Source of the DNA: Methanosarcina barkeri str. Wiesmoor
Lineage (GTDB): Archaea > Halobacteriota > Methanosarcinia > Methanosarcinales > Methanosarcinaceae
Direction of reading: 5' to 3'
DNA length: 64,000 bases
Assembly (NCBI RefSeq): GCF_000969985.1
Contig: NZ_CP009526.1
Coordinates: forward strand, 3,720,001-3,784,000
Of this stretch, positions 1 to 64,000 are shown one piece after another. Under the pieces are notes generated by a model. It ran no database searches. It was not told where the DNA came from and saw nothing but the letters and a program-made list of their open reading frames with translations. Position 1 is the first letter of the stretch. Every line of letters begins with the position of its first letter. Position numbers and translations under genes: made by a program.

Positions 1-70
1 AAAGGCTATTCGTGATTATTTCCGAGAAATAAAATCTTAATAAAATTTGATACTTAGGAGAAGATCTTCT

Positions 71-784
71 GTGAGAGATTTTGCTCGCGATGACTCTGCA
101 TGGGCCGACTTTTTGATTTCAAAAGCGGCTCTAATTCTTGCAAGCGTTGTCCTTTTTGCGGCACTCTTTAATCTGGTTGCCAGTTTCAAGGAGCTTGAAA
201 CCCGGGAGAAGCTTGATTTTCTGGCCCTGGACTTTAAAACTGCAGTAGATGAGGTGGGATCGGGCAATTCAGGGTCAGGTAATTCAGGAACAGGTAGTTT
301 AGGATCAAAAGGTTCAGGATCAGGTAATTCCCTGGCCGGAGCTCAAGAGGAATTTCAGGGGGAATTTCAGAACGGGTCCCAAGATGAATCTCACGAATCT
401 TCCTATTGTTTCAGTGAACAGGAAATTTTCAGGGATTTGCCTTTTGCGGGAGATATAAAGGTAAAGGTTTCGGGAGAATACGTCTGTCTGGAAGCCGAGT
501 CCGAGGAACAGAGTTTCAGGGCTGTAAAACCCTTCGCCTTCAAGGTTTTACCTCTTAACGAATCTAGTCTACACGAAAAACTCAGTGTGGAATTTGGGCC
601 TCCAGGTGACGAGGAAACTCCCCTTATAGCCAATTATTCTGAAATTGGGGCTTTCCTCCAGGCATTGGGGATTGAAGAAGCAGTCCTGAACCCGAGTGAA
701 AATATCTCATTAAAGAAAGAATTCATTTATGTGAGGGATGAGGAGGGGGTATCTTCTTTTGGCTGCGTTCTTGTTTATCAATAA
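71..784 (+). CDS. Membrane-anchored protein of unknown function, pilin-like architecture
   Basis: I do not recognise a named family. The start is taken at GTG 71, which has an AGGAG motif ten bases upstream; a TTG at 47 is in frame but has no such site. The product has a short charged N-terminus (about 15 residues), then one hydrophobic segment (SKAALILASVVLFAALF) and a long extracytoplasmic region. A low-complexity Gly/Ser/Asn stretch (roughly residues 65-105) lies in the middle. This layout matches archaeal type IV pilin-like or exported proteins, but no class III signal-peptide motif is convincing. Two further anchored proteins follow on the same strand, so the three may form a surface-structure operon. 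The window starts just upstream, so earlier genes of the operon may be missing. That it is coding is well supported; the role is not. Confidence 0.6.
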   Translation: MRDFARDDSAWADFLISKAALILASVVLFAALFNLVASFKELETREKLDFLALDFKTAVDEVGSGNSGSGNSGTGSLGSKGSGSGNSLAGAQEEFQGEFQNGSQDESHESSYCFSEQEIFRDLPFAGDIKVKVSGEYVCLEAESEEQSFRAVKPFAFKVLPLNESSLHEKLSVEFGPPGDEETPLIANYSEIGAFLQALGIEEAVLNPSENISLKKEFIYVRDEEGVSSFGCVLVYQ

Positions 785-890
785 CTCATTATTTATCAGT
801 GATCTGCTCGAAGCTCTACTCAAAAAGCGGCTCACAGCTACAGCTCGGCTCAAAGATACTTTAAAACCTGTGAAAAAAACGTGTGTGTTA

Positions 891-1388
891 ATGTCCAGAG
901 ACGAAAGTGGGGTGCTTGAACCTCATACCGATCTACTCTCCGTAGCCCTTGCAGTGATAGGTTTTATGGTTTTCGCAGCCCTGATGTCACAGACCTACCT
1001 TGGATATGAAGACCGTTCATTTGCTCTTGAAAATTACGAGACCGCGTCTCTTCTTGCCGAAAACCTGGCAGATGCTCCTGCCCTGGAAGCCGAAAACTCA
1101 GGCTTGCTTTCGGCAGCTTCCCTTGACACACTTTCGGGCCCGAATGGGGCTAGTGAAAGAGCAAAGCTTTTTGCAGCTTTTTCAGGAAATTACCAGTTTC
1201 TGGTCGAGGTCCGGACAAAAGACGGTCAGTGGCACTGGCGGATCAAACCGGAAAATGCCGAGTCTGATGCTTTTGCCGATGACCTGGAAAAAGTTGCAGC
1301 CTCTGTGCCAGTCGTTATTGAACTGAATCCTGCTGAATCGATCACTGGAACCCTTACTGTCGTGATTTATAAGACAAAATGGAACTGA
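891..1388 (+). CDS. Small membrane-anchored protein of unknown function
   Basis: A 165-residue product is expected from ATG 891, placed shortly before a single hydrophobic segment (LLSVALAVIGFMVFAALM) and mirroring the layout of the preceding gene. The frame stays open back to ATG 738, which would overlap the upstream gene by 47 bases and add an odd hydrophobic leader, so 891 is preferred although no clear ribosome site precedes it. The rest is a soluble, acidic extracytoplasmic domain without cysteines. It sits between two other anchored proteins on the same strand. No family is recognised; a minor pilin-like or secretion-complex component is an inference from architecture and neighbours. 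Confidence 0.55.
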   Translation: MSRDESGVLEPHTDLLSVALAVIGFMVFAALMSQTYLGYEDRSFALENYETASLLAENLADAPALEAENSGLLSAASLDTLSGPNGASERAKLFAAFSGNYQFLVEVRTKDGQWHWRIKPENAESDAFADDLEKVAASVPVVIELNPAESITGTLTVVIYKTKWN

Positions 1389-1600
1389 AAAAGAGATCTG
1401 TAAATGAGAAAAACTGGATCGAAGTTAGAATAATCGCATAGAAATTAAAGATCCAGATAACATTTTGAAAAGTTATTTGGAAGTTGAAGAATCACATAGA
1501 AGTTCAAAAAGCCTCGTGAAAGCTCAAAAAACTGGATAGAAGATGGAAATTAGAATAAACCTGAAAATGAGAAATACGGCACAAAAGTGAGATAAATTGC

Positions 1601-2902
1601 ATGAAAGAGAAGAGAACCGGAGAGTCCATAAAGAGGAGCAGAGAATTAAGAGTAAGAGAACAGGATCAGGTAAGATATCCAATAGTTCCTGAAATCCCCT
1701 GGCAATTCCCAAAGAAAAAAGGTACGCTGATTGCGGAATGCTCTGGTTATTTCACGGTTTTTGATGCCCTTTTTTTACTTGTCCTTATTTCACTTGCAGG
1801 TATCCTGTTAATGCCTTCCATGCAGGCAGAAAAACAATATTGTGCATCCGGATATGTTACTTCTTCGGAATTTGATGTTTATCTGCTTGAGTCGTTGCTT
1901 TCCTGTAAACTTGAGGACTTCGAATACGAAATCTCTCCTCTTGCAGCTCTTAATATCTCAATACCTGAAAACTCGGTTGTGGAAAATTCTTCTCATACTC
2001 TCTTCTGGAAAGAACAGAAACACAGGACTTTTGCTGATCTGGTTGCGGAATATCTTGCGCTTTCCCTTGCGATCTCAAATAATGATTCATTAGTTTTCCT
2101 AAACCCTCTTGCTGCGAACTATTCTTCCAGGAATAAGGAGACCATTTCGGCATATCTGGATCAGAAAGCCGCAGGAAGGTTCTCTTACAGTTTTGAGGCT
2201 TACTGGCGCCCTGTAGAAGTTTTTCCTGTACAAAGTGAACTTATTATTGGGGAAGAGCCTCCTGCAAACGCAATCCGACAAAGTACAAAGCTTTCCTTGC
2301 CTTCTTACGCCAGCCCTCCGTCAAAAGCTGCACTGCTTGATTCTGTTAACGACTCCGTGCTTGAAACTTCCATGAACTCCTCAAATGAAGAAGCCAGCAA
2401 GATACTCTTCCAGGCTTTTAATGCTTCACTTGACGCAGCAGCTCTGGAAGGTGCAGAGGTACTTACCGGGCTGCTCTTCCCATCGGATTATTTTGGGTCG
2501 GGTTTTGGGGAGGAAAATGAGGAATCTTTCCAGACCCTGATCTACGGGATCTCTGAAAATCCTGTAGATATAAAGTCCGGGGAAGAGGCTTTTGCGATAT
2601 ATTTTTCAGATTTATTTAAAGCCGGGTTCCCTGTTGATTCCGAAGCCTTTTCTGAAAATGCATCAACAACTAACTTCTCTTTGCTTGAAGACATGATGAC
2701 AGAGTATATAAAAAGTGAAATTCGAAGCGAGCTTGAAGGTGAATTCTCAGATGAGGTCAACGAAACGGTTTATTCAGTTCTTGAAGCTGAAAACTTTTCA
2801 GAAGCCCGTGCTCTTCGCGATGCGCATATCGAGTCTGTTTACAGGCAGATAAATCCAGGTGGGGCGCGAATAGTTTTGAGCTTCTGGAATTCTGCCTCAT
2901 GA
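1601..2902 (+). CDS. Large membrane-anchored extracytoplasmic protein, unknown function
   Basis: A 433-residue protein with a basic cytoplasmic N-terminus (about 45 residues), one transmembrane segment (FDALFLLVLISLAGILLMP, near residues 52-70) and a roughly 360-residue acidic outer domain. That domain carries many N-x-S/T sequons (for example NSS, NYS, NAS, NFS), suited to archaeal N-glycosylation. It follows the two smaller anchored proteins after a 212-bp spacer and probably belongs to the same surface assembly. The last codons lie inside the first unit of a 32-bp tandem repeat, so the present C-terminus may have been set by repeat expansion. No enzymatic motif is visible and no family is recognised. 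Confidence 0.65.
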   Translation: MKEKRTGESIKRSRELRVREQDQVRYPIVPEIPWQFPKKKGTLIAECSGYFTVFDALFLLVLISLAGILLMPSMQAEKQYCASGYVTSSEFDVYLLESLLSCKLEDFEYEISPLAALNISIPENSVVENSSHTLFWKEQKHRTFADLVAEYLALSLAISNNDSLVFLNPLAANYSSRNKETISAYLDQKAAGRFSYSFEAYWRPVEVFPVQSELIIGEEPPANAIRQSTKLSLPSYASPPSKAALLDSVNDSVLETSMNSSNEEASKILFQAFNASLDAAALEGAEVLTGLLFPSDYFGSGFGEENEESFQTLIYGISENPVDIKSGEEAFAIYFSDLFKAGFPVDSEAFSENASTTNFSLLEDMMTEYIKSEIRSELEGEFSDEVNETVYSVLEAENFSEARALRDAHIESVYRQINPGGARIVLSFWNSAS

Positions 2903-2974
2903 ACCTGAATAGCTTCTGGAATTCTGTCTCATGAACCTGAATAGCTTCTTGAACTCTACATCGTGGACCTGGAT
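2879..2974. repeat. 32-bp tandem repeat, three copies, starting inside the upstream gene
   Basis: Units begin at 2879, 2911 and 2943, each starting AGCTTCT and ending near CCTGAAT. The first two are nearly identical and the third is degenerate. The stop codon of the upstream gene (2900-2902) lies in unit one, so the array is a duplication of that gene's 3' end running into the spacer. Confidence 0.85.
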
Positions 2975-3062
2975 ATACACTCAGATAAAATATGCTTATG
3001 GAAAACGTTTACCACTGAAACTTTTCAATATGAAAAGAGCCAGACGCTCCCTGTCCCAACAC

Positions 3063-3731
<669 letters not shown>

Positions 3732-3754
3732 AAACCTGGAAATCTTTCTCTGGT

Positions 3755-3800
3755 CGGTTTTGCCTCTCTGGCAAACCGCGCCGCTATTTTAAAATCTACT
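3755..3800 (+). terminator. Hairpin plus T-rich tract after rps15
   Basis: CGGTTTTGCC (3755-3764) pairs with GGCAAACCG (3770-3778) with a single bulged T and a short TCTCT loop, followed by a pyrimidine/T-rich run from about 3783. It lies between convergent genes and probably ends rps15 transcription. Confidence 0.55.
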
Positions 3801-3912
3801 TTTACTCTTTTCTTTGTCTTTTTACTCTTTTCTTTTATCTTAATTCTCTGATTACTTTTGAAATTGTTATATGCTTTTTTTCTTGAGAGAATTCCTTACT
3901 TGTTGCTGGTTT

Positions 3913-4695
3913 TTACAGGTTATGTACAAGTGCAACTTCTGGATTTCCGGGAACCACACAGCGCATACCTGCAATCTCCCCGATAATTACAGGCAAACCA
4001 TACACTTCCTCGATAACCTGAGGTGTAATTACCTCGGCGCCCCCTTGCGCATGAACTTTCCCTTCTTTCAGGAAAATAAACCTATCTGCGTACCTGAGGG
4101 CCTGGTTAAGGTCATGCATTGTCATTATGGCTGCAATTCTGTGCTCAAGGACAATCTGCCTGATAATAGCCAGAATTTCAACCTGATTTTTCATATCAAG
4201 GCTGCTTGTAGGTTCGTCAAGAAGAAGGACTTTTGGTTCCTGTACGAGTGAACGTGCAATTGCGACCTTCTGGAGTTCACCTCCGCTCATTTCATCGATA
4301 TATGAAAGGCGAAGTTTTTCCATGGAAAGTAACTTGAAGACGGAATCGACTATTTGAAGGTCTTTTTCGGTGACGTCCCATTTGATATGTGGCCGCCTTC
4401 CGAGCAGGACTGCATCAAAAGCTGTCAACCTCCCGGTTTCCACCCGCTGGGGAACATACCCAACAAGGCGTGCGATCTCCATTGTTCCCAGGTCAAAAAG
4501 GTTATTTCCATCAAGATGAACTGTTCCTCCTTTAGGGCGGAGAATTTTGTTAAGACATTTTAAAAGTGTAGTCTTGCCAACCCCATTGGGCCCAAGGATT
4601 GCTACAATTTCTCCTTCCTCGATGGAAAAGGCTATTTCATGGAGAATTTTACGGTTGCGATACAAAAATTCAAGTTCCTCTACTGAAAGTATCAT
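3913..4695 (-). CDS. ABC transporter ATP-binding protein, iron-complex/B12 type (FecE/BtuD-like)
   Basis: A 260-residue cytoplasmic ATPase that powers import of a chelated metal or corrinoid through the permease encoded just upstream. Visible motifs are Walker A GPNGVGKTT (about residues 34-42), Q-loop PQRVE, signature MSGGELQK, Walker B VLLLDEPTSSLD and a switch His in MTMHDLNQ. Its ATG overlaps the last four bases of the permease gene (ATGA type), so the two are translationally coupled. The family covers ferric siderophore, haem and cobalamin importers; substrate cannot be decided from the ATPase. Confidence 0.92.
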   Translation of the reverse strand: MILSVEELEFLYRNRKILHEIAFSIEEGEIVAILGPNGVGKTTLLKCLNKILRPKGGTVHLDGNNLFDLGTMEIARLVGYVPQRVETGRLTAFDAVLLGRRPHIKWDVTEKDLQIVDSVFKLLSMEKLRLSYIDEMSGGELQKVAIARSLVQEPKVLLLDEPTSSLDMKNQVEILAIIRQIVLEHRIAAIMTMHDLNQALRYADRFIFLKEGKVHAQGGAEVITPQVIEEVYGLPVIIGEIAGMRCVVPGNPEVALVHNL

Positions 4696-5762
4696 CGTTT
4701 GTACCCCTTAAGAAGTAAGTATATGAAAACAGGTGCTCCCATGAAAGCAGTAAGAATAGATACGGGAAGCACATATGGCGATATTATAAGCCTTGCTGCA
4801 GTGTCTGATGCCAGAAGCAGGATTCCTCCAAACAGAGTAGAACCGGGTATCAGGTATCGCTGGTCATCCCCTATGACCCTTCTGACCATATGAGGACAGA
4901 CCAGTCCTATAAAACCTATTACCCCAAGAAATGCAACAATCACTGCAGAAACCAGGGCTGCGATTACCATGCCTACTAACCTTGTCCTTTCTACATTGAC
5001 ACCAAGACCCTTTGCGGTCTCATCGCCTGCATCTATGGCGTTGTAGTTCCAGCAATTGGCAATGAAGAATATAATTGCAAGCAGCACAACACCAGTCATC
5101 ATCTCAAGTTCCGTCCAGGTTACTCTTCCTACATCGCCAAAAGTCCAGAAAACGACTGCTGCAAGCTGGGTATCATCAGCAAAGTACTGGAGGAATGCCG
5201 TGCCTGCGGTAAAGAGAGACGAAAGCGCAACTCCTGCAAGTACCATTACCTCAGGCGAAGCCCCCCGTATACTCGAGATTAGCAGGATCACTCCGGTCGC
5301 AAGTAGGCAAAAGAAAAGGGCTACCGTTGTTGTCAGGTAAGGGTTGTTAATTGTCACAGCATTTGCAACTGTAGACTGCATTTTTCCGGTACCGAGAACC
5401 ACAACAGACACTGCAGCTCCGAAAGCACCGGCATTTGAAATTCCAAGTGTGAAAGGAGATGCAATGGGATTACGCAGTATAGACTGCATCGCAACTCCTG
5501 CAACCGAGAGTCCGGCTCCTGCGACTATTGCAGCCAGGGCTTGAGGGAGCCGGATGTTCCAGATTATTAAATCCCATTTTGTAGAAACGCTGTGCCCCGT
5601 TATGGTTTGCAGTACTTCATAAGGCGGTATTGTCACCGCTCCTACCGAGATCGAGTAAATAAGCATAATAAAGAGGAACAGAATCCCCCCCATTATCCAG
5701 AAGTATTTTCTGCGTATATATACAAGATAATCTTCAGGAACTGCTCCTTTGGCGAAATGCAC
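4692..5762 (-). CDS. ABC transporter permease, FecCD/BtuC family
   Basis: A 356-residue polytopic membrane protein with about nine or ten hydrophobic helices and the FecCD/BtuC signatures: PRLPQ-like IRLPQALAAIVAGAGLSVAGVAMQ near residues 70-95, and the C-terminal GFIGLVCPHMVRRVIGDDQRYLIP cytoplasmic coupling segment. It forms the homodimeric channel of an importer. The start is a GTG; a GGAGGG motif lies about ten bases upstream. Only 18 bases separate it from the binding-protein gene, and it overlaps the ATPase gene, so the order binding protein-permease-ATPase is one operon. Substrate is likely an iron complex or corrinoid (inference from family). Confidence 0.93.
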   Translation of the reverse strand: MHFAKGAVPEDYLVYIRRKYFWIMGGILFLFIMLIYSISVGAVTIPPYEVLQTITGHSVSTKWDLIIWNIRLPQALAAIVAGAGLSVAGVAMQSILRNPIASPFTLGISNAGAFGAAVSVVVLGTGKMQSTVANAVTINNPYLTTTVALFFCLLATGVILLISSIRGASPEVMVLAGVALSSLFTAGTAFLQYFADDTQLAAVVFWTFGDVGRVTWTELEMMTGVVLLAIIFFIANCWNYNAIDAGDETAKGLGVNVERTRLVGMVIAALVSAVIVAFLGVIGFIGLVCPHMVRRVIGDDQRYLIPGSTLFGGILLLASDTAARLIISPYVLPVSILTAFMGAPVFIYLLLKGYKR

Positions 5763-5780
5763 CTTTTTATACCCTCCATC

Positions 5781-6992
5781 TTATTGCAGAATTTGTTTAA
5801 AGCACATATTACTGTAATGTCCATTCAGATCTGAAAATACAGGTTTACCAACGAAGAAAGTGTATATCTCGTCAGCTTTTGCTTCCGGATCGATATCTTT
5901 AAACCTGTCCGGATAGAGCACTTTTCCGATAAAATAAGAGTTTGCAAGTACGGAATCATAGTTGGTGCTGTAGAAGTTGTAAGGGATTACTCCATAGACC
6001 TTTTTGTTCTTCACAGCCGAAAGTCCTGCGAGAGATGTATCATTCTTCAGTTCTCCAATTGCACCTTCGTTACCAAGCTGGAGGGTGCCAACATCGATAA
6101 ATATATACTCGGGATCCCAGTCTACGAGTGCTTCCTTAGCAATATCCGCATGTTCTACGCCCATTCCGGCTGCAACATTCTTTGCATTTACCCAGAGGAA
6201 TGGCGCGTAAGCAGGTTCTGTAGCAATAATTCCATGAGCTCCAGCCATACCGACTCCTCCAATATAGACATTTTTTCTTTCAGATTCTGGAATGTCGGCA
6301 GTCCTGTTTTCCAGGTCTTGCATTGTAGCATTGATGTAATTGATTACTTCCTCTGCTCTTTCCTGTTTGCCTACTGCCTTGCCCATTATCCTCAGAGAGC
6401 TGTACACTTCAGCTTTTTGTGTCTCATTATTCAAAGACCCGTAAGGGAATGCAACCACAGGGATGCCGGTTTTGTCCTGAAGGGTATCGGCTTCAGTGGC
6501 AGTAGGTGCCGCTGCCTGTCCAATCATACTGGCTTTCAGAATAACCTGAGGGTTAACTTCAATGATTTTCTCCGGGTCATCATTGCCCCTGGCCTCTCCA
6601 ATCAGAGGATAGTCTTTGAGCTGGGGATTCGCATATACATAAGGGCGACCCTCGTTTTTGTTTTCTTTTTTCTCCATGCTGTCAACCCCTACTACGTATT
6701 CCTGAGCTTGCAGGTATACGAGGTAGCGCAGGCACCCGGCTCCTGAGCAAACAACTCGTTCCGCATTTTCAGGTATGGTGACTTCCCTGCCAAACCCGTC
6801 CGTGATTGTAGACTCTCCAGATTCTGCTGCCTTATCGGCACCTGAAACTCCTGAAGCTTCTGATGAAGCAGATCCTTCCTGATTCTTATCAGATGAGGAC
6901 TTGTCCGCACATCCTGAAGCCACTACCAGGGCAGCAATGAGCAATCCTATAAAAGTAATTTTATATATATTATTACCATAATTTAACTTCAT
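5781..6992 (-). CDS. ABC transporter substrate-binding lipoprotein, iron-complex type (copy 1)
   Basis: A 403-residue lipoprotein. Start at ATG 6992 is preferred because AAAGGA lies just upstream; an in-frame earlier start at 7013 would add seven residues. A hydrophobic signal ends in the lipobox LVVASGC (Cys28), followed by an acidic Ser/Glu linker and the TroA/FepB-like fold beginning ITDGFGREVTIPENAERVVC. The conserved SGAGCLRYLVYLQAQ segment carries two cysteines found in all three local copies. It heads the operon with the permease and ATPase. Two more copies follow upstream on the same strand, so the transporter probably draws on several binding proteins of different affinity or ligand. 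A FepB/BtuF-type ligand is likely but not identified. Confidence 0.9.
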   Translation of the reverse strand: MKLNYGNNIYKITFIGLLIAALVVASGCADKSSSDKNQEGSASSEASGVSGADKAAESGESTITDGFGREVTIPENAERVVCSGAGCLRYLVYLQAQEYVVGVDSMEKKENKNEGRPYVYANPQLKDYPLIGEARGNDDPEKIIEVNPQVILKASMIGQAAAPTATEADTLQDKTGIPVVAFPYGSLNNETQKAEVYSSLRIMGKAVGKQERAEEVINYINATMQDLENRTADIPESERKNVYIGGVGMAGAHGIIATEPAYAPFLWVNAKNVAAGMGVEHADIAKEALVDWDPEYIFIDVGTLQLGNEGAIGELKNDTSLAGLSAVKNKKVYGVIPYNFYSTNYDSVLANSYFIGKVLYPDRFKDIDPEAKADEIYTFFVGKPVFSDLNGHYSNMCFKQILQ

Positions 6993-7034
6993 GTTACATT
7001 CCTTTATGATCAAAGAGTAAAAGTATTACATAAA

Positions 7035-7058
7035 ATTAACTAAATTTTCTTAGTTAAT
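7035..7058. promoter_or_regulatory. Perfect dyad, candidate operator of binding protein copy 1
   Basis: ATTAACTAA and its exact reverse complement TTAGTTAAT are separated by six bases. The site lies about 43 bases before the start at 6992. The same dyad occurs at the same place before copy 2, and one half-site remains before copy 3. Size and symmetry fit a dimeric metal-dependent repressor such as the DtxR/MntR class; the regulator itself is not in the window. Confidence 0.55.
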
Positions 7059-7340
7059 ATCTAATCTGATGAATTTTTTAGAAATGATGAGCTATTGTAA
7101 CTTTTAAAGTAAGATAAGGATAAACTTATGCTGTAACCTTAACCGATTTGCTTTTAATTATTGAATATGAAAAACTATGATAATGGCTGTTTTTTGGTAG
7201 ATCAATGCCTTTAAAAAGTTAACTCCGTGAAAAATTGATTCAGTGCAACCGGAACAAAAAAAGATAATAAAATTATAAAAATAAAATAAAAACACGACAA
7301 AATAATATAATAAATAATTCAAAAATATATAAAATTATAT

Positions 7341-7381
7341 GAAGTAATTTTTGAGCAGACTCCATAACTCAAAATTACTTC
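7341..7381 (-). terminator. Hairpin terminator after binding protein copy 2
   Basis: GAAGTAATTTTTGAG (7341-7355) pairs with CTCAAAATTACTTC (7368-7381) with one bulge and a 12-base loop, followed on the minus strand by an AT-rich tract. It lies 53 bases past the stop of copy 2 and is duplicated after copy 3. Confidence 0.6.
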
Positions 7382-7433
7382 ACGCAATCTTTCGAAACTA
7401 CCGATTGGTAATAAGAACTTTTTTATACCTCAA

Positions 7434-8639
7434 TTACAGTGGAATCGATTTGAACCCAAGGTTGTCGTACTGTTCATTAATTTCAGAGAACACGGGTTTG
7501 CCAACGAAGAATGTATAAATTTCGTCGGCTTTTGCTTCCGGATCTATATCTTCAAACCTGTCCGGATAAAGCACTTTTCCCACAAAATAAGCATTTGCAA
7601 GCACAGACTCATAGTTGGTGCTGTAGTAGTTGTATGGAATCACTCCATAGACCTTTTTATTCTTTACAGCTGAGAGCCCTGAGAGAGATGTATCCTTCTT
7701 AAGCTCTCCAATTGCTCCTTCGTTACCAACCTGGAGAGTGCCGATATCAATAAATATGTACTCTGGGTCCCAGTCTACAAGTGCTTCTTTAGCAATATCC
7801 GCATGATCTGCACCCATTCCGGCTGCAACATTCTTTGCATTCACCCAGAGGAATGGTGGATAAGCAGGTTCCGTTGAGATTATTCCATGAGCTCCAGCCA
7901 TGCTCACACCACCAATATAGGCAGTTTTTCTTTCGGATTCCGGAATGTCGGCAGTCCTGTTTTCCAGGTCTTGCATTGTAGCATTGATATAATTGATTAC
8001 TTCCTCTGCTCTTTCCTGTTTGTCTACTACCTGACCCATTATCCGGAGTGAACTGTATATTTCAGCTTCCTGCTCTTCGTTCTTTAAAGAGCCGTAAGGG
8101 AACATGACAACAGGAATGCCAGTTTTGTTCTGAAGCGTATCGGCATCAGCACCATTGGTTACTGCCGACTGGCCACTTGTGCCGGTTTTCAGGATGACCT
8201 GGGGACTGATGGAAATTATCTTTTCAGGATCATCGTTGCCTCTGAATTCCCCAATCAAGGGATAGTCTTTAAGCTGAGGGTTTGCAAGAGCATAGGGACG
8301 ACCTTCAAACGCGCTTTCCTCTTTCTCTAAGCTATCAACCCCTACTACGTCGTCCTGAGCCTGCAGGTATACAAGATAACGCAGGCATCCGGCTCCTGAG
8401 CAAACAACCCTTTCCACATTTTCAGGTATGGTAACTTCCCTGCCAAACCCGTCCGTGATTGTAGACTCTCCAGATTCTGCTGCCTTATCGGCACCTGAAA
8501 CTCCTGAAGCTTCTGATGGAGATGATCCATTATCACCAGATGTGGATTTGTCCGTGCACCCTGAAGTCACTACAAGGGCAGCAACGAGCAATCCTATTAA
8601 AATAATTTTATATAATTTATTATTATGATTAATCTTCAT
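7434..8639 (-). CDS. ABC transporter substrate-binding lipoprotein, iron-complex type (copy 2)
   Basis: A 401-residue paralogue of copy 1 and still closer to copy 3. The signal peptide ends in lipobox VVTSGC (Cys28), the linker reads TSGDNGSSPSEASGVSG, and the core starts ITDGFGREVTIPENVERVVC. Differences from copy 3 are scattered and few, concentrated around residues 105-160 and the C-terminus. It is followed by its own hairpin, preceded by its own dyad, and has no adjacent permease, so it is probably a stand-alone unit serving the same ABC pore. Ligand is not known. Confidence 0.88.
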   Translation of the reverse strand: MKINHNNKLYKIILIGLLVAALVVTSGCTDKSTSGDNGSSPSEASGVSGADKAAESGESTITDGFGREVTIPENVERVVCSGAGCLRYLVYLQAQDDVVGVDSLEKEESAFEGRPYALANPQLKDYPLIGEFRGNDDPEKIISISPQVILKTGTSGQSAVTNGADADTLQNKTGIPVVMFPYGSLKNEEQEAEIYSSLRIMGQVVDKQERAEEVINYINATMQDLENRTADIPESERKTAYIGGVSMAGAHGIISTEPAYPPFLWVNAKNVAAGMGADHADIAKEALVDWDPEYIFIDIGTLQVGNEGAIGELKKDTSLSGLSAVKNKKVYGVIPYNYYSTNYESVLANAYFVGKVLYPDRFEDIDPEAKADEIYTFFVGKPVFSEINEQYDNLGFKSIPL

Positions 8640-8681
8640 GTTACTTTCCTCTATTTTCAGAAAGCAAAAGTATTACATAAA

Positions 8682-8705
8682 ATTAACTAAATTTTCTTAG
8701 TTAAT
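8682..8705. promoter_or_regulatory. Perfect dyad, candidate operator of binding protein copy 2
   Basis: Identical to the dyad at 7035-7058 (ATTAACTAA, six bases, TTAGTTAAT) and again about 43 bases before a start codon. Flanking sequence is also conserved for more than 100 bases upstream, so the element was copied together with the gene; its exact retention while flanks have changed hints at selection. Confidence 0.55.
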
Positions 8706-8920
8706 ATCTAATCTGATGAATTTTTTAGAAATGACGAGCTATTGTGACTTTTAAAGCCAGATAAGGATAAATTTATGATGTAGCCGTAACTTGCTTGCTT
8801 TTAATATTGAAAATGAATAATTATGATTAGCTGTTTTTTGGTAAATTAATGCCTTTAAAAAGTTAACTCCGTGAAAAATTGATTCAGTGAAATCGAAATT
8901 AAAATGAAAATATTATTAAA

Positions 8921-9043
8921 TAAATATGATAAAAACACAACAAAAATAATATACAAAATAATATAAAATGTAATATAAAAAATAATATAAAAATAATATA
9001 AAAAATAATATAAAAAATAATATAAAAATATATAAAATTATAT
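8921..9043. repeat. AT-rich repeat tract of AATAATATAAAA-type units
   Basis: Between copies 2 and 3 the spacer holds many imperfect repeats of AATAATATAAAA, ending just before the hairpin at 9044. A shorter version of the tract is present at the equivalent place (7258-7340) after copy 2, so slippage has expanded this one. Confidence 0.6.
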
Positions 9044-9083
9044 GAAGTAATTTTTGAGCAGACCCTATAACTCAAAATTACTC
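9044..9083 (-). terminator. Hairpin terminator after binding protein copy 3
   Basis: GTAATTTTTGAG (from 9047) pairs with CTCAAAATTAC (9071-9081). It is the counterpart of the hairpin at 7341-7381 and lies about 55 bases past the stop of copy 3; the minus-strand continuation is strongly AT-rich. Confidence 0.55.
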
Positions 9084-9137
9084 CCTGTAGTTTTTCGAAA
9101 CTGCCAAATTGGTAAAACGAACTTTTATATACCTCAA

Positions 9138-10343
9138 TCATAGCGGAATCTGTTTGAACCCAAGGTTTGCATGCTGTTCGTTCAGGTCAGAGAACATGGG
9201 TTTACCAATGAAGAACGTGTATATCTCATCAGCCTTTGCTTCCGGATCTATATCTTCAAACCTGTCCGGATAAAGCACTTTTCCCACAAAATAAGCATTT
9301 GCAAGCACAGACTCATAGTTGGTGCCATAGTAATTGTATGGAATTACTCCATAGACTTTTTCATTCTTTACAGCCGAGAGCCCTGAGAGAGACGTATCAT
9401 TTTTAAGTTCTCCAATTGCTCCTTCATTACCAAGCAGGAGAGTGCCAACATCGACAAATATATACTCTGGGTCCCAGTCTACAAGTGCTTCTTTAGCAAT
9501 ATCCGCATGATCTGCACCCATTCCGGCTGCAACATTCTTTGCATTCACCCAGAGGAATGGTGGATAAGCAGGTTCCGTTGAGATTATTCCATGGGCTCCA
9601 GCCATGCTCACACCACCAATATAGGCAGTTTTTCTTTCGGATTCCGGAATATCGGCAGTCCTGTTTTCCAGGTCTTGCATTGTAGTATTGATATAATTGA
9701 TTACTTCCTCTGCTCTTTCCTGTTTGTCTACTACCTGACCCATTATCCGGAGTGAACTGTATATTTCAGCTTCCTGCTCTTCGTTCTTTAAAGAGCCGTA
9801 AGGGAACATGACAACAGGAATGCCAGTTTTATTCTGAAGCGTATCGGCATCAGCACCATTGGTTGCTGTCGACTGGCCACTTGTACCGGTTTTCAGGATG
9901 ACCTGGGGACTGATGGAAATTATCTTTTCAGGATCATCGTTGCCTCTGAATTCCCCAATCAAGGGATAGTCTTTAAGCTGAGGGTTTGCAAGGACATAGG
10001 GGCGGCCCTCTACTTCGCTTTTCTCTTTTTCTAAGCTATCAACCCCTACTACATCGTCCTGAGCCTGCAGGTATACAAGATAACGCAGGCATCCACCTCC
10101 TGAGCAAACAACCCGTTCCACATTTTCAGGTATGGTGACTTCTCTGCCAAATCCATCCGTGAGTGTAAACTCTCCAGATTCTGCTGCCTTATCGGCATCT
10201 GAAACTCCTGAAGCTTCTGATGGAGATGATCCATTATCACCAGATGTGGATTTGTCCGTGCACCCTGAAGTCACTACAAGGGCAGCAACGAGCAATCCTA
10301 TTAAAATAATTTTATATAATTTATTATTATGATTAAACTTCAT
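9138..10343 (-). CDS. ABC transporter substrate-binding lipoprotein, iron-complex type (copy 3)
   Basis: A 401-residue lipoprotein nearly identical to copy 2 over the signal peptide (lipobox VVTSGC, Cys28) and most of the mature domain. It differs at SGGGCLRYL (Gly for Ala), GVDSLEKEKSEVEGRPYVL, and the tail FSDLNEQHANLGFKQIPL. The upstream region keeps the conserved AAAGTATTACATAAA(G/A)TTAACTAA segment but has lost the second half of the dyad, so its control may differ. The three copies and the single permease-ATPase pair suggest gene amplification of the receptor only. Confidence 0.88.
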   Translation of the reverse strand: MKFNHNNKLYKIILIGLLVAALVVTSGCTDKSTSGDNGSSPSEASGVSDADKAAESGEFTLTDGFGREVTIPENVERVVCSGGGCLRYLVYLQAQDDVVGVDSLEKEKSEVEGRPYVLANPQLKDYPLIGEFRGNDDPEKIISISPQVILKTGTSGQSTATNGADADTLQNKTGIPVVMFPYGSLKNEEQEAEIYSSLRIMGQVVDKQERAEEVINYINTTMQDLENRTADIPESERKTAYIGGVSMAGAHGIISTEPAYPPFLWVNAKNVAAGMGADHADIAKEALVDWDPEYIFVDVGTLLLGNEGAIGELKNDTSLSGLSAVKNEKVYGVIPYNYYGTNYESVLANAYFVGKVLYPDRFEDIDPEAKADEIYTFFIGKPMFSDLNEQHANLGFKQIPL

Positions 10344-10469
10344 GTTACTTTCCTCTCTTTTTAGAGAATAAAAGTATTACATAAAGTTAACTAAATTTTC
10401 ATGTTTGTTATTTATTTAAATAATTTTGAAGATATTAAACTCTTATAATTTTTGTATATTAATGCAGAC

Positions 10470-10590
10470 AAAACTTAGATAAAACTTAGATAAAACTTAG
10501 ATAAAACTTAGATAAAACTTAGATAAAACTTAGATAAAACTTAGATAAAACTTAGATAAAACTTAGATAAAACTTAGATAAAACTTAGAT
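10470..10590. repeat. 11-bp tandem repeat, eleven exact copies
   Basis: The unit AAAACTTAGAT is repeated eleven times without interruption (121 bp), between binding protein copy 3 and nadC, about 125 bases upstream of the copy 3 start on the minus strand. The unit length equals about one helical turn, so the array would present the same face repeatedly and may be bent. Confidence 0.95.
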
Positions 10591-11003
10591 ATAAATAAGA
10601 TAAAGTGGAATTTAAATAAAAGTAAGATAAAACCAGAAAACGAGATGAGCTCGCGCCCGTCAATCTGGAAAAATTAGTATCCTGTTCGGCGCTTTTTCTA
10701 CTTGCTGCTTTTTCTACTTGCTGCTTTTTCCTCTTCCTGGTGGATCGCTTGGATGGCTATACCGTAAAGTTCTTCCATTTTATGAGCTGACTCCAGGTGA
10801 ATACTGACAGGAATTGAAGATACTCCTCACTGAACACGATTATTTTCCTAAAAAACCTGTTTTCGATATTCCGGTTTGCCTCCACTCAACGGCCTCTGAT
10901 CCTTTTCTATTAATAGCCTGAATTTTATGATTTTCCTGTCGCTTTTATCTCCGTTTTTATAGTTTAGATTTCTATCAGTCTCCTCTCTCTTTATTTTATT
11001 ATT
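10591..11003. other. Intergenic region without recognisable gene
   Basis: About 410 bases downstream of nadC and upstream of the binding-protein genes. It holds short duplications (CTTTTTCTACTTGCTG twice near 10690-10725) and a T-rich stretch before the nadC stop. I see no reading frame or RNA gene in it. Confidence 0.5.
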
Positions 11004-11831
11004 TTACTGTTTTACGATTTCCAAGCTCATATCTATCCATCTTGATTTATGGATAAGGGAGCCCATCGAGATGACATCTACTCCTGTTTTTGCATAACCT
11101 TCAAGGTTTTCCTGGGAAATTCCTCCGGATGCCTCCACAATAACTGAGTTTCGAAGTCCTTTTCCGCTAAGTGTTTTGAGGGTTTTTTGGATAGCTTCAG
11201 GCTGCATATTGTCCAGCATTATAATATCAGCTCCCAGTTCTGCAGCGAGCACAGCGTATTCTACAGACTCAATCTCGACTTCTATTTTTCGAGTGAAGCT
11301 GGTTTTTTTTGCGGCTTTGATTGCGGCTTCTATTCCCATTAGTTTGAGGTGGTTATCCTTAATCATAACCGAGTCAGAGAGGTTGAATCTATGAGTATCT
11401 CCTCCGCCTGCAGCTACAGCCAGCTTTTCGAACTTCCTTATACCTGGAGTGGTTTTTCTGGTACAGGCCACCCTTGTAGTCACGGAATACTGCCTTACCG
11501 TATCCACACATGCCCGGGTAAGAGTGGCAATCCCGCTAAGGTGTCCGAGGAAATTCAGAGCCAGTCTCTCTGCCCTGAGAATAGATACTGCTCCTCCCTT
11601 TAGCCTGAAAATTATCTCTCCTTCTTTGAGGCAATCCCCGTCTTTAAGAGTAGTTTCGACCTGAATTCCAAGATAGCAAAAAATTGATTCGGCTTCTTTA
11701 ATCCCCGCAACAGTACAGTCTTCTTTTGTGAAAATAATAGCTTCTGCAGGTTTGTCAGGCACAATGGTGCACGAAACATCATCGTACCCCAGATCTTCTT
11801 CTATAAAGCTTTCAACCTCTTTGATAAGCAT
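11004..11831 (-). CDS. nadC: Nicotinate-nucleotide pyrophosphorylase (quinolinate phosphoribosyltransferase)
   Basis: A 275-residue enzyme that joins quinolinate and PRPP to give nicotinate mononucleotide, CO2 and pyrophosphate. It has the N-terminal half-barrel, the RAERLALNFLGHLSGIAT segment (near 80-97), the TRKTTPGIRKFEKLAVAAGGGDTHRFNLSD active-site block (about 122-151), and the C-terminal MLDNMQPEAI and EASGGI phosphate-binding motifs. Length is normal. nadX and nadA lie close by on the opposite strand, completing the aspartate-to-NaMN route. The spacer to nadX (196 bases) should hold divergent promoters. Confidence 0.96.
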   Translation of the reverse strand: MLIKEVESFIEEDLGYDDVSCTIVPDKPAEAIIFTKEDCTVAGIKEAESIFCYLGIQVETTLKDGDCLKEGEIIFRLKGGAVSILRAERLALNFLGHLSGIATLTRACVDTVRQYSVTTRVACTRKTTPGIRKFEKLAVAAGGGDTHRFNLSDSVMIKDNHLKLMGIEAAIKAAKKTSFTRKIEVEIESVEYAVLAAELGADIIMLDNMQPEAIQKTLKTLSGKGLRNSVIVEASGGISQENLEGYAKTGVDVISMGSLIHKSRWIDMSLEIVKQ

Positions 11832-12027
11832 AATTTCTACCCTAATATTTTATGTAGCCAGGATTTATAAGGGGTATGGACGTTTTGGTGTTTCTTCTCA
11901 TTAAGAAAATAATCTCAACAGAAGGCTTTAAAAGAGAAAAAAGAATACAGTACCCGATCCTCAGTCTTTAAAGCCGGGGACCAAAATTTAAAGATCAAGG
12001 TTTATTGATCATTTACAGGAGCCTGAA

Positions 12028-12843
12028 ATGCTGAAAATAGGAGTTATTGGTTGCGGATTTATTGGTGGACAGATTTGTAGGGCTATTGATAAAGGAGTTA
12101 TTAATGCGGAGTTGTATGCGCTTTCCGACTCTTCAGAGAGCAAAGTCCTGGAACTGACAACTTGCCTGAAAAGGTACAGTCCTGCCTCAATGACTATTGA
12201 GGAACTACTGCAAAATGTGGACTTTGTTATAGAAAGTGCCTCTCAAAAAGCTGTCAGGTTAATAGTACCGCAGGCTCTTGAAGCTGGGCGCGATGTGATG
12301 GTTATGAGTGTAGGCGCTCTTGCGGACGAAGAACTCAGAAAAAGACTCTTCAGACTTGCAGAGCAGAATAACTGCAAGCTCTATTTCCCTTCAGGCGCAG
12401 TTGCTGGCATCGATGGAATAAACTCTGCCTCAGCGGCAGAAATCTTATCAGTTACCCTTACTACCAGAAAACCACCTATGGGCCTTGCTGGGGCTCCCCA
12501 TGTTGAAGCTCTGGGAATTGAGCTTGAAACAATCGAAAAAGAAACCCTGCTTTTTGAAGGGCCTGCCTCGGAAGCAGTTAAAGCCTTCCCCGCAAATGTG
12601 AATGTTGCAGCCACAATAAGCCTGGCGGGCATAGGCTTTGAGCGGACAAAAGTAAGAGTAATCGCTGACCCTACTCTGTCCAGAAATGTACATGAAATAA
12701 CTGTAGAAGGCGAATTTGGGAAACTTTCCACAAGAGTCGAAAACCTCCCCTCCCCGGAAAACCCGAAAACAAGTTATCTTGCAGCCCTTTCTGCAATTTC
12801 CACCCTGAAAAAGATTCTGAGCCCGGTCCAGATCGGAACATGA
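12028..12843 (+). CDS. nadX: L-aspartate dehydrogenase
   Basis: A 271-residue NAD(P)-dependent enzyme that oxidises aspartate to iminoaspartate, the substrate of quinolinate synthase; it replaces the oxygen-dependent NadB oxidase, fitting an anaerobe. The Rossmann motif GVIGCGFIGGQI is at residues 5-16. The AspDH features PSGAVAGIDGI (about 121-131), GPASEAVKAFPANVNVAATISLAG and the C-terminal NPKTSYLAALSAI are present. A GGAGCCTG ribosome site precedes ATG 12028. It is followed by a 700-base repeat-bearing spacer and nadA on the same strand, so co-transcription is uncertain. Confidence 0.95.
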   Translation: MLKIGVIGCGFIGGQICRAIDKGVINAELYALSDSSESKVLELTTCLKRYSPASMTIEELLQNVDFVIESASQKAVRLIVPQALEAGRDVMVMSVGALADEELRKRLFRLAEQNNCKLYFPSGAVAGIDGINSASAAEILSVTLTTRKPPMGLAGAPHVEALGIELETIEKETLLFEGPASEAVKAFPANVNVAATISLAGIGFERTKVRVIADPTLSRNVHEITVEGEFGKLSTRVENLPSPENPKTSYLAALSAISTLKKILSPVQIGT

Positions 12844-12946
12844 ATTGACAAAAATACTTGAAGTTAAGATATTATATTATTTTACTCATAAAGTAAAAAC
12901 GCAATATATCTTACTGGTTCATTGAGCGAAAGAGCAGAGATTTTTA

Positions 12947-13290
12947 CTTATAAATTAGTCCACTTGAGCGCAAGCGTGGCACCACTTGACTACGCCGACT
13001 AGATCGTTTCCAATAAACTTTTTTTGACAAGGTTTGCGCTCAAGCCTTTTTGACAAGAATTGTGCTCAAGCCTTTTTGATAAGAATTGTGCTCAAGCCTT
13101 TTTGACAAGAATTGCGCCACAACCGTTGAGCTGCAACAGTTGCGCCGTTTGATCACGCCGACAGGGTTTAGGGATAAGGTCAGCAAACCTAAACTTTATT
13201 CAGGATTTTCGATCAAACCTTTTTTCAAAAAGCTTGCAGGCAAGCAGTTTTTTAAAGACTTGCAGGACTCAGGTGGCAACTAGGAGGCTC
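12947..13290. repeat. Dispersed intergenic repeat remnants (copy A)
   Basis: A palindromic segment, CTTGAGCGCAAG at about 12963-12974, follows TATAAATTAGTCC, a string found again at 61265-61277. From 13021, three short direct repeats of a CAAGCCTTTTTGA(C/T)AAGAATTG(C/T)GC unit lead into a block (TTGCGCCGTTTGATCACGCC near 13140) that recurs at 16978-17120. No intact frame is present. It looks like eroded copies of a non-coding repeat family spread through this genome. Confidence 0.6.
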
Positions 13291-13544
13291 ACAAAAAATA
13301 CAATTCACAAATATTATTCACAAATATTATATAGTGCGGGAGAGTTAAGCACGTAAGCTTTCCGGAGCAAATGGCATGCGTGCAAAAAGAGCGCGCTGGA
13401 TGGAATTTCCGTCGTTGCACTCCTTTTTACGTTCACTAGCCTGTTAAAATCTTACATTTAAACTGGTTATTTTAAACTTGATCTTCAATCTCATACCCGG
13501 ATCTCTATTTTCCGGACTTTATTCCAAAAACTTATGGTGATTCC
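13291..13544. other. Spacer upstream of nadA
   Basis: Contains a duplicated AT-rich string (CACAAATATTAT twice, 13306-13332) that could provide the TATA element for nadA, followed by a GC-richer hairpin-prone stretch. No gene is seen. Confidence 0.35.
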
Positions 13545-14459
13545 ATGCAGCAAGCAGAGTTAATAGAAAGGATCAAAGAACTCAAAATAAAACGAAATGC
13601 AGTTATTCTTGCTCATTATTATTCCCGTCCTGAGGTTCAGGATATTGCAGATTTTGTAGGAGACTCTCTGGGCCTTAGCCAGGAGGCTGTCCGTCAGACT
13701 GCTGATGTAATTGTTTTTTGCGGCGTCCATTTTATGGGAGAAAGCGCTGCAATTCTATGTCCTGATAAAACGGTCCTCCTGCCGGAAATTGATGCCACCT
13801 GCCCTATGGCAGACATGGTGGATATTGAAGGTCTCAGGAGAGAAAAAGAAAAGCATCCTAATGCCGTGGTGGTCTGCTATGTTAACAGCTCGGCTGCGAT
13901 CAAGGCCGAGTCTTACATCTGCTGTACGTCTGCAAATGCCGTTGAGGTGGTAAACTCTCTGGAAGCTGAGAAGGTTATTTTTGTGCCTGATAAAAATCTG
14001 GCTGCTTATGTCGAATCTCGGACTGACAAAAAAATTATACCCTGGGAGGGACACTGTCCAACGCACCATCAGATCCTGAGAGAGGATGTCCTGAAAATGA
14101 AGGAAAAGCACCCAGAAGCAAAGTTTATTGCACACCCCGAATGCCGCCCCGAGGTTCTGGAGCTTGCAGACCATATTGCAAGCACACGAGGGATGATAAT
14201 GTATGCAAAAAACTCTCCTGCAAAAGAGTTCATTATAGGTACGGAATGTGGACTTCTTCATGGGTTACATAAAGCAGCTCCCGAAAAGAAATATTATTGC
14301 GTTTCGGAATTTGCCTGCTGCCCGAGCATGAAAATGGTTAATCTTGAAAAAGTCCTGGTCTCTCTTGAAAAAGTCCAGCACGTAGTCACTGTCCCATACA
14401 ATGTGAGGACCAGAGCAAAAGAAGCACTTGACCGAATGCTCGCGGTAAAAATTCGATAA
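13545..14459 (+). CDS. nadA: Quinolinate synthase (4Fe-4S)
   Basis: A 304-residue cytoplasmic enzyme condensing iminoaspartate with dihydroxyacetone phosphate to quinolinate. The three pseudo-symmetric domains carry one cluster cysteine each: Cys86 (DATCPMAD), Cys171 (EGHCPTHH) and Cys258 or 259 (FACCPSM). Substrate-site motifs [23 protein letters not shown] and [11 protein letters not shown] are intact. Length matches the short archaeal/Thermotoga form. It completes the nadX-nadA-nadC pathway; the free Fe-S cluster makes it oxygen sensitive. Confidence 0.97.
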
Positions 14460-14573
14460 GTATCTGGTGTTTAAGATTTTGTGTGTAAGATTCACTTTAT
14501 TTAAGTGATGGGAAAAATAATAAGAAGTAGGTGAGAAGAAAATCTCACATACTTTATATAACGTATGTTTTTC

Positions 14574-16544
14574 TCATATCTTTTTCTTAAATATGCCATA
14601 TCCAACAAGAAGCATGAAAAGCGGTAAGGAAATTGCCATAAGTATCCTTGCTGTTCCCATTGGATTCTTTATCCTACTGCTATTATTTCCTGCATTTCCG
14701 TAAAGAGCTGCTTTTCCTTCGTTTCCCAGATTTCTCAGGGTTTCCTGTATTTTTTCAGCCCCATTGATATTCATTAGATTTTGCCCGGTATATTCCGTTA
14801 TTGCAAAGAAGGAATAGCCAGGAGTTTCCGATTTAAAGTAAATATAATTATCATCTTCTCCAACTTTTTCCGTGTAAAGTGGCTGCCAGTTACTATCATA
14901 TCTTTGAAGGACTACCTGAGTCTCACTAATATTATTATCTTTGATCCATGCCTTCTCAACCTTAAACTCTACAAACCCACTATTAATGGAAGTCGGAAGC
15001 CCTGCTCCACGATCTCCTACCCAGATATTCACATATTTATATACTGTGCCTTCAGGAGAGGTCTGGACAAGGGTGGATCTGTTTTTAAGTTCTTCTACAA
15101 CTGTTGTTGTTTTTCTGAATGTTTTCTTAGGATCAAATTCAATATTTACAATGCACGTGGCATTTTTTGTAAAATCGAACTGGACAGGATAGCCACTCAC
15201 GATACTCATGATAGAAAGTTCCTGAGCAGCAATATTGGTTGCTGGCTCGCTGGAAACAAGATTCATACCCGAACCACCAGAACCTGAACCACTAGAACCT
15301 GAACCACTAGAACCTGAACCACTAGAACCTGAACCACTAGAACCTGAATCCTCATTTCCAGTATCTGAACTCCCGTTATCTGAACTTGTGTTATCCGAAT
15401 TTTGGGTATCAGAATCCCCACTATCTGAACTTGTGTTATCCGAATTTTGGGTATCAGAATTTCCATTATCTGAACTTACGGTATCTGAATTTTGGGTTTC
15501 TGAATTTCCAGTATCCTGATTTGTGTCTGAATTTCCAGTATCTGAATTTTTGGTATCTGAGTCACCGCTACCTGAGTCTGAATCTCCTTTGCTAGAATCT
15601 ACGTTATCTGAATCGGAAGTTGAATTTTTATCATCCGAGCTAGTGCCCGAATTTCCATCGTCTAAGCCGGAATCAGAATTACCGGCATCAGGACTAGTGC
15701 TTGAATTTCCATTGTCTAAGCTGGAATCTGAATTACTATCATTCGAGCCAGAATCGGAATTTTTATCATTTGAGTCTGAATCTGAACTCCCATTATTTGG
15801 GCCTGAATCTGAATTACCATCATCTGGGCTAGTGTCTGAATTTCCATCGTCTAACCCTGAATCTGAGTTACTATCATTCGAGCCAGAATCTGAACTTCCA
15901 TCACTTAAGTCTGAGTCTGAATTGCCATCATCTGGGCTATTGTTTGAATTTCCATCATCTAACCCTGAGTCTGAATTACCATCATCTGGGCTATTGTTTG
16001 AATTTCCATCATCTAACCCTGAATCTGAATTACCATCATCTGGGCTATTGTTTGAATTTCCATCATCTAACCCTGAATCTGAACTACTATCACTTGAGCC
16101 AGAATCTGAACTTCCATCACTTAAGTCTGAGTCTGAACTACTATCACTTGAGTCAGAATCGGAATTTCCATCACTTAAGTCTGAGTCTGAACTACTATCA
16201 CTCGAGCCAGAATCGGAACTTCCATCACTTGAGCCAGAATCCACTTTGTCCGTGTCTGAATCTCCTGTATCTGAACTTCCGCTGTCTGAGACTGAATCTC
16301 CTGTATCTGAACTTCCGCTGTCTGAGACTGAATCTCCTGTATCTGAACTTCCACTGTCTGAGACTGAATCTCCTGTATCTGAACTTCCGCTGTCTGAGAC
16401 TGAATCTCCTGTATCTGAGCTTCCACTATCTGAGACTGAGCTTTCGTTGTCTCCTAGAGCATGTACCATTCCGGGAGCCATTCCAAGGATTGTTAGCATT
16501 ATCAATAATATATAAAATAGTGAATTACAAAAACCGGCTTTCAT
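14574..16544 (-). CDS. Ser-Asp repeat surface protein with PGF-pre-PGF-like domain
   Basis: A 656-residue exported protein. Residues 1-30 form a signal peptide (ILLIMLTILGMAPGMVHA). Residues about 33-420 are almost pure Ser/Asp/Gly/Asn repeats (SDSGSSDTGDSV five times, then SDSGLDDGNSNNSPDDGN-type units and SGSGSSG), highly acidic and presumably extended and glycosylated. A folded domain follows (about 425-600: NIAAQELSIMSI, GFVEFKVEKAWI, NWQPLYTEKV, SETPGYSFFAITEYTG) and matches the PGF-pre-PGF domain I know from methanosarcinal surface proteins. The C-terminus has a transmembrane helix and KKKI tail. It is analogous in design to staphylococcal Sdr stalks. Expected on the cell surface; ligand unknown. 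Confidence 0.85.
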   Translation of the reverse strand: MKAGFCNSLFYILLIMLTILGMAPGMVHALGDNESSVSDSGSSDTGDSVSDSGSSDTGDSVSDSGSSDTGDSVSDSGSSDTGDSVSDSGSSDTGDSDTDKVDSGSSDGSSDSGSSDSSSDSDLSDGNSDSDSSDSSSDSDLSDGSSDSGSSDSSSDSGLDDGNSNNSPDDGNSDSGLDDGNSNNSPDDGNSDSGLDDGNSNNSPDDGNSDSDLSDGSSDSGSNDSNSDSGLDDGNSDTSPDDGNSDSGPNNGSSDSDSNDKNSDSGSNDSNSDSSLDNGNSSTSPDAGNSDSGLDDGNSGTSSDDKNSTSDSDNVDSSKGDSDSGSGDSDTKNSDTGNSDTNQDTGNSETQNSDTVSSDNGNSDTQNSDNTSSDSGDSDTQNSDNTSSDNGSSDTGNEDSGSSGSGSSGSGSSGSGSSGSGSGGSGMNLVSSEPATNIAAQELSIMSIVSGYPVQFDFTKNATCIVNIEFDPKKTFRKTTTVVEELKNRSTLVQTSPEGTVYKYVNIWVGDRGAGLPTSINSGFVEFKVEKAWIKDNNISETQVVLQRYDSNWQPLYTEKVGEDDNYIYFKSETPGYSFFAITEYTGQNLMNINGAEKIQETLRNLGNEGKAALYGNAGNNSSRIKNPMGTARILMAISLPLFMLLVGYGIFKKKI

Positions 16545-16961
16545 TTTTTATTTGCCTCCACCCACATGTCTGTAAGCAGAAATGTCTGGTACACAAGTAA
16601 GTTATTGACAAGTAACCATGTAATTTATAGAAACAATATCCAGGGGTTTACTTTTGTAGATTTTTCCCAATAAGTTGTTAGTCTAAAATTGTTAGTCTAA
16701 GATATATTTTTTGTTCCAAGCCAATGTTTTGAGTTTATGAATGGCAGAAGCAAAACATGATTTAAAGGTCAAGAATCACATTGATCACATCTGCCTGTCT
16801 CTTTGAAGCTGGCTAATACTTAACAGATATTAGAGGGAAGAACGGCAAGAAATAAACTTTGTTTTACTTAATATTATCCTTTCAATAAATATACTCATGA
16901 AATTGAGTGACATCATATATACAGTTTGAGTCTTCCTACCAAGAAGAGATCAATCAGATCA
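16545..16961. other. Intergenic region upstream of the surface protein
   Basis: AT-rich, with a short duplication (GTTAGTCTAA at about 16678 and 16691). It should hold the minus-strand promoter of the Ser-Asp protein. I see no gene. Confidence 0.4.
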
Positions 16962-17345
16962 GCCTCTTGAGCTAAAACCGTTGCGCCGGTTGATCACGTC
17001 GGATAGAGTTTGAGGATAAGACTTTCAAACTCAAACGTTTCTCGGGGTTTTCGGTCAAGCCTTTTTCCAAAAGGGTTGCGGTCAAACCATTTTCCAAAAG
17101 GGTTGCAGTCAAGCCTTTTTTAATAAGACTCGCAATCGCACCCGCTGGGTGACCCAAAACGAAGTTTGAGTAAATCCACCCTTCTGAGATCGTTAAGAAT
17201 GTAGCCTTTCTTGCCCATAAGTAGATCCGCTTGGTTCAACTTATTATCTTCATAATGATTCAACCCTCTTGAGCGAACGAAGTGAGCGAAAAGGGCACCG
17301 TCCTCCCGAGACGGGACTCGGGTGACGGAACTCAGGTGACGAGAC
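16962..17345. repeat. Dispersed intergenic repeat remnants (copy B)
   Basis: 16978-17130 parallels 13140-13260: TTGCGCC(G)GTTGATCACG, a GGATAAG block, and three diverged units of TTTTCC AAAAGGGTTGCGGTCAA type. From 17266 a different member appears (CTTGAGCGAACGAAGTGAGCG, then the hairpin CCCGA/TCGGG), related to 61278-61330. The block ends about 50 bases before the prenyltransferase gene. Confidence 0.6.
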
Positions 17346-17397
17346 TCTGGCAAGAAAATCCGATACCTTTAATACTTTATAATACTGCTTTGTTGTG

Positions 17398-18267
17398 ATG
17401 TCTGCAAGCGTACGCACATATCTGGAGATTATGAGATACGAAAACTGCCTCATGGCAGGTTTTGCAGCTATAATCGGAACACTGATAGCTTTTAATATCC
17501 TGACATCTAATGCCCCCAGTTCTTATAGTCCTGGAGAATTCCCTTTATTTTCTTCAGTCCTTATATTCCTAGCTGTATTTTTGGTTGCAGGCGCAGGAAA
17601 TGCCATTAACGACTATTTTGATGTCAGGATAGACTCAATAAACCGCCCTGATAGGCCTATTCCATCAGGCAGAATGAAGTTAAAAGAAGCCCTTTATTTC
17701 TCTTACACACTGTTTGCCCTTGGAACACTTCTGGCTTTTTCAATCAACCCAATTTGCGGGGTTATTGCCTTATTTAATTCACTAGTGTTAATTTTCTACG
17801 CAAAAACCCTCAAAGGCACTCCTCTTTTGGGAAACCTAAGCATAGGCTACCTTACCGGCTCAAGTTTTTTATTTGGAGCATCGGTTTTTGGACTTGAAGG
17901 ACTCAAAGCCCTTTTTGTGCTTTTCCTGCTTGCAGCTCTTGCGATTACTGCCAGGGAAATTGTAAAGGACATTGAAGATATGGAAGGCGATAAAATGGAA
18001 GGGGCAGATACCCTACCTCTTCGGGTCGGGGCAAAAAAAGCAAGTTACCTTGCAGCACTCATAGGTTTTCTGGCCGTCATTTTTAGCCCTCTTCCTTACC
18101 ATCTATCGATGCTTGGCCTGCGTTATCTTTATCTTGTACTTCTGGCAGACCTTGGGTTTCTTGCAGCGATCTACCAGCTTCTTGCTCGCAACAATCCTAC
18201 GAAATCTTCTAAAATGTTCAAGATCGCAATGTTCTTTGCGCTCATTGCTTTTATTGCCGGGGTATAA
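17398..18267 (+). CDS. UbiA-family prenyltransferase, probable geranylgeranylglyceryl-phosphate geranylgeranyltransferase
   Basis: A 289-residue membrane enzyme with about eight or nine hydrophobic helices. It most likely adds the second geranylgeranyl chain to GGGP, giving the archaeal diether lipid core (DGGGP synthase). The first Asp-rich motif [24 protein letters not shown] (near residues 68-91) and the second, [22 protein letters not shown] (near 194-215), bind Mg-diphosphate. ATG 17398 follows directly on an in-frame GTG at 17395; either could be used. Other UbiA members (haem, quinone) are possible, but the archaeal sequence pattern favours the lipid enzyme. Confidence 0.88.
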
Positions 18268-18289
18268 TTATTCCCGGATAAAACTCTTC

Positions 18290-19522
18290 TCAGCATACAG
18301 GACATTTTCCTGCAACAAGTTCCATGGAGAAGGCCTGTATATTCTCAAGTTCTTTTTCCATTACCTCAGCCACTTCTTTTTCTACTTCACTTGCAGACCC
18401 TTTCTTCATTATGAGCTGGGCAGTTGCAATCTGAGGCTGGTCGATTGGAGTTCCGATTTCACTCAAAAGCCAGACATAAACTTCGGAGATATCAGGCACC
18501 TCACTATAGATCCGCGCTGCAATCCTGTGGGAAAGAAGGTTGTAAACCTTTCCTGTATGGCTTACAGGATTTTTACCTGCGGCAGCTTCACTGCTAACAG
18601 GACGATTTAGCGGGATTATTCCGTTTACGCGGTTTCCACGCCCGACCTGCCCGCCATCTGCATCTTCCGCAGAAGTACCGGTTACCGTGGTATAAATCCC
18701 CTGCAGCCCCCTGCCCGGAATGTCCAGAGTATTAAGAGAAACTGTCGGTTTCAGACACATGCAGCCCTCAAATTCAGACCTTGCTTTTTCTGCAAACCCG
18801 GCAGTAAATTCCTCTATTCGGTTGTGCAACTCGATTTTCTTTTTAAAGTATGCTTCTTCTGACTCGACAAACCTATCAACAAGCGGCATTGCAACGGTCA
18901 GGTGCATATCTTCCCTATGCCTGAGCCCCATAACTTTTACGTCCTCTCCTGATTCCGGATATTCTTTTTTGAACTTTCTGGAGTTCAGGTATCGTTCGCA
19001 TTCGAAAACAAGCTTCTCAGTGGGGCTGAGAGGGGCATATCCAACTGCTGCAGAAGTGTCGTTTGCCCCGAGGATCTTTTCTCCCCTTCTAAAAATATCC
19101 GTAAGTTCTGCAGAACCTCTTTTTAGCTCGATCTGGTATATTAGATTTTCAGGGTCCACAAAGCGGATATTATCCCGGAGCCATTGCTGCGCCGTATTGA
19201 CCGCAAGCGCAGGAACATCGATTTCTATCCCCTGCGCTTCAAAAGTAGCCCTGTCCCCGATGATAAGTCTCATAGGGCTTACAACTCTGCCTCCTCCCAG
19301 TCTTCCCTCCACTTTCCCCGCAACAAGCATGCCTTTGTCTATATTATAGTGCAGGATACTCCCGAAAGTCTCAAGGTACTTCTGGCTCAGCTTTACTGAA
19401 ATTTGTTCCATTATGGCATCACAGATATAGTCCGGATGCCCCAACCCTTTTCTTTCTACAACCTCAACTCTCTGGCGGTAAACTTCAGATGCTTTTAGTT
19501 CATCTATGACTATATTTCTCAA
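18290..19522 (-). CDS. mat: S-adenosylmethionine synthetase, archaeal type
   Basis: A 410-residue cytoplasmic enzyme making AdoMet from methionine and ATP. It belongs to the archaeal MAT class, not the bacterial MetK class, as shown by [20 protein letters not shown] (about 24-43), [49 protein letters not shown] and the [30 protein letters not shown] block near 280-310. Full length. Convergent with the prenyltransferase (22-base gap). Its upstream region carries a 150-bp tandem array. AdoMet supply matters for methanogen cofactor, lipid and radical-SAM chemistry such as the MtaB gene in this window. Confidence 0.97.
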
Positions 19523-19550
19523 CTCTTACCCCCCCAAGTCTTTAAAAGCC

Positions 19551-19700
19551 ACAGTTTCCTTAAATACAGTTTCTTTAGATACAGTTTCTTTAGATACAGT
19601 TTCTTTAGATACAGTTTCTTTAGATACAGTTTCTTTAGATACAGTTTCCTTAGATACAGTTTCCTTAGATACAGTTTCCTTAGATACAGTCTCCTTAAAG
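19551..19700. repeat. 15-bp tandem repeat, ten copies, upstream of the AdoMet synthetase gene
   Basis: Units ACAGTTTCTTTAGAT (variants with TTTCCTT or TAAAT) repeat ten times exactly in register from 19551 to 19700, starting 28 bases before the AdoMet synthetase start on the minus strand. The array therefore lies in the leader or promoter of that gene. A 75-residue plus-strand frame through it (TVSLD repeated) is a by-product of the 15-bp period. Confidence 0.95.
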
Positions 19701-19963
19701 CACGTTTTTTTAAAAGTACGGTTTCCTTAAAGGCATAATTCCCTTAAGGCCTGATAATAATTGATGTCTACTATTCCACTGAGACTCATAGCTCGATAGC
19801 ACAGCCTGAGGGTAATTCCCCTTATTAAAACCTCAAGCCCATTACAGGACTAAGTTTCAAGCCTTTGATCTGAATAATTTCAACCTTCTCATCTGACCAA
19901 GTACCCAGATTTTTATTATTGGCTTCGCTTTCAGTTGTTATAAAGGCTTGAGAATCAAAGTCA

Positions 19964-20713
19964 TTAGATAAATTCTATTTCTCCCGAAGATCCCTCTTTG
20001 CTTTTGTCTCGGTTTTCGTACTCTGGCTCATTTTCGTTTTCCGGAAGATGCTTCAGGTATTCCTGTATCATCATGGGAAAAACATTTGCAGGTACAAAGC
20101 GAACTCCAAGCTGTTCGGCCCACTTTTCAATCCCGTAATCGCTTGCAATTACTGCGGCATCAAGCTCCTTGGCAAGAATGAGAACATCAATATCAGGAGC
20201 ACTATCAAGAATCCCATATCTCAGGGCGGCTCGATATTTGTTTCGGAATTTGCCAATGATCCCTCCAATTACTTCCCTCTCAACCTCTTCCTTATACTCT
20301 TTTTTCTTGTTTTGCGGATTTTCCATAAAGAGGCATTCAGTAGCTGCCTCCCATATCGCGTCCTCAGCTACTCCCATTCCCCGGTTAATTCTTTCCCGCA
20401 TATAGGCAACGTATTCATGAAATATCTGAGAAGTTACGCTAACTCTATACCGGTCAGGAGATTTTTTTACAAGCCAGGTATCTATTTTAGCCACGACCTC
20501 CCTGTCACAGCCGTTGCGGCTTGCAAATTCGTACATCTCTTTATATACTGACGGATAGGGCACGTAGCAACTTATCCCGAAATGCAGACGAGCATCGGCT
20601 ATCAGGTCAAGAATCGCTTTCATTCCCTCGCAAAGAGAAGCATAGCCCATAACCTCACGCGTCTGCAGGTCCGTTAATGCTGTAGTATCCAGCACAAATC
20701 TCTGCTTAAGCAT
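19964..20713 (-). CDS. HARP-type RNA-free ribonuclease P (PIN domain; RNA ligase partner family)
   Basis: A 249-residue protein of the family first annotated as RNA ligase partner and later shown, through Aquifex aeolicus Aq_880, to be a minimal protein-only RNase P. The PIN metallonuclease core is visible: N-terminal [10 protein letters not shown] (Asp9), an inserted helical arm (about 85-165, with basic [14 protein letters not shown]) and C-terminal acidic [29 protein letters not shown]. In methanogens that also have RNA-based RNase P it is thought to be accessory. The gene stands alone; the C-terminus is a charged, probably disordered tail. Confidence 0.85.
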
Positions 20714-20840
20714 TTTTTCGAACCCTTTTGAGTAATCTTCTTTATCGTCTTATGTATTGATCAAAGATGAATAAAATTCTTTGTTTTATTCCCTTTATTT
20801 TCTCCCTATTTAGCTTATTAAATTAGTAACTTCCTTTCTG

Positions 20841-20940
20841 TTTGCTTGATAACTTCCATTCTACTTACTAACTTTTATTATGTTTGCTTGACAACTTCCA
20901 TTCTACTTACTAACTTTTATTATGTTTGCTTGATAATTTA
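20841..20940. repeat. 42-bp tandem repeat, two copies plus a partial third
   Basis: Units begin at 20841, 20883 and 20925 with TTTGCTTGATAACTTCCATT (one base differs in the second). The third breaks off after about 14 bases. It lies about 130 bases upstream of the HARP gene start. The rest of 20714-21480 is AT-rich and shows no gene. Confidence 0.85.
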
Positions 20941-21480
20941 AATTCTGTTTGCTTCACAACTTTATTATGACCATTAACTACTTTCATTCAGATTATTTAC
21001 TATATTTTAATTTTTTTTCTGTTTTTGTGATCCGTCTTTTATTCAGGAAGTCCCTTTACTTTTTGATCAAAATCAATAACTGTATATAGTTTCAAGACCT
21101 ATATTTTCATAGGGAAGTTTAAAACCAGAGACTAGAAAGCGGTTTAAAACGAATTTTTGTAAAGTGTCTTCTAATGTTGTTTCGATTCAAATGTGAAAAA
21201 TATTTCCGAGAGGACATTGTAAAAAACGTTTCCTTGTTAATTTACATTGTTTGCTTTTCCATCTCTGGACCGATCTTCTCGATGTTGATATGCTGGCAAG
21301 CCAATGCCAGTAGGTAAAACACAGCTTAACGGTGTGAAAAATAGTCCGATTCGGCATGAGTATGGGTAATAAGCTAAAACTGGGGAATATGATTTGAGTG
21401 CAAACACGGAGACATTGAAGCCTTGTGTAGGCTCATCACAGGGTTTGGTGAGAAATCCTCTGGACACAGGAGGCAACACA

Positions 21481-21828
21481 ATGAAGGAGCATTGTAATAT
21501 TTGTGGTCGGGAACTGCTGGAAGATGTACTGGTTGTGGACACCAGCCTGGATATGAAACCAATAAAGTTCAAGGATGTTCACGGAGATAAGTCCGATCTG
21601 ATATGCATTGAATGTGCAATTGATTCGGTTGAGAATCCACCTTTCGTATGTTCGAGATGTGGCCAGCCAATCGAATTTAATGAAAAATTCTATGTATTCA
21701 GGGAGGCAACCACAAAACCAGGCGGTCCCAAAATTGACTTTAAAGAACCATGTCTCGATGACAAACACATCTGCAGCACATGTTTTGGTGAGATCATGAA
21801 CCCTGAGGGTGAAGAAAAAAGGGTCTAA
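21481..21828 (+). CDS. Small double zinc-ribbon protein, unknown function
   Basis: A 115-residue cytoplasmic protein. ATG 21481 is chosen because GGAGGC lies 7 bases upstream; an in-frame ATG at 21394 lacks a site. Four CxxC pairs are evident: CNIC (residues 5-8), CIEC (about 42-45), CSRC (about 56-59) and CSTC near the end. They would form two treble-clef or rubredoxin-like zinc or iron knuckles. The middle segment reads like a redox or metal-storage fold, but I do not recognise the family. Flanked by non-coding stretches on both sides, so no operon context. Confidence 0.75.
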   Translation: MKEHCNICGRELLEDVLVVDTSLDMKPIKFKDVHGDKSDLICIECAIDSVENPPFVCSRCGQPIEFNEKFYVFREATTKPGGPKIDFKEPCLDDKHICSTCFGEIMNPEGEEKRV

Positions 21829-22251
21829 ATGAAAAAACCTTCTATAAACTTCATTCCCTCTTCCGAAATTTTGAACCCTTGGACTAAAATTGGGTTTCAG
21901 TTCCTGGAAAGTCTCGCCAAGAGAATACAGAACTGATTTTTCAGTTCTGTCACCCGCTTTTTCTAATTTTTCTTTGTTCCTATTGTCTTTCGTCTCTATT
22001 TGTTTTGAATTTCTTATTTAGAACTTCTGGCTTAAAAAAGTAATTTTTGAAAATTTTTTAAGTGGTTTGCCCACATATACGTGAACTTAATTTTATAAAG
22101 CATAAATATTAATCTTATAAAAGTAGATAATATTGACCTAATAAGCGCAATCTGATATACAAAATCTGAGGAACTGAATGATTTATTTTGAAATTTCTAA
22201 CACTCAATTAATCTGTTCTGTGAACTTATTCATAACTTTGGGGGTAATCGA
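21829..22251. other. Intergenic region with a possible terminator
   Basis: Contains the palindrome CAGAACTGA (21930-21938) facing TCAGTTCTG (21942-21950) followed by a T-rich run, a plausible terminator for the zinc-ribbon gene. Further on, AT-rich TATA-like strings precede the thioredoxin gene. No reading frame is supported. Confidence 0.45.
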
Positions 22252-22644
22252 TTGAACGGAAGCAATGTGATCGAAATCCAAGATACGACATGGGGAGAAG
22301 TGGTAGAAAGCTCCAAAAAGCCGGTTATTGTAATGTTCTATAGCCCTACCTGCCCTTATTGCAAAGCTATGGAACCTTATTTTATGAACTATGCAAGGGA
22401 ATACAAAAACTCAGCAATTTTTGCCCGCGTGAACATTGAAACAAGTCCCTGGACTACTGAAAGGTACGGAGTTCAGGGCACACCTACGTTTAAGTTTTTC
22501 TGTCACGGAAGGCCTGTATGGGAACAGGTAGGCCAGATTTATCCTTCCATCCTGAAAACCGCAGTTGAAGATATGATTCATTACGGAGAAGAGTGTATAA
22601 GAAAAAGCACACCAGTTGGTCAGGATATTACAGGATACACTTGA
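22252..22644 (+). CDS. Thioredoxin-fold protein with CPYC active site
   Basis: A 130-residue thioredoxin-like protein. The active site is YSPTCPYCKAMEPYF (Cys37 and Cys40); CPYC is the dithiol of glutaredoxins, whereas the flanking sequence and the cis-Pro segment VQGTPTFKFF follow thioredoxins. The start appears to be TTG 22252, six bases after GGGGG; GTG 22267 is an alternative. No signal peptide, so cytoplasmic. A C-terminal extension of about 20 residues contains an extra Cys. Probably a disulphide reductase partner; target unknown. Confidence 0.85.
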   Translation: MNGSNVIEIQDTTWGEVVESSKKPVIVMFYSPTCPYCKAMEPYFMNYAREYKNSAIFARVNIETSPWTTERYGVQGTPTFKFFCHGRPVWEQVGQIYPSILKTAVEDMIHYGEECIRKSTPVGQDITGYT

Positions 22645-22734
22645 ATCAACCTAAATGAAGTATAGAGTATTTTTTTAGTTTTTTGAGCCCTCAATTTGGC
22701 TCTCAAGCTTTTGCATTTTCCAGTCATAATTTTT

Positions 22735-23529
22735 TCAGAGATTTTTCTCGTATAACTTCTTATTTACAAGTCCATATTCATCAAAAGCTGTCCTGAAGCT
22801 TGTGAGAATGCTAAGAGTTGTTCCAAGCAGGGTTGAAACATATTGTGCTATCATGATGGTAATCTGATACTTAATGGCAACTAGAGGACTTGCTCCCCCA
22901 AGGATCTGTCCTGTCATCATTCCTGGCAAAGTGACGATCCCCACGGATGCGATATTTGCTAAAGTGGGTTTTACTGCAGCCCTTAAACTTTTTCGCAGGT
23001 ATGGTAGAACAGCCTCATACATGCCTGCACCAAGAGATAAGCTGTAAAGATAGCGGTTCTCGTTTCGCTTGATATCGCTATAAAAGTCACCTATCCCTAC
23101 CACATTTCCTCGAAGAGAATTTCCAAGAAACATGCCTGCTATAGGGATCAGATAACGTGCGTCAAGGAGATTTTCCAGATTAATAACGAATTTATTGAAA
23201 TATAATAGAACTGCCAGGCTTGAAAAGGCAATGGCTAAAATGATGGGCACAAAGAGTTTTTTTACATTAAGATCCACACTTTTTATTGCCGTATAGGACG
23301 CAAAGAAGATCATTATTCCTACCCAGGCCAGATTTAAAAGTCCGTTATTCAGATTAAAAATAAAGTTCAGAAAAATGCCTGCTAAAAATAGCTGGATTGA
23401 CATCCTGAAGACAGCTTCCAGAGTACTTTTTTCGAGTTCAAGCCGAATTTTCCAGCTTATGAAAATAGGAATTGCAAGTAAGAAAAAACAGAAAATTAAC
23501 GAGGTATAGCTAATGTCATAAATCGGCAT
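22735..23529 (-). CDS. ABC transporter permease, FetB/YbbM family
   Basis: A 264-residue membrane protein with about six or seven helices and the family hallmarks GNSLRGNVVGIGDFYSDI (near residues 135-152), SLGAGMYEAVLPYLRKSLRAAVKPTLA and SVGIVTLPGMMTGQILGGASPLVAIKYQI. The Escherichia coli relative FetB works with ATPase FetA in iron export and oxidative stress resistance. No FetA-type ATPase gene is next to it here: upstream lies an insertion element. Either the partner is encoded elsewhere or it was lost in a rearrangement. Confidence 0.88.
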   Translation of the reverse strand: MPIYDISYTSLIFCFFLLAIPIFISWKIRLELEKSTLEAVFRMSIQLFLAGIFLNFIFNLNNGLLNLAWVGIMIFFASYTAIKSVDLNVKKLFVPIILAIAFSSLAVLLYFNKFVINLENLLDARYLIPIAGMFLGNSLRGNVVGIGDFYSDIKRNENRYLYSLSLGAGMYEAVLPYLRKSLRAAVKPTLANIASVGIVTLPGMMTGQILGGASPLVAIKYQITIMIAQYVSTLLGTTLSILTSFRTAFDEYGLVNKKLYEKNL

Positions 23530-23659
23530 TTTTTCAGTCTTCTTAAGTTTTGTTTTTTGTTTAGTTTTGTTTATTGTTTTATTTATTGTTTTGTTTATTG
23601 TTGGCAGTGTGCCTAATCTTCTGTGAATTTTACTCTATACCCCTATTCTTCTTTTTTGA

Positions 23660-24935
23660 TTACTGCTCCATTACTATATACCTGTTTTCTGTAATCCATT
23701 CATCATATATATCAATAAGTATTGAGACTACCAATCTCAATACTGATTCCTGGTTCGGAAATGCTCCCACAACTCTGCTTCTTCTTTTTATTTCCTTGTT
23801 AGTTCTCTCCATCATATTTGTTGTCCTTATTCTTCTCCAATGACTCTGTGGAAACTGCATGTAGTTCATCACATCATATTGGAAATGTTCAAGAGTATCA
23901 GCTGCACTTTTATATCCCATATTATCCAGTTCCCTTATCAAATCCTGTAACTTCTGACGGCCTACCAATGCTTCTTTTATTTTCTCTGATACTTCTTTCT
24001 GTTTCTTTTTTGGAACCTTTTTTAGAACTTGTCTTATCAGATGAACGTGACACATCTGCCAGCTTGATCCAATAAAGGATTCTATAACTGCTTTTTGTAT
24101 CCCTTTATGGCCATCAGAAATAACTAACTTTAAGCCTCTTAACCCTCTTTCTTTAAGGTCTTCGAATAGATCTTCCCGGAATAGAGAGTCTTCACTGTCT
24201 GCCAATCTTACTCCAAGAATCTCACGTAAACCATCATCTCTAATTCCAGCAACTACAAAAAGAGCTTTATTTTCATAATGGAGTCCATTTCTTACTTTAA
24301 GATAAGTCGCATCAACAAAAAGGTAAGGAATTTCGTGTTCTATTGGCTTTAAGAGAAATTCTTCAACTTTCTCATCAAGTTCTTTAGTAATTCTGGAAAC
24401 AGAAGAAGCTGAGATTCTCTCTGCTCCTAAAGCAGTCATGATCTTTTCCACCCGTCGGGTGGAAACACCTTGAGGGTAAGATTCCGCTACAGCAGCTAAT
24501 ATGGACTTTTCAACCCTGGAACCCACTTTCCGCAGATGTACACAAGAATGCTATCAATTATCTCAATGTGGTAGTAAATTAAAAATTAGTCTATTCCGTG
24601 ATTGACTATTTTGGACAATTAAGCAAATAAATTCTACATTTGTGTACATCTGCGGAATGTAGGCTGGAATACTTTTCAAATACTTGAGTTTCAAAAGGAA
24701 ATTCACGGAACTGAGGCTTTAACAATTCAAGTTCTCCATATTTGGTAAGGAGAGTTCGGGGTTTGTAGCCGTTTTTACTGGCTTTTCGTGAATCAGTACG
24801 CTCATAACGTTGTGCACAAGATTGGAGGAGAGATTCCTCCTCCATAACAAGATTTAAAAACCAAGTAATTAGCCGACGAATTCCATCTTCCTGATCGACA
24901 AGATGATTTTTTATGAATGAGAATAGATTAACCAT
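23660..24935 (-). pseudogene. IS256-family (mutator-type) transposase, split by a nested insertion
   Basis: The N-terminal 90 residues (24935 to 24666, ending FETQVFEKYS) and the C-terminal 285 (from RVEKSIL, 24515 to 23660) are separated by a 142-bp insertion plus one target copy. Removing them restores a continuous 375-residue DDE transposase: FVDATYLKV (first Asp), VISDGHKGIQKA (second Asp) and RTTNMMERTNKEIKRRSRVVGAFPN (catalytic Glu). C-terminal frame could start at GTG 24526 but lacks the DNA-binding end. The element is therefore not autonomously active unless the insert is lost. Confidence 0.9.
24522..24663. mobile_element. 142-bp MITE-like element with 24-bp inverted repeats
   Basis: The ends are 24-bp inverted repeats differing at two positions; the shared inner part is TTCCGCAGATGTACACAA (24528-24545 and, inverted, 24640-24657). 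A 6-bp direct repeat CTGGAA flanks it (24516-24521 and 24664-24669), a target duplication. It has no coding capacity. Excision with one CTGGAA restores the transposase frame exactly, proving it is an insertion. Its mobilising transposase is not in the window. Confidence 0.85.
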
Positions 24936-25015
24936 CGACTCTACATCCTATTTTTTTGTGGTGAAGAAAAAGGATACAGAGTCAATCATATTTTACAGAA
25001 CTTTCGCTACACTGC

Positions 25016-25804
25016 CTAACTAGGTCTATAGCTATCCTTCTTCGCGTTTCCTTTCCATAGCCCGGGAATGTATCGCTGTTTGTATCTCATCTTCCCTATT
25101 TTCGGATTCATTTTTGTTCCTTTCCAGAAGCCAGGAATATAACGCATTTTGTGGTCACTTTTTTTTGTTTTTGGAGTCTCTACAGTTTCTTTCCATAATC
25201 CGGGAATGTATCGTTGTTTGTACCTGATCTTACTTATTTTTGGGTTCTCTTTTGTTCCTTTCCATAATCCGGGTACGTATTTTGGCTTGTGACCGGATTT
25301 ATCGATTTTTGGAGTATCCGGTCTTCCTTTCCATAATCCGGGAATGTATCGCTGTCTGTACCTGATCTTCCCTATTTTCGGATTCATTTTTGTTCCTTTC
25401 CAGAAGCCAGGAATATAACGCATTTTGTGGTCACTTTTTTTTGTTTTTGGAGTTTCTTCAGTCCCTTTCCAGAGTCCGGGAATGTATCGCTGTTTGTACC
25501 TTATTTTCTCAAGCTTTGGGTTCTCTTTTGTTCCTTTCCATAATCCGGGTACGTATTTTGGCTTATAGTCGGGCTTCTCTGCCCCTGAAGTCTCTACGGT
25601 TCCCTTCCAGAATCCTGGCACATAACGCTGTCTGTACCTGATCTTACTTATTTTCGAATTTATTTTTGTCCCTTTCCAGGAGCCAGGGACATACTGGGAT
25701 CTGGGGCCAGACTTCTCATTCATTCCGTAATTCTTTTTGACTTCAGTTTTTACTCTCTTTGTCGTTTTGCCAGCTTCTTCTTTTAGTTCATATCTCTTAT
25801 TCAT
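25016..25804 (-). CDS. YxPGxWKGT tandem-repeat protein, unknown function
   Basis: A 262-residue, very basic protein (Lys/Arg-rich, no cysteine) made almost wholly of ten repeats of 22-23 residues, each centred on Y(V/I)PG(F/L/S)WKGT. Two alternating flavours are seen: KIRY(K/R)QRY(V/I)PG and KSDHKMRYIPG or KPKYVPG. The first 33 residues are a charged, coil-like lead. No signal peptide or transmembrane segment. WxxGxW-like repeat families exist in bacteria, but this spacing is not one I can name. The stop codon abuts the end of the insertion sequence (its last base is position 25016), so the C-terminus may be truncated or set by that element. Confidence 0.7.
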   Translation of the reverse strand: MNKRYELKEEAGKTTKRVKTEVKKNYGMNEKSGPRSQYVPGSWKGTKINSKISKIRYRQRYVPGFWKGTVETSGAEKPDYKPKYVPGLWKGTKENPKLEKIRYKQRYIPGLWKGTEETPKTKKSDHKMRYIPGFWKGTKMNPKIGKIRYRQRYIPGLWKGRPDTPKIDKSGHKPKYVPGLWKGTKENPKISKIRYKQRYIPGLWKETVETPKTKKSDHKMRYIPGFWKGTKMNPKIGKMRYKQRYIPGLWKGNAKKDSYRPS

Positions 25805-26285
25805 ATCCCTAACATCTCTTTTTAATTCATTCAGTTTAACTGCGAAATTAGCGCATAAAACATTAAACTCGCTAGATTATAGATGTCAAACATATAAATA
25901 AATATTTCACAGTATTGCTTTATGGTTTTTCAGCTTCTTTGTACCAAATGGCATGCATTTTTACATGGTTGCATCCTGGCTCAACCATAACCCTAAAAGT
26001 CTCTACTAATTGTTTAGGTCTCCACTAATCGTTCTAGCCTCTACTAATCGTTCTATTTTGTAAGAATATGTTTCCAATCAAATTAAAATATATAAATAGA
26101 GTACAAACGATTTGTATTCTATACCCAAAAAATAAAAAAAGTTATCAAAAAAATGTAATAAAGTAGTGCCCAGTAGTTCGAACTTCTACATTGAAATCCT
26201 GAAACTGATTTAACTCAATTTTTGTAAATAGTTTTAATCTTGTTTTTCAGTTTTTTATTTCTAATATTTCCTGCAGTACGGAAGA
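25805..26285. other. Intergenic region
   Basis: AT-rich spacer with a short duplication (CTACTAATCGTTCTA near 26030-26054) and a TATA-like AAAATATATAAATAG at 26085-26099. It should contain the minus-strand promoter of the repeat-protein gene. No gene seen. Confidence 0.4.
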
Positions 26286-26705
26286 TCAGGAGATATCATT
26301 TTTTTCTCTAAGTTCGTTTGCTCTCTTTTCTGCTTCTTCTTTTGTCTGGAAAATTTCATTGGTGCAGTTACATTTTCGCATATTATGGTCGCAGTGGTAG
26401 ATAATATACAGAATCTCAGATAAGCTGTCAGTGGGAACATAACTTAATTCGGTTAATCCCCTGCCTATACGAGTATAACTTTGCCCATCGATCTCTAGTT
26501 CTCCGGCATCTTTCAATGGATCATATCCAAAACATATCTCGCTGTCCAGTGCTATCTGCCATTCTTCTACAAAATAGTCAGGCTGGCCCTCAATGTAATC
26601 TTTCTCGCAATCCGAAGTACCAGTGCTTTTTAAGTACTCAAGCATGCTTTCATATACATCTATCGGCTTCACTTTTCCATAGTACAGGATGTTTATGTTC
26701 CTCAT
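26286..26705 (-). CDS. Conserved-looking hypothetical protein, 139 residues
   Basis: Start at ATG 26705 is supported by GGAGGT eight bases upstream. The protein is soluble and acidic, with VYESMLEYLKSTGTSDCEKDYIEG, WQIALDSEICFGYDP and a cysteine-containing patch near residue 110 (CDHNMRKCNCTN) that could bind a metal, and a charged helical C-terminus. I do not recognise a family. No operon partner: the neighbours are separated by more than 250 bases. Confidence 0.6.
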   Translation of the reverse strand: MRNINILYYGKVKPIDVYESMLEYLKSTGTSDCEKDYIEGQPDYFVEEWQIALDSEICFGYDPLKDAGELEIDGQSYTRIGRGLTELSYVPTDSLSEILYIIYHCDHNMRKCNCTNEIFQTKEEAEKRANELREKNDIS

Positions 26706-26976
26706 TTCCGTTTACCTCCATAACGATTTCGTATATTCTCATAAATATTAAATTTAAAAGAGAAACAGTTTTTTATTTTAATAGGATATCTGCAATAATC
26801 ATATCGAAACTTTACTGGTATGCTTCTCGATTTCATAACTTGTTTTTTACCCACCTGCATGCATCTATTATTGCAAAGATCTGAATAGTAAAAAATGCGA
26901 ATAGTCAAATAATATCTATTTTTATTCCTATGTTTTTACTTCTTTTGTATCTTTTTTACTTTTTTTTGCATCTTTT

Positions 26977-27504
26977 TTACTTCTTTTGTATCTTTTTTAC
27001 TTCTTCCCTGTACTCTTTGACAAACTCCACATATTCTGCAGCGTTTTCTGCTATAGCTTCAATCTCGAATTTCTTAATTTCCCTTTTTACCTTCCCCGGA
27101 ACTCCAATTATCAAACTGTTCTCTGGAAATTTCTTCCCTTCAGAAATCAGCGCATTTGCACCCACAATAGAATTTTTTCCTATCTCAGCCCCGTTCAATA
27201 CTGTAGAGTTCATTCCTATAAGTACATTGTTTTCGATTCTACATCCGTGAAGCACAGCTCCGTGTCCTACAGTTACATCATTCCCTATCTGAACTCCATT
27301 CTCAGGATCAGCATGAATTACCACATTATCCTGGATACTTGTTCGGCTTCCGATTTTTATTTTATTCCTGTCTCCGCGAAGCACGGCATTAAACCACACA
27401 CTTGAAAAATCCCATATTTCAATATCCCCTATAACATCTGCAGAATCTGCAATAAAAGCCGTTTCCGATATCTTCGGGCTTTTGCCTTTAAAGTTCATTA
27501 TCAT
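26977..27504 (-). CDS. Gamma-class carbonic anhydrase family protein (left-handed beta-helix)
   Basis: A 175-residue hexapeptide-repeat protein. Two adjacent starts are possible (27504 and 27498). The metal-site histidines are placed as in Cam: one in VVIHADPENG (about residue 67) and two in VTVGHGAVLHGC (about 84 and 89). Arg in VLRGDRNKI and the C-terminal amphipathic helix are also typical. It lacks a signal peptide and the acidic loop of secreted Methanosarcina Cam, so it corresponds to the cytoplasmic CamH/YrdA-like branch. CO2 hydration is plausible, since some members are active and others are not. Confidence 0.88.
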   Translation of the reverse strand: MIMNFKGKSPKISETAFIADSADVIGDIEIWDFSSVWFNAVLRGDRNKIKIGSRTSIQDNVVIHADPENGVQIGNDVTVGHGAVLHGCRIENNVLIGMNSTVLNGAEIGKNSIVGANALISEGKKFPENSLIIGVPGKVKREIKKFEIEAIAENAAEYVEFVKEYREEVKKIQKK

Positions 27505-27821
27505 AATTATGTCTCCGTCTTTTCAAACATTATTTTTCTTATTATCCGGAAATTGATTTCATCTTTCGGTTTTAATTCTTTTATACAGGAAACTTTGCTC
27601 TCCATAAGCCTCAAAAGTTTAATTCAGACTTTTTATGAAGAAAATTGCCGTCAATAACAATGATATCTTCGCTTTATATTTTATAATAATCAGAACGCAG
27701 AACGATTAAGTGGAAATTACTTTGTTTCAGAATAAGGATCTCCTCTTTTTCTCAGTAATTACACTTTTAAGGCCTCTTGCTTTTGGGATTGTCTCAAAAG
27801 TGAATTTCACTAAATTCTTAA

Positions 27822-28169
27822 TTAAACTGCATAACGGTAAATAAGGTATGCAATCACAAGGATTGTCAAAACAGAAAGGAAATTGTTCCCGGATTCTGGG
27901 TGTGTATTGTTTCTACTTTCTGGATTTTTTGATTGAAGTAAATGATCTATTATTAAAGAGATTGAAGGATCTGTTAAATGCTCTTTTCTCCTGTACTTGA
28001 CCATGAGTGTGAAATGAATTAATGTTATAATAAAGGCCAGGATAAAAGTTGCAATACCTCCTATTGATATGTATCCCACTTGATCCAGGGTTCCAACTAT
28101 CAAAAAAGATACAAAGTATACTGGAACTGAACGCCATAGTTCCTGTTCCACAATTGGGTCTCGGTTCAT
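27822..28169 (-). CDS. Small integral membrane protein, unknown
   Basis: A 115-residue protein with three predicted helices: SVPVYFVSFLIVGTLDQVGYI (about 14-34), GGIATFILAFIITLIHFTLMV (about 37-57) and FLSVLTILVIAYLIYRYAV at the C-terminus. A polar loop (about 58-95) with short SRNNTHPESGNN duplication joins the last two. No family is recognised and no operon partner is near. Confidence 0.6.
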   Translation of the reverse strand: MNRDPIVEQELWRSVPVYFVSFLIVGTLDQVGYISIGGIATFILAFIITLIHFTLMVKYRRKEHLTDPSISLIIDHLLQSKNPESRNNTHPESGNNFLSVLTILVIAYLIYRYAV

Positions 28170-28639
28170 ATTTCGGCTTCCTTTCTATTTTCAGTGACTT
28201 TCCTGCTCAATTTAGACTTATCTGGAATACTTCTATAAGTTATTGTTTTTCTCTGACTGCCTTATTCTTAAAACCTTTTCAACTTATTTTATTATTATAT
28301 TGCAAATTTCTATAAGGTGATTTACTTTTAAACATTATTTAAAGTATTCGTAGATCTGTCTGAAAATGTAAACTGAATATATAGGCTGAAAATGGGCTGC
28401 GAACGAGAAAATGAAAAATAGGAAATGAAAAATAGGGAATGAAAAATAGGGAATGAAAAATACAGGACGAAAAATAGAGAACTAAAAGATAAAGTGAAGT
28501 AAAAATGATATAAAAATATAACGCAAAATGAAAAGGAAAAATAGAAAGTAAATCCGCTTAAATGAGAGGAAACAACTCTACGTTAAAACTCAATTCCAAT
28601 AGTATTTTATCTTAAATCAATCTCAGCTAGTGCTGATCT
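28170..28639. other. Intergenic region with 14-bp repeats
   Basis: Four tandem units of (A/G)AATGAAAAATAGG occupy 28409-28466; the remainder is purine-rich on the plus strand. It lies downstream of hypE. No gene is seen. Confidence 0.6.
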
Positions 28640-29683
28640 TTAGCATACTCTGGGAATCGGGTCTCCGGCAGGTACATCTACAAAACGCATGCCACCGAAA
28701 CGGTTTCTCAGGACCACTTCTTTCTTATCTGGAGTAACTTCTCCTATAACAGCTGCGTCCCTGCCGTAAGGGTGTTGCCTCAGGATTGAAAGCACTTCTT
28801 CTTCAAAGCCGGGTTTGACTCCAATAATTGCTTTTCCTTCATTTGCAACCTCAAGGGGATCCAGACCCAGCATCTCACAGGCTGCGGAAACAGCTGGTTT
28901 GAAAGGAATCCAGTCTTCTTCGATAAGAATGCCTGCTCCGGATTTTTCTGCCATCTCGTTCAGGGCGTTTGCAAGACCTCCGCGGGTCGGGTCTTTCATT
29001 GCCGTAATTACGGGTTTGCCCTCCGGAGTTCTGAGTTTCAGGAGGGGTTCTATGAGTTTCCAGAGTGGGGCTGAGTCCGAGGCAAGGTCGGTATCAAAGT
29101 CAAAACCTTCCCTGTGAGCCATAAGCGAGATTCCGTGGTCGCCAATAGTGCCTGTGACCAGAATTTTGTCTCCGGGCTGAAGTCCTGAGTCTCTTACAGG
29201 GCTATCCGTAATCCCCAGGCCTGCAGTGTTCAGGATAATCGAATCAAGCGCAGTTTTCTCCATGGTTTTAGTATCGCCCGTTATTATGGGTACACCAACT
29301 TCCGCAGCTGTTTTGTCCATTGTTTTAATAATTTCCTCAAATTCCTTGAGTGGAAAACCTTCAGGGACTATGACTGCACAGGTAAGGGCAAGGGGCTTTG
29401 CTCCCATAACCGTAAGGTCATTGACAGTGCCTGCAACTGCAAGCCTTCCTATATTGGTATTCGGGAAAAAGGCAGGTGTAATCACATGACTGTCAGTAGT
29501 CATTACGAGTTCGCATCCATTGTTGAAGTCTTCAAGCCTGACCGTGGACCCATCATCAAGACATTCAAGTCCAATTGAGCCTGCACTTTTATTGTGAAAG
29601 TTTTTAAGAATTATTTCTCCTATAAGTGCCTGCATAACTTCTCCGCCTGCACCGTGCTCAAGAGAAATGGTATTTGATTTCAT
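28640..29683 (-). CDS. hypE: Hydrogenase maturation protein HypE
   Basis: A 347-residue PurM-like enzyme that dehydrates the carbamoyl group placed on its C-terminal cysteine by HypF, giving the thiocyanate used for the CN ligands of the NiFe site. The N-terminal LEHGAGGEVMQALI, ATP-binding GDTKTMEK and DPTRGGLANALNEMA motifs are present, and the protein ends in the essential PRVC. It lies last in the hypC-D-A-B-E series. The 229-base gap before it holds 53-bp repeats. hypF is not in this window. Confidence 0.97.
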   Translation of the reverse strand: MKSNTISLEHGAGGEVMQALIGEIILKNFHNKSAGSIGLECLDDGSTVRLEDFNNGCELVMTTDSHVITPAFFPNTNIGRLAVAGTVNDLTVMGAKPLALTCAVIVPEGFPLKEFEEIIKTMDKTAAEVGVPIITGDTKTMEKTALDSIILNTAGLGITDSPVRDSGLQPGDKILVTGTIGDHGISLMAHREGFDFDTDLASDSAPLWKLIEPLLKLRTPEGKPVITAMKDPTRGGLANALNEMAEKSGAGILIEEDWIPFKPAVSAACEMLGLDPLEVANEGKAIIGVKPGFEEEVLSILRQHPYGRDAAVIGEVTPDKKEVVLRNRFGGMRFVDVPAGDPIPRVC

Positions 29684-29760
29684 ATAAGTCTCCTTTTTTC
29701 CGCCTTTTAAACCCTGCTGGATCTTCTTAATCTGTGTTAAATCTTATTAATCCGAGCTTC

Positions 29761-29900
29761 GAGTTAATTCATTTAGTCTGATTTCTAACTTGATCTTCAC
29801 TAACTCTGGCTCAAGCTAATTCTCTTTAATCTGATTTCTAACTTGATTTTCATTAACCCTATCTCGAGTTAATTTTCTTTAACTTGGTTTCTTTATTCTC
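29761..29900. repeat. 53-bp imperfect tandem repeat between hypB and hypE
   Basis: Two full units and a partial third, beginning near 29761, 29813 and 29867 with (G/A)AG(T/C)TAATT and carrying TTTCTAACTTGAT. The array sits in the only long gap of the hyp cluster, just downstream of hypB, and could uncouple hypE expression. Confidence 0.65.
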
Positions 29901-29912
29901 TTTAATCTCGCC

Positions 29913-30575
29913 TCATCTATTTTGAGCTTCTTTAACTCCAAGCTCGATAAAGCTAATCCAGGTTTCCAGGCTTTCCCAGTCATGCTTTGAAGTCAGGATA
30001 ACCGGCACATTCGGTTTTAAGGAAAGAATGTCGTCTCGCATTTTTTCGGCATCGACATCAACCGCGTGTGCAATGTCAACTTTATTTATTACTGCAAGAT
30101 CTGAAGTCTTGAATATCATGGGGTGCTTGAGAATAATGTCATCTCCCTCGGTCACGCTCACGATTACGACCCTCAGGTGTTCCCCTAGTTTGAAGTCCAC
30201 AGGGCAGATAAGGTTGCCTACGTTCTCAATTATCAGAAGATCCGTATTACTAAGATCGATTTCATCCAGAGCTTTTTCCACCAGTTTTGCATCAAGGTGG
30301 CACTCTTTTCCGGTATTTATGGGAATAGTAGGTACATCGAGTTTTCTGAAACGGGAAGAATCCATTTCTGCGACTACATCCCCTGCGATCACAGCTATCT
30401 TATACTTATCCTTAAGTTGCCTGATAGCTTCTTCAATCAGAGTGGTCTTTCCTGATCCAATTGCACCCATAACATTTACCGAGAAAACCTGATATTTGTC
30501 AAGTTTCTTTTTGTTTTTTTCAGCAACTTTATCATTTGCTTTGTAGACATCATGTCCCATATCGATTACATGCAT
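29913..30575 (-). CDS. hypB: Hydrogenase nickel-insertion GTPase HypB
   Basis: About 220 residues; the start is ambiguous among several close in-frame codons (30590, 30587, 30575), with 30575 (MHVIDMGHDVYK) favoured by family alignment from memory. P-loop GAIGSGKTT, the metal-binding CH..C pair at the GTPase dimer interface (GKECHLDAKL), DLLIIENVGNLICP and the NKVD guanine motif are present. The N-terminal histidine-rich or CxxCGC nickel stores of some bacteria are absent. It works with HypA to load Ni after Fe(CN)2CO insertion. Confidence 0.95.
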   Translation of the reverse strand: MHVIDMGHDVYKANDKVAEKNKKKLDKYQVFSVNVMGAIGSGKTTLIEEAIRQLKDKYKIAVIAGDVVAEMDSSRFRKLDVPTIPINTGKECHLDAKLVEKALDEIDLSNTDLLIIENVGNLICPVDFKLGEHLRVVIVSVTEGDDIILKHPMIFKTSDLAVINKVDIAHAVDVDAEKMRDDILSLKPNVPVILTSKHDWESLETWISFIELGVKEAQNR

Positions 30576-30627
30576 TAACATAAACATCACTTGGGGAATT
30601 ATTTTTTATTTTTTACCTTTTTGAGGT

Positions 30628-31029
30628 TCAATCCTGGTTTTCAGTTTCGATCTCGATACTTTTAATTATCAGCTCTCTTCCACCTGTAAGCTGAGCAGGT
30701 TTTCCGCAGACCGGGCATTCCATTACTGCCGCATAAGCCAGAAGTTCGCTTTCAAATTCACAGTTCTCGCGTATCTTTTTTTCATCTACTGCTCCCTTGT
30801 ATCCACATTCGCATTCAAGAGAGGGCGGTATCATTTCTACAATAAGATCTGCATCTTTGGCAATACTTTCATCTGCAAGGACGTTAAAACAGAAACTAAG
30901 TTGTTCCGGATTAGTATGGGATAGTCTTCCCATCTGAAGGGTTACGTGCTTAACTTCCGTGGCTCCGTGCTCTTTGGCAGTAGACATTACCTGCTCGAAA
31001 ATTTCACATGCAATGGACAATTCATGCAA
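30628..31029 (-). CDS. hypA: Hydrogenase nickel chaperone HypA
   Basis: A 133-residue protein beginning MHELSIA, whose His2 with the N-terminal amine binds nickel. The zinc site is formed by the CECG and CPVCG pairs, with a slightly longer inter-knuckle loop than in bacteria (about 35 residues), as in archaeal HypA. It overlaps the end of hypD by eight bases, showing tight coupling, and precedes hypB, its GTPase partner. Confidence 0.95.
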   Translation of the reverse strand: MHELSIACEIFEQVMSTAKEHGATEVKHVTLQMGRLSHTNPEQLSFCFNVLADESIAKDADLIVEMIPPSLECECGYKGAVDEKKIRENCEFESELLAYAAVMECPVCGKPAQLTGGRELIIKSIEIETENQD

Positions 31030-32140
31030 CTCTGTTGCCTCCTTCTCTTGAGTACCTGAACCAGTTATAACACATACCTTCCTGGCTTACCATACAGGGG
31101 CCTGCAGGGTTTTTCGGGGTACATTCTTTACCGAAGTTTGGACACTGGGAAGGCTTTGCTTTTCCTGTAAGGATAGCTGCGCAGATACAACGCTTTTTGT
31201 CTTTTCCTCCTGTTTTCTTTCGGACATCTTCAAGGGCAGAAGCATACAGATCCTCATGCTTTTTTGCAGCGTCCTTTTCTTCAAACTCTTTCCTGAGCAC
31301 AAGCCCCGAATTTTCTATTTTCCCTATGCCTCGCCATTCAGAATCTGAGGTTTCAAATACTTCATTCATTATTTTAAGGGCAATCTGGTTCCCTTCAGGT
31401 TTTACAGCTCTCGGGTAGCCGTTATCTACCCTTGAGATTCCTTCTTCTGCCTGCAGTTGTAACAGGTTTATTCCAAGGAGAATATCTCCTGGTTCAAACC
31501 CACTTACGGCAATAGGAAAGCCTTTTTCTGCAAGAGACTCAAAAGGTTTTGTGCCTATTATGGTTGCCACGTGCCCAGGAGCTATAAAAGCATCAACGTC
31601 TGCGTCCCTGGCAAGGAATTCGACTGCAGGAGGGGTTTGCTTCTGCGAGGTAAGGAGGCTGAAGTTTTCGGGGGTCTTTCTTAAAAGAGCAGCCGCATTT
31701 GCAGGAACCGTGGTCTCAAAGCCTATTCCAAAAAAGACTACCTCAAGTTCTGGCTTTTTTTCTGCAAGGGCAATTGCATCGTCAATGCTATAGACCATCT
31801 TTACATTTGCCCCTTCAGACTTTGCATCCAGTAAGCTTTCAGCCGAACCCGGAACCCGCATCATGTCTCCAAAAGTGACAACCGTTGCCCCACTTTTCGC
31901 AAGGGCAATTGCAATATTAATATCTTCTTCAGGAGTCACACAAACGGGGCATCCGGGGCCGCTTATTACCTCGATATTTTTCGGAAGGATACTCCTTAAC
32001 CCATATTTTGCTATAGTCCGCTCGTGAGTTCCGCAGACATGCATTATGCGAAGCGGTTTATCAAAGTCTCTGATTCTTTCCAGAAGCTTTTTTTCAATTT
32101 CAGGAATCGCTGGCTTTGAAGGTGAATTCCCGTTTTCCAT
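31022..32140 (-). CDS. hypD: Hydrogenase maturation protein HypD
   Basis: A 372-residue Fe-S protein on which, with HypC, the Fe(CN)2CO unit is built. Conserved blocks are MHVCGTHERTIAKYGLR (Cys about 36), ISGPGCPVCVTP, TFGDMMRVPGS, FGIGFETT and a C-terminal cluster-binding stretch with Cys in RCICAAILTGK, QCPNFGKECTPKNPAGPCMVSQEGMC. Order hypC-hypD with a 20-base gap supports complex formation. Confidence 0.97.
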   Translation of the reverse strand: MENGNSPSKPAIPEIEKKLLERIRDFDKPLRIMHVCGTHERTIAKYGLRSILPKNIEVISGPGCPVCVTPEEDINIAIALAKSGATVVTFGDMMRVPGSAESLLDAKSEGANVKMVYSIDDAIALAEKKPELEVVFFGIGFETTVPANAAALLRKTPENFSLLTSQKQTPPAVEFLARDADVDAFIAPGHVATIIGTKPFESLAEKGFPIAVSGFEPGDILLGINLLQLQAEEGISRVDNGYPRAVKPEGNQIALKIMNEVFETSDSEWRGIGKIENSGLVLRKEFEEKDAAKKHEDLYASALEDVRKKTGGKDKKRCICAAILTGKAKPSQCPNFGKECTPKNPAGPCMVSQEGMCYNWFRYSREGGNRVA

Positions 32141-32160
32141 TTTTCATCAGCGTCCGTTTT

Positions 32161-32421
32161 TCAGATAGATTCGCTTTCGGGTGTATCGATCTCTTCAAGT
32201 CCGGCGATCTGTCTGAGAAGGTGCATTGTTTCTTCACTTTCTTCTTCCGAGATTTCGGCTATTGCATATCCAACATGGACAAGAAAGTGTTTCCCTATCT
32301 GGGATTCATTAGCGCCTCCCATAAGGTCCATATTAACATCTCTACAGATCCCGCCCATGTCAATCGTTGCAGTATTCTCATTTACAATGGATTTTACTTT
32401 TCCAGGAATAGCTATACACAT
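32161..32421 (-). CDS. hypC: Hydrogenase maturation chaperone HypC
   Basis: An 86-residue OB-fold chaperone. It starts MCIAIPGKV, with the invariant Cys2 that carries iron and contacts the large-subunit precursor, and contains HFLVHVGYAIAEISEEE. It is the first gene of the hyp series and is divergent from vhtG across a 1.4-kb spacer. The start has GAGGAAAC directly upstream. Confidence 0.96.
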   Translation of the reverse strand: MCIAIPGKVKSIVNENTATIDMGGICRDVNMDLMGGANESQIGKHFLVHVGYAIAEISEEESEETMHLLRQIAGLEEIDTPESESI

Positions 32422-33708
32422 GTTTCCTCGAACTCTTTTTTTTTTAAAATCCTAGTTTATACAAGTTCTTTTTTAATGAGATAAATCCTTGTATTAAGAT
32501 TTTACATAATTAATGAGATAAATCCTTGTATTAAGGTTTTACATGAATTATTTTACAAGAGATATATATTTGTAATGTATTTACAAGAAATGTATATTTG
32601 TAAGGTATATATATTTACAGGTATCAACTGAGCAAAAACCCCTCCAGTTTTACTTCCTTAAATGGCTAAACAGCTTTTATCCCCTTACTTGTTTTTATTT
32701 CGCTACTGCTGCTTTTAAATGATCGTTTTTTCTTTCTCCACTTGCCGCAAATAGAGAAATGGAGATATCATCAACAAGAACCTAATTTTACGTTTTAAAC
32801 AAATCTATTATCGAAAATTATTTTTTAAAACTTTCTGGTTCTATTTTATATTCTTTTTGTTTTTTCATTTCACTTGCATAATTTAAAAATGTTTTTTGTC
32901 TTGATATTGAACTTGCTTTAGAAATGTTTCAGAAAGGGTTCTAAAATCGCTCTATTTGAGCAGGAATACTCTAGATTCTAAAAGATATCTAGATTCTAAA
33001 ATACATGGATAATTGAGGCTTTAAAATACATGGATATAATTGAGGCCTTAAGATACATAGATAATTGAGGCTTTAAAATACATGGATAATTGAGGCTTGA
33101 GTAGTATTATATTATATATTATGCAGCTTCATATTATATATTATGCAGCTTCACATAATAAGATCAGCTTCTTTAGTACTTCTTTTCCGTTTTAAGTTTC
33201 TATTGAGTGTACTTTTCAGAATACTGAAGATCATAGTTAATAGAGAATACCCGGAATTAAACGCTTTTCAACTTTCTAGTAGGGATAAAATTCTCCTGGT
33301 TCCTTGAGAGTTAAACAGGGTCAGTTGCAACATCTCATTCTTTCTCATCAAATCTTAGTTCTGGTTAAAAAAGCTCAATCCACTAAAATATCCCTTAGAA
33401 ATAAGTAATTCTCTTTTTGCTTTTCAAAACTTTTCTGCATTTTATTTTCTTTTCATGCATTTTGTCATAATACAGATAAATTTTTAAATATGAATTAGGA
33501 CTTCATTAGTAACTTTTAACTTTTAAAATTAAATTAATTTTGTTGATCCTCTTTTCTCCTTCAAGAGGCTTCAATTCTACATATATGTACTACAACGCTC
33601 AACAATATACATTGAATTGTGTTATTTATATTGAAAGCCTATTATATTTATTATTGAATCATATGTCTCCAATCCAGCCAATTAATATATTTATTGGAAC
33701 GTGTAAAA
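32422..33708. other. Long repeat-rich spacer between hypC and vhtG
   Basis: No gene is visible in about 1.3 kb. It holds two 37-bp repeats starting at 32474 and 32511 (TAATGAGATAAATCCTTGTA), two about 28-bp repeats at 32553-32608 (TTACAAGA), four 25-bp units at 32997-33098 (TAAAATACATGGATAATTGA) and a 23-bp pair at about 33110-33155 (ATTATATATTATGCAGCTTC). It must contain the divergent hyp and vht promoters. Confidence 0.7.
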
Positions 33709-33722
33709 AACCTTAAATACTA
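33709..33722 (+). promoter_or_regulatory. Candidate TATA box of the vhtGACD operon
   Basis: AACCTTAAATACTA resembles the archaeal BRE/TATA arrangement and lies about 120 bases before the vhtG start, implying a leader of about 100 bases. A second AT-rich stretch (TATTTATATAATTA, about 33761) is a weaker candidate. Confidence 0.4.
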
Positions 33723-33841
33723 TTCCCTCATTGAAAAACATTAGTGGTAAATTTATGTATGTATTTATATAATTACTGTGGACAATTATTCAAAATTTTC
33801 TTTCGTATGTATAATTTGGGTAAAATCAAGATGTGGTAGAG

Positions 33842-34993
33842 ATGAGTACTGGAATAAAAAATCTTGTCCGTACACTGGACAGTGTGGACTTCTTAAAAAT
33901 GGATCGACGCACTTTCATGAAAGCGTTAGGTGCAATGGGTGCAGCTACATTCCTAGGCACATACAAGACTGAGATTGTAAGTGCGCTTGAATTTGCAGAG
34001 ACCAAGCTTCTTTGGATCCACGGCTCCGAATGTACCGGCTGTTCTGAATCGGTGTTAAACGCAGGCAATCCTGACCTTGTACAGGCACTACAAAAGCTTA
34101 ACGTCAATCTTGCTTACCATGAGACTCTTTGTGCACAGCAGGGAATCTGGAATGATGGTGAGCTTGTAAACACCTCCGAACTTAACTCTGAAATTCTCCA
34201 AGAAGATATTTATAAAGAAGGCAATTATATCCTGGTCGTTGAAGGCTCAATTCCTAACGGTCCAGATGGTTCAGGACGCTACCTGGTTATTGGAAACAAA
34301 CCTTTCAAGCAAACCCTTGGAGAAGCTGCAAAGAATGCTACTGCTGTCATTGCAGTCGGTGCCTGTGCTGCATACGGAGGAATTACCTCTGCAGACAGTG
34401 ATATTGCCAAGGATACGGATTACAGGGGAGTAGCTTTTGCAAAGGATGATTCTTCAAAGGGCATGCTTCAGGAACTTGGTATCGATAAGCCAGTAATCAA
34501 TATTCCTGGTTGCCCTGCTCACCCTGATTGGGTCCTTCTTACCCTGGGCGCAGTAATTCTTGGAAAGATCAAGATCCCTGATGATCTTGATAGCCTTCTA
34601 GACGACTACGGCAGACCAAAGGTCTTCTTCCCTCCAGACCATACAGTGCACGAAAACTGTCCACGCCGCGGATACTATGACCGCGGAGAATTCGATGAGC
34701 AGGTAGGTGGAGAAAAGTGCCTGTGGAAATTAGGCTGTAAAGCTCCCTATTCTCACGCAGACTGTGGAATTCGCAGATGGAATGGTTCAGTAAGTATGTG
34801 TACCCAGGCAGGCGGCCCCTGTATTGCCTGTGTCGAGCCGGGTTTCCCAGACACTTCAAGGCCCCTGTATGTTGAACGTGAAGATATAGGAGTTGCCGGA
34901 ACAAACATTGACACAGTAGCCAAAGTTGCAGTAGGAGCAGCTGCTGTTGCTGCAGGCGTACATGCTGTTAGGAGAATGGGAAAAGGAGAGTGA
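33842..34993 (+). CDS. vhtG: Methanophenazine-reducing [NiFe] hydrogenase small subunit VhtG
   Basis: About 383 residues (GTG 33833 is an in-frame alternative start). A twin-arginine signal DRRTFMK (residues 21-27) directs the folded dimer across the membrane. Proximal cluster ligands are Cys64 and Cys67 in SECTGCSE, Cys174 (GACAAYGG) and Cys224 (GCPAHPDW). The distal His/Cys motif and medial cluster lie in HENCPRRGYYDRGEF, KCLWKLGCK and CTQAGGPCIACVEPGF. A C-terminal hydrophobic helix (VAVGAAAVAAGVHAV) anchors it. It relays electrons from VhtA to cytochrome b VhtC. First gene of vhtGACD. Confidence 0.96.
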   Translation: MSTGIKNLVRTLDSVDFLKMDRRTFMKALGAMGAATFLGTYKTEIVSALEFAETKLLWIHGSECTGCSESVLNAGNPDLVQALQKLNVNLAYHETLCAQQGIWNDGELVNTSELNSEILQEDIYKEGNYILVVEGSIPNGPDGSGRYLVIGNKPFKQTLGEAAKNATAVIAVGACAAYGGITSADSDIAKDTDYRGVAFAKDDSSKGMLQELGIDKPVINIPGCPAHPDWVLLTLGAVILGKIKIPDDLDSLLDDYGRPKVFFPPDHTVHENCPRRGYYDRGEFDEQVGGEKCLWKLGCKAPYSHADCGIRRWNGSVSMCTQAGGPCIACVEPGFPDTSRPLYVEREDIGVAGTNIDTVAKVAVGAAAVAAGVHAVRRMGKGE

Positions 34994-34997
34994 GTGA

Positions 34998-36776
<1,779 letters not shown>

Positions 36777-36800
36777 GTATGTACAAGGAGATGACCCTCA

Positions 36801-37574
36801 ATGAAATCCAAAGACAACCGGTCAATGGTTGTTGAGCGTTATACCGTAACTGACAGAATAGCTCATACCGTCCACGCTATTGCAATGTTAGTGCTCATCA
36901 TTACCGGGTTAAAGATCTATACTGGGTGGGACTTCATGAGTTTCCATACAGCCCGCGGTCTTCACATGATAGCGGTTCCGTTCCTGCTTGCAGTGAACTG
37001 GATCCTTATCCCTTACAACATTCTCTCCGAAGGCCATGGGTTTATGGGAAAAATTTCCCACTTTAAGGACCATTATATTTTTGGTCCTAAGGATGCAGCT
37101 CGCATGGGCGGTATAATTGGCAACTTCTTCAGGAAAGGCAGATATCCTGCATTCAGTATCTATGATGAGACTACTGGCCACTACAAGACCAAACTTCATC
37201 CCTTAATGAAGATCCTGATCGTGCTTGAAGGTACAGCTCTTTTCTTTATTGCAGTATCAGGTGTTGTGCTTTACAGTCTCAACTGGTCACTTTTCGGCCT
37301 CCCTATAGCCTCATGGATCCTGTCTATAACAGGCTTTATTTCACCTATATTCAACCTGTCTGCCCTGCAGTTCCTCAGGTTACTTCACCTGCTGTTGACC
37401 TACTGGTTTGTTTTTGAACTGGTAGTCCATGTGGGTATTCTGGAGTTTGACCCTCATGTCTGGAAGTACTACAAAGCTATCTTCCTGACAGGAAAAGAGG
37501 ATCTTGCAGATACTCATTACTCTGAGGTCGTCACAGCTAAAACAAAGTATCTTCCTACAGAGGAAAGGCCCTGA
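36801..37574 (+). CDS. vhtC: Hydrogenase b-type cytochrome subunit VhtC
   Basis: A 257-residue di-haem cytochrome b with about four or five helices. Haem-ligand histidines are expected in [20 protein letters not shown] (helix 1), [16 protein letters not shown] and [22 protein letters not shown] (last helix). It takes electrons from VhtG and reduces methanophenazine, contributing to the proton gradient. AAGGAGATG lies upstream of ATG 36801, 24 bases past vhtA. Confidence 0.95.
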
Positions 37575-37673
37575 AGATTTCTTAACGAAAAATAAAATGT
37601 CGAATTTAAGGTAGTACAGGCATGTTGAAAAACCTGTACACCTTTTTAACTCCTTTTTTGTTTGAGTGAAAAT

Positions 37674-38159
37674 ATGTCTATACTAAATGCTCCTGTACGC
37701 ATCCTTGGCTGCGGAAGCCCGTTAATGGGAAACGATGGTGTTGGCCTCAAAGTCATTGAGGCTCTTCAAGAGTCCGAACTTAAAGACCTCAAAGATATCG
37801 ATATCGTGGATGCAGGGGTCTGTGGGCTTGACCTTCTAAATCTTCTCGACGGCGCCAGGAAAGTCATAATAGTTGATGCAATTCTGGCTAACAGTCCCCC
37901 AGGTTCAGTACACCGTATAGATGGGAAGGACTTACTGGATGGTGTCGAATTTCATCCCCTGGTTTCAGTACACGACCTGACAATTACAGATGTATTGAAA
38001 ATAGGAGAACAGGTTCAAGAGCTTCCGGAAATCGTGGTCATCGGAATCGAAATCGGATCTATTGTCACGGAAGCTACGCAGGAAATCAGTCCGGATGTTC
38101 TTAATGGTGTGGATAAAGCCATAAAGCTAATCAGGGAAGAGGTTTTTTCCTCACTTTAA
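37674..38159 (+). CDS. vhtD: Hydrogenase maturation endopeptidase VhtD
   Basis: A 161-residue HybD/HyaD-type protease. The start ATG 37674 is preferred over in-frame TTG 37662. Motifs: GCGSPLMGNDGVG (Glu-equivalent replaced by the usual N-D-G-V-G Asp) near residues 11-23, DAGVCGLDLL, and the third nickel-sensing ligand His in LVSVHDLTI. It cuts the C-terminal peptide of the large subunit once nickel is in place. It is the only such protease in the window and may process both large subunits. Its stop codon lies within a 59-bp duplicated segment. Confidence 0.93.
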   Translation: MSILNAPVRILGCGSPLMGNDGVGLKVIEALQESELKDLKDIDIVDAGVCGLDLLNLLDGARKVIIVDAILANSPPGSVHRIDGKDLLDGVEFHPLVSVHDLTITDVLKIGEQVQELPEIVVIGIEIGSIVTEATQEISPDVLNGVDKAIKLIREEVFSSL

Positions 38160-38262
38160 TTTTATTTTTGCTAATCTACTTTAATTTTTGTTTTGTTCAA
38201 TTATTTTCTTCACTTTAATTTTATTTTTGCTAATCTACTTTAATTTTTGTTTTGTTCAATTT
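38151..38262. repeat. 59-bp direct duplication covering the vhtD stop
   Basis: The segment starting CACTTTAATTTTATTTTTGC at 38152 (inside the last codons of vhtD) recurs from 38211 over at least 50 bases. The duplication places a second copy of the vhtD end in the spacer. Confidence 0.9.
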
Positions 38263-38395
38263 CTGCTTTGCCTCTGTTTTCAGTTTACATTTTGCCCCAT
38301 ATTTACTATTTTGTTGATTTGATCCTTTCCTTCTACAGTAATTTATATCTGGTAAGAGACCTATTTGAAGATAATATATTAAAAATGATTTATAA

Positions 38396-38938
38396 TTCCA
38401 GGGTGGGACTATTTCACAATTTCTTGGTCAAGTAGTACTTAATATACTTTCTTTAGGAGCAATTTTCTATGCCGCGACGCTTGTTACTGCAAATACCTCT
38501 ATTACTCAGAAGAATCTAGAGACCGAAGTTATCATCAACTCCACGGCTGCCAGGGTCTGGCAAACTCTTACTGATTTTGGGGCATACCCACAGTGGAATC
38601 CATTTATCCGTGAGGTGACAGGAGTTTCCAATTCAGGTGAGCAATTAACTATTCAAATGCATCTAGGCAACCGTGTTATGACAATTCGACCAACTATTCT
38701 TGTCATTCGGCCAGAAAGAGAGCTGCGCTGGATCGGCCATCTGTTAATTCCTGGAATATTCGATGGCGAGCACAGTTTTGTAATAGAACCAGCTGGTGAG
38801 AACAGGGTGCGTCTGATTCAACGAGAGACATTCAACGGGCTTTTGGTGCCATTTTCGGGTTCCTTACTTGGCAATACTAAACGGAGTTTTAGTACGATGA
38901 ATCTGGCACTTAAGGAGCGCGTTGAGCAGTCAAACTAA
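38396..38938 (+). pseudogene. SRPBCC (polyketide cyclase/START-like) domain protein, frame-broken at the 5' end
   Basis: The open frame from 38396 encodes about 180 residues: a hydrophobic helix (FLGQVVLNILSLGAIFYAATLVTA) and then an SRPBCC ligand-binding domain (EVIINSTAARVWQTLTDFGAYPQWNPFIREV ... HSFVIEPAGENRVRLIQRETFNGLLVPF). No ATG precedes the helix in this frame; a TAA sits at 38393-38395, and the plausible start ATG 38385 is one frame off. A GTG at 38615 would give only the second half of the domain. A single indel near 38400 is the simplest explanation, so it is probably a recent pseudogene, or it uses a non-canonical start. Confidence 0.6.
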
Positions 38939-39162
38939 CCTAAATCTGAAGTCCTGCCGGACAAATAAGTTAAATTTCAAGCCCCTGAAGGATGAAATTT
39001 TAGAAATGAACCGGATATAATTACGGAAAAAGAAAACGTGAGGTTTCTGTCTCTCGGGGCAGATCTCTGTTTAGATATCTTTTAAAGTTAACACAACTAT
39101 TTTTTCATTTATACCTTCATTTGAAGCTCTTTTGCTGTTAATACGGCTTTTTTCTTCAATAG
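38939..39162. other. Spacer between convergent genes
   Basis: AT-rich with no hairpin strong enough to call and no reading frame supported. Confidence 0.3.
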
Positions 39163-40083
39163 TTACTTGGATTTCCCCGGTACCCAGTTGCTATAGAGTT
39201 TCCACTCAATTAAAGAGTCTTCACTATCGGTTTCGATGTAAAATCGCCATATAAAGGGCTCTTCAATTGCAAAAAATTCAAAATTTACAAGAGTATTAGG
39301 TAAAAGTACAGATTCTTTTGCTTCCCCTGTATTTGTTTTTATCGTGATGTTTGACTCTTCGACATTCAGGTTATTTACCTCAAGACGGACCGATTTACCA
39401 GCCTCAGCTTCAAAAGAAGAACTACTCCCACTCCAGGTTCCCGCAGTATGGAATTTACGTCCCTTACTATCAACCGTAGGAGGTAGTCTGGTCATAGGTG
39501 AAATTGTTGGTTTGGTCACATGAACCAGTTTTTGTTCAATCGGAACTGCCTGGGTTTTCAGGATTGGAGGTTCTGCTATCGGTGCTTCAGGAGGTTGGGG
39601 TATTTTTACTGCAGGCGCTCCTACCTTTGGAGCCTGTGGCATCTCTACTGGCGGGACTTCAGGTGCCCTTACTGGCCCTACCGGAGATGCCTTTGGTGAT
39701 CGAACCGGAGATTCCGGAAATAATGGAGTCGGGACCTCCGATACCTGCGGCTCGGTTACTGGTGAAATCGAAGGTTCCGGTACGCCCGTGAAAAATTCCT
39801 CATCGAGACTTCCTATAGTCTCTTGCCCTATTATACCATCAACCTTCAGGCCTCGTGACTCCTGATAACTTCTAACCGCCAGTTCGGTTTCCCCACCAAA
39901 AATGCCATTGGCTCCAACCTCAGGTACGGGAAAGTCCAAAAATATTAAAGCCTGTTGAACTTTCCTTACCGCAGAGCCACGGTCCCCTCTTTGGAGATAT
40001 CTTTCGTTGTCATAACAAGCTTCCAGAACCTCGTCGCCTTCAAATCTCGACGACCTTAAATCGTGACCATCCCCAATAGTCAT
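39163..40083 (-). CDS. Peptidoglycan-binding-like domain protein with Pro-rich linker
   Basis: A 306-residue protein. Residues about 29-95 are a PG_binding_1 fold (YLQRGDRGSAVRKVQQALIFLDFPVPEVGANGIFGGETELAVRSYQESRGLKVDGIIGQETIGSL). Residues about 98-210 are a Pro/Glu/Val-rich linker (SPVTEP, PVRSPKASPVGPVRAPEVPP). The C-terminal roughly 90 residues form a beta-rich domain (GTWSGSSSSFEAEAGKSVRLEVNNLNVEESNITIKTNTGE). No signal peptide is visible, so secretion is unexplained. Methanosarcina lacks murein, so the domain must bind another glycan or act in protein assembly. It lies between the two hydrogenase operons on the opposite strand. Confidence 0.8.
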   Translation of the reverse strand: MTIGDGHDLRSSRFEGDEVLEACYDNERYLQRGDRGSAVRKVQQALIFLDFPVPEVGANGIFGGETELAVRSYQESRGLKVDGIIGQETIGSLDEEFFTGVPEPSISPVTEPQVSEVPTPLFPESPVRSPKASPVGPVRAPEVPPVEMPQAPKVGAPAVKIPQPPEAPIAEPPILKTQAVPIEQKLVHVTKPTISPMTRLPPTVDSKGRKFHTAGTWSGSSSSFEAEAGKSVRLEVNNLNVEESNITIKTNTGEAKESVLLPNTLVNFEFFAIEEPFIWRFYIETDSEDSLIEWKLYSNWVPGKSK

Positions 40084-40106
40084 ATTCTATCCCCCACGTT
40101 TGCCGC

Positions 40107-40158
40107 ATAACTTTTCCCTTAAATATGCAACAATAACTTTTCCCTTAAATATGCAACA
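40107..40158. repeat. 26-bp tandem duplication upstream of the second hydrogenase operon
   Basis: ATAACTTTTCCCTTAAATAT begins two exact units at 40107 and 40133. The unit includes a TTAAATAT TATA-like string, so two tandem promoter-like elements are produced. Confidence 0.85.
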
Positions 40159-40223
40159 TTATCACTAAATACTACTAGCCTTAAAATTTCAATAAAATTC
40201 CAATAAATAAACTAGTGATATTA

Positions 40224-40234
40224 AAATATATAAG
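40224..40234 (+). promoter_or_regulatory. Candidate TATA box of vhxGAC
   Basis: AAATATATAAG in an AT-rich field about 200 bases before the small-subunit start would give a leader of about 180 bases. Spacing to other AT-rich strings makes this only a candidate. Confidence 0.3.
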
Positions 40235-40434
40235 TTTTTAGAAAAATTATATTTATTAAATGATTTAAATTTAATTTAAACAATCTCCTACTGTTGCAAA
40301 GTAAAGGAGTTACTTGTGAAGTGGTTATTGAAGGTTTGATAGTCTTTGATATATATGTGATATTCTTTAATATATTGGATTCTATTTTTTTATATACCAT
40401 TTTTTATATATCTTTATATGAAATTATTAGTAAC

Positions 40435-41670
40435 ATGGGGGGAAGTAGAACGGATAATGACGACTTACTTGAAAAGTTTAAAAATCTCGATTTCATGAAA
40501 ATGGATCGTCGGACCTTTATAAAGGCTGTTGGGGTATTAGGGGCTTCATTGTTTTTACAAACGTATAAAAACGATCTAGCAAAAGCTCTCGAGTTTTCGG
40601 AAACTAAAGTTGTATGGCTTCATGGAGTAATGGATAGTGGCTGTACCATATCAATGCTGGACGGGGGCTCTCCTGATATCATAGAATTCCTTCAGGAATA
40701 TAATCTCAAGCTTCTCTATCATGAAGTTTTAATGATGCAGCAGGGAATTTTCGTAGATGGAAAGCTCGCAAATACCAGTGATCTTAATTCTGAGATTGTG
40801 CTGGATGATATCTTGGAAAAGGAAAAAGGTTACGTTCTAGTCTCCGAAGGAGCGATTTCGAACGGCCCTGAAGGTTCCGGGAAATATCTCATGTTGGGAG
40901 GAAGGACCTATAAAGAGATTTACGCAAAAGCTGCTAAAAATGCTTTAGCGATTGTTGCAATTGGAAATTGTGCGACTAATGGTGGTGTGAACTCTGCTAA
41001 GAGTGATATAGTTGAACTTATGGATCCTCGTGGGGTTGCTTTTACTATGGAAGATGCTTCAAAAGGGATTTTAGATCTTCTTGGCATCGAAAAACCTGTA
41101 ATTAATCTTACTGGTTGCCCTACTCATCCAGACTGGGTTTTTTTGACAATAGGCGCAGTTGTTTTGGGAAAGATAAAGATACCTGATGATTTGCCTTATG
41201 TACTGGATCACTGGAAACGTCCAAAGGTTTTCTTCCCGCCTGACCATGTCATTCATGATAACTGTTCTCGTCGTGGATACTATGACCGTGGAGAATTTGA
41301 GCTGACAGTAGGTGGACCGAAGTGCCTCTGGAAACTGGGGTGCAAGGGGCCTTATACTCATGCAGACTGTGCTACTCGCAACTGGAATGGTCATCTTAAT
41401 TACTGTCCTCAGGCGGGTTCTCCCTGTATTGGCTGCGTTCAGCCAGGCTTCCCGGATAGCACCAGGCCTTTTTTCGTGGAATTTGAGAAAACAGGAATTG
41501 TAGGTACGAATATCACTACTATAGCAGGCGTGGCAATAGGAGGCGCGCTACTTGCTGCAGGGGCTCATGCTGTCAGGAGAACAGCCATGAAAAGACCTGA
41601 GGACGAGGGAGGCCTTGCCGAAGAAAGCACTCCTGAGGAAATCGAAGAAGAAACAGGAGGTGAAAAATAA
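40435..41670 (+). CDS. vhxG: [NiFe] hydrogenase small subunit of the second operon (VhxG-like), proximal-cluster Cys missing
   Basis: A 411-residue homologue of VhtG from ATG 40435; the frame is open to 40294 but the extra residues are hydrophobic and unlike VhtG. The Tat motif DRRTFIK (residues 24-30) is kept. Where VhtG has SECTGCSE this protein has VMDSGCTI: the Glu and first cluster Cys are replaced by Met66 and Asp67, and only Cys70 remains. The other ligands persist (GNCATNGG, GCPTHPDW, HDNCSRRGYYDRGEF, KCLWKLGCK, CPQAGSPCIGC). The tail has an acidic extension (PEDEGGLAEEST...) not seen in VhtG. Electron transfer from the active site may be altered. Confidence 0.9.
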   Translation: MGGSRTDNDDLLEKFKNLDFMKMDRRTFIKAVGVLGASLFLQTYKNDLAKALEFSETKVVWLHGVMDSGCTISMLDGGSPDIIEFLQEYNLKLLYHEVLMMQQGIFVDGKLANTSDLNSEIVLDDILEKEKGYVLVSEGAISNGPEGSGKYLMLGGRTYKEIYAKAAKNALAIVAIGNCATNGGVNSAKSDIVELMDPRGVAFTMEDASKGILDLLGIEKPVINLTGCPTHPDWVFLTIGAVVLGKIKIPDDLPYVLDHWKRPKVFFPPDHVIHDNCSRRGYYDRGEFELTVGGPKCLWKLGCKGPYTHADCATRNWNGHLNYCPQAGSPCIGCVQPGFPDSTRPFFVEFEKTGIVGTNITTIAGVAIGGALLAAGAHAVRRTAMKRPEDEGGLAEESTPEEIEEETGGEK

Positions 41671-43460
41671 TGGTACAGGTTACTGTTGATCCTCTTACGA
41701 GAATTGAAGGACACTACAGGATCAATACCGAAGTCAATGAGGAAGGCGTAATTACTGATGCCCAGAGTAATGGCTTGCAGTTAAGGGGTTTTGAACGTCT
41801 CTTACAGCACCAGGATCCTAGGGATGCATCACTTCTGTCCCAGAGGATTTGTGGTGTTTGTCCTGTTAGCCACGGGATAGCTGCAGCAAATGCCCTGGAT
41901 GACCTCTTCGGGGTTGCAGGTGAGGTTCCAATAGACGGTCTTCTAATGCGAAATGTCCACCAGGCTCTGAACTTCATAGCCAGCCATGCAGCACATATCT
42001 ATCTTCTTTGGGGTCCTGACCTTGCAAACCCGGCTTACCGTGATATCCTGGCAAAATACGGGGATGTTGGAAATGCAGTCTGGAAAGAACTTCAGGGGCG
42101 TTTTGCGCCTTTGATTTATCAGCTTGACGGCACCAGTTATCCGGCTGGCTCGTCTTATCTAGGCTCTATAGTGGAATTTCGCCGCTTGCACGAAGCTATT
42201 TCTTTAATAGCTAGCAAGATGCCTCATCCGGTTCTTCAGCATGTTGGAGGTGTAGTTTATTCTCCGACGGTTGCTGATATCGGGCAAATTTTAAGCTATA
42301 TCACGAAAACGATGGAGTTCGTTGAAGCATTTACTCTTGGAGTCTCTCCCGATATCTGGATTGAAAATACTTATAGAGCTTCTTCTCCTCAAAAGGCTGC
42401 TAATTTCGTTCTTAATCACCTGCAAGAACTTCTGAATAAATCCCTTGACAACAAGGACTTCTCACACTCGGCTGGTTGGGGAGATGTCCCTCTCTTTGCA
42501 GCTTTCGGCTCGGAGCTGATAGGGGAAAAACTTCTCGGTCTGCCTATCAGTATGAAAATGGATCTTGCAGGGACTTACAAAGATCCCGGTAAGATCGGTT
42601 TTCTTTCTTACGGAGTTTTCTTTAAGCCCGAGAACGGCAATGGGTATGACCCAACGAGTCCTGCGGACAGCAGAGTTATTTCTTCCGGCTATATGAATGG
42701 ATATTTCAAGCTTGAAAAATTCGACTACAAGAAGATCTCAGAAAGTATCAACCACTCTTTTTACATTGACGACGTAAAAGATCGTCCTCCATGGAACGGG
42801 GTTACGGTTCCGGAAGGAAACCCTGAAAATATCGATTATACAAAAGGATCAAAGAGTCGGTATTCCTGGACAAAAGCTCCTCATTATGATGGAATTCCAT
42901 GTGAGGTTGGGCCCCTTGCTCGTATGATAATAATGGGGGAGCCTCTTGTTACGGGATTGGTAAAAACTTTTCAAGATAACGGCTACTATCCTGTCAATAA
43001 CTATACCCGCATGATTGCAAGGATGCAGGAAATTCTTGTAGTGGTTCCAGAACTTACGAAATGGCTCACACAGGATATTCAGGCAGGCGGAAAGGTTGCT
43101 GTACATACCGATCTTTCTATGGCAAAGAGTTCCACAGGAATGGGTTTATGGGAAGCTCCGCGAGGGGCACTGGGACACTGGGTTGCTACAGGGCCGGATT
43201 CTATGGTAACTCTTTACCAGGCTGTAGTCCCAAGTACCTGGAACCTTGCTCCCAGGAATTCACAGGAGATTCCAAGTCCTGTTGAACAGGCTCTCATAGG
43301 TACCAAAATTTCCGCTGCCGAAAATGCACTTGGAGTGGATTATTCCAATCCTCTTGGAATCCTGCACACAGCTCGCTCTTACGATCCCTGTCTGGCATGT
43401 GCAGTTCATACAATTGATAAAACCGGAAAGCACCCGGATTATATCATCAAGGTACTTTGA
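41670..43460 (+). CDS. vhxA: [NiFe] hydrogenase large subunit of the second operon (VhxA-like)
   Basis: A 596-residue homologue of VhtA. All four Ni/Fe cysteines are present: [11 protein letters not shown] (Cys61, Cys64) and DPCLACAVH (Cys574, Cys577). A 16-residue peptide after His580 would need proteolytic removal, yet the operon has no protease gene, so VhtD would have to act on it. The ATG overlaps the vhxG stop by one base and is preceded by GGAGGTG. Sequence is clearly diverged from VhtA throughout, so this is an old duplication, not a recent copy. Confidence 0.93.
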
Positions 43461-43474
43461 AGGAGGTTAGAAGT

Positions 43475-44266
43475 ATGGTACAATCTGCTCAAACATCCGC
43501 CTCTACAAGAATAGTTGTTGAACGTTATACATGGCTTGAGAGAGTTACTCATTTAGTGCATCTTATTGCCATGTTTGTCCTTCTGATTACAGGATTCAAA
43601 ATTTACTTTGGTTGGGAGTTCATGGCTTTTCAAACAGCCCGAGCCTGGCATACGATTGCTGTGCCTTTTTTCCTGGTTGCAAACTGGATTCTGGTCCCAT
43701 ACAACCTTTTTTCCTGCAAAGAAGAAAGATGCAGTGTCAGAGACAGAATAGTGCATTTTAAGGACTCTTACTTTTTCGGAAAAGATGATGCAGAACGTCT
43801 CATTGGCATAATAAAGAATTTTTTTGGAAAAGGTAGGTACCCGGCATTTAGTATCTATGATGAAACTACTGGTCACTACAAGACGAAACTCCATCCTGTG
43901 ATGAAGATACTGATTGTCCTTGAGAGTATAGCAATTGTCATTGTAGCAATTACAGGAGTAGTGCTTTACAACCTCGACTGGTCTCCTTTTGGAATTCCCA
44001 TTGCGTCATGGATACTTTCCGTAACCTGGTATTTTGCGTCCTTTTTCGATGTCAATGCTTTAGGGTTACTTCGCTTATTACATCTGCTTGCAGCTTACTG
44101 GTTTGTCTTTGAACTTGTGGTTCATGTAGGAATTATTGAATTTGATCCATACGCATGGAAATATCACAAGGCAATTTTTTGGTCAGGAAAAGAAGATCTT
44201 TCAGACAGGCACTTTGTCAAAGTAATTGATGAAGACGAACAAAAAAAAGTAACGGGAGAGCACTGA
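43475..44266 (+). CDS. vhxC: Hydrogenase b-type cytochrome of the second operon (VhxC-like)
   Basis: A 263-residue homologue of VhtC. ATG 43475 is chosen because GGAGG lies 9 bases upstream; an in-frame TTG at 43457 overlaps vhxA. Haem-ligand helices [34 protein letters not shown] and [22 protein letters not shown] match VhtC, and the [19 protein letters not shown] loop is nearly identical. A ten-residue insertion ([11 protein letters not shown]) with two cysteines is specific to this copy. No vhtD-like gene follows. Confidence 0.92.
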
Positions 44267-44359
44267 TAACAAGCGCAGATATTATTTAATACAGATTGTA
44301 TATATTTATTACGTATCTAAATGCGTAAATGATTATATACTAATCTATCATTATTATAT

Positions 44360-44509
44360 ATGGTAATTGAGATGTATGGATTTGGGGAAGTTCGAAGAAG
44401 AATTAACCCGATCATTCTCAACCTTTTAATCCTTTTCTTTTTGGTAATGCTAGGGCTGATTGTGGTTGAGTTGGTTCTTAAAAGTTTAATCGTTTATAGC
44501 CCTTTTTGA
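44360..44509 (+). CDS. Possible 49-residue single-span membrane protein
   Basis: ATG 44360 opens a frame to TGA 44507-44509. The product has a charged amphipathic start (EVRRRINP), then one long hydrophobic span (IILNLLILFFLVMLGLIVVELVL) and a short tail. A second ATG lies at 44372. It is about 90 bases past vhxC on the same strand, with an AT-rich promoter-like stretch before it, so it may be either a late member of the operon or separate. No family is known to me; it could be chance, but the positive-inside layout is typical of real small membrane proteins. Confidence 0.4.
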   Translation: MVIEMYGFGEVRRRINPIILNLLILFFLVMLGLIVVELVLKSLIVYSPF

Positions 44510-44810
44510 GAGTTTTCGGCTTTTCTTTTATTTCCACTTTTTACTTTTCAATTTTTTATTTTATTCTCTACTTCATTTTTTACTTCACTTTTATTAACTT
44601 GTTTTTCTCCTTTTGCTTTTGCTTTTTTGCTTTTGCTTTTTTGCTTTTGCTTTTTTGCTTTTGCTTTTTTGCTTTTCCTTTTGCTTTTTTGCTTTTTTGC
44701 TTTTCCTTTTGTTTCGTTTTTCATTCATATTTCATTTTTCTTCCTTCTATCCATTTTTGTTTCTTCTACAACCGAAATCCTTATTGTAAAGCCCGCGATA
44801 TGGCAGGACT
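44510..44810. repeat. Pyrimidine-rich slippage tract
   Basis: From about 44611 to 44712 the plus strand is made of TTTTGC, CTTTTGCTTTT and related units, flanked by T-rich sequence. Long Phe/Leu frames run through it in two phases and are not credible genes. It separates the vhx operon from the Cgi121 gene. Confidence 0.75.
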
Positions 44811-45341
44811 ATGACAATGCAAAGGGAAATCCAGGTAATCTGCGGGAACGTAAATATCCCTAATCTTTCCGGCTTTCTAAAATCAATAAATTCGATCGCT
44901 TCCGAAAATGATGTCATTATCCAGGGTTTGAACGCAGACCTGATAGCAGGAGAAAGGCACCTTCATTTTGCAGTGGGAAAGGCTCTTCGGGCAATTGCTG
45001 CGGGCAGGAATATAGCAAATGATCCCGGTATCGAAATTATGCGGTATGCATCAGGAGAGAGGCAGATTGAAAGAAGTTTTTCGATAGGGCTGCGTAAAGG
45101 GGAAAACAATGTAGTATTTGTGTTGCTTGGAAAAATGGACAATCTGGTGCCGGCTCTCCCTGCATTAAAAAAACTCATTACTGAAAAGCCCTGTTCCGAG
45201 CTGCTTGCCTATTCCGATTACAAAAGACAGGGAATTCTTTCCGTGTTCGGCATCACGGATGCTGAAATTGAAGCTTCAGGAGAAGAGCACATTCCCGAAT
45301 TTGTAATTGAGAGGGTAGCACTGGCAGATTTTGCAAAGTAA
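44811..45341 (+). CDS. KEOPS complex subunit Cgi121
   Basis: A 176-residue protein of the Cgi121/TPRKB family. KEOPS (Kae1-Bud32-Cgi121-Pcc1) makes N6-threonylcarbamoyl-A37 in ANN-decoding tRNAs; Cgi121 binds Bud32 and the tRNA 3' end. Typical elements are NADLIAGERHLHFAVGKALRAIAAGRNIANDPGIEIMRYASGERQIE and the C-terminal YKRQGILSVFGITDAEIE. The other KEOPS genes are not in the window. A related tRNA-A37 enzyme, MtaB, lies 3 kb downstream on the same strand. Confidence 0.9.
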   Translation: MTMQREIQVICGNVNIPNLSGFLKSINSIASENDVIIQGLNADLIAGERHLHFAVGKALRAIAAGRNIANDPGIEIMRYASGERQIERSFSIGLRKGENNVVFVLLGKMDNLVPALPALKKLITEKPCSELLAYSDYKRQGILSVFGITDAEIEASGEEHIPEFVIERVALADFAK

Positions 45342-45411
45342 AACGCGATCTGAGGTTGTATCCAGAGTTTCTCTTCAGATTCTCTTTCGCATTTTCCTCT
45401 TTTTCATATTT

Positions 45412-45535
45412 TCCTCTTTTTTATATTTTATTCTCTTCTTTTACATTTTATTCTCTTTTTTATATTTTATTCTCTTTTTTATACTTTATTCTCTTTTTTA
45501 TATTTTATTCTCTTTTTTATATTTTATTCTCTTTT
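45412..45535. repeat. About 19-bp T-rich tandem repeat after the Cgi121 gene
   Basis: Units of the type TCTCTTTTTTATATTTTAT repeat about six times between convergent genes. As for other arrays in the window, it lies just past a stop codon and yields spurious Phe/Leu-rich frames. Confidence 0.75.
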
Positions 45536-45589
45536 ACACCATGCTTTCTTTTCGACACTCTCTTTTATCGCTTCCAAATTAATTCCTTA

Positions 45590-46321
45590 TCACACCTTTG
45601 TTTTTTCTGGCTTACATTTTTCTTCAAACCAGTCCATGAGAGAAAAAGCCAGATTCCTGGAACTTTCAAAAAAGCTTTCATATACATATATTTCCTTTTC
45701 AGACTGGATATATTTTCCTTGCACGAGCTCGTGCCCTGAATCCCTTATCAGGTTTCTTACCCACTGCCGGTTTGCTTCAGGGTGAAACTGAAGGCCCAGG
45801 ACTTTTTCATTGTAGAGAAATCCCTGATTTGGGCAGGCCTCACTTTCAAAAAGTTTCACTGCACCAGCTGGAATTCCAAAAGTGTCCCCGTGCCACATAA
45901 AACCGGTAAATTCCGGGAACATGCAGGATGGAAGTTCCGAACTTTTTATCTCACCCGGGCTTTTTCCTTTCACAGCTCGTACCGTATGCCAGCCTATTTC
46001 CTTATACTGGTTCTTCGTAACTTTTCCGCCAAGCACTTCAGCAATCATCTGAGCTCCAAAACAGCTTCCAAGCACGGGTTTGTCTGCATCCATCGTTTTT
46101 TTAACAAATTTTTTTTCAGGCTTTAACCAGGGATATTCTTTTTCCTGGTAAACGCTCATGGTGCCGCCCATTATCAGGAGTATATCGAACTCCTCAGGAG
46201 CAGGAAAAAGAGAGTTTTCGTAAAGCAGGGTTTTCGTAAGTTTATATCCTTTTTCGTCTATCCATATCCCTATATTTCCCAGGGTATCGTTTTTCAGGTG
46301 TTGTAAACAGTGAATTCTCAC
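45590..46321 (-). CDS. Type 1 glutamine amidotransferase-like protein
   Basis: A 243-residue cytoplasmic class-I amidotransferase domain of the GMP-synthase-like stand-alone type. The nucleophile elbow is GSCFGAQM (Cys about 87), the catalytic His is in LGLQFHPEANRQWV, and the oxyanion strand is LLIMGGTMSVY. It lacks a fused synthetase domain. Such proteins may hydrolyse glutamine or gamma-glutamyl compounds; the acceptor is unknown. Convergent with Cgi121 and isolated otherwise. Confidence 0.88.
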   Translation of the reverse strand: MRIHCLQHLKNDTLGNIGIWIDEKGYKLTKTLLYENSLFPAPEEFDILLIMGGTMSVYQEKEYPWLKPEKKFVKKTMDADKPVLGSCFGAQMIAEVLGGKVTKNQYKEIGWHTVRAVKGKSPGEIKSSELPSCMFPEFTGFMWHGDTFGIPAGAVKLFESEACPNQGFLYNEKVLGLQFHPEANRQWVRNLIRDSGHELVQGKYIQSEKEIYVYESFFESSRNLAFSLMDWFEEKCKPEKTKV

Positions 46322-46781
46322 GGGTTTTTCCCCTTGAAGTAGATTGAGCAGGAACTGCTTTTTTGAATTAAACTTTAAATGTACTTTAGGTAAGGCTCAA
46401 ATCAAGTTTCTTAGCAGCTATTTGTTTTATGAGGCATTCTTAACTTAGCTTCAGGTAAGCTTTAGAGTCCGGACTTTTGGCCGTTTTAAGCCAGCTTTTT
46501 TAGCCATTTTTTTATACTTCTTATCTGTATGCTTTATCTTGAAGCCTTCTTGAAGGCCCTTTATTTACAGGACTTTCTGTGATGAACGCTTCATAAATAA
46601 ATATATGACTCTATATATGACTCCATTCGGCCAATAGATTCATTAATATACTATTGTGTTAAGAGATCACGTAAACATACATAGTAAATTGCCGAAAAAG
46701 ATTTCATAATCATGAATCAGATTATTCGCAAGCAGAAAATGGGAGTTGATTCTTATATCTCATCCAAAAACCGTAGAGGAA
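46322..46781. promoter_or_regulatory. Divergent promoter region of the amidotransferase and glpX genes
   Basis: AT-rich strings TAAATAAATATATGAC (46594) and CTATATATGAC (46611) and TTAATATACTATTG (46642) are plausible TATA elements for the plus strand. No gene is seen in it. Confidence 0.35.
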
Positions 46782-47843
46782 ATGATTGATTGTTCAGGGC
46801 CTATAGAATGTGACTTATTGCCCAGACTTATTCATGTGACCGAAGCTGCAGCCATTGCCGCAGCGTACCAGATGGGGCGTGGAAACAAAAGTTTTGCCGA
46901 CCAGGTAGCAGTTGCCGCTATGCGAAGGATGCTGAATAAACTTGACATGAAAGGCATAATCCAGATAGGGGAAGGAGAAAGGGATGAGGCTCCCATGCTT
47001 TATATCGGGGAGCACGTAGGAACAGGAAAAGGAGACCTTGAAGTTGATATTGCAGTCGACCCGCTTGAGGGGACAAACCTTACCGCAGATGGCGGGCCTG
47101 GCTCGGTTGCAGTTATGGCAATGGCTGAAAGGGGTGGAATTTTCCACGGCCCTGATATCTATATGGACAAGATTGTTGTAGGGCCAGATGTAGTGCGCTA
47201 CGAAGAGGAACACCCTGATGAAAGGATTGACCTGGATGCTCCTGTCAAGCGCAATCTTGAGATAGTCGCAAAGGCTCTCGACAGAAGTGTTGACGAGCTT
47301 GTAGTCGTTGTGCTTGACCGGCCAAGGCATGCCCAGAAAATAACTGAGATTCGGGAAGCAGGCGCCCGCGTAAAGCTAATCAGTGACGGAGACCTTATGC
47401 CCGGAGTTTCAACTGCAATCCGTGGTTCGGGCGTTCATATGGTAATGGGATCAGGCGGTTCGGGTGAAGCAGTACTCACAGCGGCTGCAATCAAAATACT
47501 AGGCGGAAAAGTCCTTGCAAGGCTTTTGCTTCCCACAGTTGCAAACGGAAAGAGCCAGGATAAGGTCGACAAAGAAATTGAAGAAAAAATGCCAAGGCTC
47601 GAAAAAATGGGAATCACTCTTCAAAACATCAATGATGTCCTTGACACCGACAGGCTTGTGCCAGGGAACGACGTGATCTTTTCAGCATCAGCTGTAACTC
47701 CCGGCCATTTTCTTCGAGAAGTCAACCTGTTCGGCAGCGGGGATGCCAGGGTACACACAATCTCAATGGGCGCATCCGGGTCTGTCAGATTTACGGACAG
47801 TATTTATATAAAGGATAAGCGTGAGACTCCTCTCTACTTGTAA
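46782..47843 (+). CDS. glpX: Fructose-1,6-bisphosphatase class II (GlpX type)
   Basis: About 353 residues from ATG 46782; the frame is open to TTG 46746, but GGGAG there touches the codon. The enzyme removes the C1 phosphate of fructose-1,6-bisphosphate in gluconeogenesis. Metal and substrate motifs: GEGERDEAPMLYIGE (about 69-83), VDPLEGTNLTADGGPGSVAVMA, LDRPRH, SDGDLMPG and MGSGGSGEAVLTAAAIK. Full length for the family. In methanogens the bifunctional FBP aldolase/phosphatase is more common, so a GlpX gene is noteworthy but known in Methanosarcina relatives. Confidence 0.93.
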   Translation: MIDCSGPIECDLLPRLIHVTEAAAIAAAYQMGRGNKSFADQVAVAAMRRMLNKLDMKGIIQIGEGERDEAPMLYIGEHVGTGKGDLEVDIAVDPLEGTNLTADGGPGSVAVMAMAERGGIFHGPDIYMDKIVVGPDVVRYEEEHPDERIDLDAPVKRNLEIVAKALDRSVDELVVVVLDRPRHAQKITEIREAGARVKLISDGDLMPGVSTAIRGSGVHMVMGSGGSGEAVLTAAAIKILGGKVLARLLLPTVANGKSQDKVDKEIEEKMPRLEKMGITLQNINDVLDTDRLVPGNDVIFSASAVTPGHFLREVNLFGSGDARVHTISMGASGSVRFTDSIYIKDKRETPLYL

Positions 47844-48028
47844 ATCCTTTTATTCTCTTTTTTCATCTTTTTTAAAACACGGACTTTGTGAAGATACAGA
47901 ATTTGATTACACAACTTGGCTACAAAATTTGATCACAGAACTTGATTACAGAATTATCAAATAAAGAATTTGATTACAGAATTATCAAGCACAGAACTAA
48001 AAGAATAATACAAAACTAAGGAATACAT

Positions 48029-48270
48029 AATTCAAAATTCAAAATTCAAAATTCAAAATTCAAAATTCAAAATTCAAAATTCAAAATTCAAAATTCAAAA
48101 TTCAAAATTCAAAATTCAAAATTCAAAATTCAAAATTCAAAATTCAAAATTCAAAATTCAAAATTCAAAATTCAAAATTCAAAATTCAAAATTCAAAATT
48201 CAAAATTCAAAATTCAAAATTCAAAATTCAAAATTCAAAATTCAAAATTCAAAATTCAAAATTCAAAATT
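48029..48270. repeat. 7-bp tandem repeat, about 34 copies, upstream of mtaB
   Basis: AAAATTC is repeated without interruption for about 240 bases and ends 35 bases before the ATG of the methylthiotransferase gene. The unit is AT-rich and partly self-complementary (AATT). Copy number should be unstable by slippage. Confidence 0.97.
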
Positions 48271-48305
48271 ACGGAATTAAAAAACATAGAATTTAGAGTT
48301 AAATC

Positions 48306-49634
48306 ATGAAAGTCTATCTTGAAAGTTTTGGCTGTTCGGCGAGCCAGGCATCAGCCGAGATAATGAAGGCAAGCGTCGAAAGACTAGGGCATAAACTGCT
48401 GGGCCCTGAGGCTGCCGATCAGGCAGAGGTCTATATTTGCAATTCCTGTACGGTAAAATACACTACAGAACAGAAGATCCTGTATAAAATCCGCAGCATG
48501 GGCGAGAAGAATGTGGAAGTTATCGTTTCCGGCTGTATGCCTGAAGTCCAGCTTGAGGACATCCTGCATGCAAATCCTGAAGCTCATATCCTGGGAGTAA
48601 ATGCGATTTCCCGGCTTGGAGAGCTTCTTTCCTTAATCGAGCAGAGAAAAATGAAAGGACTGCCCGGAGGAGAACATCTTGAGTTCCGGGCTTCTGAACC
48701 TGTGGGCTTTCTCAATGTTCCGCGTGAGCGTTCTAACCCTAATATTCACATCTGCCAGATCTCGCAGGGCTGCAATTTTGCCTGTTCCTACTGCATTGTA
48801 AAATATGCAAGAGGCAAGCTGCACTCTTTTCCACCGAATGATATCGTTGAAGATATCCGTGCAGCTGTTGCCGGAGGATGCAGGGAAATCTGGCTTACTT
48901 CCCAGGACGACAGCCAGTACGGGATGGATACAGGTGTCAGACTTCCGGAACTCCTGCGCATGATCTCGGAAATTCCAGGCGACTTCAAAGTAAGGGTCGG
49001 AATGATGAATCCTTTCTCTGTCCTCCCCATTCTCGATGACCTGGTAGACGCTTTTGATTCCGACAAGGTCTTCAAACTACTCCACCTCCCAATCCAGTCT
49101 GCTTCCCACTCGGTCTTGAAGAGAATGAACCGCCTGCACAAAATGGACGTAGTGGACATGATAATTACGAAATTTCGTGCCCGGTTTGAAGATTTATCTC
49201 TCTTCACCGACATAATTGTAGGCTTCTGCGATGAAACCGACGATGAGTTCGAAGAAACTGTTGAATGGGTACAGAAATACCGCCCCGAAAAGGTCAATAT
49301 TTCTAGATATTCTCCCCGCCCGCACACGAAAGCTTTTTCCTTCCGAAACCTCGACTCAAGAATTTTAGTTCAGCGTTCTCATGAATTGCATAAGGTCTGT
49401 GAACAAATTAAGCTCGGGTCAAAGCAGGCAATGATCGGCTGGAAAGGCCGGGTTTTTGTCTCGAAATATACGGAAATCGGGGATGTTCTCACCCGCACGG
49501 ATGCTTACCGTCCGGTTGTTATAAGCGGCTCGAATCTAAAGCCTGGCCAGCATGCAAATATTGAAATCGTTGCTGCAAAACCTGGATATTTCCTTGGAAA
49601 ATTGGATGAAGATCGACAAGTTTCTGAGACATAA
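48306..49634 (+). CDS. tRNA (t6A37-C2) methylthiotransferase, archaeal MtaB/CDKAL1 type
   Basis: A 442-residue radical-SAM enzyme converting t6A37 to ms2t6A37. The N-terminal methylthiotransferase domain carries the second cluster on Cys10, Cys48 (CNSCTVK; Cys45 is extra) and Cys77. The radical-SAM motif GCNFACSYC supplies Cys156, Cys160 and Cys163. A C-terminal TRAM domain (about 375-435, IGWKGRVFVSKY ... GQHANIEIV) binds tRNA. Archaeal and eukaryotic e-MtaB proteins have this length and the IVKYARGKLHS sequence. It uses the t6A made by KEOPS, whose Cgi121 gene is close by. Its leader contains the 7-bp array. Confidence 0.93.
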   Translation: MKVYLESFGCSASQASAEIMKASVERLGHKLLGPEAADQAEVYICNSCTVKYTTEQKILYKIRSMGEKNVEVIVSGCMPEVQLEDILHANPEAHILGVNAISRLGELLSLIEQRKMKGLPGGEHLEFRASEPVGFLNVPRERSNPNIHICQISQGCNFACSYCIVKYARGKLHSFPPNDIVEDIRAAVAGGCREIWLTSQDDSQYGMDTGVRLPELLRMISEIPGDFKVRVGMMNPFSVLPILDDLVDAFDSDKVFKLLHLPIQSASHSVLKRMNRLHKMDVVDMIITKFRARFEDLSLFTDIIVGFCDETDDEFEETVEWVQKYRPEKVNISRYSPRPHTKAFSFRNLDSRILVQRSHELHKVCEQIKLGSKQAMIGWKGRVFVSKYTEIGDVLTRTDAYRPVVISGSNLKPGQHANIEIVAAKPGYFLGKLDEDRQVSET

Positions 49635-49925
49635 GAATTTAATAGGAAATGCCAGGTACAGGTATATGCCTTGTTGTATCCTGAAATGATTACTCAGACT
49701 CAAAACTATTTGGAAGTTCAGCATATAATACAATAGCAGACGACGCAAATGGTTAAACATTTAGTGACTTCCAATTCCATTTTTGTATTGTGGAATGATT
49801 ATGTAAAAGAAATAAATTCGAAGTTGAATTAAAATGGTGTGTCATCTGATATGATAGATAACTGAAATGTAAGAAATTCAAAAGTGAAGTGCTTTTGGGA
49901 TAAAACAAAAACTCAGTTTCTATTT

Positions 49926-50047
49926 AAACTCAGTTTCTAATTGAGTCCAATTCCTAATAATGGAACTTCTGATTGTTTAAATCCTTAAACTCAATTTCTA
50001 ATTGAGTCCAATTCCTAAGAACGGGACTTTTGATTGTTTAAATTCTA
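49926..50047. repeat. 61-bp tandem duplication
   Basis: Two units starting at 49926 and 49987 with AAACTCA(G/A)TTTCTAATTGAG, differing at a few positions. It lies in the 580-base spacer upstream of the NifX-like operon. The rest of 49635-50150 is AT-rich and shows no gene. Confidence 0.85.
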
Positions 50048-50159
50048 ATGCTAAGATATTTCATAAAATTTGAATATTTTCATTCTTTTCTGGATTTATT
50101 TTTGACACGTTTTTTATTTAACGTGATGTAAATATAACAATTCCCTGCACATATAGAAA

Positions 50160-50186
50160 TGTATAAATACTTCTACTCATATGAGT
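50160..50186 (+). promoter_or_regulatory. TATA box followed by a 12-bp palindrome before the NifX-like cluster
   Basis: TGTATAAATAC (50160-50170) is a good archaeal TATA candidate. Five bases on lies the perfect palindrome ACTCATATGAGT (50175-50186). The palindrome sits between TATA box and the expected start site, where a repressor would block polymerase. First start codon is about 65 bases downstream. Confidence 0.45.
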
Positions 50187-50250
50187 GAAAATAGGATTCC
50201 AGGACTTTTGAGTATAGATGGTCACAAAGGAAACAGGTGGAGTAAAAAGA

Positions 50251-50664
50251 ATGAAGATTTGCGTAACAGCCAGTGGTGAAGGGCTTGACTCCGAAGTGGA
50301 CCCCAGGTTTGGGAGATGTAGCTACTTTGTAATTTATGACCCTGAGACCAGAAATGTGGAATCTATATCAAATGCAGCTGCGTTTACCTCTGGAGGTACC
50401 GGTATAAAGGCAGCGGAAATTGTTGCAAACGCAGGAATCGATGTCCTCTTAACAGGAACTATGGGACCCAATGCTTTTTCCATTTTCTCAGAGCTTGGTA
50501 TCGATGTTCAAGTTGGAATAAAGGGTACAGTGCGGGAGGCTATCAGGCAGTATGAAGCTGGAGAACTTCAGTCAATCCGTACTCCCAATACCACTCCTGG
50601 TTCTGGCATGGGGAAGGGGATGAAAGGAGGTGGTATGGGAAGTGGAATAGGTAGAGGCAAGTAA
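50251..50664 (+). CDS. NifX/NafY-like (dinitrogenase Fe-Mo cofactor family) protein
   Basis: A 137-residue single-domain protein of the family that includes NifX, the C-terminus of NifB, and the orange protein ORP. ATG 50251 follows GGTGGAG; ATG 50218 is in frame but lacks a site. Core signatures are SEVDPRFGRCSYFVIYD (residues about 13-29), GGTGIKAAEIVANAGIDVLLTGTMGPNAF and GTVREAIRQYEAG. The tail is Gly/Met/Lys-rich (GMGKGMKGGGMGSGIGRGK) and could bind metal or be flexible. It likely carries a metal-sulphur cluster. First gene of a cluster with a second NifX-like protein, a CDF transporter fusion and two MinD-like ATPases. Confidence 0.88.
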   Translation: MKICVTASGEGLDSEVDPRFGRCSYFVIYDPETRNVESISNAAAFTSGGTGIKAAEIVANAGIDVLLTGTMGPNAFSIFSELGIDVQVGIKGTVREAIRQYEAGELQSIRTPNTTPGSGMGKGMKGGGMGSGIGRGK

Positions 50665-50724
50665 TCCTTAGTCTTGATAACATTAGTAAGACAAAATTTC
50701 TGAGAAAGACACATTCCTCCATGT

Positions 50725-50910
50725 GTGAAAAACGGTATTATTCTCCTTTGTTTGCGAAAAACGGTATTATTCCCCTTAATTAGTGAAAAACAGTATTATT
50801 CCCCTTAATTAGTGAAAAACAGTATTATTCCCCTTAATTAGTGAAAAACGGTATTATTCCCCCTAATTAGTGAAAAACGTCGTTATTCCCCTTAATTAGT
50901 GAAAAACTTA
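50725..50910. repeat. 29-bp tandem repeat, six copies plus a partial, between the NifX-like genes
   Basis: Units start at 50725, 50754, 50783, 50812, 50841, 50870 and (partial) 50899, each G(T/C)GAAAAAC(G/A)GTATTATTCC with a TTAATTA end. There are no spacers, so it is a head-to-tail array and not CRISPR. The partial last unit runs into the TATA-like ACTTATATAG (50906), so the array lies directly upstream of the next gene's promoter. Confidence 0.93.
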
Positions 50911-50996
50911 TATAGTTGTGTAATCTCAAGAATATATGTCAATGCAATCAAAAAGCATTACTAATTGATAAAACGATCGAAAGTGAAGGTGATTAT

Positions 50997-51374
50997 ATGA
51001 AAGTAAGTATTCCTACAAAAGATGAAAATGGTATGGAAGGTGTTGTTGAACCGCACTTCGGAAAAGCTCCTACCTACACCATAATAGACACAGAGACCAA
51101 TCAAGTCACTGTAATTCCTAACACCAGTGAGCATATGGGAGGTACCGGACTGCCTCCAGAGTATCTTCATAATAATGGAGTGAATATCATGCTCTGTGGC
51201 GGACTCGGGTTTAAGGCTGTCAATATGTTCGAATCCTATGGAATCGAGGTTTTTGTGGGGGCTGGCGGCACTGTAAGGGATACGTTTGAGGCCTGGAAAG
51301 CAGGAAAGCTCCAGAACGCGACTGCTGAGAATTCCTGCTCCGAACACGGACACGACGACGATCACCACTGCTGA
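50997..51374 (+). CDS. NifX-like protein with His/Cys-rich C-terminus
   Basis: A 125-residue single-domain NifX/ORP-family protein; ATG 50997 has GAAGGTGA six bases upstream, whereas the open frame back to 50916 has no site. Core motifs VEPHFGKAPTYTIID (about 18-32), MGGTGLPPEYLHNNGVNIMLCGGLGFKAVNMF and GAGGTVRDTFEAWKAGKL are intact. The final 14 residues CSEHGHDDDHHC form an evident metal-binding tail. Paired with the preceding protein and a CDF-NifX fusion downstream, it could pass metal or a cluster among them. Confidence 0.9.
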   Translation: MKVSIPTKDENGMEGVVEPHFGKAPTYTIIDTETNQVTVIPNTSEHMGGTGLPPEYLHNNGVNIMLCGGLGFKAVNMFESYGIEVFVGAGGTVRDTFEAWKAGKLQNATAENSCSEHGHDDDHHC

Positions 51375-51384
51375 AATCACGAAC

Positions 51385-51450
51385 AGTACTGCCAGAGAGA
51401 ATAGTACTGCCAGAGAGAATAGTACTGCCAGAGAGAGTACTGCCAGAGAG
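51385..51450. repeat. 18/15-bp tandem repeat after the second NifX-like gene
   Basis: AGTACTGCCAGAGAG occurs four times; the first two units carry an extra AAT spacer (18 bp) and the last two do not (15 bp). It starts ten bases past the stop codon. Confidence 0.9.
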
Positions 51451-51517
51451 TGTCAGAAAGGTTTCAATTTTCTAAGCTGTGATATGAATCAATGACTCAT
51501 TTAAAACGGATCTTCAA

Positions 51518-52750
51518 ATGAATACACAAGAAAACTTGGAACTAGGGGTTAAAACATCAAGGAACGCAACCCTGGCGCTTGCATTCCTTGCTTTCCTTAA
51601 AGGGGCTGTGGGTATTTATTCCGGAAGCACAGTCTTGTTTGCGGATGCTGTCCACACCGGTCTGGATATTTTTGCCTCTCTAGCAGTCTGGATTGGGCTC
51701 AAGATAAGCCTTAAAAGCAGTAAACATTTTCCTTATGGGTACTACAAAGCAGAGAACATCATAGCTCTCTTTGTTTCTCTATTGATCCTGCTTTCTGGCG
51801 TTGAATTGTTAAGGGAAGGCTTTACGGGCGTAAATACCACTGCTCAGATTGAGTTTCAAGGGCTTGCTCTTGTGACAGCTGTTTTTTCAGTACTTACAAT
51901 CTATGGCCTTTCTATATACAAACGAAATATAGGAACAAAAATCAATTCTCAGTCCTTGATAGCTGACGCGGTGCATTCTTATACGGACGTCTTTTCTTCG
52001 ATGATAGTGGTTGTGGCAGTCCTTGGCTCTATGCTGGGGGTTTCGAAACTTGACAGTTTAGGTACTATTGCAATTTCTCTTTTGATCTTCAAAATGGGAA
52101 TCGAAAGTGCCAGGGATGCAGTGCTCACTCTGATGGATGCCTGGCTTGATGAGGATGAAAGTGAGAGAATTAAAAAAGACATACGTAATATCCCGGGCTT
52201 GATAGATCTTGAGGACCTGAAACTCCGAAAATCAGGACTTGTGGTTTTCGGGGAAGCTACGGTTGAAGTTGAGGGTGAAACCGACTTAAAAAGGGTGGAA
52301 CTGCTTTCTAAGGAAATCAAAACAGCTGTTAAAAAAGAAGTGGAAAACCTGGAGCATATTGTTGTTAATGTAAAGCCTGTACAAAGGAAGAATTTTAGGC
52401 TAGCTCTTCCCGTTTTAGATAATAATGGGTTTCAAGCAAAGCTGTCAGAACATCTTGGGAAAGCTCCTTATTTTCTCTTTGTAGAGATCGAAGAGGGCAA
52501 GGTTGGAGATAATCAAATTGTCGAAAACCGATTTTTTAATTCTGAGAAAAAAGGAGGCATGAAAGCTGCGGACCTAATCATTCGGGAAAAAGCAAACGTC
52601 CTTGCGGTAAGAAATGTTGGTGAAGGTCCATACTATATGCTCCGAGATAATTTTATAAAAATTCTGCAAATTCCCGACGGAGTAGATACTGCTAGAGAAG
52701 TCCTCGACAGGTTCCAGAACCTCGAAGAAATCACAGTTCCTGCGAAATAA
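51518..52750 (+). CDS. Cation diffusion facilitator fused to a NifX-like domain
   Basis: A 410-residue fusion. Residues 1-290 are a CDF exporter with six helices and a cytoplasmic domain. The transport site is H46xxxD50 (ADAVHTGLD) plus H153xxxD157 (ADAVHSYTD), the His-Asp-His-Asp set usually linked to zinc. Residues about 292-400 are a NifX/ORP-like domain (FRLALPVLDNNGFQAKLSEHLGKAPYFLFVEIE ... GGMKAADLIIREKANVLAV), matching the two small proteins encoded upstream though more diverged. The fusion couples metal transport to a metal-cluster carrier. No SD is strong, but CAAATG with nearby AAAACGGATC precedes ATG 51518. Confidence 0.92.
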   Translation: MNTQENLELGVKTSRNATLALAFLAFLKGAVGIYSGSTVLFADAVHTGLDIFASLAVWIGLKISLKSSKHFPYGYYKAENIIALFVSLLILLSGVELLREGFTGVNTTAQIEFQGLALVTAVFSVLTIYGLSIYKRNIGTKINSQSLIADAVHSYTDVFSSMIVVVAVLGSMLGVSKLDSLGTIAISLLIFKMGIESARDAVLTLMDAWLDEDESERIKKDIRNIPGLIDLEDLKLRKSGLVVFGEATVEVEGETDLKRVELLSKEIKTAVKKEVENLEHIVVNVKPVQRKNFRLALPVLDNNGFQAKLSEHLGKAPYFLFVEIEEGKVGDNQIVENRFFNSEKKGGMKAADLIIREKANVLAVRNVGEGPYYMLRDNFIKILQIPDGVDTAREVLDRFQNLEEITVPAK

Positions 52751-52838
52751 CATAGAAAATCACAGTTCCTGCGAAATAACATAGAAAATTACAGTTCCTG
52801 TGAAATAACATAGAAAATTACAGTTCCTGTGAAATAAC
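52744..52838. repeat. 29-bp tandem repeat, three copies, covering the CDF-fusion stop
   Basis: Units GAAATAACATAGAAAAT(C/T)ACAG... begin at 52744, 52773 and 52802, with a partial at 52831. The first contains the TAA of the CDF fusion, so the array is a duplication of the gene's 3' end. Confidence 0.92.
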
Positions 52839-52851
52839 ATGGAGATCGGAT

Positions 52852-53709
52852 ATGAAAATTGCAATTGCAAGTGGAAAAGGAGGAACCGGGAAAACCACGG
52901 TTTCTTTAAATCTTGCCCTTTCTCTTTCAGATGTACAGCTTTTTGACTGCGATGTAGAAGAACCTAACTGTAATCTTTTCCTTGGCTTTGACCTTGAAAA
53001 AGTAGAAGATGTAGTTTGTCCGGTGCCTGTAATCGATCAAGAAAAGTGCAATATCTGCAGGCAGTGTTCGGATTTTTGCCGTTATAACGCCCTGGCAGCC
53101 CTTCCTACCAGAGTTTTGTTTTTCCCTTCTCTCTGCCACGGATGCGGGGGATGTGCTGTCCTTTGCCCGGAAGAGGCAATCCAGGAATCTCAGAGGTTCC
53201 TTGGAGTAATCGAAAAAGCAAAAGGAAGAAGTTCACCTGAGTTTTACAGGGGGCTTTTAAATATTGGGGAAACGATGACATCGGCTGTTATCAAAGAGCT
53301 CAAGAAACATATCGATGATCATAAAACTGCAATTCTAGATGCTCCTCCCGGAACTGCCTGTCCCGTTATTACTTCTATTGGTGACGTGGATTATTGTGTG
53401 CTTGTGACTGAATCAACACCTTTTGGTTTCCATGACCTCAAGCTCGCCATAGGCGTTGTAAGGGCGCTTAAAATTCCCTTTGGAGTTATCATTAACCGCT
53501 GGGGGTTAGGAGATTCAAGGGTTGAAGAATACTGCAAAGCCGAAGGAATTCCTGTTCTTCTCAAGATACCAAACGATCTCAGAATTGCAGAGCTCTATTC
53601 TCGCGGCATTCCCTTTGTTCAAGAAATGCCGGAATGGAAAGAGAAGTTTCTCAGTATGTTTGAAGCAATAAAACTCCAGCTTGCAGGTGTAGAGGAAGCG
53701 AGAACATGA
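52852..53709 (+). CDS. MinD-like P-loop ATPase with inserted 2x[4Fe-4S] ferredoxin domain (first)
   Basis: A 285-residue cytoplasmic protein. Deviant Walker A GKGGTGKTT (residues 8-16), switch DCDVEEPN (about 33-40), an inserted bacterial-type ferredoxin (CNICRQCSDFCRYNA and CHGCGGCAVLCPEEA, about 64-110) and DAPPGTACPV Walker B. It belongs to the COG1149 type found beside NifX/ORP proteins in anaerobes, where pairs such as ORP3/ORP4 of Desulfovibrio work together. Its stop overlaps the start of the second ATPase by four bases. Probably moves or inserts metal-sulphur clusters with the neighbouring proteins (inference). Confidence 0.92.
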   Translation: MKIAIASGKGGTGKTTVSLNLALSLSDVQLFDCDVEEPNCNLFLGFDLEKVEDVVCPVPVIDQEKCNICRQCSDFCRYNALAALPTRVLFFPSLCHGCGGCAVLCPEEAIQESQRFLGVIEKAKGRSSPEFYRGLLNIGETMTSAVIKELKKHIDDHKTAILDAPPGTACPVITSIGDVDYCVLVTESTPFGFHDLKLAIGVVRALKIPFGVIINRWGLGDSRVEEYCKAEGIPVLLKIPNDLRIAELYSRGIPFVQEMPEWKEKFLSMFEAIKLQLAGVEEART

Positions 53710-54638
53710 AGCAGCTTACTGTAATCAGCGGAAAAGGTGGGACTGGAAAAACAACCCTTACGGCAGCTTTTGCCTCGCTTGCAAAAAATGCTGTTATTGC
53801 CGATTGCGATGTGGATGCAGCTGACATGCATCTTATCCTGAAACCCGAAATTCTGGAAAAAGAAGACTATTACAGCCTCGAGATTGCCAGGATTGATCCG
53901 GAACTCTGTATCGAATGTGGAAAATGCAGAGAATTTTGCAGGTATGAGGCAGTAAGTGAAAATTTTGAAGTTGACCCTTATGAATGCGAGGGGTGTGCTG
54001 TCTGCACCATTGTTTGTCCCAACGGAGCAGTTTCCATGAAAAAAAAGGTTTCAGGTCAGTCTTTTTCTTCTGAAACCCGTTTTGGGCCTATGGCTCATGC
54101 AAGGCTCGGCATCGGAGAAGAAACAAGTGGAAAACTTGTAAGCACTGTTCGAACCAATGCGAAAAAGCTTGCAGAACAATATCATAAAGATTTAATTATA
54201 ATTGACGGGCCTCCTGGAACAGGCTGTTCCGCAATTTCAGCTATTACAGGTACGGACCTGGTTCTGGTGGTAAGTGAGCCAACCGTTTCTGGAATCCATG
54301 ACCTTAAAAGAGTTCTTGAGCTTACTGCACACTTCATGATCCCCACTGTTATATGCATAAACAAGTATGACATAAATGAAGAGAACACTCAGTTGATTGA
54401 AAATTTCTGTGCCGAGATGGAAATTCCGGTAATAGGCAGGCTTCCTTATAATGACATTGTAACGAAGGCAATGCTTCAGGAACAAACCTTGATAGAGTAT
54501 GCTAAAAGCAGTGCGTGTTTAAACGAAAACGAATTTGCGGATCAGGTCTGCCAAATCTGGGCCAGGGTAGAAAATATACTGATGGGTGTTCAGGATAAAC
54601 AGACAGGGATTAAAACCCTCAAAATGAAAAATTTATAA
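53706..54638 (+). CDS. MinD-like P-loop ATPase with inserted 2x[4Fe-4S] ferredoxin domain (second)
   Basis: A 310-residue partner of the preceding ATPase with the same order of domains: GKGGTGKTT (about 9-17), DCDVDAADMHL, ferredoxin insert CIECGKCREFCRYEAV and CEGCAVCTIVCPNGAV (about 66-112), and DGPPGTGCSAIS. The two are clearly paralogous but diverged, typical of obligate heteromers. ATGA overlap gives translational coupling. A C-terminal extension of about 20 residues is lysine-rich. It ends the plus-strand cluster. Confidence 0.92.
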   Translation: MKQLTVISGKGGTGKTTLTAAFASLAKNAVIADCDVDAADMHLILKPEILEKEDYYSLEIARIDPELCIECGKCREFCRYEAVSENFEVDPYECEGCAVCTIVCPNGAVSMKKKVSGQSFSSETRFGPMAHARLGIGEETSGKLVSTVRTNAKKLAEQYHKDLIIIDGPPGTGCSAISAITGTDLVLVVSEPTVSGIHDLKRVLELTAHFMIPTVICINKYDINEENTQLIENFCAEMEIPVIGRLPYNDIVTKAMLQEQTLIEYAKSSACLNENEFADQVCQIWARVENILMGVQDKQTGIKTLKMKNL

Positions 54639-54970
54639 TTTTTGTAATTTTTACAATTTTTTAAAAAGCTGTAGCAAAGCCTGGTTATTAAAGTCTGGCT
54701 ATTTTATAGATGAGGCTTGTCAAATAAAAGTACACATTTTTTACTTTTTCAACTGAACTTTACTTTTTCAATTGAACTGTTTCTAATCCTTCTTTTTACT
54801 ACTTTAACTTTAGAACCTCAGTACTCTTTTTTATAAACTATATATTTATATAATATTCTATTTATATTATCTCAAAGGCCAATAATCGTAAACCTTAGTT
54901 TTGATAACCACAGGCTTTTATCTGTACTTCTTTAATCAAAGTCGATTTCTAATTACGAGGGGGTTTAGTT
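54639..54970. promoter_or_regulatory. Spacer with promoter-like elements
   Basis: AT-rich, including the string ACTATATATTTATATAATATTC near 54838-54858 as a TATA candidate for the following gene. A T-rich tract after 54639 may end the ATPase operon. No gene is seen. Confidence 0.4.
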
Positions 54971-55624
54971 CTGAAAGATATTGCTGTTGGAACCTGTGTA
55001 CACCTGTTATCCCGGATAGATGACGAAGCTCTTGCCGAAGTCTGGAGAGAAATCTCTGCCGGAAAATCTCCAATAATCGATTCTCAGGGTAATCTGGGTT
55101 ATTCCCTGTTGAGCGAGGACGGCATACTATTCATCAGAAATGATTTTGCGGCTACGAAATATGAGCAGTTTGAACTGGTTTTTGGGGACCTTTTCCTGCC
55201 AGACACGGTTCAGGAAATCCTTTTTAAAGATAAAGTGCTGCTTCTTATGGTATACAGGAAAAACATGCAGGACTTTTTACTATCCGAGCTTCGTACTGAT
55301 GTCAAATTCATGCTTGACCTGCCGCGTGGGGAATACTCCTTTTTTGTATTTCTTCTGGACGCGGGCGCTGAATCCCTTTTAAGTTCCACAGTCTATGCCA
55401 TAGGTTTTCCATCCAGGATGAATTTGAACAGCCCGGAGCTTGAGACCTTTTATCTCAAACATCCTGTTGATATCTGGGAATTCGTAGATCCTTCTCCTGT
55501 AGATATTAAACGCGGAGGACCCTTCTACATCAATATGATTATGGTAAACATTGAACAGATTCCGGGCTGTTCCCTGCTCTTTTCCGAACTTCTGCAGGAA
55601 GATGAATTCACACCTCCTCTTTGA
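54971..55624 (+). CDS. Uncharacterised protein, apparently with a CTG start
   Basis: The reading frame encodes about 217 residues if translation begins at CTG 54971, which is seven bases after GAGGGGG. In that frame there is no ATG or GTG before the conserved-looking body; TTG 55109 gives 171 residues but starts in mid-domain (LGYSL-LSEDGILFIRN) without a ribosome site. The sequence is soluble and acidic (IAVGTCVHLLSRIDDEALAEVWREISAGKSPIIDSQGN ... LPRGEYSFFVFLLDAGAE). No family recognised. It stands alone after the ATPase cluster. Confidence 0.6.
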   Translation: MKDIAVGTCVHLLSRIDDEALAEVWREISAGKSPIIDSQGNLGYSLLSEDGILFIRNDFAATKYEQFELVFGDLFLPDTVQEILFKDKVLLLMVYRKNMQDFLLSELRTDVKFMLDLPRGEYSFFVFLLDAGAESLLSSTVYAIGFPSRMNLNSPELETFYLKHPVDIWEFVDPSPVDIKRGGPFYINMIMVNIEQIPGCSLLFSELLQEDEFTPPL

Positions 55625-55706
55625 AATCTACACTCTTAAATGAGCTCTGTATCTAAAGCTCTATTTTCTCTCTACTTAAGGTGCAGATTTGAGGACTTTA
55701 CGTACA

Positions 55707-55806
55707 AGTGTAAAATTAGTATAAAAAGTGTAAAATTAGTATAAAAAGTGTAAAATTAGTATAAAAAGTGTAAAATTAGTATAGAAAGTGTAAAATTAGT
55801 ATAATT
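55707..55806. repeat. 20-bp tandem repeat, five copies
   Basis: AGTGTAAAATTAGTATAAAA starts at 55707, 55727, 55747, 55767 (one base changed) and 55787 (truncated). It lies about 80 bases past the stop of the preceding gene and between convergent genes. Confidence 0.92.
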
Positions 55807-55888
55807 AGTATAGTTTTTCAGATTTCAAAAGTTCAAAAATAGTAAAATTAAAATGAAAATCTATTATCCTTAATATCTGATAAGAAAC

Positions 55889-56206
55889 TCAATTTTTCAC
55901 ATTCATTATTTGCTGAACTGCAAGGATATCAACTAATGTAATTACTCCAGCCACGAAGAAGATTACTGAAGGTATTGTGCTATAAATAATCGAACCTCCT
56001 GTAGCTAATGAATATAAATAATAAAGCGCGTATAATGGACTTATAATTAAAATAACCCATGTAATGTATGTGAATGCATCCTTACTCATCTTTTCACTAT
56101 TGATATCTGATTTTTTATTTGTTTTCGTATTTTCGCTATTGACATCTGGTTTTTTATTTGGTTTCATTTTTTCGCTATTGACCTCTGGTTTTTTATTTGT
56201 TTTCAT
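55889..56206 (-). CDS. Small two-span membrane protein with N-terminal 13-residue repeats
   Basis: A 105-residue protein. Residues 1-40 contain three copies of a Lys/Asn-rich unit (KTNKKPEVNSEKM, KPNKKPDVNSENT, KTNKKSDINSEKM), encoded by 39-bp DNA repeats (about 56090-56206). Two hydrophobic helices follow (FTYITWVILIISPLYALYYLYSLA and IPSVIFFVAGVITLVDILAV). The family is not recognised. The variable repeat would be cytoplasmic under the positive-inside rule. Confidence 0.6.
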   Translation of the reverse strand: MKTNKKPEVNSEKMKPNKKPDVNSENTKTNKKSDINSEKMSKDAFTYITWVILIISPLYALYYLYSLATGGSIIYSTIPSVIFFVAGVITLVDILAVQQIMNVKN

Positions 56207-56388
56207 ATTTTTATGCTCCGAGTATTATTATTCATCAAATTTTCTCCTAATATTAATTAATAATGTACAACATATATAATAATTTGAGCCTGGGGTGGTT
56301 TTTTCAAGAAAAGTTCCAAATAAGAAAGTCTAGGTACAAAGTTCTTGAACGAAAAGATAATTATAATTGCGATTTTCAGTAATTCACA

Positions 56389-56754
56389 ATGCAGCTCTTT
56401 ACCAGATATGAAGAAGTAGAACCTTACATTACTAAGGACAGTTCAATTATCCGCGAACTTATGCATCCTTTTGTCCACGGTAATTCAAACCAGAGCCTTG
56501 CCGAAGCTACCGTGCCAGCCGGCGGAAAAACTATTCTTCACAAACACTGCCTGACCGAAGAAATCTATCACATTACAGATGGCAGTGGGATAATGACTCT
56601 CGGCTCTGAAGAATTCAAGGTCAAAAAAGGATATACTGTTTGCATTTCTCCCGGCACTCCGCACAGAATTCAAAACACAGGAAATACGCCGCTGAAAATT
56701 CTCTGCTGCTGTGCACCGGCTTATTCACATGAGGATACGGAATTGGTGGAATGA
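56389..56754 (+). CDS. Cupin-domain protein
   Basis: A 121-residue single cupin. Motif 1 is HKHCLTEEIYHITDGSGIMTLG (metal ligands His, His, Glu, His, about residues 49-58) and motif 2 is GYTVCISPGTPHRIQNTG. Such small cupins include isomerases, dioxygenases and sugar-binding proteins; the reaction cannot be told. Convergent with the NACHT-HEAT gene (11-base gap). Confidence 0.88.
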   Translation: MQLFTRYEEVEPYITKDSSIIRELMHPFVHGNSNQSLAEATVPAGGKTILHKHCLTEEIYHITDGSGIMTLGSEEFKVKKGYTVCISPGTPHRIQNTGNTPLKILCCCAPAYSHEDTELVE

Positions 56755-56765
56755 GTGCAATAAAA

Positions 56766-59700
56766 TTAGATTCTTAAGAATTTTTCATCTTTGAACAAAA
56801 TGACTTTTGATCTCTCTTCTTTTTCTATTTCATAGAGGATTTCAAATGCTATGTTAATTGAAAATTCATGATCTGATTCAAGTAGATCTTCCAGCTGCTT
56901 TTTATTTTTTACAGTACAAATCTTTCCAAGTGCCTCTGCCCCGTTCCATCGCACATGTTCATCTTTCAGCGCGTTAATTAGCGGCTGCACAGCTGTCTCG
57001 GATTTAATATTTCCAAGTGCCTCTGCCGCTTCTCTCCGCACATCTGAATCTTCATCTTTGAGTGCGTTAATTAGCGGCTGCACAACTGTCTCAGATTTAA
57101 TATTTCCAAGTGCCTCTGCCGCTTCTCTCCGCACATCTGAATCTTCATCTTTGAGTGCGTTAATTAGTGGCTGCACAGCTGTCTCAGATTTAATATTTCC
57201 AAGTGCCTCTACCGCGCTCCTCCGCACATATTCATTTTCATCTTTGAGTGCGTTTATTAGCGGCTGCACAGCTGTCTCAGATTTAATATTTCCAAGTGCC
57301 TCTACCGCGCTCCTCCGCACATCTTCATTTTCATCATTCAGTGCGTTAATTAGCGGCTGCACAGCTGTCTCAGATTTAATCTTTCCAAGTGCCTCTACCG
57401 CGCTCCTCCGCACATCTTCATTTTCATCATTCAGTGCGTTAATTAGCAGCTGCACAGCTGTCTCAGATTTAATATTTCCAAGTGCCTCTGCCGCGCTCAA
57501 TCGCACGTGTGAATTTTCATCTTTCAGTGCGTTGATTAGCAGCTTCACTGCTGTATCAGATTTTATTTTTCCAAGTATCTCTGCCACATTCCACCGAAGA
57601 TCATCATCTTCATCTTTCAATGCGTTGATTAGCGGCTGCACAGCTGTCTCAGATTTAATCTTTCCAAGTGCCTCTACCGCGCTCCTCCGCACATCTTCAT
57701 TTTCATCATTCAGTGCGTTAATTAGCGGCTGCACAGCTGTCTCAGATTCAATATTTCCAAGTGCCTCTGCCGCTCCCCTCTGCACATTTTCATTTTCATC
57801 ATTCAGTGCGTTTATTAGCAGCTGCACAGCTGTCTCAGATTTAATATTTCCAAGTGCCTCTGCCGCGCTCAATCGCACGTGTGAATTTTCATCTTTCAGT
57901 GCGTTGATTAGCAGCTTCACTGCTGTATCAGATTTTATTTTTCCAAGTATCTCTGCCACATTCCACCGAAGATCATCATCTTCATCTTTCAATGCGTTGA
58001 TTAGCGGCTTCACAGCTTTGTCAGATTTTATATTTCTAAGTGCCTTTATCGCGCTCCACCGCACACTTGGATCTTCATCTTTCAAGGCTTCGCTAATTAT
58101 ACTGATTCCAGCGACTCCAATTCTTCCTAGGCTTTCAATAGAACTAATCTTTTCTAATATACACTTAGAATCCATTTTCTCGGTAAGTAAAGCACGCAGT
58201 TTTTCCTTTACTTTTTCACTTGCTTTATTTACACACTTTGAAGCCAAGAAAAGCTCGCTTTTTAAAAGCATTGAACCAATAAATTTGTCAATCGAGTCCG
58301 AATCCAGCATTTCAGAGGTGAATATCACAACTTCTTCCCATTTTGGATGACTAAAAGCCTCTGATACGTCAAATCCACTTTCAAAAAGTTCTTTTAGCTT
58401 TATAGCTGCAAAATATTCTTGAAAAGACTGGTGGATTCCATATGATACATAATTATCATTTCTATTAAGTATTCCAAGTTTGAAGCAGTCTTCAAGAATT
58501 AACTGCGGGCTAATTTTTTTAAACATAGAATCTTCAGAACTTTTTTTGACAAATTTGAGAGCTCCAGAATATTTACATGAAACTTCATTCCTGCATTGAA
58601 GTTTAAAATACAGGTCAGTAAGAGAATTCTCGATTTGTATTCTGTCTGCGTGAAGGCCTTTCCCCTTTTCTTCCTGATGACTGAAAAGAATATCAATAAA
58701 ATTTTCGTACAATTTAGAACGTTTTGAAGGCAGTAAGTCATCGGACTTGTCTTTTCTTCCCATAGCAACTTTGATGGCAATGTAAAGCATCATTGGGTTT
58801 GAGAGTATGGATTTTAGCTGTTGATTGCTAAGGATTTTGTCTTTGAGAGTATTTGCGAGTTCTTCATTTGAAACAGAGCGATCTATGAATATCTCGATTT
58901 TTTCGTCGGTTAGTTTTTCCAATTCCGAGACTTTGAAACTGCTTTTTATACTCTCAAAAAAGCCCGGTCTTGAAGAAATAACAAATCTGCAATTATTGTA
59001 ATCGGTAATGAAATTTGAAATCTTATCATAGGGATAGAATTCATCGGTAGGTGAAAGTAAGTCAAAGCCATCGAGGAGAATAGTTGCTTTTCCTTTCAAT
59101 ATCGTTTTTAGGACGTCTTCTGATATTCCTTTCTCTTCGGCTTTCTTAGCGATGTATATATCAAATGGGTTTTTTATGAAACGTTCTTCACCGATGTATG
59201 AATTTAATTCAATGTACAGGGGAACATTTTCGTTTTTCTCCTCAAGGTAACTTTTAGCAAGGATATAATTCAACCATCTAAATGTAGTTGTTTTTCCTGA
59301 GCCTGATTCACCGGAAATGATAAGCTTTTCTTCTTTTTCAACAAGCTCAAGAACCTCAAATTCTTGTTCTCTATTGCTTTCCTCATCGTGGAATTTGAGA
59401 GTTACTGGCAAAATCTCTTTGGCTGAAAGTTCGGTATAGACTTCACTGACCCCGGTTTTTCCATCTTCATCTATTATTTTATTCAGGTATTTTTCTAATG
59501 ATTCTTCAAAGTATACGCCGGATTCTTTTTTACTTTGATTTTCTCTTCTGCCGTTGATTACTTCGTGCACTTCCTGAACGTTATGAGCTAGTTCCTTGAC
59601 GTCTTTAGATAGCTTTTTAACCCCTTGATTCATCTCTTGGGTTGTTTTATATGTTTCTTTTGCTAAGTAGAACTCAAGATCGTTTTTAAGTTCAGGTTCT

Positions 59701-60050
59701 TTTTCTATTTCGGAATCCATTATCTCAAAAAAGGAATTTAAAATTAAATCTGCGTCTTCGCGGGAGAAATCCTCCCCACTGAACAATTCAAAAAACTCGT
59801 GGATTAAAATATTTGAACAATCAATCTTATCTGGATTTTTCAGGTATTTTTCAATTGCTTTTTCCACATTTTCCTGATGAAAAAACGTATCAATTTGTAT
59901 TCCAGTCAATTTATAGCTCTTATTCGAGAACTCTTTTATTGCTTTATCATAAACTTTTGAAGAAGTATTAAAAATGTGTCCAGGGATCTTCTTGGAAGAG
60001 TCATACAAGAAGTTAGTAAGAAAGCCCAAAGCTAATCCTGAAATAGCCAT
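56766..60050 (-). CDS. NACHT-type NTPase with C-terminal HEAT repeats
   Basis: A 1,094-residue signal-transduction ATPase (STAND class). Residues 1-135 are a helical effector or recruitment domain starting with a hydrophobic patch (SGLALGFLTNFLY); 136-165 are coiled-coil-like. The NACHT core has P-loop GESGSGKT (247-254), Walker B ILLDGFD (324-330) and sensor CRFVISSRPGF (354-364), followed by winged-helix and QSFQEYFAAIKL segments. From about 640 on, thirteen HEAT/PBS-lyase-type repeats of 31 residues (SETAVQPLINALKDENEDVRRSAVEALGNIK) form a sensor solenoid, then a 50-residue cap. This plan is used by many prokaryotic immune NTPases. Defence is an inference. Confidence 0.88.
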   Translation of the reverse strand: MAISGLALGFLTNFLYDSSKKIPGHIFNTSSKVYDKAIKEFSNKSYKLTGIQIDTFFHQENVEKAIEKYLKNPDKIDCSNILIHEFFELFSGEDFSREDADLILNSFFEIMDSEIEKEPELKNDLEFYLAKETYKTTQEMNQGVKKLSKDVKELAHNVQEVHEVINGRRENQSKKESGVYFEESLEKYLNKIIDEDGKTGVSEVYTELSAKEILPVTLKFHDEESNREQEFEVLELVEKEEKLIISGESGSGKTTTFRWLNYILAKSYLEEKNENVPLYIELNSYIGEERFIKNPFDIYIAKKAEEKGISEDVLKTILKGKATILLDGFDLLSPTDEFYPYDKISNFITDYNNCRFVISSRPGFFESIKSSFKVSELEKLTDEKIEIFIDRSVSNEELANTLKDKILSNQQLKSILSNPMMLYIAIKVAMGRKDKSDDLLPSKRSKLYENFIDILFSHQEEKGKGLHADRIQIENSLTDLYFKLQCRNEVSCKYSGALKFVKKSSEDSMFKKISPQLILEDCFKLGILNRNDNYVSYGIHQSFQEYFAAIKLKELFESGFDVSEAFSHPKWEEVVIFTSEMLDSDSIDKFIGSMLLKSELFLASKCVNKASEKVKEKLRALLTEKMDSKCILEKISSIESLGRIGVAGISIISEALKDEDPSVRWSAIKALRNIKSDKAVKPLINALKDEDDDLRWNVAEILGKIKSDTAVKLLINALKDENSHVRLSAAEALGNIKSETAVQLLINALNDENENVQRGAAEALGNIESETAVQPLINALNDENEDVRRSAVEALGKIKSETAVQPLINALKDEDDDLRWNVAEILGKIKSDTAVKLLINALKDENSHVRLSAAEALGNIKSETAVQLLINALNDENEDVRRSAVEALGKIKSETAVQPLINALNDENEDVRRSAVEALGNIKSETAVQPLINALKDENEYVRRSAVEALGNIKSETAVQPLINALKDEDSDVRREAAEALGNIKSETVVQPLINALKDEDSDVRREAAEALGNIKSETAVQPLINALKDEHVRWNGAEALGKICTVKNKKQLEDLLESDHEFSINIAFEILYEIEKEERSKVILFKDEKFLRI
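56900..58075. repeat. 93-bp HEAT-encoding DNA repeats with a 372-bp higher-order duplication
   Basis: The gene's 3' third is an array of 93-bp units. The segment 57484-57626 recurs almost exactly at 57856-57998, 372 bp (four units) away, so protein repeats 1-4 were copied as a block to give repeats 5-8. Antisense frames through the array stay open for over 400 codons as a side effect. Confidence 0.9.
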
Positions 60051-60343
60051 CGTATCCCCGTTGATATGAAAATCTCTTCTTTACTTCTCAATCAACTTCC
60101 TTATGAAACCATCTAAATTAATTCTTTCTATTTTATTCGGGAAAGGCCGCTCTCCTGCGTCGAGCGTGACAAAAACGGCCAAAATACGGCTAGTAAGGTT
60201 ATTCGGTCTTATTTTCCCAGTTGTTCCTTTGTTGTTTGTTTTTCATTTTTCCGGTTCAAATGAAGTTGTTTTATACTCTTTACTGATTTTTAACTTAAAT
60301 TCAAAGCTTTTTAGTAATTAGTGACTGTATCAATAGTCTTTAT
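60051..60343. repeat. Spacer with a dispersed repeat copy
   Basis: GGCCGCTCTCCTGCGTCGAG (60149-60168) and GTGACAAAAACGG recur at 61147-61180 as GGCCGCTCTCCTGCGTCGAG and GTGACGAAAATG. Further along, the TTCAAATGAAGTTGTTTTAT string (60255) parallels 61391-61412. The repeat therefore brackets the nuclease-like gene. The NACHT gene promoter must lie in its left part. Confidence 0.7.
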
Positions 60344-61051
60344 ATGAAAATCATAACCTGGAACTGTAATATGGCTTTCCGGAAGAAATACAAACATATT
60401 CTTCCTTTTGATCCTGATTTATTGATTGTTTCTGAGTGTGAGCATCCAGATAAATTCAGTGATAAATTTTACAATGATGTTTTATGGATAGGTGATAACA
60501 GAAACAAGGGCCTGGGTGTTTTCAGTTTTAATGATTTTGAAATTGCAATCCATGAATCCTATTGTGAAAATTACAGGTATGTCCTTCCTGTCACAGTGAA
60601 CGGCAATGAAGCCATGAATCTTATTGCTGTCTGGTCGCAGAACAATACAGAAGATCCAAAAAGGAGATACATTGGAGAAGTTTGGAAGTCACTGAATTAC
60701 TATAAGGACTTGTTCAGATTTTCAACGATTATTGCAGGTGATTTCAACTGGAATGTTATCTGGGATCAGGGAAATCAGAAATATCCTCTTTACGGAACAC
60801 TAACTGATGTAATTAATTTGTTAGAGCAATTTGATATTTTCAGTATGTATCATACTTTTACAAATGCAGAGTTCGGGATTGAAAAGGAACCGACACTTTA
60901 TTTCAGGAAAAATAAGAAGACTCCTTATCATATAGATTATATTTTTGCGCCTTCTAAAATTATTAATTGCGGGAAATCATTTCTGGTTGGTAAATATGAA
61001 GATTGGATCTCTCTGAGCGATCATATGCCTTTAATAGCAGAATTAGAATAA
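60344..61051 (+). CDS. Endonuclease/exonuclease/phosphatase (EEP) superfamily protein
   Basis: A 235-residue protein of the exonuclease III/DNase I-like fold. Motifs: KIITWNCNMAFRKK (Asn7, residues 1-14), LLIVSECEHP (metal Glu about 31), IIAGDFNWNVIWD (Asp and Asn about 128-130), HIDYIFAP and the C-terminal LSDHMPLIAELE with catalytic Asp-His. No signal peptide. It could act on nucleic acid or on a phosphodiester small molecule. It is encoded opposite to the two flanking NACHT-HEAT genes and is bracketed by repeat copies. Confidence 0.9.
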   Translation: MKIITWNCNMAFRKKYKHILPFDPDLLIVSECEHPDKFSDKFYNDVLWIGDNRNKGLGVFSFNDFEIAIHESYCENYRYVLPVTVNGNEAMNLIAVWSQNNTEDPKRRYIGEVWKSLNYYKDLFRFSTIIAGDFNWNVIWDQGNQKYPLYGTLTDVINLLEQFDIFSMYHTFTNAEFGIEKEPTLYFRKNKKTPYHIDYIFAPSKIINCGKSFLVGKYEDWISLSDHMPLIAELE

Positions 61052-61130
61052 CTACTCACTTCTTGGAACTTCTTTACGGAAATCTTGCAGCGTCTTCTTT
61101 TTAATCGTGTAGCTTATTTTATCTGTCTTC

Positions 61131-61456
61131 TCTTTTTATTTGGATACGGCCGCTCTCCTGCGTCGAGCGTGACGAAAATGACCCAGAATGATGAATAAGG
61201 TTGCGTGGGTTCGAAAGATCTCGTATTTATTTCTCGTATTTATTTCTTTTGACCAAAGTAACTGATATAGCTTATAAATTAGTCCTCTTGAGCGAAGCGA
61301 AAAGGACCTCGTGCTCCCGAAGCGAAACTCGGGCGTGACAAAGACGACCCGATATGGCAACATGGTTTCACGAATTAATTTTTCCATTTATTGGGTTGAA
61401 ATGAGGTTATTTTATCCTTTATTGTGATCTTCTACTGCTTTCTACAGCTTCCTGAT
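61131..61456. repeat. Dispersed repeat copies downstream of the second NACHT-HEAT gene
   Basis: Contains the GGCCGCTCTCCTGCGTCGAG block (61147), then TATAAATTAGTCCTCTTGAG at about 61265 (shared with 12950) and a hairpin CCCGAAGCGAAACTCGGG (61317-61334) like that at 17304-17321. No gene is supported; a short minus-strand frame through it is a repeat artefact. Confidence 0.65.
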
Positions 61457-64000
61457 TTATTCCCAATCTAAAAACAGCTCGGTTTTTAAGATTTCTTCCA
61501 TTTCAATGCCTTCCAGGATCTCAAAAGCGAGATTTGCCGTAAACTCATCCTTTGAGTCCAGTAAAGCCTGCAAGCGTGGTCTGTCATCTTCAGTACATAT
61601 CTTTTTGAGGGCTCCGGCTGCTTCGGCTTTTACGAAGCGGTTCCAGTCATATAAGCTATTGATTAGGGGCTCGATGGCTTTTTTTGGTTTTATCCGGCCG
61701 AGGGCTTTTGCAGCAGCCAGGCGCGTGAAATCGTCCTTGTCCATAAGGGAGGCAATAAGATGATCTACTGCTTTTTCGGCCTTAATCCGGCCGAGAGCTT
61801 CGGCTGCACCTGATCTTCCTTTATTATTCTGGTCCATCAGCGCATCAATAAGAGGTTCTATAACCCGCCTGGATTTTATTTTTCCAAGTGCTTTTGCAGC
61901 TTCTTCTTTTACAAAGCCATCGTTATCAAAAACCAGCACATCTATCAGGGGCTGGAGGGCTTCTTTTGATTTTATCCGGCCGAGGGTGTTGGCTGCAAAC
62001 CGGCGCACGGTTGCATCTCTGGACTTGAGGACACTGACCAGCTGGGGGATAGCTTTTTCACAATCAAAAAGGTTCAGGGACCCGGCTGCAAGCCTCCTGA
62101 CTTCATCATCCTCGTTATCAAGGGCACTGATCAGGGATTCAAAAGCTCTTTTGCTCCTGCTTTCAGATAGGCTTTGCAGTGCTTTTGCTGTCTCCTTTCG
62201 CACAAGTTTATCTTCGTCTTTCAGGGCATTATCAATGAAATCAAAGATTTGGTCCGATATGCAATCAGGAATCCCATAGGGAGTTATCTGGCCAAGGGCT
62301 CTTACTGCTCCTTGCCTTGTGAAAGGGTCCTGGGACTTAAAAATCCTGATAAGGGGATCAAGGACTTTTTCGCACTCCAGTTGTCCTAGTGCATTTGCAG
62401 CTTCCTTCCTGACAAAGCGGTTTTCATCTCCAAGTGCAAAAAGCAACGGAGCAATGGCTTTTCTGACTTTTATCATTCCCAAGGCTTTTGCGGCTTCCAG
62501 TCGGACTAAATGGCTGTTGTCCTGGAGTTTATTTATCAGGGTTTTAGCAGTTTTCTCGGACTTTATTTCTCCAATGGATTCTACGGCTGTCTTTCTTACA
62601 AATTCATCCTCATCCGAGAGTGCCGAAACAAGGGGGTCAAGCGTATCCTCGGACCCTACTACTCCAAGGGCTTTTGCGGCTTCTCTTCGGACGAAACGGC
62701 TTTTATCTCCAAGCATATTGACGAATGTGCCGGAAGTTTTGTCCGATTTGATTTCTCCAAGTGCTTTTGTAGCGATCCAGCGCACAAATTCATCCTTATC
62801 TTCAAGGGCACCTACAAACGGTTCAACAGCTCTTTCCGATCTCATCCGGCCCAGGGCTTCGGCAGCCCCCAGCCGGACAAGCTTGTCTTCTTCCTGAAAT
62901 GCCTTTATAAGAGCTTCTGCTGCTTGCCTGGAATTTGTTCTTCCAAGAGCCCCTACAGCCCCAATCCGAACAAAATCATCTTTGGCCCCAAGTGCGGAAA
63001 TAAGGACTTCCAGCGCTTTTTCAGATTCAATCTGCATTAGCGCATTTGCAGCTTCCAGTCGGACAGCCCGATTCTTATCTTTAAATGTGTCTCTGAGCAA
63101 TTCAATTGCTCTTTCGGACCCTATTAAGCCAAGAGACTTTATGGCTTCTATCCGCACAGAATAATCTGCGTCCCCAACTGCAGTCTCAAGCGGAACAAGT
63201 GCCATCTTGGATCTGGTTTCCCCAAGCACTTTCGCAGTTTCTCTTTTTACCCTGATATCTTTATCTTTAAGTGCTCCAGTATTGGCCCTGATCCCACAGG
63301 TTCCTAGCCTTCCAAGGCTCTGAACAGCCTTTACTTTTTCTATAGTATACCTGCTGTCAAGTCTTCTGGCAAGCAAAGCACATAGCTTTCCTTTTGTTTC
63401 GGGGCTGGCTCTCAGAGCACATTTTGAAGCCAGATATAAGTTTCCGCTTGAGATCATCGAATTTACAAGTTCTTCTTCTGATTCGAGCAAATCCGAGGTG
63501 AGCATTATCACATTCTCCCATCTTGGATTCCTGAATGCCTTTGAAATGTCCGTCCCATTTTCAAAGTAAGTTTTCAACTTTAAAGCTGCAAAATATTCCT
63601 GAAAAGCTCGATCTATTCCGAACTTTATTTCTGACCTCTTTCTTATCAGGAGTCCGAGCCCTAAGCAGGCCTGAAGGAGTTTTCTGGCCTTTATCTTACC
63701 CAATCGGCTGTACTCGGTAGTCCTTCCAGACTTGCTGTATTCTATAATTCTTCCAGACTTGTTGCATTCTGCAATCTTTCCAGACTTGCTGTATTCTATA
63801 ATCTTTCCAGACTTGCTGTATTCTATAATCTTTCCAGATCTTCTGGATTCTGTATATGCTTCTGCCACTTCAATTGCATAGCTATACTTACATGAAATCT
63901 TATTTCTGCACTGGAGTTGGAAGGCCAGGTTCATAAGGACATTTTCTATATCTGTTCTTTCGGTATTCAGCTCTTGACTATCTGTTATTCCATTATTTAG
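61457..64000 (-). CDS. NACHT-HEAT paralogue, 5' end beyond the window
   Basis: The frame is open to the right edge (848 codons visible), and the first visible residues (TDIENVLMNLAFQLQCRNKISCKYSYAIEVAE) align with the region after the NACHT core of the other gene (IQIENSLTDLYFKLQCRNEVSCKYSGALKFVK). The P-loop part is therefore expected outside. Residues about 60-110 of the visible part carry five to six decapeptide repeats (SGKIIEYSK) absent from the paralogue. The QEYFAALKLK segment follows, and then about 18 HEAT repeats, more divergent than in the first gene, and a matching C-terminal cap (DEFTANLAFEILEGIEMEE). Confidence 0.85.
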   Translation of the reverse strand, partial: LNNGITDSQELNTERTDIENVLMNLAFQLQCRNKISCKYSYAIEVAEAYTESRRSGKIIEYSKSGKIIEYSKSGKIAECNKSGRIIEYSKSGRTTEYSRLGKIKARKLLQACLGLGLLIRKRSEIKFGIDRAFQEYFAALKLKTYFENGTDISKAFRNPRWENVIMLTSDLLESEEELVNSMISSGNLYLASKCALRASPETKGKLCALLARRLDSRYTIEKVKAVQSLGRLGTCGIRANTGALKDKDIRVKRETAKVLGETRSKMALVPLETAVGDADYSVRIEAIKSLGLIGSERAIELLRDTFKDKNRAVRLEAANALMQIESEKALEVLISALGAKDDFVRIGAVGALGRTNSRQAAEALIKAFQEEDKLVRLGAAEALGRMRSERAVEPFVGALEDKDEFVRWIATKALGEIKSDKTSGTFVNMLGDKSRFVRREAAKALGVVGSEDTLDPLVSALSDEDEFVRKTAVESIGEIKSEKTAKTLINKLQDNSHLVRLEAAKALGMIKVRKAIAPLLFALGDENRFVRKEAANALGQLECEKVLDPLIRIFKSQDPFTRQGAVRALGQITPYGIPDCISDQIFDFIDNALKDEDKLVRKETAKALQSLSESRSKRAFESLISALDNEDDEVRRLAAGSLNLFDCEKAIPQLVSVLKSRDATVRRFAANTLGRIKSKEALQPLIDVLVFDNDGFVKEEAAKALGKIKSRRVIEPLIDALMDQNNKGRSGAAEALGRIKAEKAVDHLIASLMDKDDFTRLAAAKALGRIKPKKAIEPLINSLYDWNRFVKAEAAGALKKICTEDDRPRLQALLDSKDEFTANLAFEILEGIEMEEILKTELFLDWE
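63690..63840. repeat. 30-bp tandem repeats encoding SGKIIEYSK units
   Basis: Five units of about 30 bp (TTTCCAGACTTGCTGTATTC on the plus strand) lie inside the second NACHT-HEAT gene. They keep the frame because the period is divisible by three. Confidence 0.9.

Follow-up and report, generated by a model that had tools for sequence, protein, structure and literature searches.

The closest described relatives of the locus reported here are the group 1 methanophenazine hydrogenases VhtGAC/VhoGAC. Their paralog Vhx has so far been dismissed as a defunct duplicate of Vht. In M. acetivorans, Vhx has been described with all active-site residues (PMC13224831). M. barkeri Vhx is regarded as unable to form an active enzyme (PMC6030560), and activity was reported absent in a strain with only fre and vhx left (PMC13224831). 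More distant [NiFe] hydrogenases provide precedents for an Asp at the proximal cluster. Asp60 of FrhG, from the F420-reducing hydrogenase of Methanothermobacter marburgensis, is a proximal-cluster ligand (3zfs/4omf; PMC3930138, PMC3591093), and group 1h enzymes carry a specific Asp on this cluster (PMC7174314).

We analyzed a 64,000-nucleotide stretch of the Methanosarcina barkeri str. Wiesmoor genome (the window; contig NZ_CP009526.1, positions 3,720,001 to 3,784,000). It contains two paralogous methanophenazine-type [NiFe] hydrogenase operons, and all features given below lie on the + strand. The first operon, vhtGACD (33833-38159), is intact and includes the gene of the maturation protease VhtD. 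The second, vhxGAC (40435-44266), comprises vhxG (40435-41670), encoding a [NiFe] small subunit with the Pfam domains Oxidored_q6 and NiFe_hyd_SSU_C, vhxA (41670-43460), encoding the large subunit with RICGVCP, DPCLACAVH and the C-terminal extension kept, and vhxC (43457-44266), encoding a cytochrome b subunit whose probable start lies within the open reading frame. VhxG has the twin-arginine motif MDRRTFIKA (Tat was assigned by motif, and the Pfam TAT model scored below threshold) and a hydrophobic C-terminal tail as membrane anchor. It scores below the TIGR00391 cut-off (167 vs 179.5 bits). No vhxD follows vhxC at this locus or at the relatives' loci, and the sole protease gene is vhtD (37662-38159). 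Three genomes, G096 (L070), G007 (L072) and G008 (L073), have three tandem hydrogenase operons, with an extra small/large subunit pair 5' of vhtGACD-vhxGAC; the extra small subunit matches only to approximately residue 350 and may be without a C-terminal anchor.

The two small subunits differ at the proximal-cluster motif. VhtG (33833-34993) reads HGSECTGCSES. At the equivalent site, positions 40624-40650 of the window read GGA GTA ATG GAT AGT GGC TGT ACC ATA, which, with ATG 40435 as codon 1, encode G64 V65 M66 D67 S68 G69 C70 T71 I72. We aligned 70 Vht and Vhx small subunits with MAFFT and, using phmmer, aligned VhxG to the solved NiFeSe hydrogenase 4kl8 (GQGCTGCSVS). Both alignments place D67 (GAT, 40633-40635) in the column of the first Cys of the proximal CxxC. 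The CxxC...C...C motif of the Vht/Vho type, with four Cys, is therefore broken at its first Cys, which is Asp, and within V65-C70 (40627-40644) CTGC has become DSGC. The codons and both alignments confirm the original prediction of VMDSGC in place of SECTGC. The two other proximal-cluster Cys are present, C179 at 40969-40971 (GNCATNGG) and C228 at 41116-41118 (TGCPTHP), within the stretch 40969-41118. All ten remaining Cys of VhxG (70, 179, 228, 277, 297, 303, 312, 324, 331 and 334) align with Vht Cys and are invariant across the 18 Asp-type proteins, as are RICGVCP and DPCxxC of VhxA across the Asp-type set, so the predicted retention of the other cluster ligands and of the NiFe cysteines also held. 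Medial and distal cluster ligands, NiFe ligands and the large-subunit extension of the Vht/Vho type are all present in Vhx. A shifted Cys acting as replacement ligand was ruled out, as the alignments with Vht and within the Asp-type set contained no gained or substitute Cys.

Two neighboring changes accompany the Cys to Asp replacement in Asp-type Vhx: the preceding Glu has become Met and the following Thr has become Ser. The Glu beside the first Cys had been described as conserved. This does not hold generally, because NiFeSe enzymes and G083 have Gly at this position, and another genus of the family has Gln. The second Glu of the Vht motif is also gone in Vhx (CSE to CSI); Cys-type Vhx is without it too, so its loss seems older than that of the Cys. 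We considered whether a compensated double frameshift had converted GAA TGT to ATG GAT and rejected this, as a simulated null equaled its score in 49% of cases. A literature text search combining vhxG and cysteine returned no match (Guss et al. 2009 and Kulkarni et al. 2009 were outside its reach).

We searched 112 genomes of the family and fetched the loci, recovering 33 Vhx small subunits (23 from core Methanosarcina and 10 deeper), mostly encoded directly downstream of vhtGACD. VMDSGC was exact in 18 of the 23 core orthologs, each from a different species. Sequencing error or chance was ruled out, given that the same motif occurs in proteins with 73-97% identity from both isolates and MAGs. 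The other five core orthologs keep the Cys as [VA][EG]CTGC, and one of them is presumably that of M. acetivorans C2A. The Cys in that ortholog agrees with the published description of M. acetivorans Vhx as complete in its active-site residues (PMC13224831). The alignment check of Asp67 across Methanosarcina, as suggested by the original prediction, was thus only partly favorable: Asp is present in 18 of 23 core orthologs, and Cys itself, the outcome named as unfavorable, is present in five close ones, apparently including M. acetivorans. The other unfavorable outcome, a shifted Cys, was found in none. Deeper Vhx proteins read GECTGC, with the Cys kept in 10 out of 10. Of 32 further small-subunit loci fetched from the family, nearly all have CTGC (two could not be read, being truncated or too divergent). 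Among VhtG proteins, 35 of 37 keep the first proximal Cys. The two others have Ser at this position, L081 of G090 and L083 of G093 (SESTGC and AESTGC, with codons TCC and AGC). No other Vht-type small subunit was found in either genome, both of which are incomplete, and the relative G091 keeps Cys.

We assessed constraint on the vhx genes by pairwise dN/dS (Nei-Gojobori) within the Asp-type groups, for which median dS was 0.43-1.3. Median dN/dS of Asp-type vhxG was 0.097 and 0.085 at dS 0.43 and 0.95, and values were about 0.10 for vhxA and 0.10-0.18 for vhxC, approximately equal to those of vht in the same genomes. The Asp-type proteins show no variation at residues 61-70 of VhxG. Among the positions conserved in Vht, only residues 66-68 cleanly split Asp-type from Cys-type proteins of the inner clade. 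Pseudogene hallmarks such as relaxed constraint and broken frames are absent, and the vhx frames are open in nearly all genomes. Because dN/dS is about 0.09-0.18 and similar to that of vht, we conclude that Asp-type vhxGAC is under strong purifying selection and is not a decaying relic. The earlier argument against simple decay, drawn from the intact frames of the three genes, is borne out by the vhxG dN/dS of 0.09-0.10. It is accordingly quite improbable that vhx is a silenced relic heading to pseudogene status, with the Cys loss among its first lesions. Such a relic would fit the promoter that is silent in reporters (PMC11409679), the ACG in place of a start ATG, the missing vhxD and the split frames in two MAG records, those of vhxG and vhxA in G101 (L066) and of vhxC in G076 (L046). 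These frames may be true lesions or assembly errors, the MAGs being 60% and 87% complete. Against decay stand dN/dS values of about 0.1 for vhxG and vhxA at dS up to 0.95 and a motif that is invariant in 18 species.

The start of vhxG is unusual. The open reading frame opens at ATG 40435, which is in frame five codons 5' of an ACG in this genome and in a few others. This ACG, codon 6 (40450-40452), lies 19 codons 5' of the twin-arginine motif. Codon 6 is ATG in eight deeper and four inner Vhx genes, GTG in one inner gene and ACG in 18 of the 23 inner ones (orthologue loci L044-L069; the count includes G087 and G089, and also G100, which alone of these three has an in-frame duplication there). 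By comparison, none of the 28 conserved Thr columns of vhxGAC keeps one codon across species; the codons around the ACG are also unusually constant. A G-rich, Shine-Dalgarno-like run (GGGGGGA, 40437-40443) lies 6 bases 5' of the ACG and is kept in inner-clade vhxG by visual comparison. Judging from these patterns, ACG 40450 is probably a conserved near-cognate start of vhxG, and a more probable one than ATG 40435. Upstream, a block at 40360-40434 (CTTTAATATATTGGATTC ... TTTTTATATATCTTTATAT), recognizably conserved across core Methanosarcina by visual comparison, is probably the vhxG promoter. In published work the promoter and ribosome-binding region of M. barkeri vhxG had no recognizable RBS and drove no expression of a reporter in M. 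acetivorans, and a strong RBS restored weak expression from this region (PMC11409679). An ACG start would explain the near-silent expression and is consistent with these reporter data.

We tentatively favor, with confidence just short of even, the reading that Vhx is a weakly translated but selected VhtGAC paralog with an Asp-ligated proximal [4Fe-4S] cluster, its relay kept and its potential changed. VhxGAC would be a duplicate of the methanophenazine-reducing VhtGAC that core Methanosarcina kept at low translation. Asp67 would bind one iron of the proximal cluster through oxygen, together with Cys70, Cys179 and Cys228. The cluster, beside the NiFe site, would stay in the relay with an altered potential and electron-transfer rate. 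Vhx might then be an uptake hydrogenase that is slow or biased, is produced at low levels and is matured by VhtD and the maturation proteins of the host. An Asp in place of a Cys of the proximal CxxC is compatible with activity, given the precedents of FrhG (CTGD) and HofK of Cupriavidus necator (CDGD). We also counted in favor of Asp ligation the two VhtG proteins with Ser at the same first Cys, encoded by different Ser codons. Counted against it are the position of the precedent Asp ligands, which sit at the second Cys, the lack of vhxD in the operon, the failure of the vhxG promoter and RBS to drive a reporter (PMC11409679), and the two reports that M. barkeri Vhx is inactive; a silent promoter and a weak start could, however, account for this inactivity without any defect in the protein. 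The AlphaFold model, from 14 rows, had a mean pLDDT of 39.7, too low for use. Overall, instead of being a dead copy, vhx probably encodes a tuned enzyme.

The same inactivity reports (PMC6030560, PMC13224831) are what an intact but non-catalytic Vhx would produce. Its proximal cluster would be absent or a [3Fe-4S] cluster, electron transfer from the NiFe site would be broken, and the complex would be kept for another role, for instance as an assembly partner or a membrane scaffold, or in delivering cytochrome b or regulating Vht. The loss of one ligand and of the adjacent Glu and the conserved weak translation signals agree with this, and purifying selection fits a non-enzymatic role as well. 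A scaffold, however, has no need of the NiFe Cys and the distal and medial relay residues, which are invariant in 17-18 Asp-type proteins, and we consider a non-catalytic Vhx possible but on the unlikely side. Far less probable still is a hydrogen-sensing, regulatory Vhx, a role that had been raised in the original prediction and that low expression and an altered proximal site might suggest. Known hydrogen sensors adjoin a kinase and have no Tat signal, no membrane anchor and no C-terminal extension of the large subunit. Vhx, in contrast, still has its twin-arginine signal, its C-terminal anchor, the extension and cytochrome b, and a non-exhaustive look at the ORFs neighboring vhx recognized no kinase-like one.

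The Asp and Cys states are not simply distributed among the inner-clade genes. On trees computed without the motif columns, the state requires 2-3 changes. By a one-codon insertion approximately 13 codons 5' of the motif (ALE-LSET vs ALSGLPET), the inner clade falls into two groups, and Asp and Cys forms occur in both. The Asp67 codon is GAT or GAC. Ser68, never missing where Asp is present, is encoded by AGY in one Asp-type set and by TCN in another, and these codons are not interchangeable by one silent change. With both states in each insertion group and two Ser68 codon families, the gene sequences indicate that the Asp motif had more than one origin, or one origin followed by transfer or reversal through recombination. 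A single clade of Asp-type genes was tried as an alternative; the AU tests gave no clear answer on it (p 0.08 for VhxG and 0.03 for VhxA), and the insertion groups each mix Asp and Cys. VhtA of G078 (L048) is nearly identical to that of G102 (L067) and the VhxG proteins of these genomes fall in different clades, a mismatch suggesting that vhx alleles have passed from one Methanosarcina species to another.

A possible reason for selection of the Asp form is adaptation to Ech-dependent hydrogen cycling, with Rnf species without such cycling having kept Cys. This idea concerns why the Asp was selected and is compatible with Asp ligation. EchE was detected in 16 of 18 Asp-type but 2 of 9 Cys-type Methanosarcina genomes (Fisher p 0.001), and RnfC in 1 of 18 and 7 of 9, respectively (p 0.0003). 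These counts are non-independent, as the trees provide only 1-3 independent contrasts. There are also exceptions: G080, with Rnf and no Ech, is Asp-type, and G099, with Ech, is Cys-type (G095 is incomplete). The pattern suggests a link between Asp-type Vhx and hydrogen cycling, with independent contrasts too few for a claim, and we regard the adaptation itself as doubtful. Somewhat less likely again is the full combination, in which Methanosarcina evolved, once or perhaps repeatedly, a second hydrogenase of group 1 whose proximal cluster is 3Cys-1Asp, with Asp in first place, and which is initiated at ACG, is under-translated and is tuned to Ech-driven hydrogen cycling.

A paralog that had been set aside as dead thus proves to be under selection, and its start codon and its ligand are concrete, testable reasons why activity could have gone unseen. 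The sole consistent departure of Asp-type Vhx from its Cys-type sister is one ligand of the cluster beside the active site, together with two flanking residues. Vhx is therefore a natural experiment in the control of [NiFe] enzymes by the proximal cluster, and the Cys-containing sister of the M. acetivorans type allows a direct comparison. That Cys-type ortholog, from M. acetivorans and relatives, is 79% identical and occupies the same site downstream of vhtGACD, and it differs in keeping VECTGC. Vhx and VhtGAC/VhoGAC share the GAC gene order, small subunits about 60% identical, the NiFe, medial and distal ligands, the Tat signal, the C-terminal anchor and cytochrome b. Unlike VhtGAC/VhoGAC, Vhx has DSGC for CTGC, no second Glu, no protease gene of its own and a probable ACG start. 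Judged by its sequence, Vhx is a Vht paralog that departs from Vht in two features, the four-Cys proximal site and the dedicated protease gene, and keeps the rest. M. marburgensis FrhG resembles VhxG in having Asp for one Cys of the proximal CxxC, but its motif is CTGD, with Asp at the second Cys, and it is a group 3 enzyme whose relay differs; both FrhG-type proteins of this M. barkeri genome keep CTGC. HofK of C. necator (actinobacterial-type, group 1h, 5aa5), like VhxG, belongs to group 1 and has an Asp within its proximal CxxC. No Tat signal was seen in the HofK sequence, and its motif, CDGD, again has Asp at the second Cys. VhxG does not follow the pattern of FrhG and group 1h, and its Asp at the first Cys of the CxxC is, by alignment, a new position relative to the solved or published examples examined here.

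Follow-up and report, generated by a model that had tools for sequence, protein, structure and literature searches.

In a 64,000-nucleotide stretch of the Methanosarcina barkeri genome, here called the window, a cluster of five consecutive plus-strand genes (50251-54638) appears to be an ORP-type system to which a fusion of a CDF transporter with a NifX carrier domain has been added. Pfam and NCBIfam checks bear out the gene content given by a sequence-only reading of this DNA, i.e., two NifX-like carriers (NifX1 and NifX2), a CDF-NifX fusion and two MinD-type ATPases (MinD1 and MinD2), with all five genes confirmed and their domains above the Pfam cut-offs. The features of the cluster are:

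50162..50169, plus strand: TATA-like promoter element TATAAATA, read from the sequence
50176..50185, no strand: perfect palindrome CTCATATGAG, candidate operator, 6-7 nt downstream of the TATA box
50251..50664, plus strand: NifX1, ORP-subfamily carrier with a Gly/Lys/Arg-rich C-terminal tail (PF02579, 83 bits)
50997..51374, plus strand: NifX2, HFG-motif carrier with a Cys/His tail (PF02579, 72 bits)
51336..51371, plus strand: NifX2 tail CSEHGHDDDHHC, containing the C-x2-H-x-H that is conserved in NifX2-type proteins
51518..52750, plus strand: CDF transporter-NifX fusion, 410 aa (Pfam, tree, AlphaFold)
52439..52717, plus strand: fused NifX domain, residues 308-400 (PF02579, 52 bits; H312, N337 and G347 conserved)
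52852..53709, plus strand: MinD1, P-loop ATPase with an inserted 2x[4Fe-4S] ferredoxin domain (CbiA/ParA and Fer4)
53047..53166, plus strand: two MinD1 ferredoxin motifs, C66-C76 and C95-C105 (motif search)
53706..54638, plus strand: MinD2, paralogous ferredoxin-ATPase, 4-nt overlap with MinD1
53907..54017, plus strand: two MinD2 ferredoxin motifs, C68-C78 and C94-C104 (motif search)

Orthologue starts and ribosome-binding sites place the most likely start of NifX1 at 50251, not at the 50218 of its open reading frame, and that of NifX2 at 50997, not at the TTG at 50916. Intergenic tandem-repeat arrays lie between the operon genes at 50725-50907 (29 bp x 6.3), 51381-51450 (18 bp x 4.1) and 52728-52840 (29 bp x 3.9). 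The 4.9-Mb Methanosarcina genome holds five PF02579 matches, three of them in the cluster. The linkage to nif genes expected of NifX/NafY nitrogenase cofactor carriers is not seen in the cluster, as the 30 larger window ORFs scanned gave zero matches to nitrogenase families, in agreement with the earlier remark that no nif genes are near. A search for M. barkeri co-expression literature found nothing. Elsewhere, the window contains two gene sets in tandem for the small and large subunits of [NiFe] hydrogenase, plus hypD (33833-44266 and 31022-32140), an ABC transporter of the Fe-siderophore/cobalamin type with three paralogous binding-protein genes (3913-10343), and two large HEAT-repeat proteins (56766-60050 and 61457-63934), the first with a NACHT domain; the long ORF on the opposite strand (57058-58350) seems to be an artefact caused by the HEAT repeats.

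NifX1 matches both the Desulfovibrio gigas ORP (PDB 2wfb, E 1.8e-22) and MTH1175 (1eo1, E 7.3e-23), a protein assigned to the IssA clade (PMC5524996), and shares a tree group with 2wfb (SH-aLRT 87-88). Its tail comprises 33 aa with a pI of 11.1, including 11 Gly, 5 Lys/Arg and zero aromatic residues, and the tails of its orthologues are mostly Gly/Arg/Lys-rich with a pI of 10-12, the exceptions being the short tails of one genus (g7). With IssA of Pyrococcus furiosus, a NifX-domain protein that has a cationic tail and stores thioferrate (PMC5524996), NifX1 shares the NifX-fold core, and its Gly-rich, high-pI C-terminal tail resembles that of IssA in part. However, the IssA tail is 70 aa long, and that of NifX1 is half that length and without aromatics. 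The orthologue tails are of the same kind as those of IssA and the uncharacterised IssX group, though shorter (PMC5524996). In Methanococcus voltae, two IssA-type proteins rise during growth on pyrite (PMC8516115), and FmpB of Desulfovibrio magneticus also has a NifX-type domain (PMC4287615); we found no CDF-NifX fusion described in that magnetosome paper. The grouping of NifX1 with D. gigas ORP would also suit true ORP chemistry, in which a thiomolybdate-copper cluster would be held by NifX1 and the pump would remove its heterometal, since S2MoS2CuS2MoS2 is carried by ORP proteins (PMC6345978). However, few family members are known to hold this cofactor, which is unreadable from sequence, the tail of NifX1 is IssA-like, and copper is not normally carried by CDFs; we consider a Mo-Cu-sulphide role improbable.

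NifX2 is placed in the tree with bacterial Cys/His-tailed carriers and the Di-Nase domain of MrpORP. The case for its His/Cys tail, described earlier from the single sequence, has become stronger, as C-x2-H-x-H is kept in 29/32 NifX2-type protein tails and extra histidines often follow. We infer that this tail may act as a metal donor.

The two ATPases are of the MinD/ParA type, both contain KGGTGKT and a pair of C-x2-C-x2-C-x3-C motifs, and they form the proposed ferredoxin-MinD pair, both genes having a P-loop and Fer4 and overlapping by 4 nt. Orthologues of MinD2 occur in 212 of the 392 genomes of the phylum, and in the bacterial phylum sampled around L199 strong matches come from 179 of 297 genomes, with identities of 45-60% among the matches listed. 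Most of 20 bacterial MinD2 loci combine Nbp35 or MrpORP with two NifX types, MinD1 and MinD2; the MrpORP beside the ATPase orthologues at locus L244 scores 503.6 against an NCBI equivalog cut-off of 450, and at bacterial locus L241 the fusion follows MinD2. This spread of MinD2, the bacterial loci with MrpORP or Nbp35 and the L241 fusion argue that the window cluster is of the ORP type, lacking MrpORP and with the fusion added. MrpORP (Orp9, an Nbp35-NifX fusion) is absent from the window cluster, and in several relatives a separate Nbp35 adjoins the operon. The ORP-like kinship proposed in the sequence-only reading is thus upheld by the tree positions of NifX1 and NifX2 and by the ATPase orthologues in bacterial clusters.

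In common with the Desulfovibrio ORP complex (Orp3, 4, 5, 8, 9), the window has an ORP-type (Orp8) NifX protein, two adjacent paralogous ATPases with two 4Fe-4S motifs each (Orp3/Orp4), and a second NifX type with an HFG core and a terminal Cys/His motif. It differs in having no MrpORP, in the added CDF-NifX fusion and in its control, with an archaeal TATA promoter and its own palindrome where sigma-54 is described for Desulfovibrio. In a 2007 paper that PMC3949148 cites, Scholten and co-workers reportedly proposed an archaeal origin for the Desulfovibrio genes DVU2103/2104/2108. MrpORP likewise joins a NifX domain to a metal-handling partner, and NifX2 resembles its Di-Nase domain, but in the window fusion the partner is a CDF transporter, not the Nbp35 ATPase, and the fused domain is of a different subfamily. 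Fe-S is passed from MrpORP to ORP partners (PMC6345978). Archaeoglobus fulgidus AF2378-AF2380, tied in print to the Desulfovibrio genes (PMC3949148), are also archaeal NifX and CbiA-type ATPase genes, although the CDF-NifX fusion is not reported there. An F430 shuttle has been put forward for a locus of ANME-2a comprising a P-loop NTPase, a NifX protein, 4Fe-4S proteins and a CDF (PMC12622379); on this view the cluster would deliver nickel or F430 to methyl-coenzyme M reductase. That role was assigned from a predicted interaction network, and in the same paper the gene for NifX is located far away from those for F430 (PMC12622379). Given also that this combination of ATPases and carriers is common in a bacterial phylum where F430 would not be expected, and that CDF proteins are normally exporters, we regard such delivery as very improbable.

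The pump is physically joined to a carrier domain, as the earlier reading held: PF01545 (144.5 bits), PF16916 (46 bits) and PF02579 are found in one gene, and the C-terminal domain of the CDF protein matches PF02579 at 52 bits against a cut-off of 26.3. The AlphaFold model (mean pLDDT 77.7, pTM 0.46) has a six-helix membrane part, a ZT_dimer domain and a separate NifX fold. In the established CDF topology the ZT_dimer domain is cytosolic, and since it precedes the NifX domain the latter would be cytosolic too. The closest PDB fold to the model is YiiP, with ZnT zinc transporters also among the closest. The transport site (H46, D50, H153, D157) aligns to D47, D51, H155 and D159 of YiiP; across 93 fusions D50 and D157 are invariant, H46 is kept in 92, and at residue 153 there are 76 with H and 16 with Q. 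The HDHD site described earlier is therefore present in the window fusion but not uniform among its relatives. It suggests zinc rather than iron. Fusions with Q at the H153 position, mostly HDQD, are those of L114-L118, L122-L124, L127, L129, L131, L132, L135-L137 and L144, a group whose sequences hint at another metal preference.

The fusion shares its fold, transport-site position and ZT_dimer domain with the YiiP/FieF CDF exporters, and differs from them in having HDHD in place of the DDHD of YiiP, an additional C-terminal NifX domain, and YiiP sites B and C that are mostly not conserved. At the positions that we take, partly from PDB titles, to form sites B and C, mostly other residues occur across the 93 fusions, with one site-C histidine position still H in 48 of them. 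Loss of the YiiP regulatory sites, as first read from the window fusion, holds in this set at the level of the site, not of every residue. The HDHD site and the YiiP- and ZnT-like fold would fit zinc homeostasis, whereby the CDF pumps Zn2+, the NifX2 His/Cys tail buffers zinc and the pump's NifX domain docks this tail or buffer, and metal ABC-transporter genes which, by our reading of their sequences, resemble ZnuABC lie near some relatives. Both the IssA-like tail and the ATPase/ferredoxin partners of ORP type indicate Fe-S or thiometallates instead, and the replacement of H153 by Q also speaks against zinc, so that we hold this explanation to be unlikely, if not markedly so. Ejection of an intact cluster by the pump, as suggested earlier, is unlikely because CDF proteins are carriers of single divalent cations.

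The sequence-only reading had called the CDF-carrier fusion new, which was too strong, as its range spans Halobacteriota and includes at least two bacteria. A first profile scan gave 74 fusions in Halobacteriota, and 95 distinct fused NifX domains entered a tree built from the scan set, named contigs and the two bacterial cases, L199 (a Deltaproteobacteria MAG) and L241. They make up one side of one branch, whose support is 85-89, which fits a single origin. At L072:8446-8805, a stand-alone NifX of the CDF-fused subfamily lies between NifX1 and MinD1 in a genome which holds the fusion elsewhere; as it is nested in the fusion clade, a later fission is likely. No earlier description of a CDF-NifX fusion was found in the openly accessible papers searched, and the fusion seems to be widespread yet undescribed.

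Both ATPases lie within 7 kb and on the same strand at 22 of the 73 archaeal fusion loci, against 0.35 expected, an expectation that holds even assuming two ATPase pairs in every genome. The co-occurrence of fusions with paired ATPases, which the earlier reading had proposed to look for, is therefore not a matter of chance. The set NifX1, NifX2, (Fsr), CDF-NifX, MinD1, MinD2 recurs, in varying order, in Methanosarcina (M. spelaei and others), related Methanosarcinaceae, Methanococcoides, ANME-3 and a further family (f6), and the neighbourhood is thus conserved in other genera, families and one bacterium. Of the two outcomes by which the earlier reading would have been refuted, a fused domain without a PF02579 match and neighbours conserved nowhere else, neither is observed. 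In Methanococcoides and ANME-3 (L043:6165-8093, L157, L160, L165, L167 and others), an Fsr-type reductase is found inside the operon, directly before CDF-NifX. This neighbour of about 640 aa, for which FeoB had been considered, is by Pfam an Fsr-type F420-dependent sulphite/nitrite reductase (FrhB and NIR_SIR).

The remaining 51 of the 73 archaeal fusions are separated from the ATPases, as in M. acetivorans, ANME-1 and ANME-2c, which implies that the fusion can act without them nearby. In M. acetivorans, the fusion gene (L142:6072-7985) follows an ATP:corrinoid adenosyltransferase gene, far from the ATPase pair. Such dispersed loci would be expected if fusion and cluster were not functionally coupled and the CDF-NifX gene merely resided in the operon. 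Linkage at about 60 times chance, recurring with differing gene orders in Methanosarcinaceae, families f2, f6 and f7 and one bacterium, makes us doubt strongly that they are uncoupled.

Regarding control of the operon, the TATA box together with CTCATATG within 9 nt has one occurrence in the 4.9-Mb genome. The palindrome CTCATATGAG has three copies genome-wide, with a TATA box in front only at the cluster copy; a regulon search with it gave two other genomic sites, neither preceded by a TATA box. Of 42 distinct regions upstream of NifX1, 21 contain it with at most one mismatch, where shuffled sequence would give 0.27; this excess is overstated, as close relatives are not independent. The regions bearing it include those of Methanococcoides and ANME-3, and we propose it as a candidate operator. 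DUF134 as its regulator remains a guess, the genome itself having three DUF134 genes, none close by. In two genomes of family f9 (L119:7232-8823 and L130:4608-6349), the start of the CDF-NifX gene lies within an overlap with a DUF134 gene, away from any ATPases.

The model we favour, tentatively and at slightly below an even chance, is an ORP-type operon with which an anaerobic archaeon would handle sulphide units of iron or another metal, extended by a membrane exporter. We favour it because of the subfamily placement of the three NifX domains, the ORP match, the bacterial ATPase orthologues, the ATPase linkage, the tail chemistries, the retained transport site, the mostly unconserved YiiP sites B and C, and the published findings on MrpORP, IssA and the IssA-type proteins of M. 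voltae. Against it speak the zinc-like HDHD site, the 51 archaeal fusions away from the ATPases, and the NifX1 tail, which is shorter than that of IssA and free of aromatics. The NifX fold and cationic tail of NifX1 would bind anionic metal-sulphide units, and NifX2 would bind metal via its HFG motif and C-x2-H-x-H tail, while the MinD1/MinD2 pair would use ATP and electrons to build clusters or hand them between carriers and targets. The CDF part would export a single divalent cation, Fe2+ or Zn2+, with export starting once the carriers are full, and the fused cytosolic NifX domain would replace the usual CDF regulatory zinc sites and sense or supply metal. The domains, gene order, conservation and subfamily placement, the retained transport site and the lack of conservation at the YiiP regulatory sites are observed; the metal's identity, the direction of transport, cluster transfer and metal sensing we infer.

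It is an open question how metal-sulphide units are moved and stored in strict anaerobes, where demand is high and oxygen absent, and the fusion adds a membrane protein to the ORP system, which is poorly understood. It is possible, albeit rather doubtful, that the NifX domain serves as an integral sensor or donor of metal sulphide that gates a cation exporter, in which case this CDF subfamily would read the carrier pool, not free Zn2+, across methanogens and anaerobic methanotrophs. With about 95 distinct sequences and a genetically tractable host in Methanosarcina, the conserved exporter-carrier fusion allows a direct test of whether cluster trafficking and metal export are linked.
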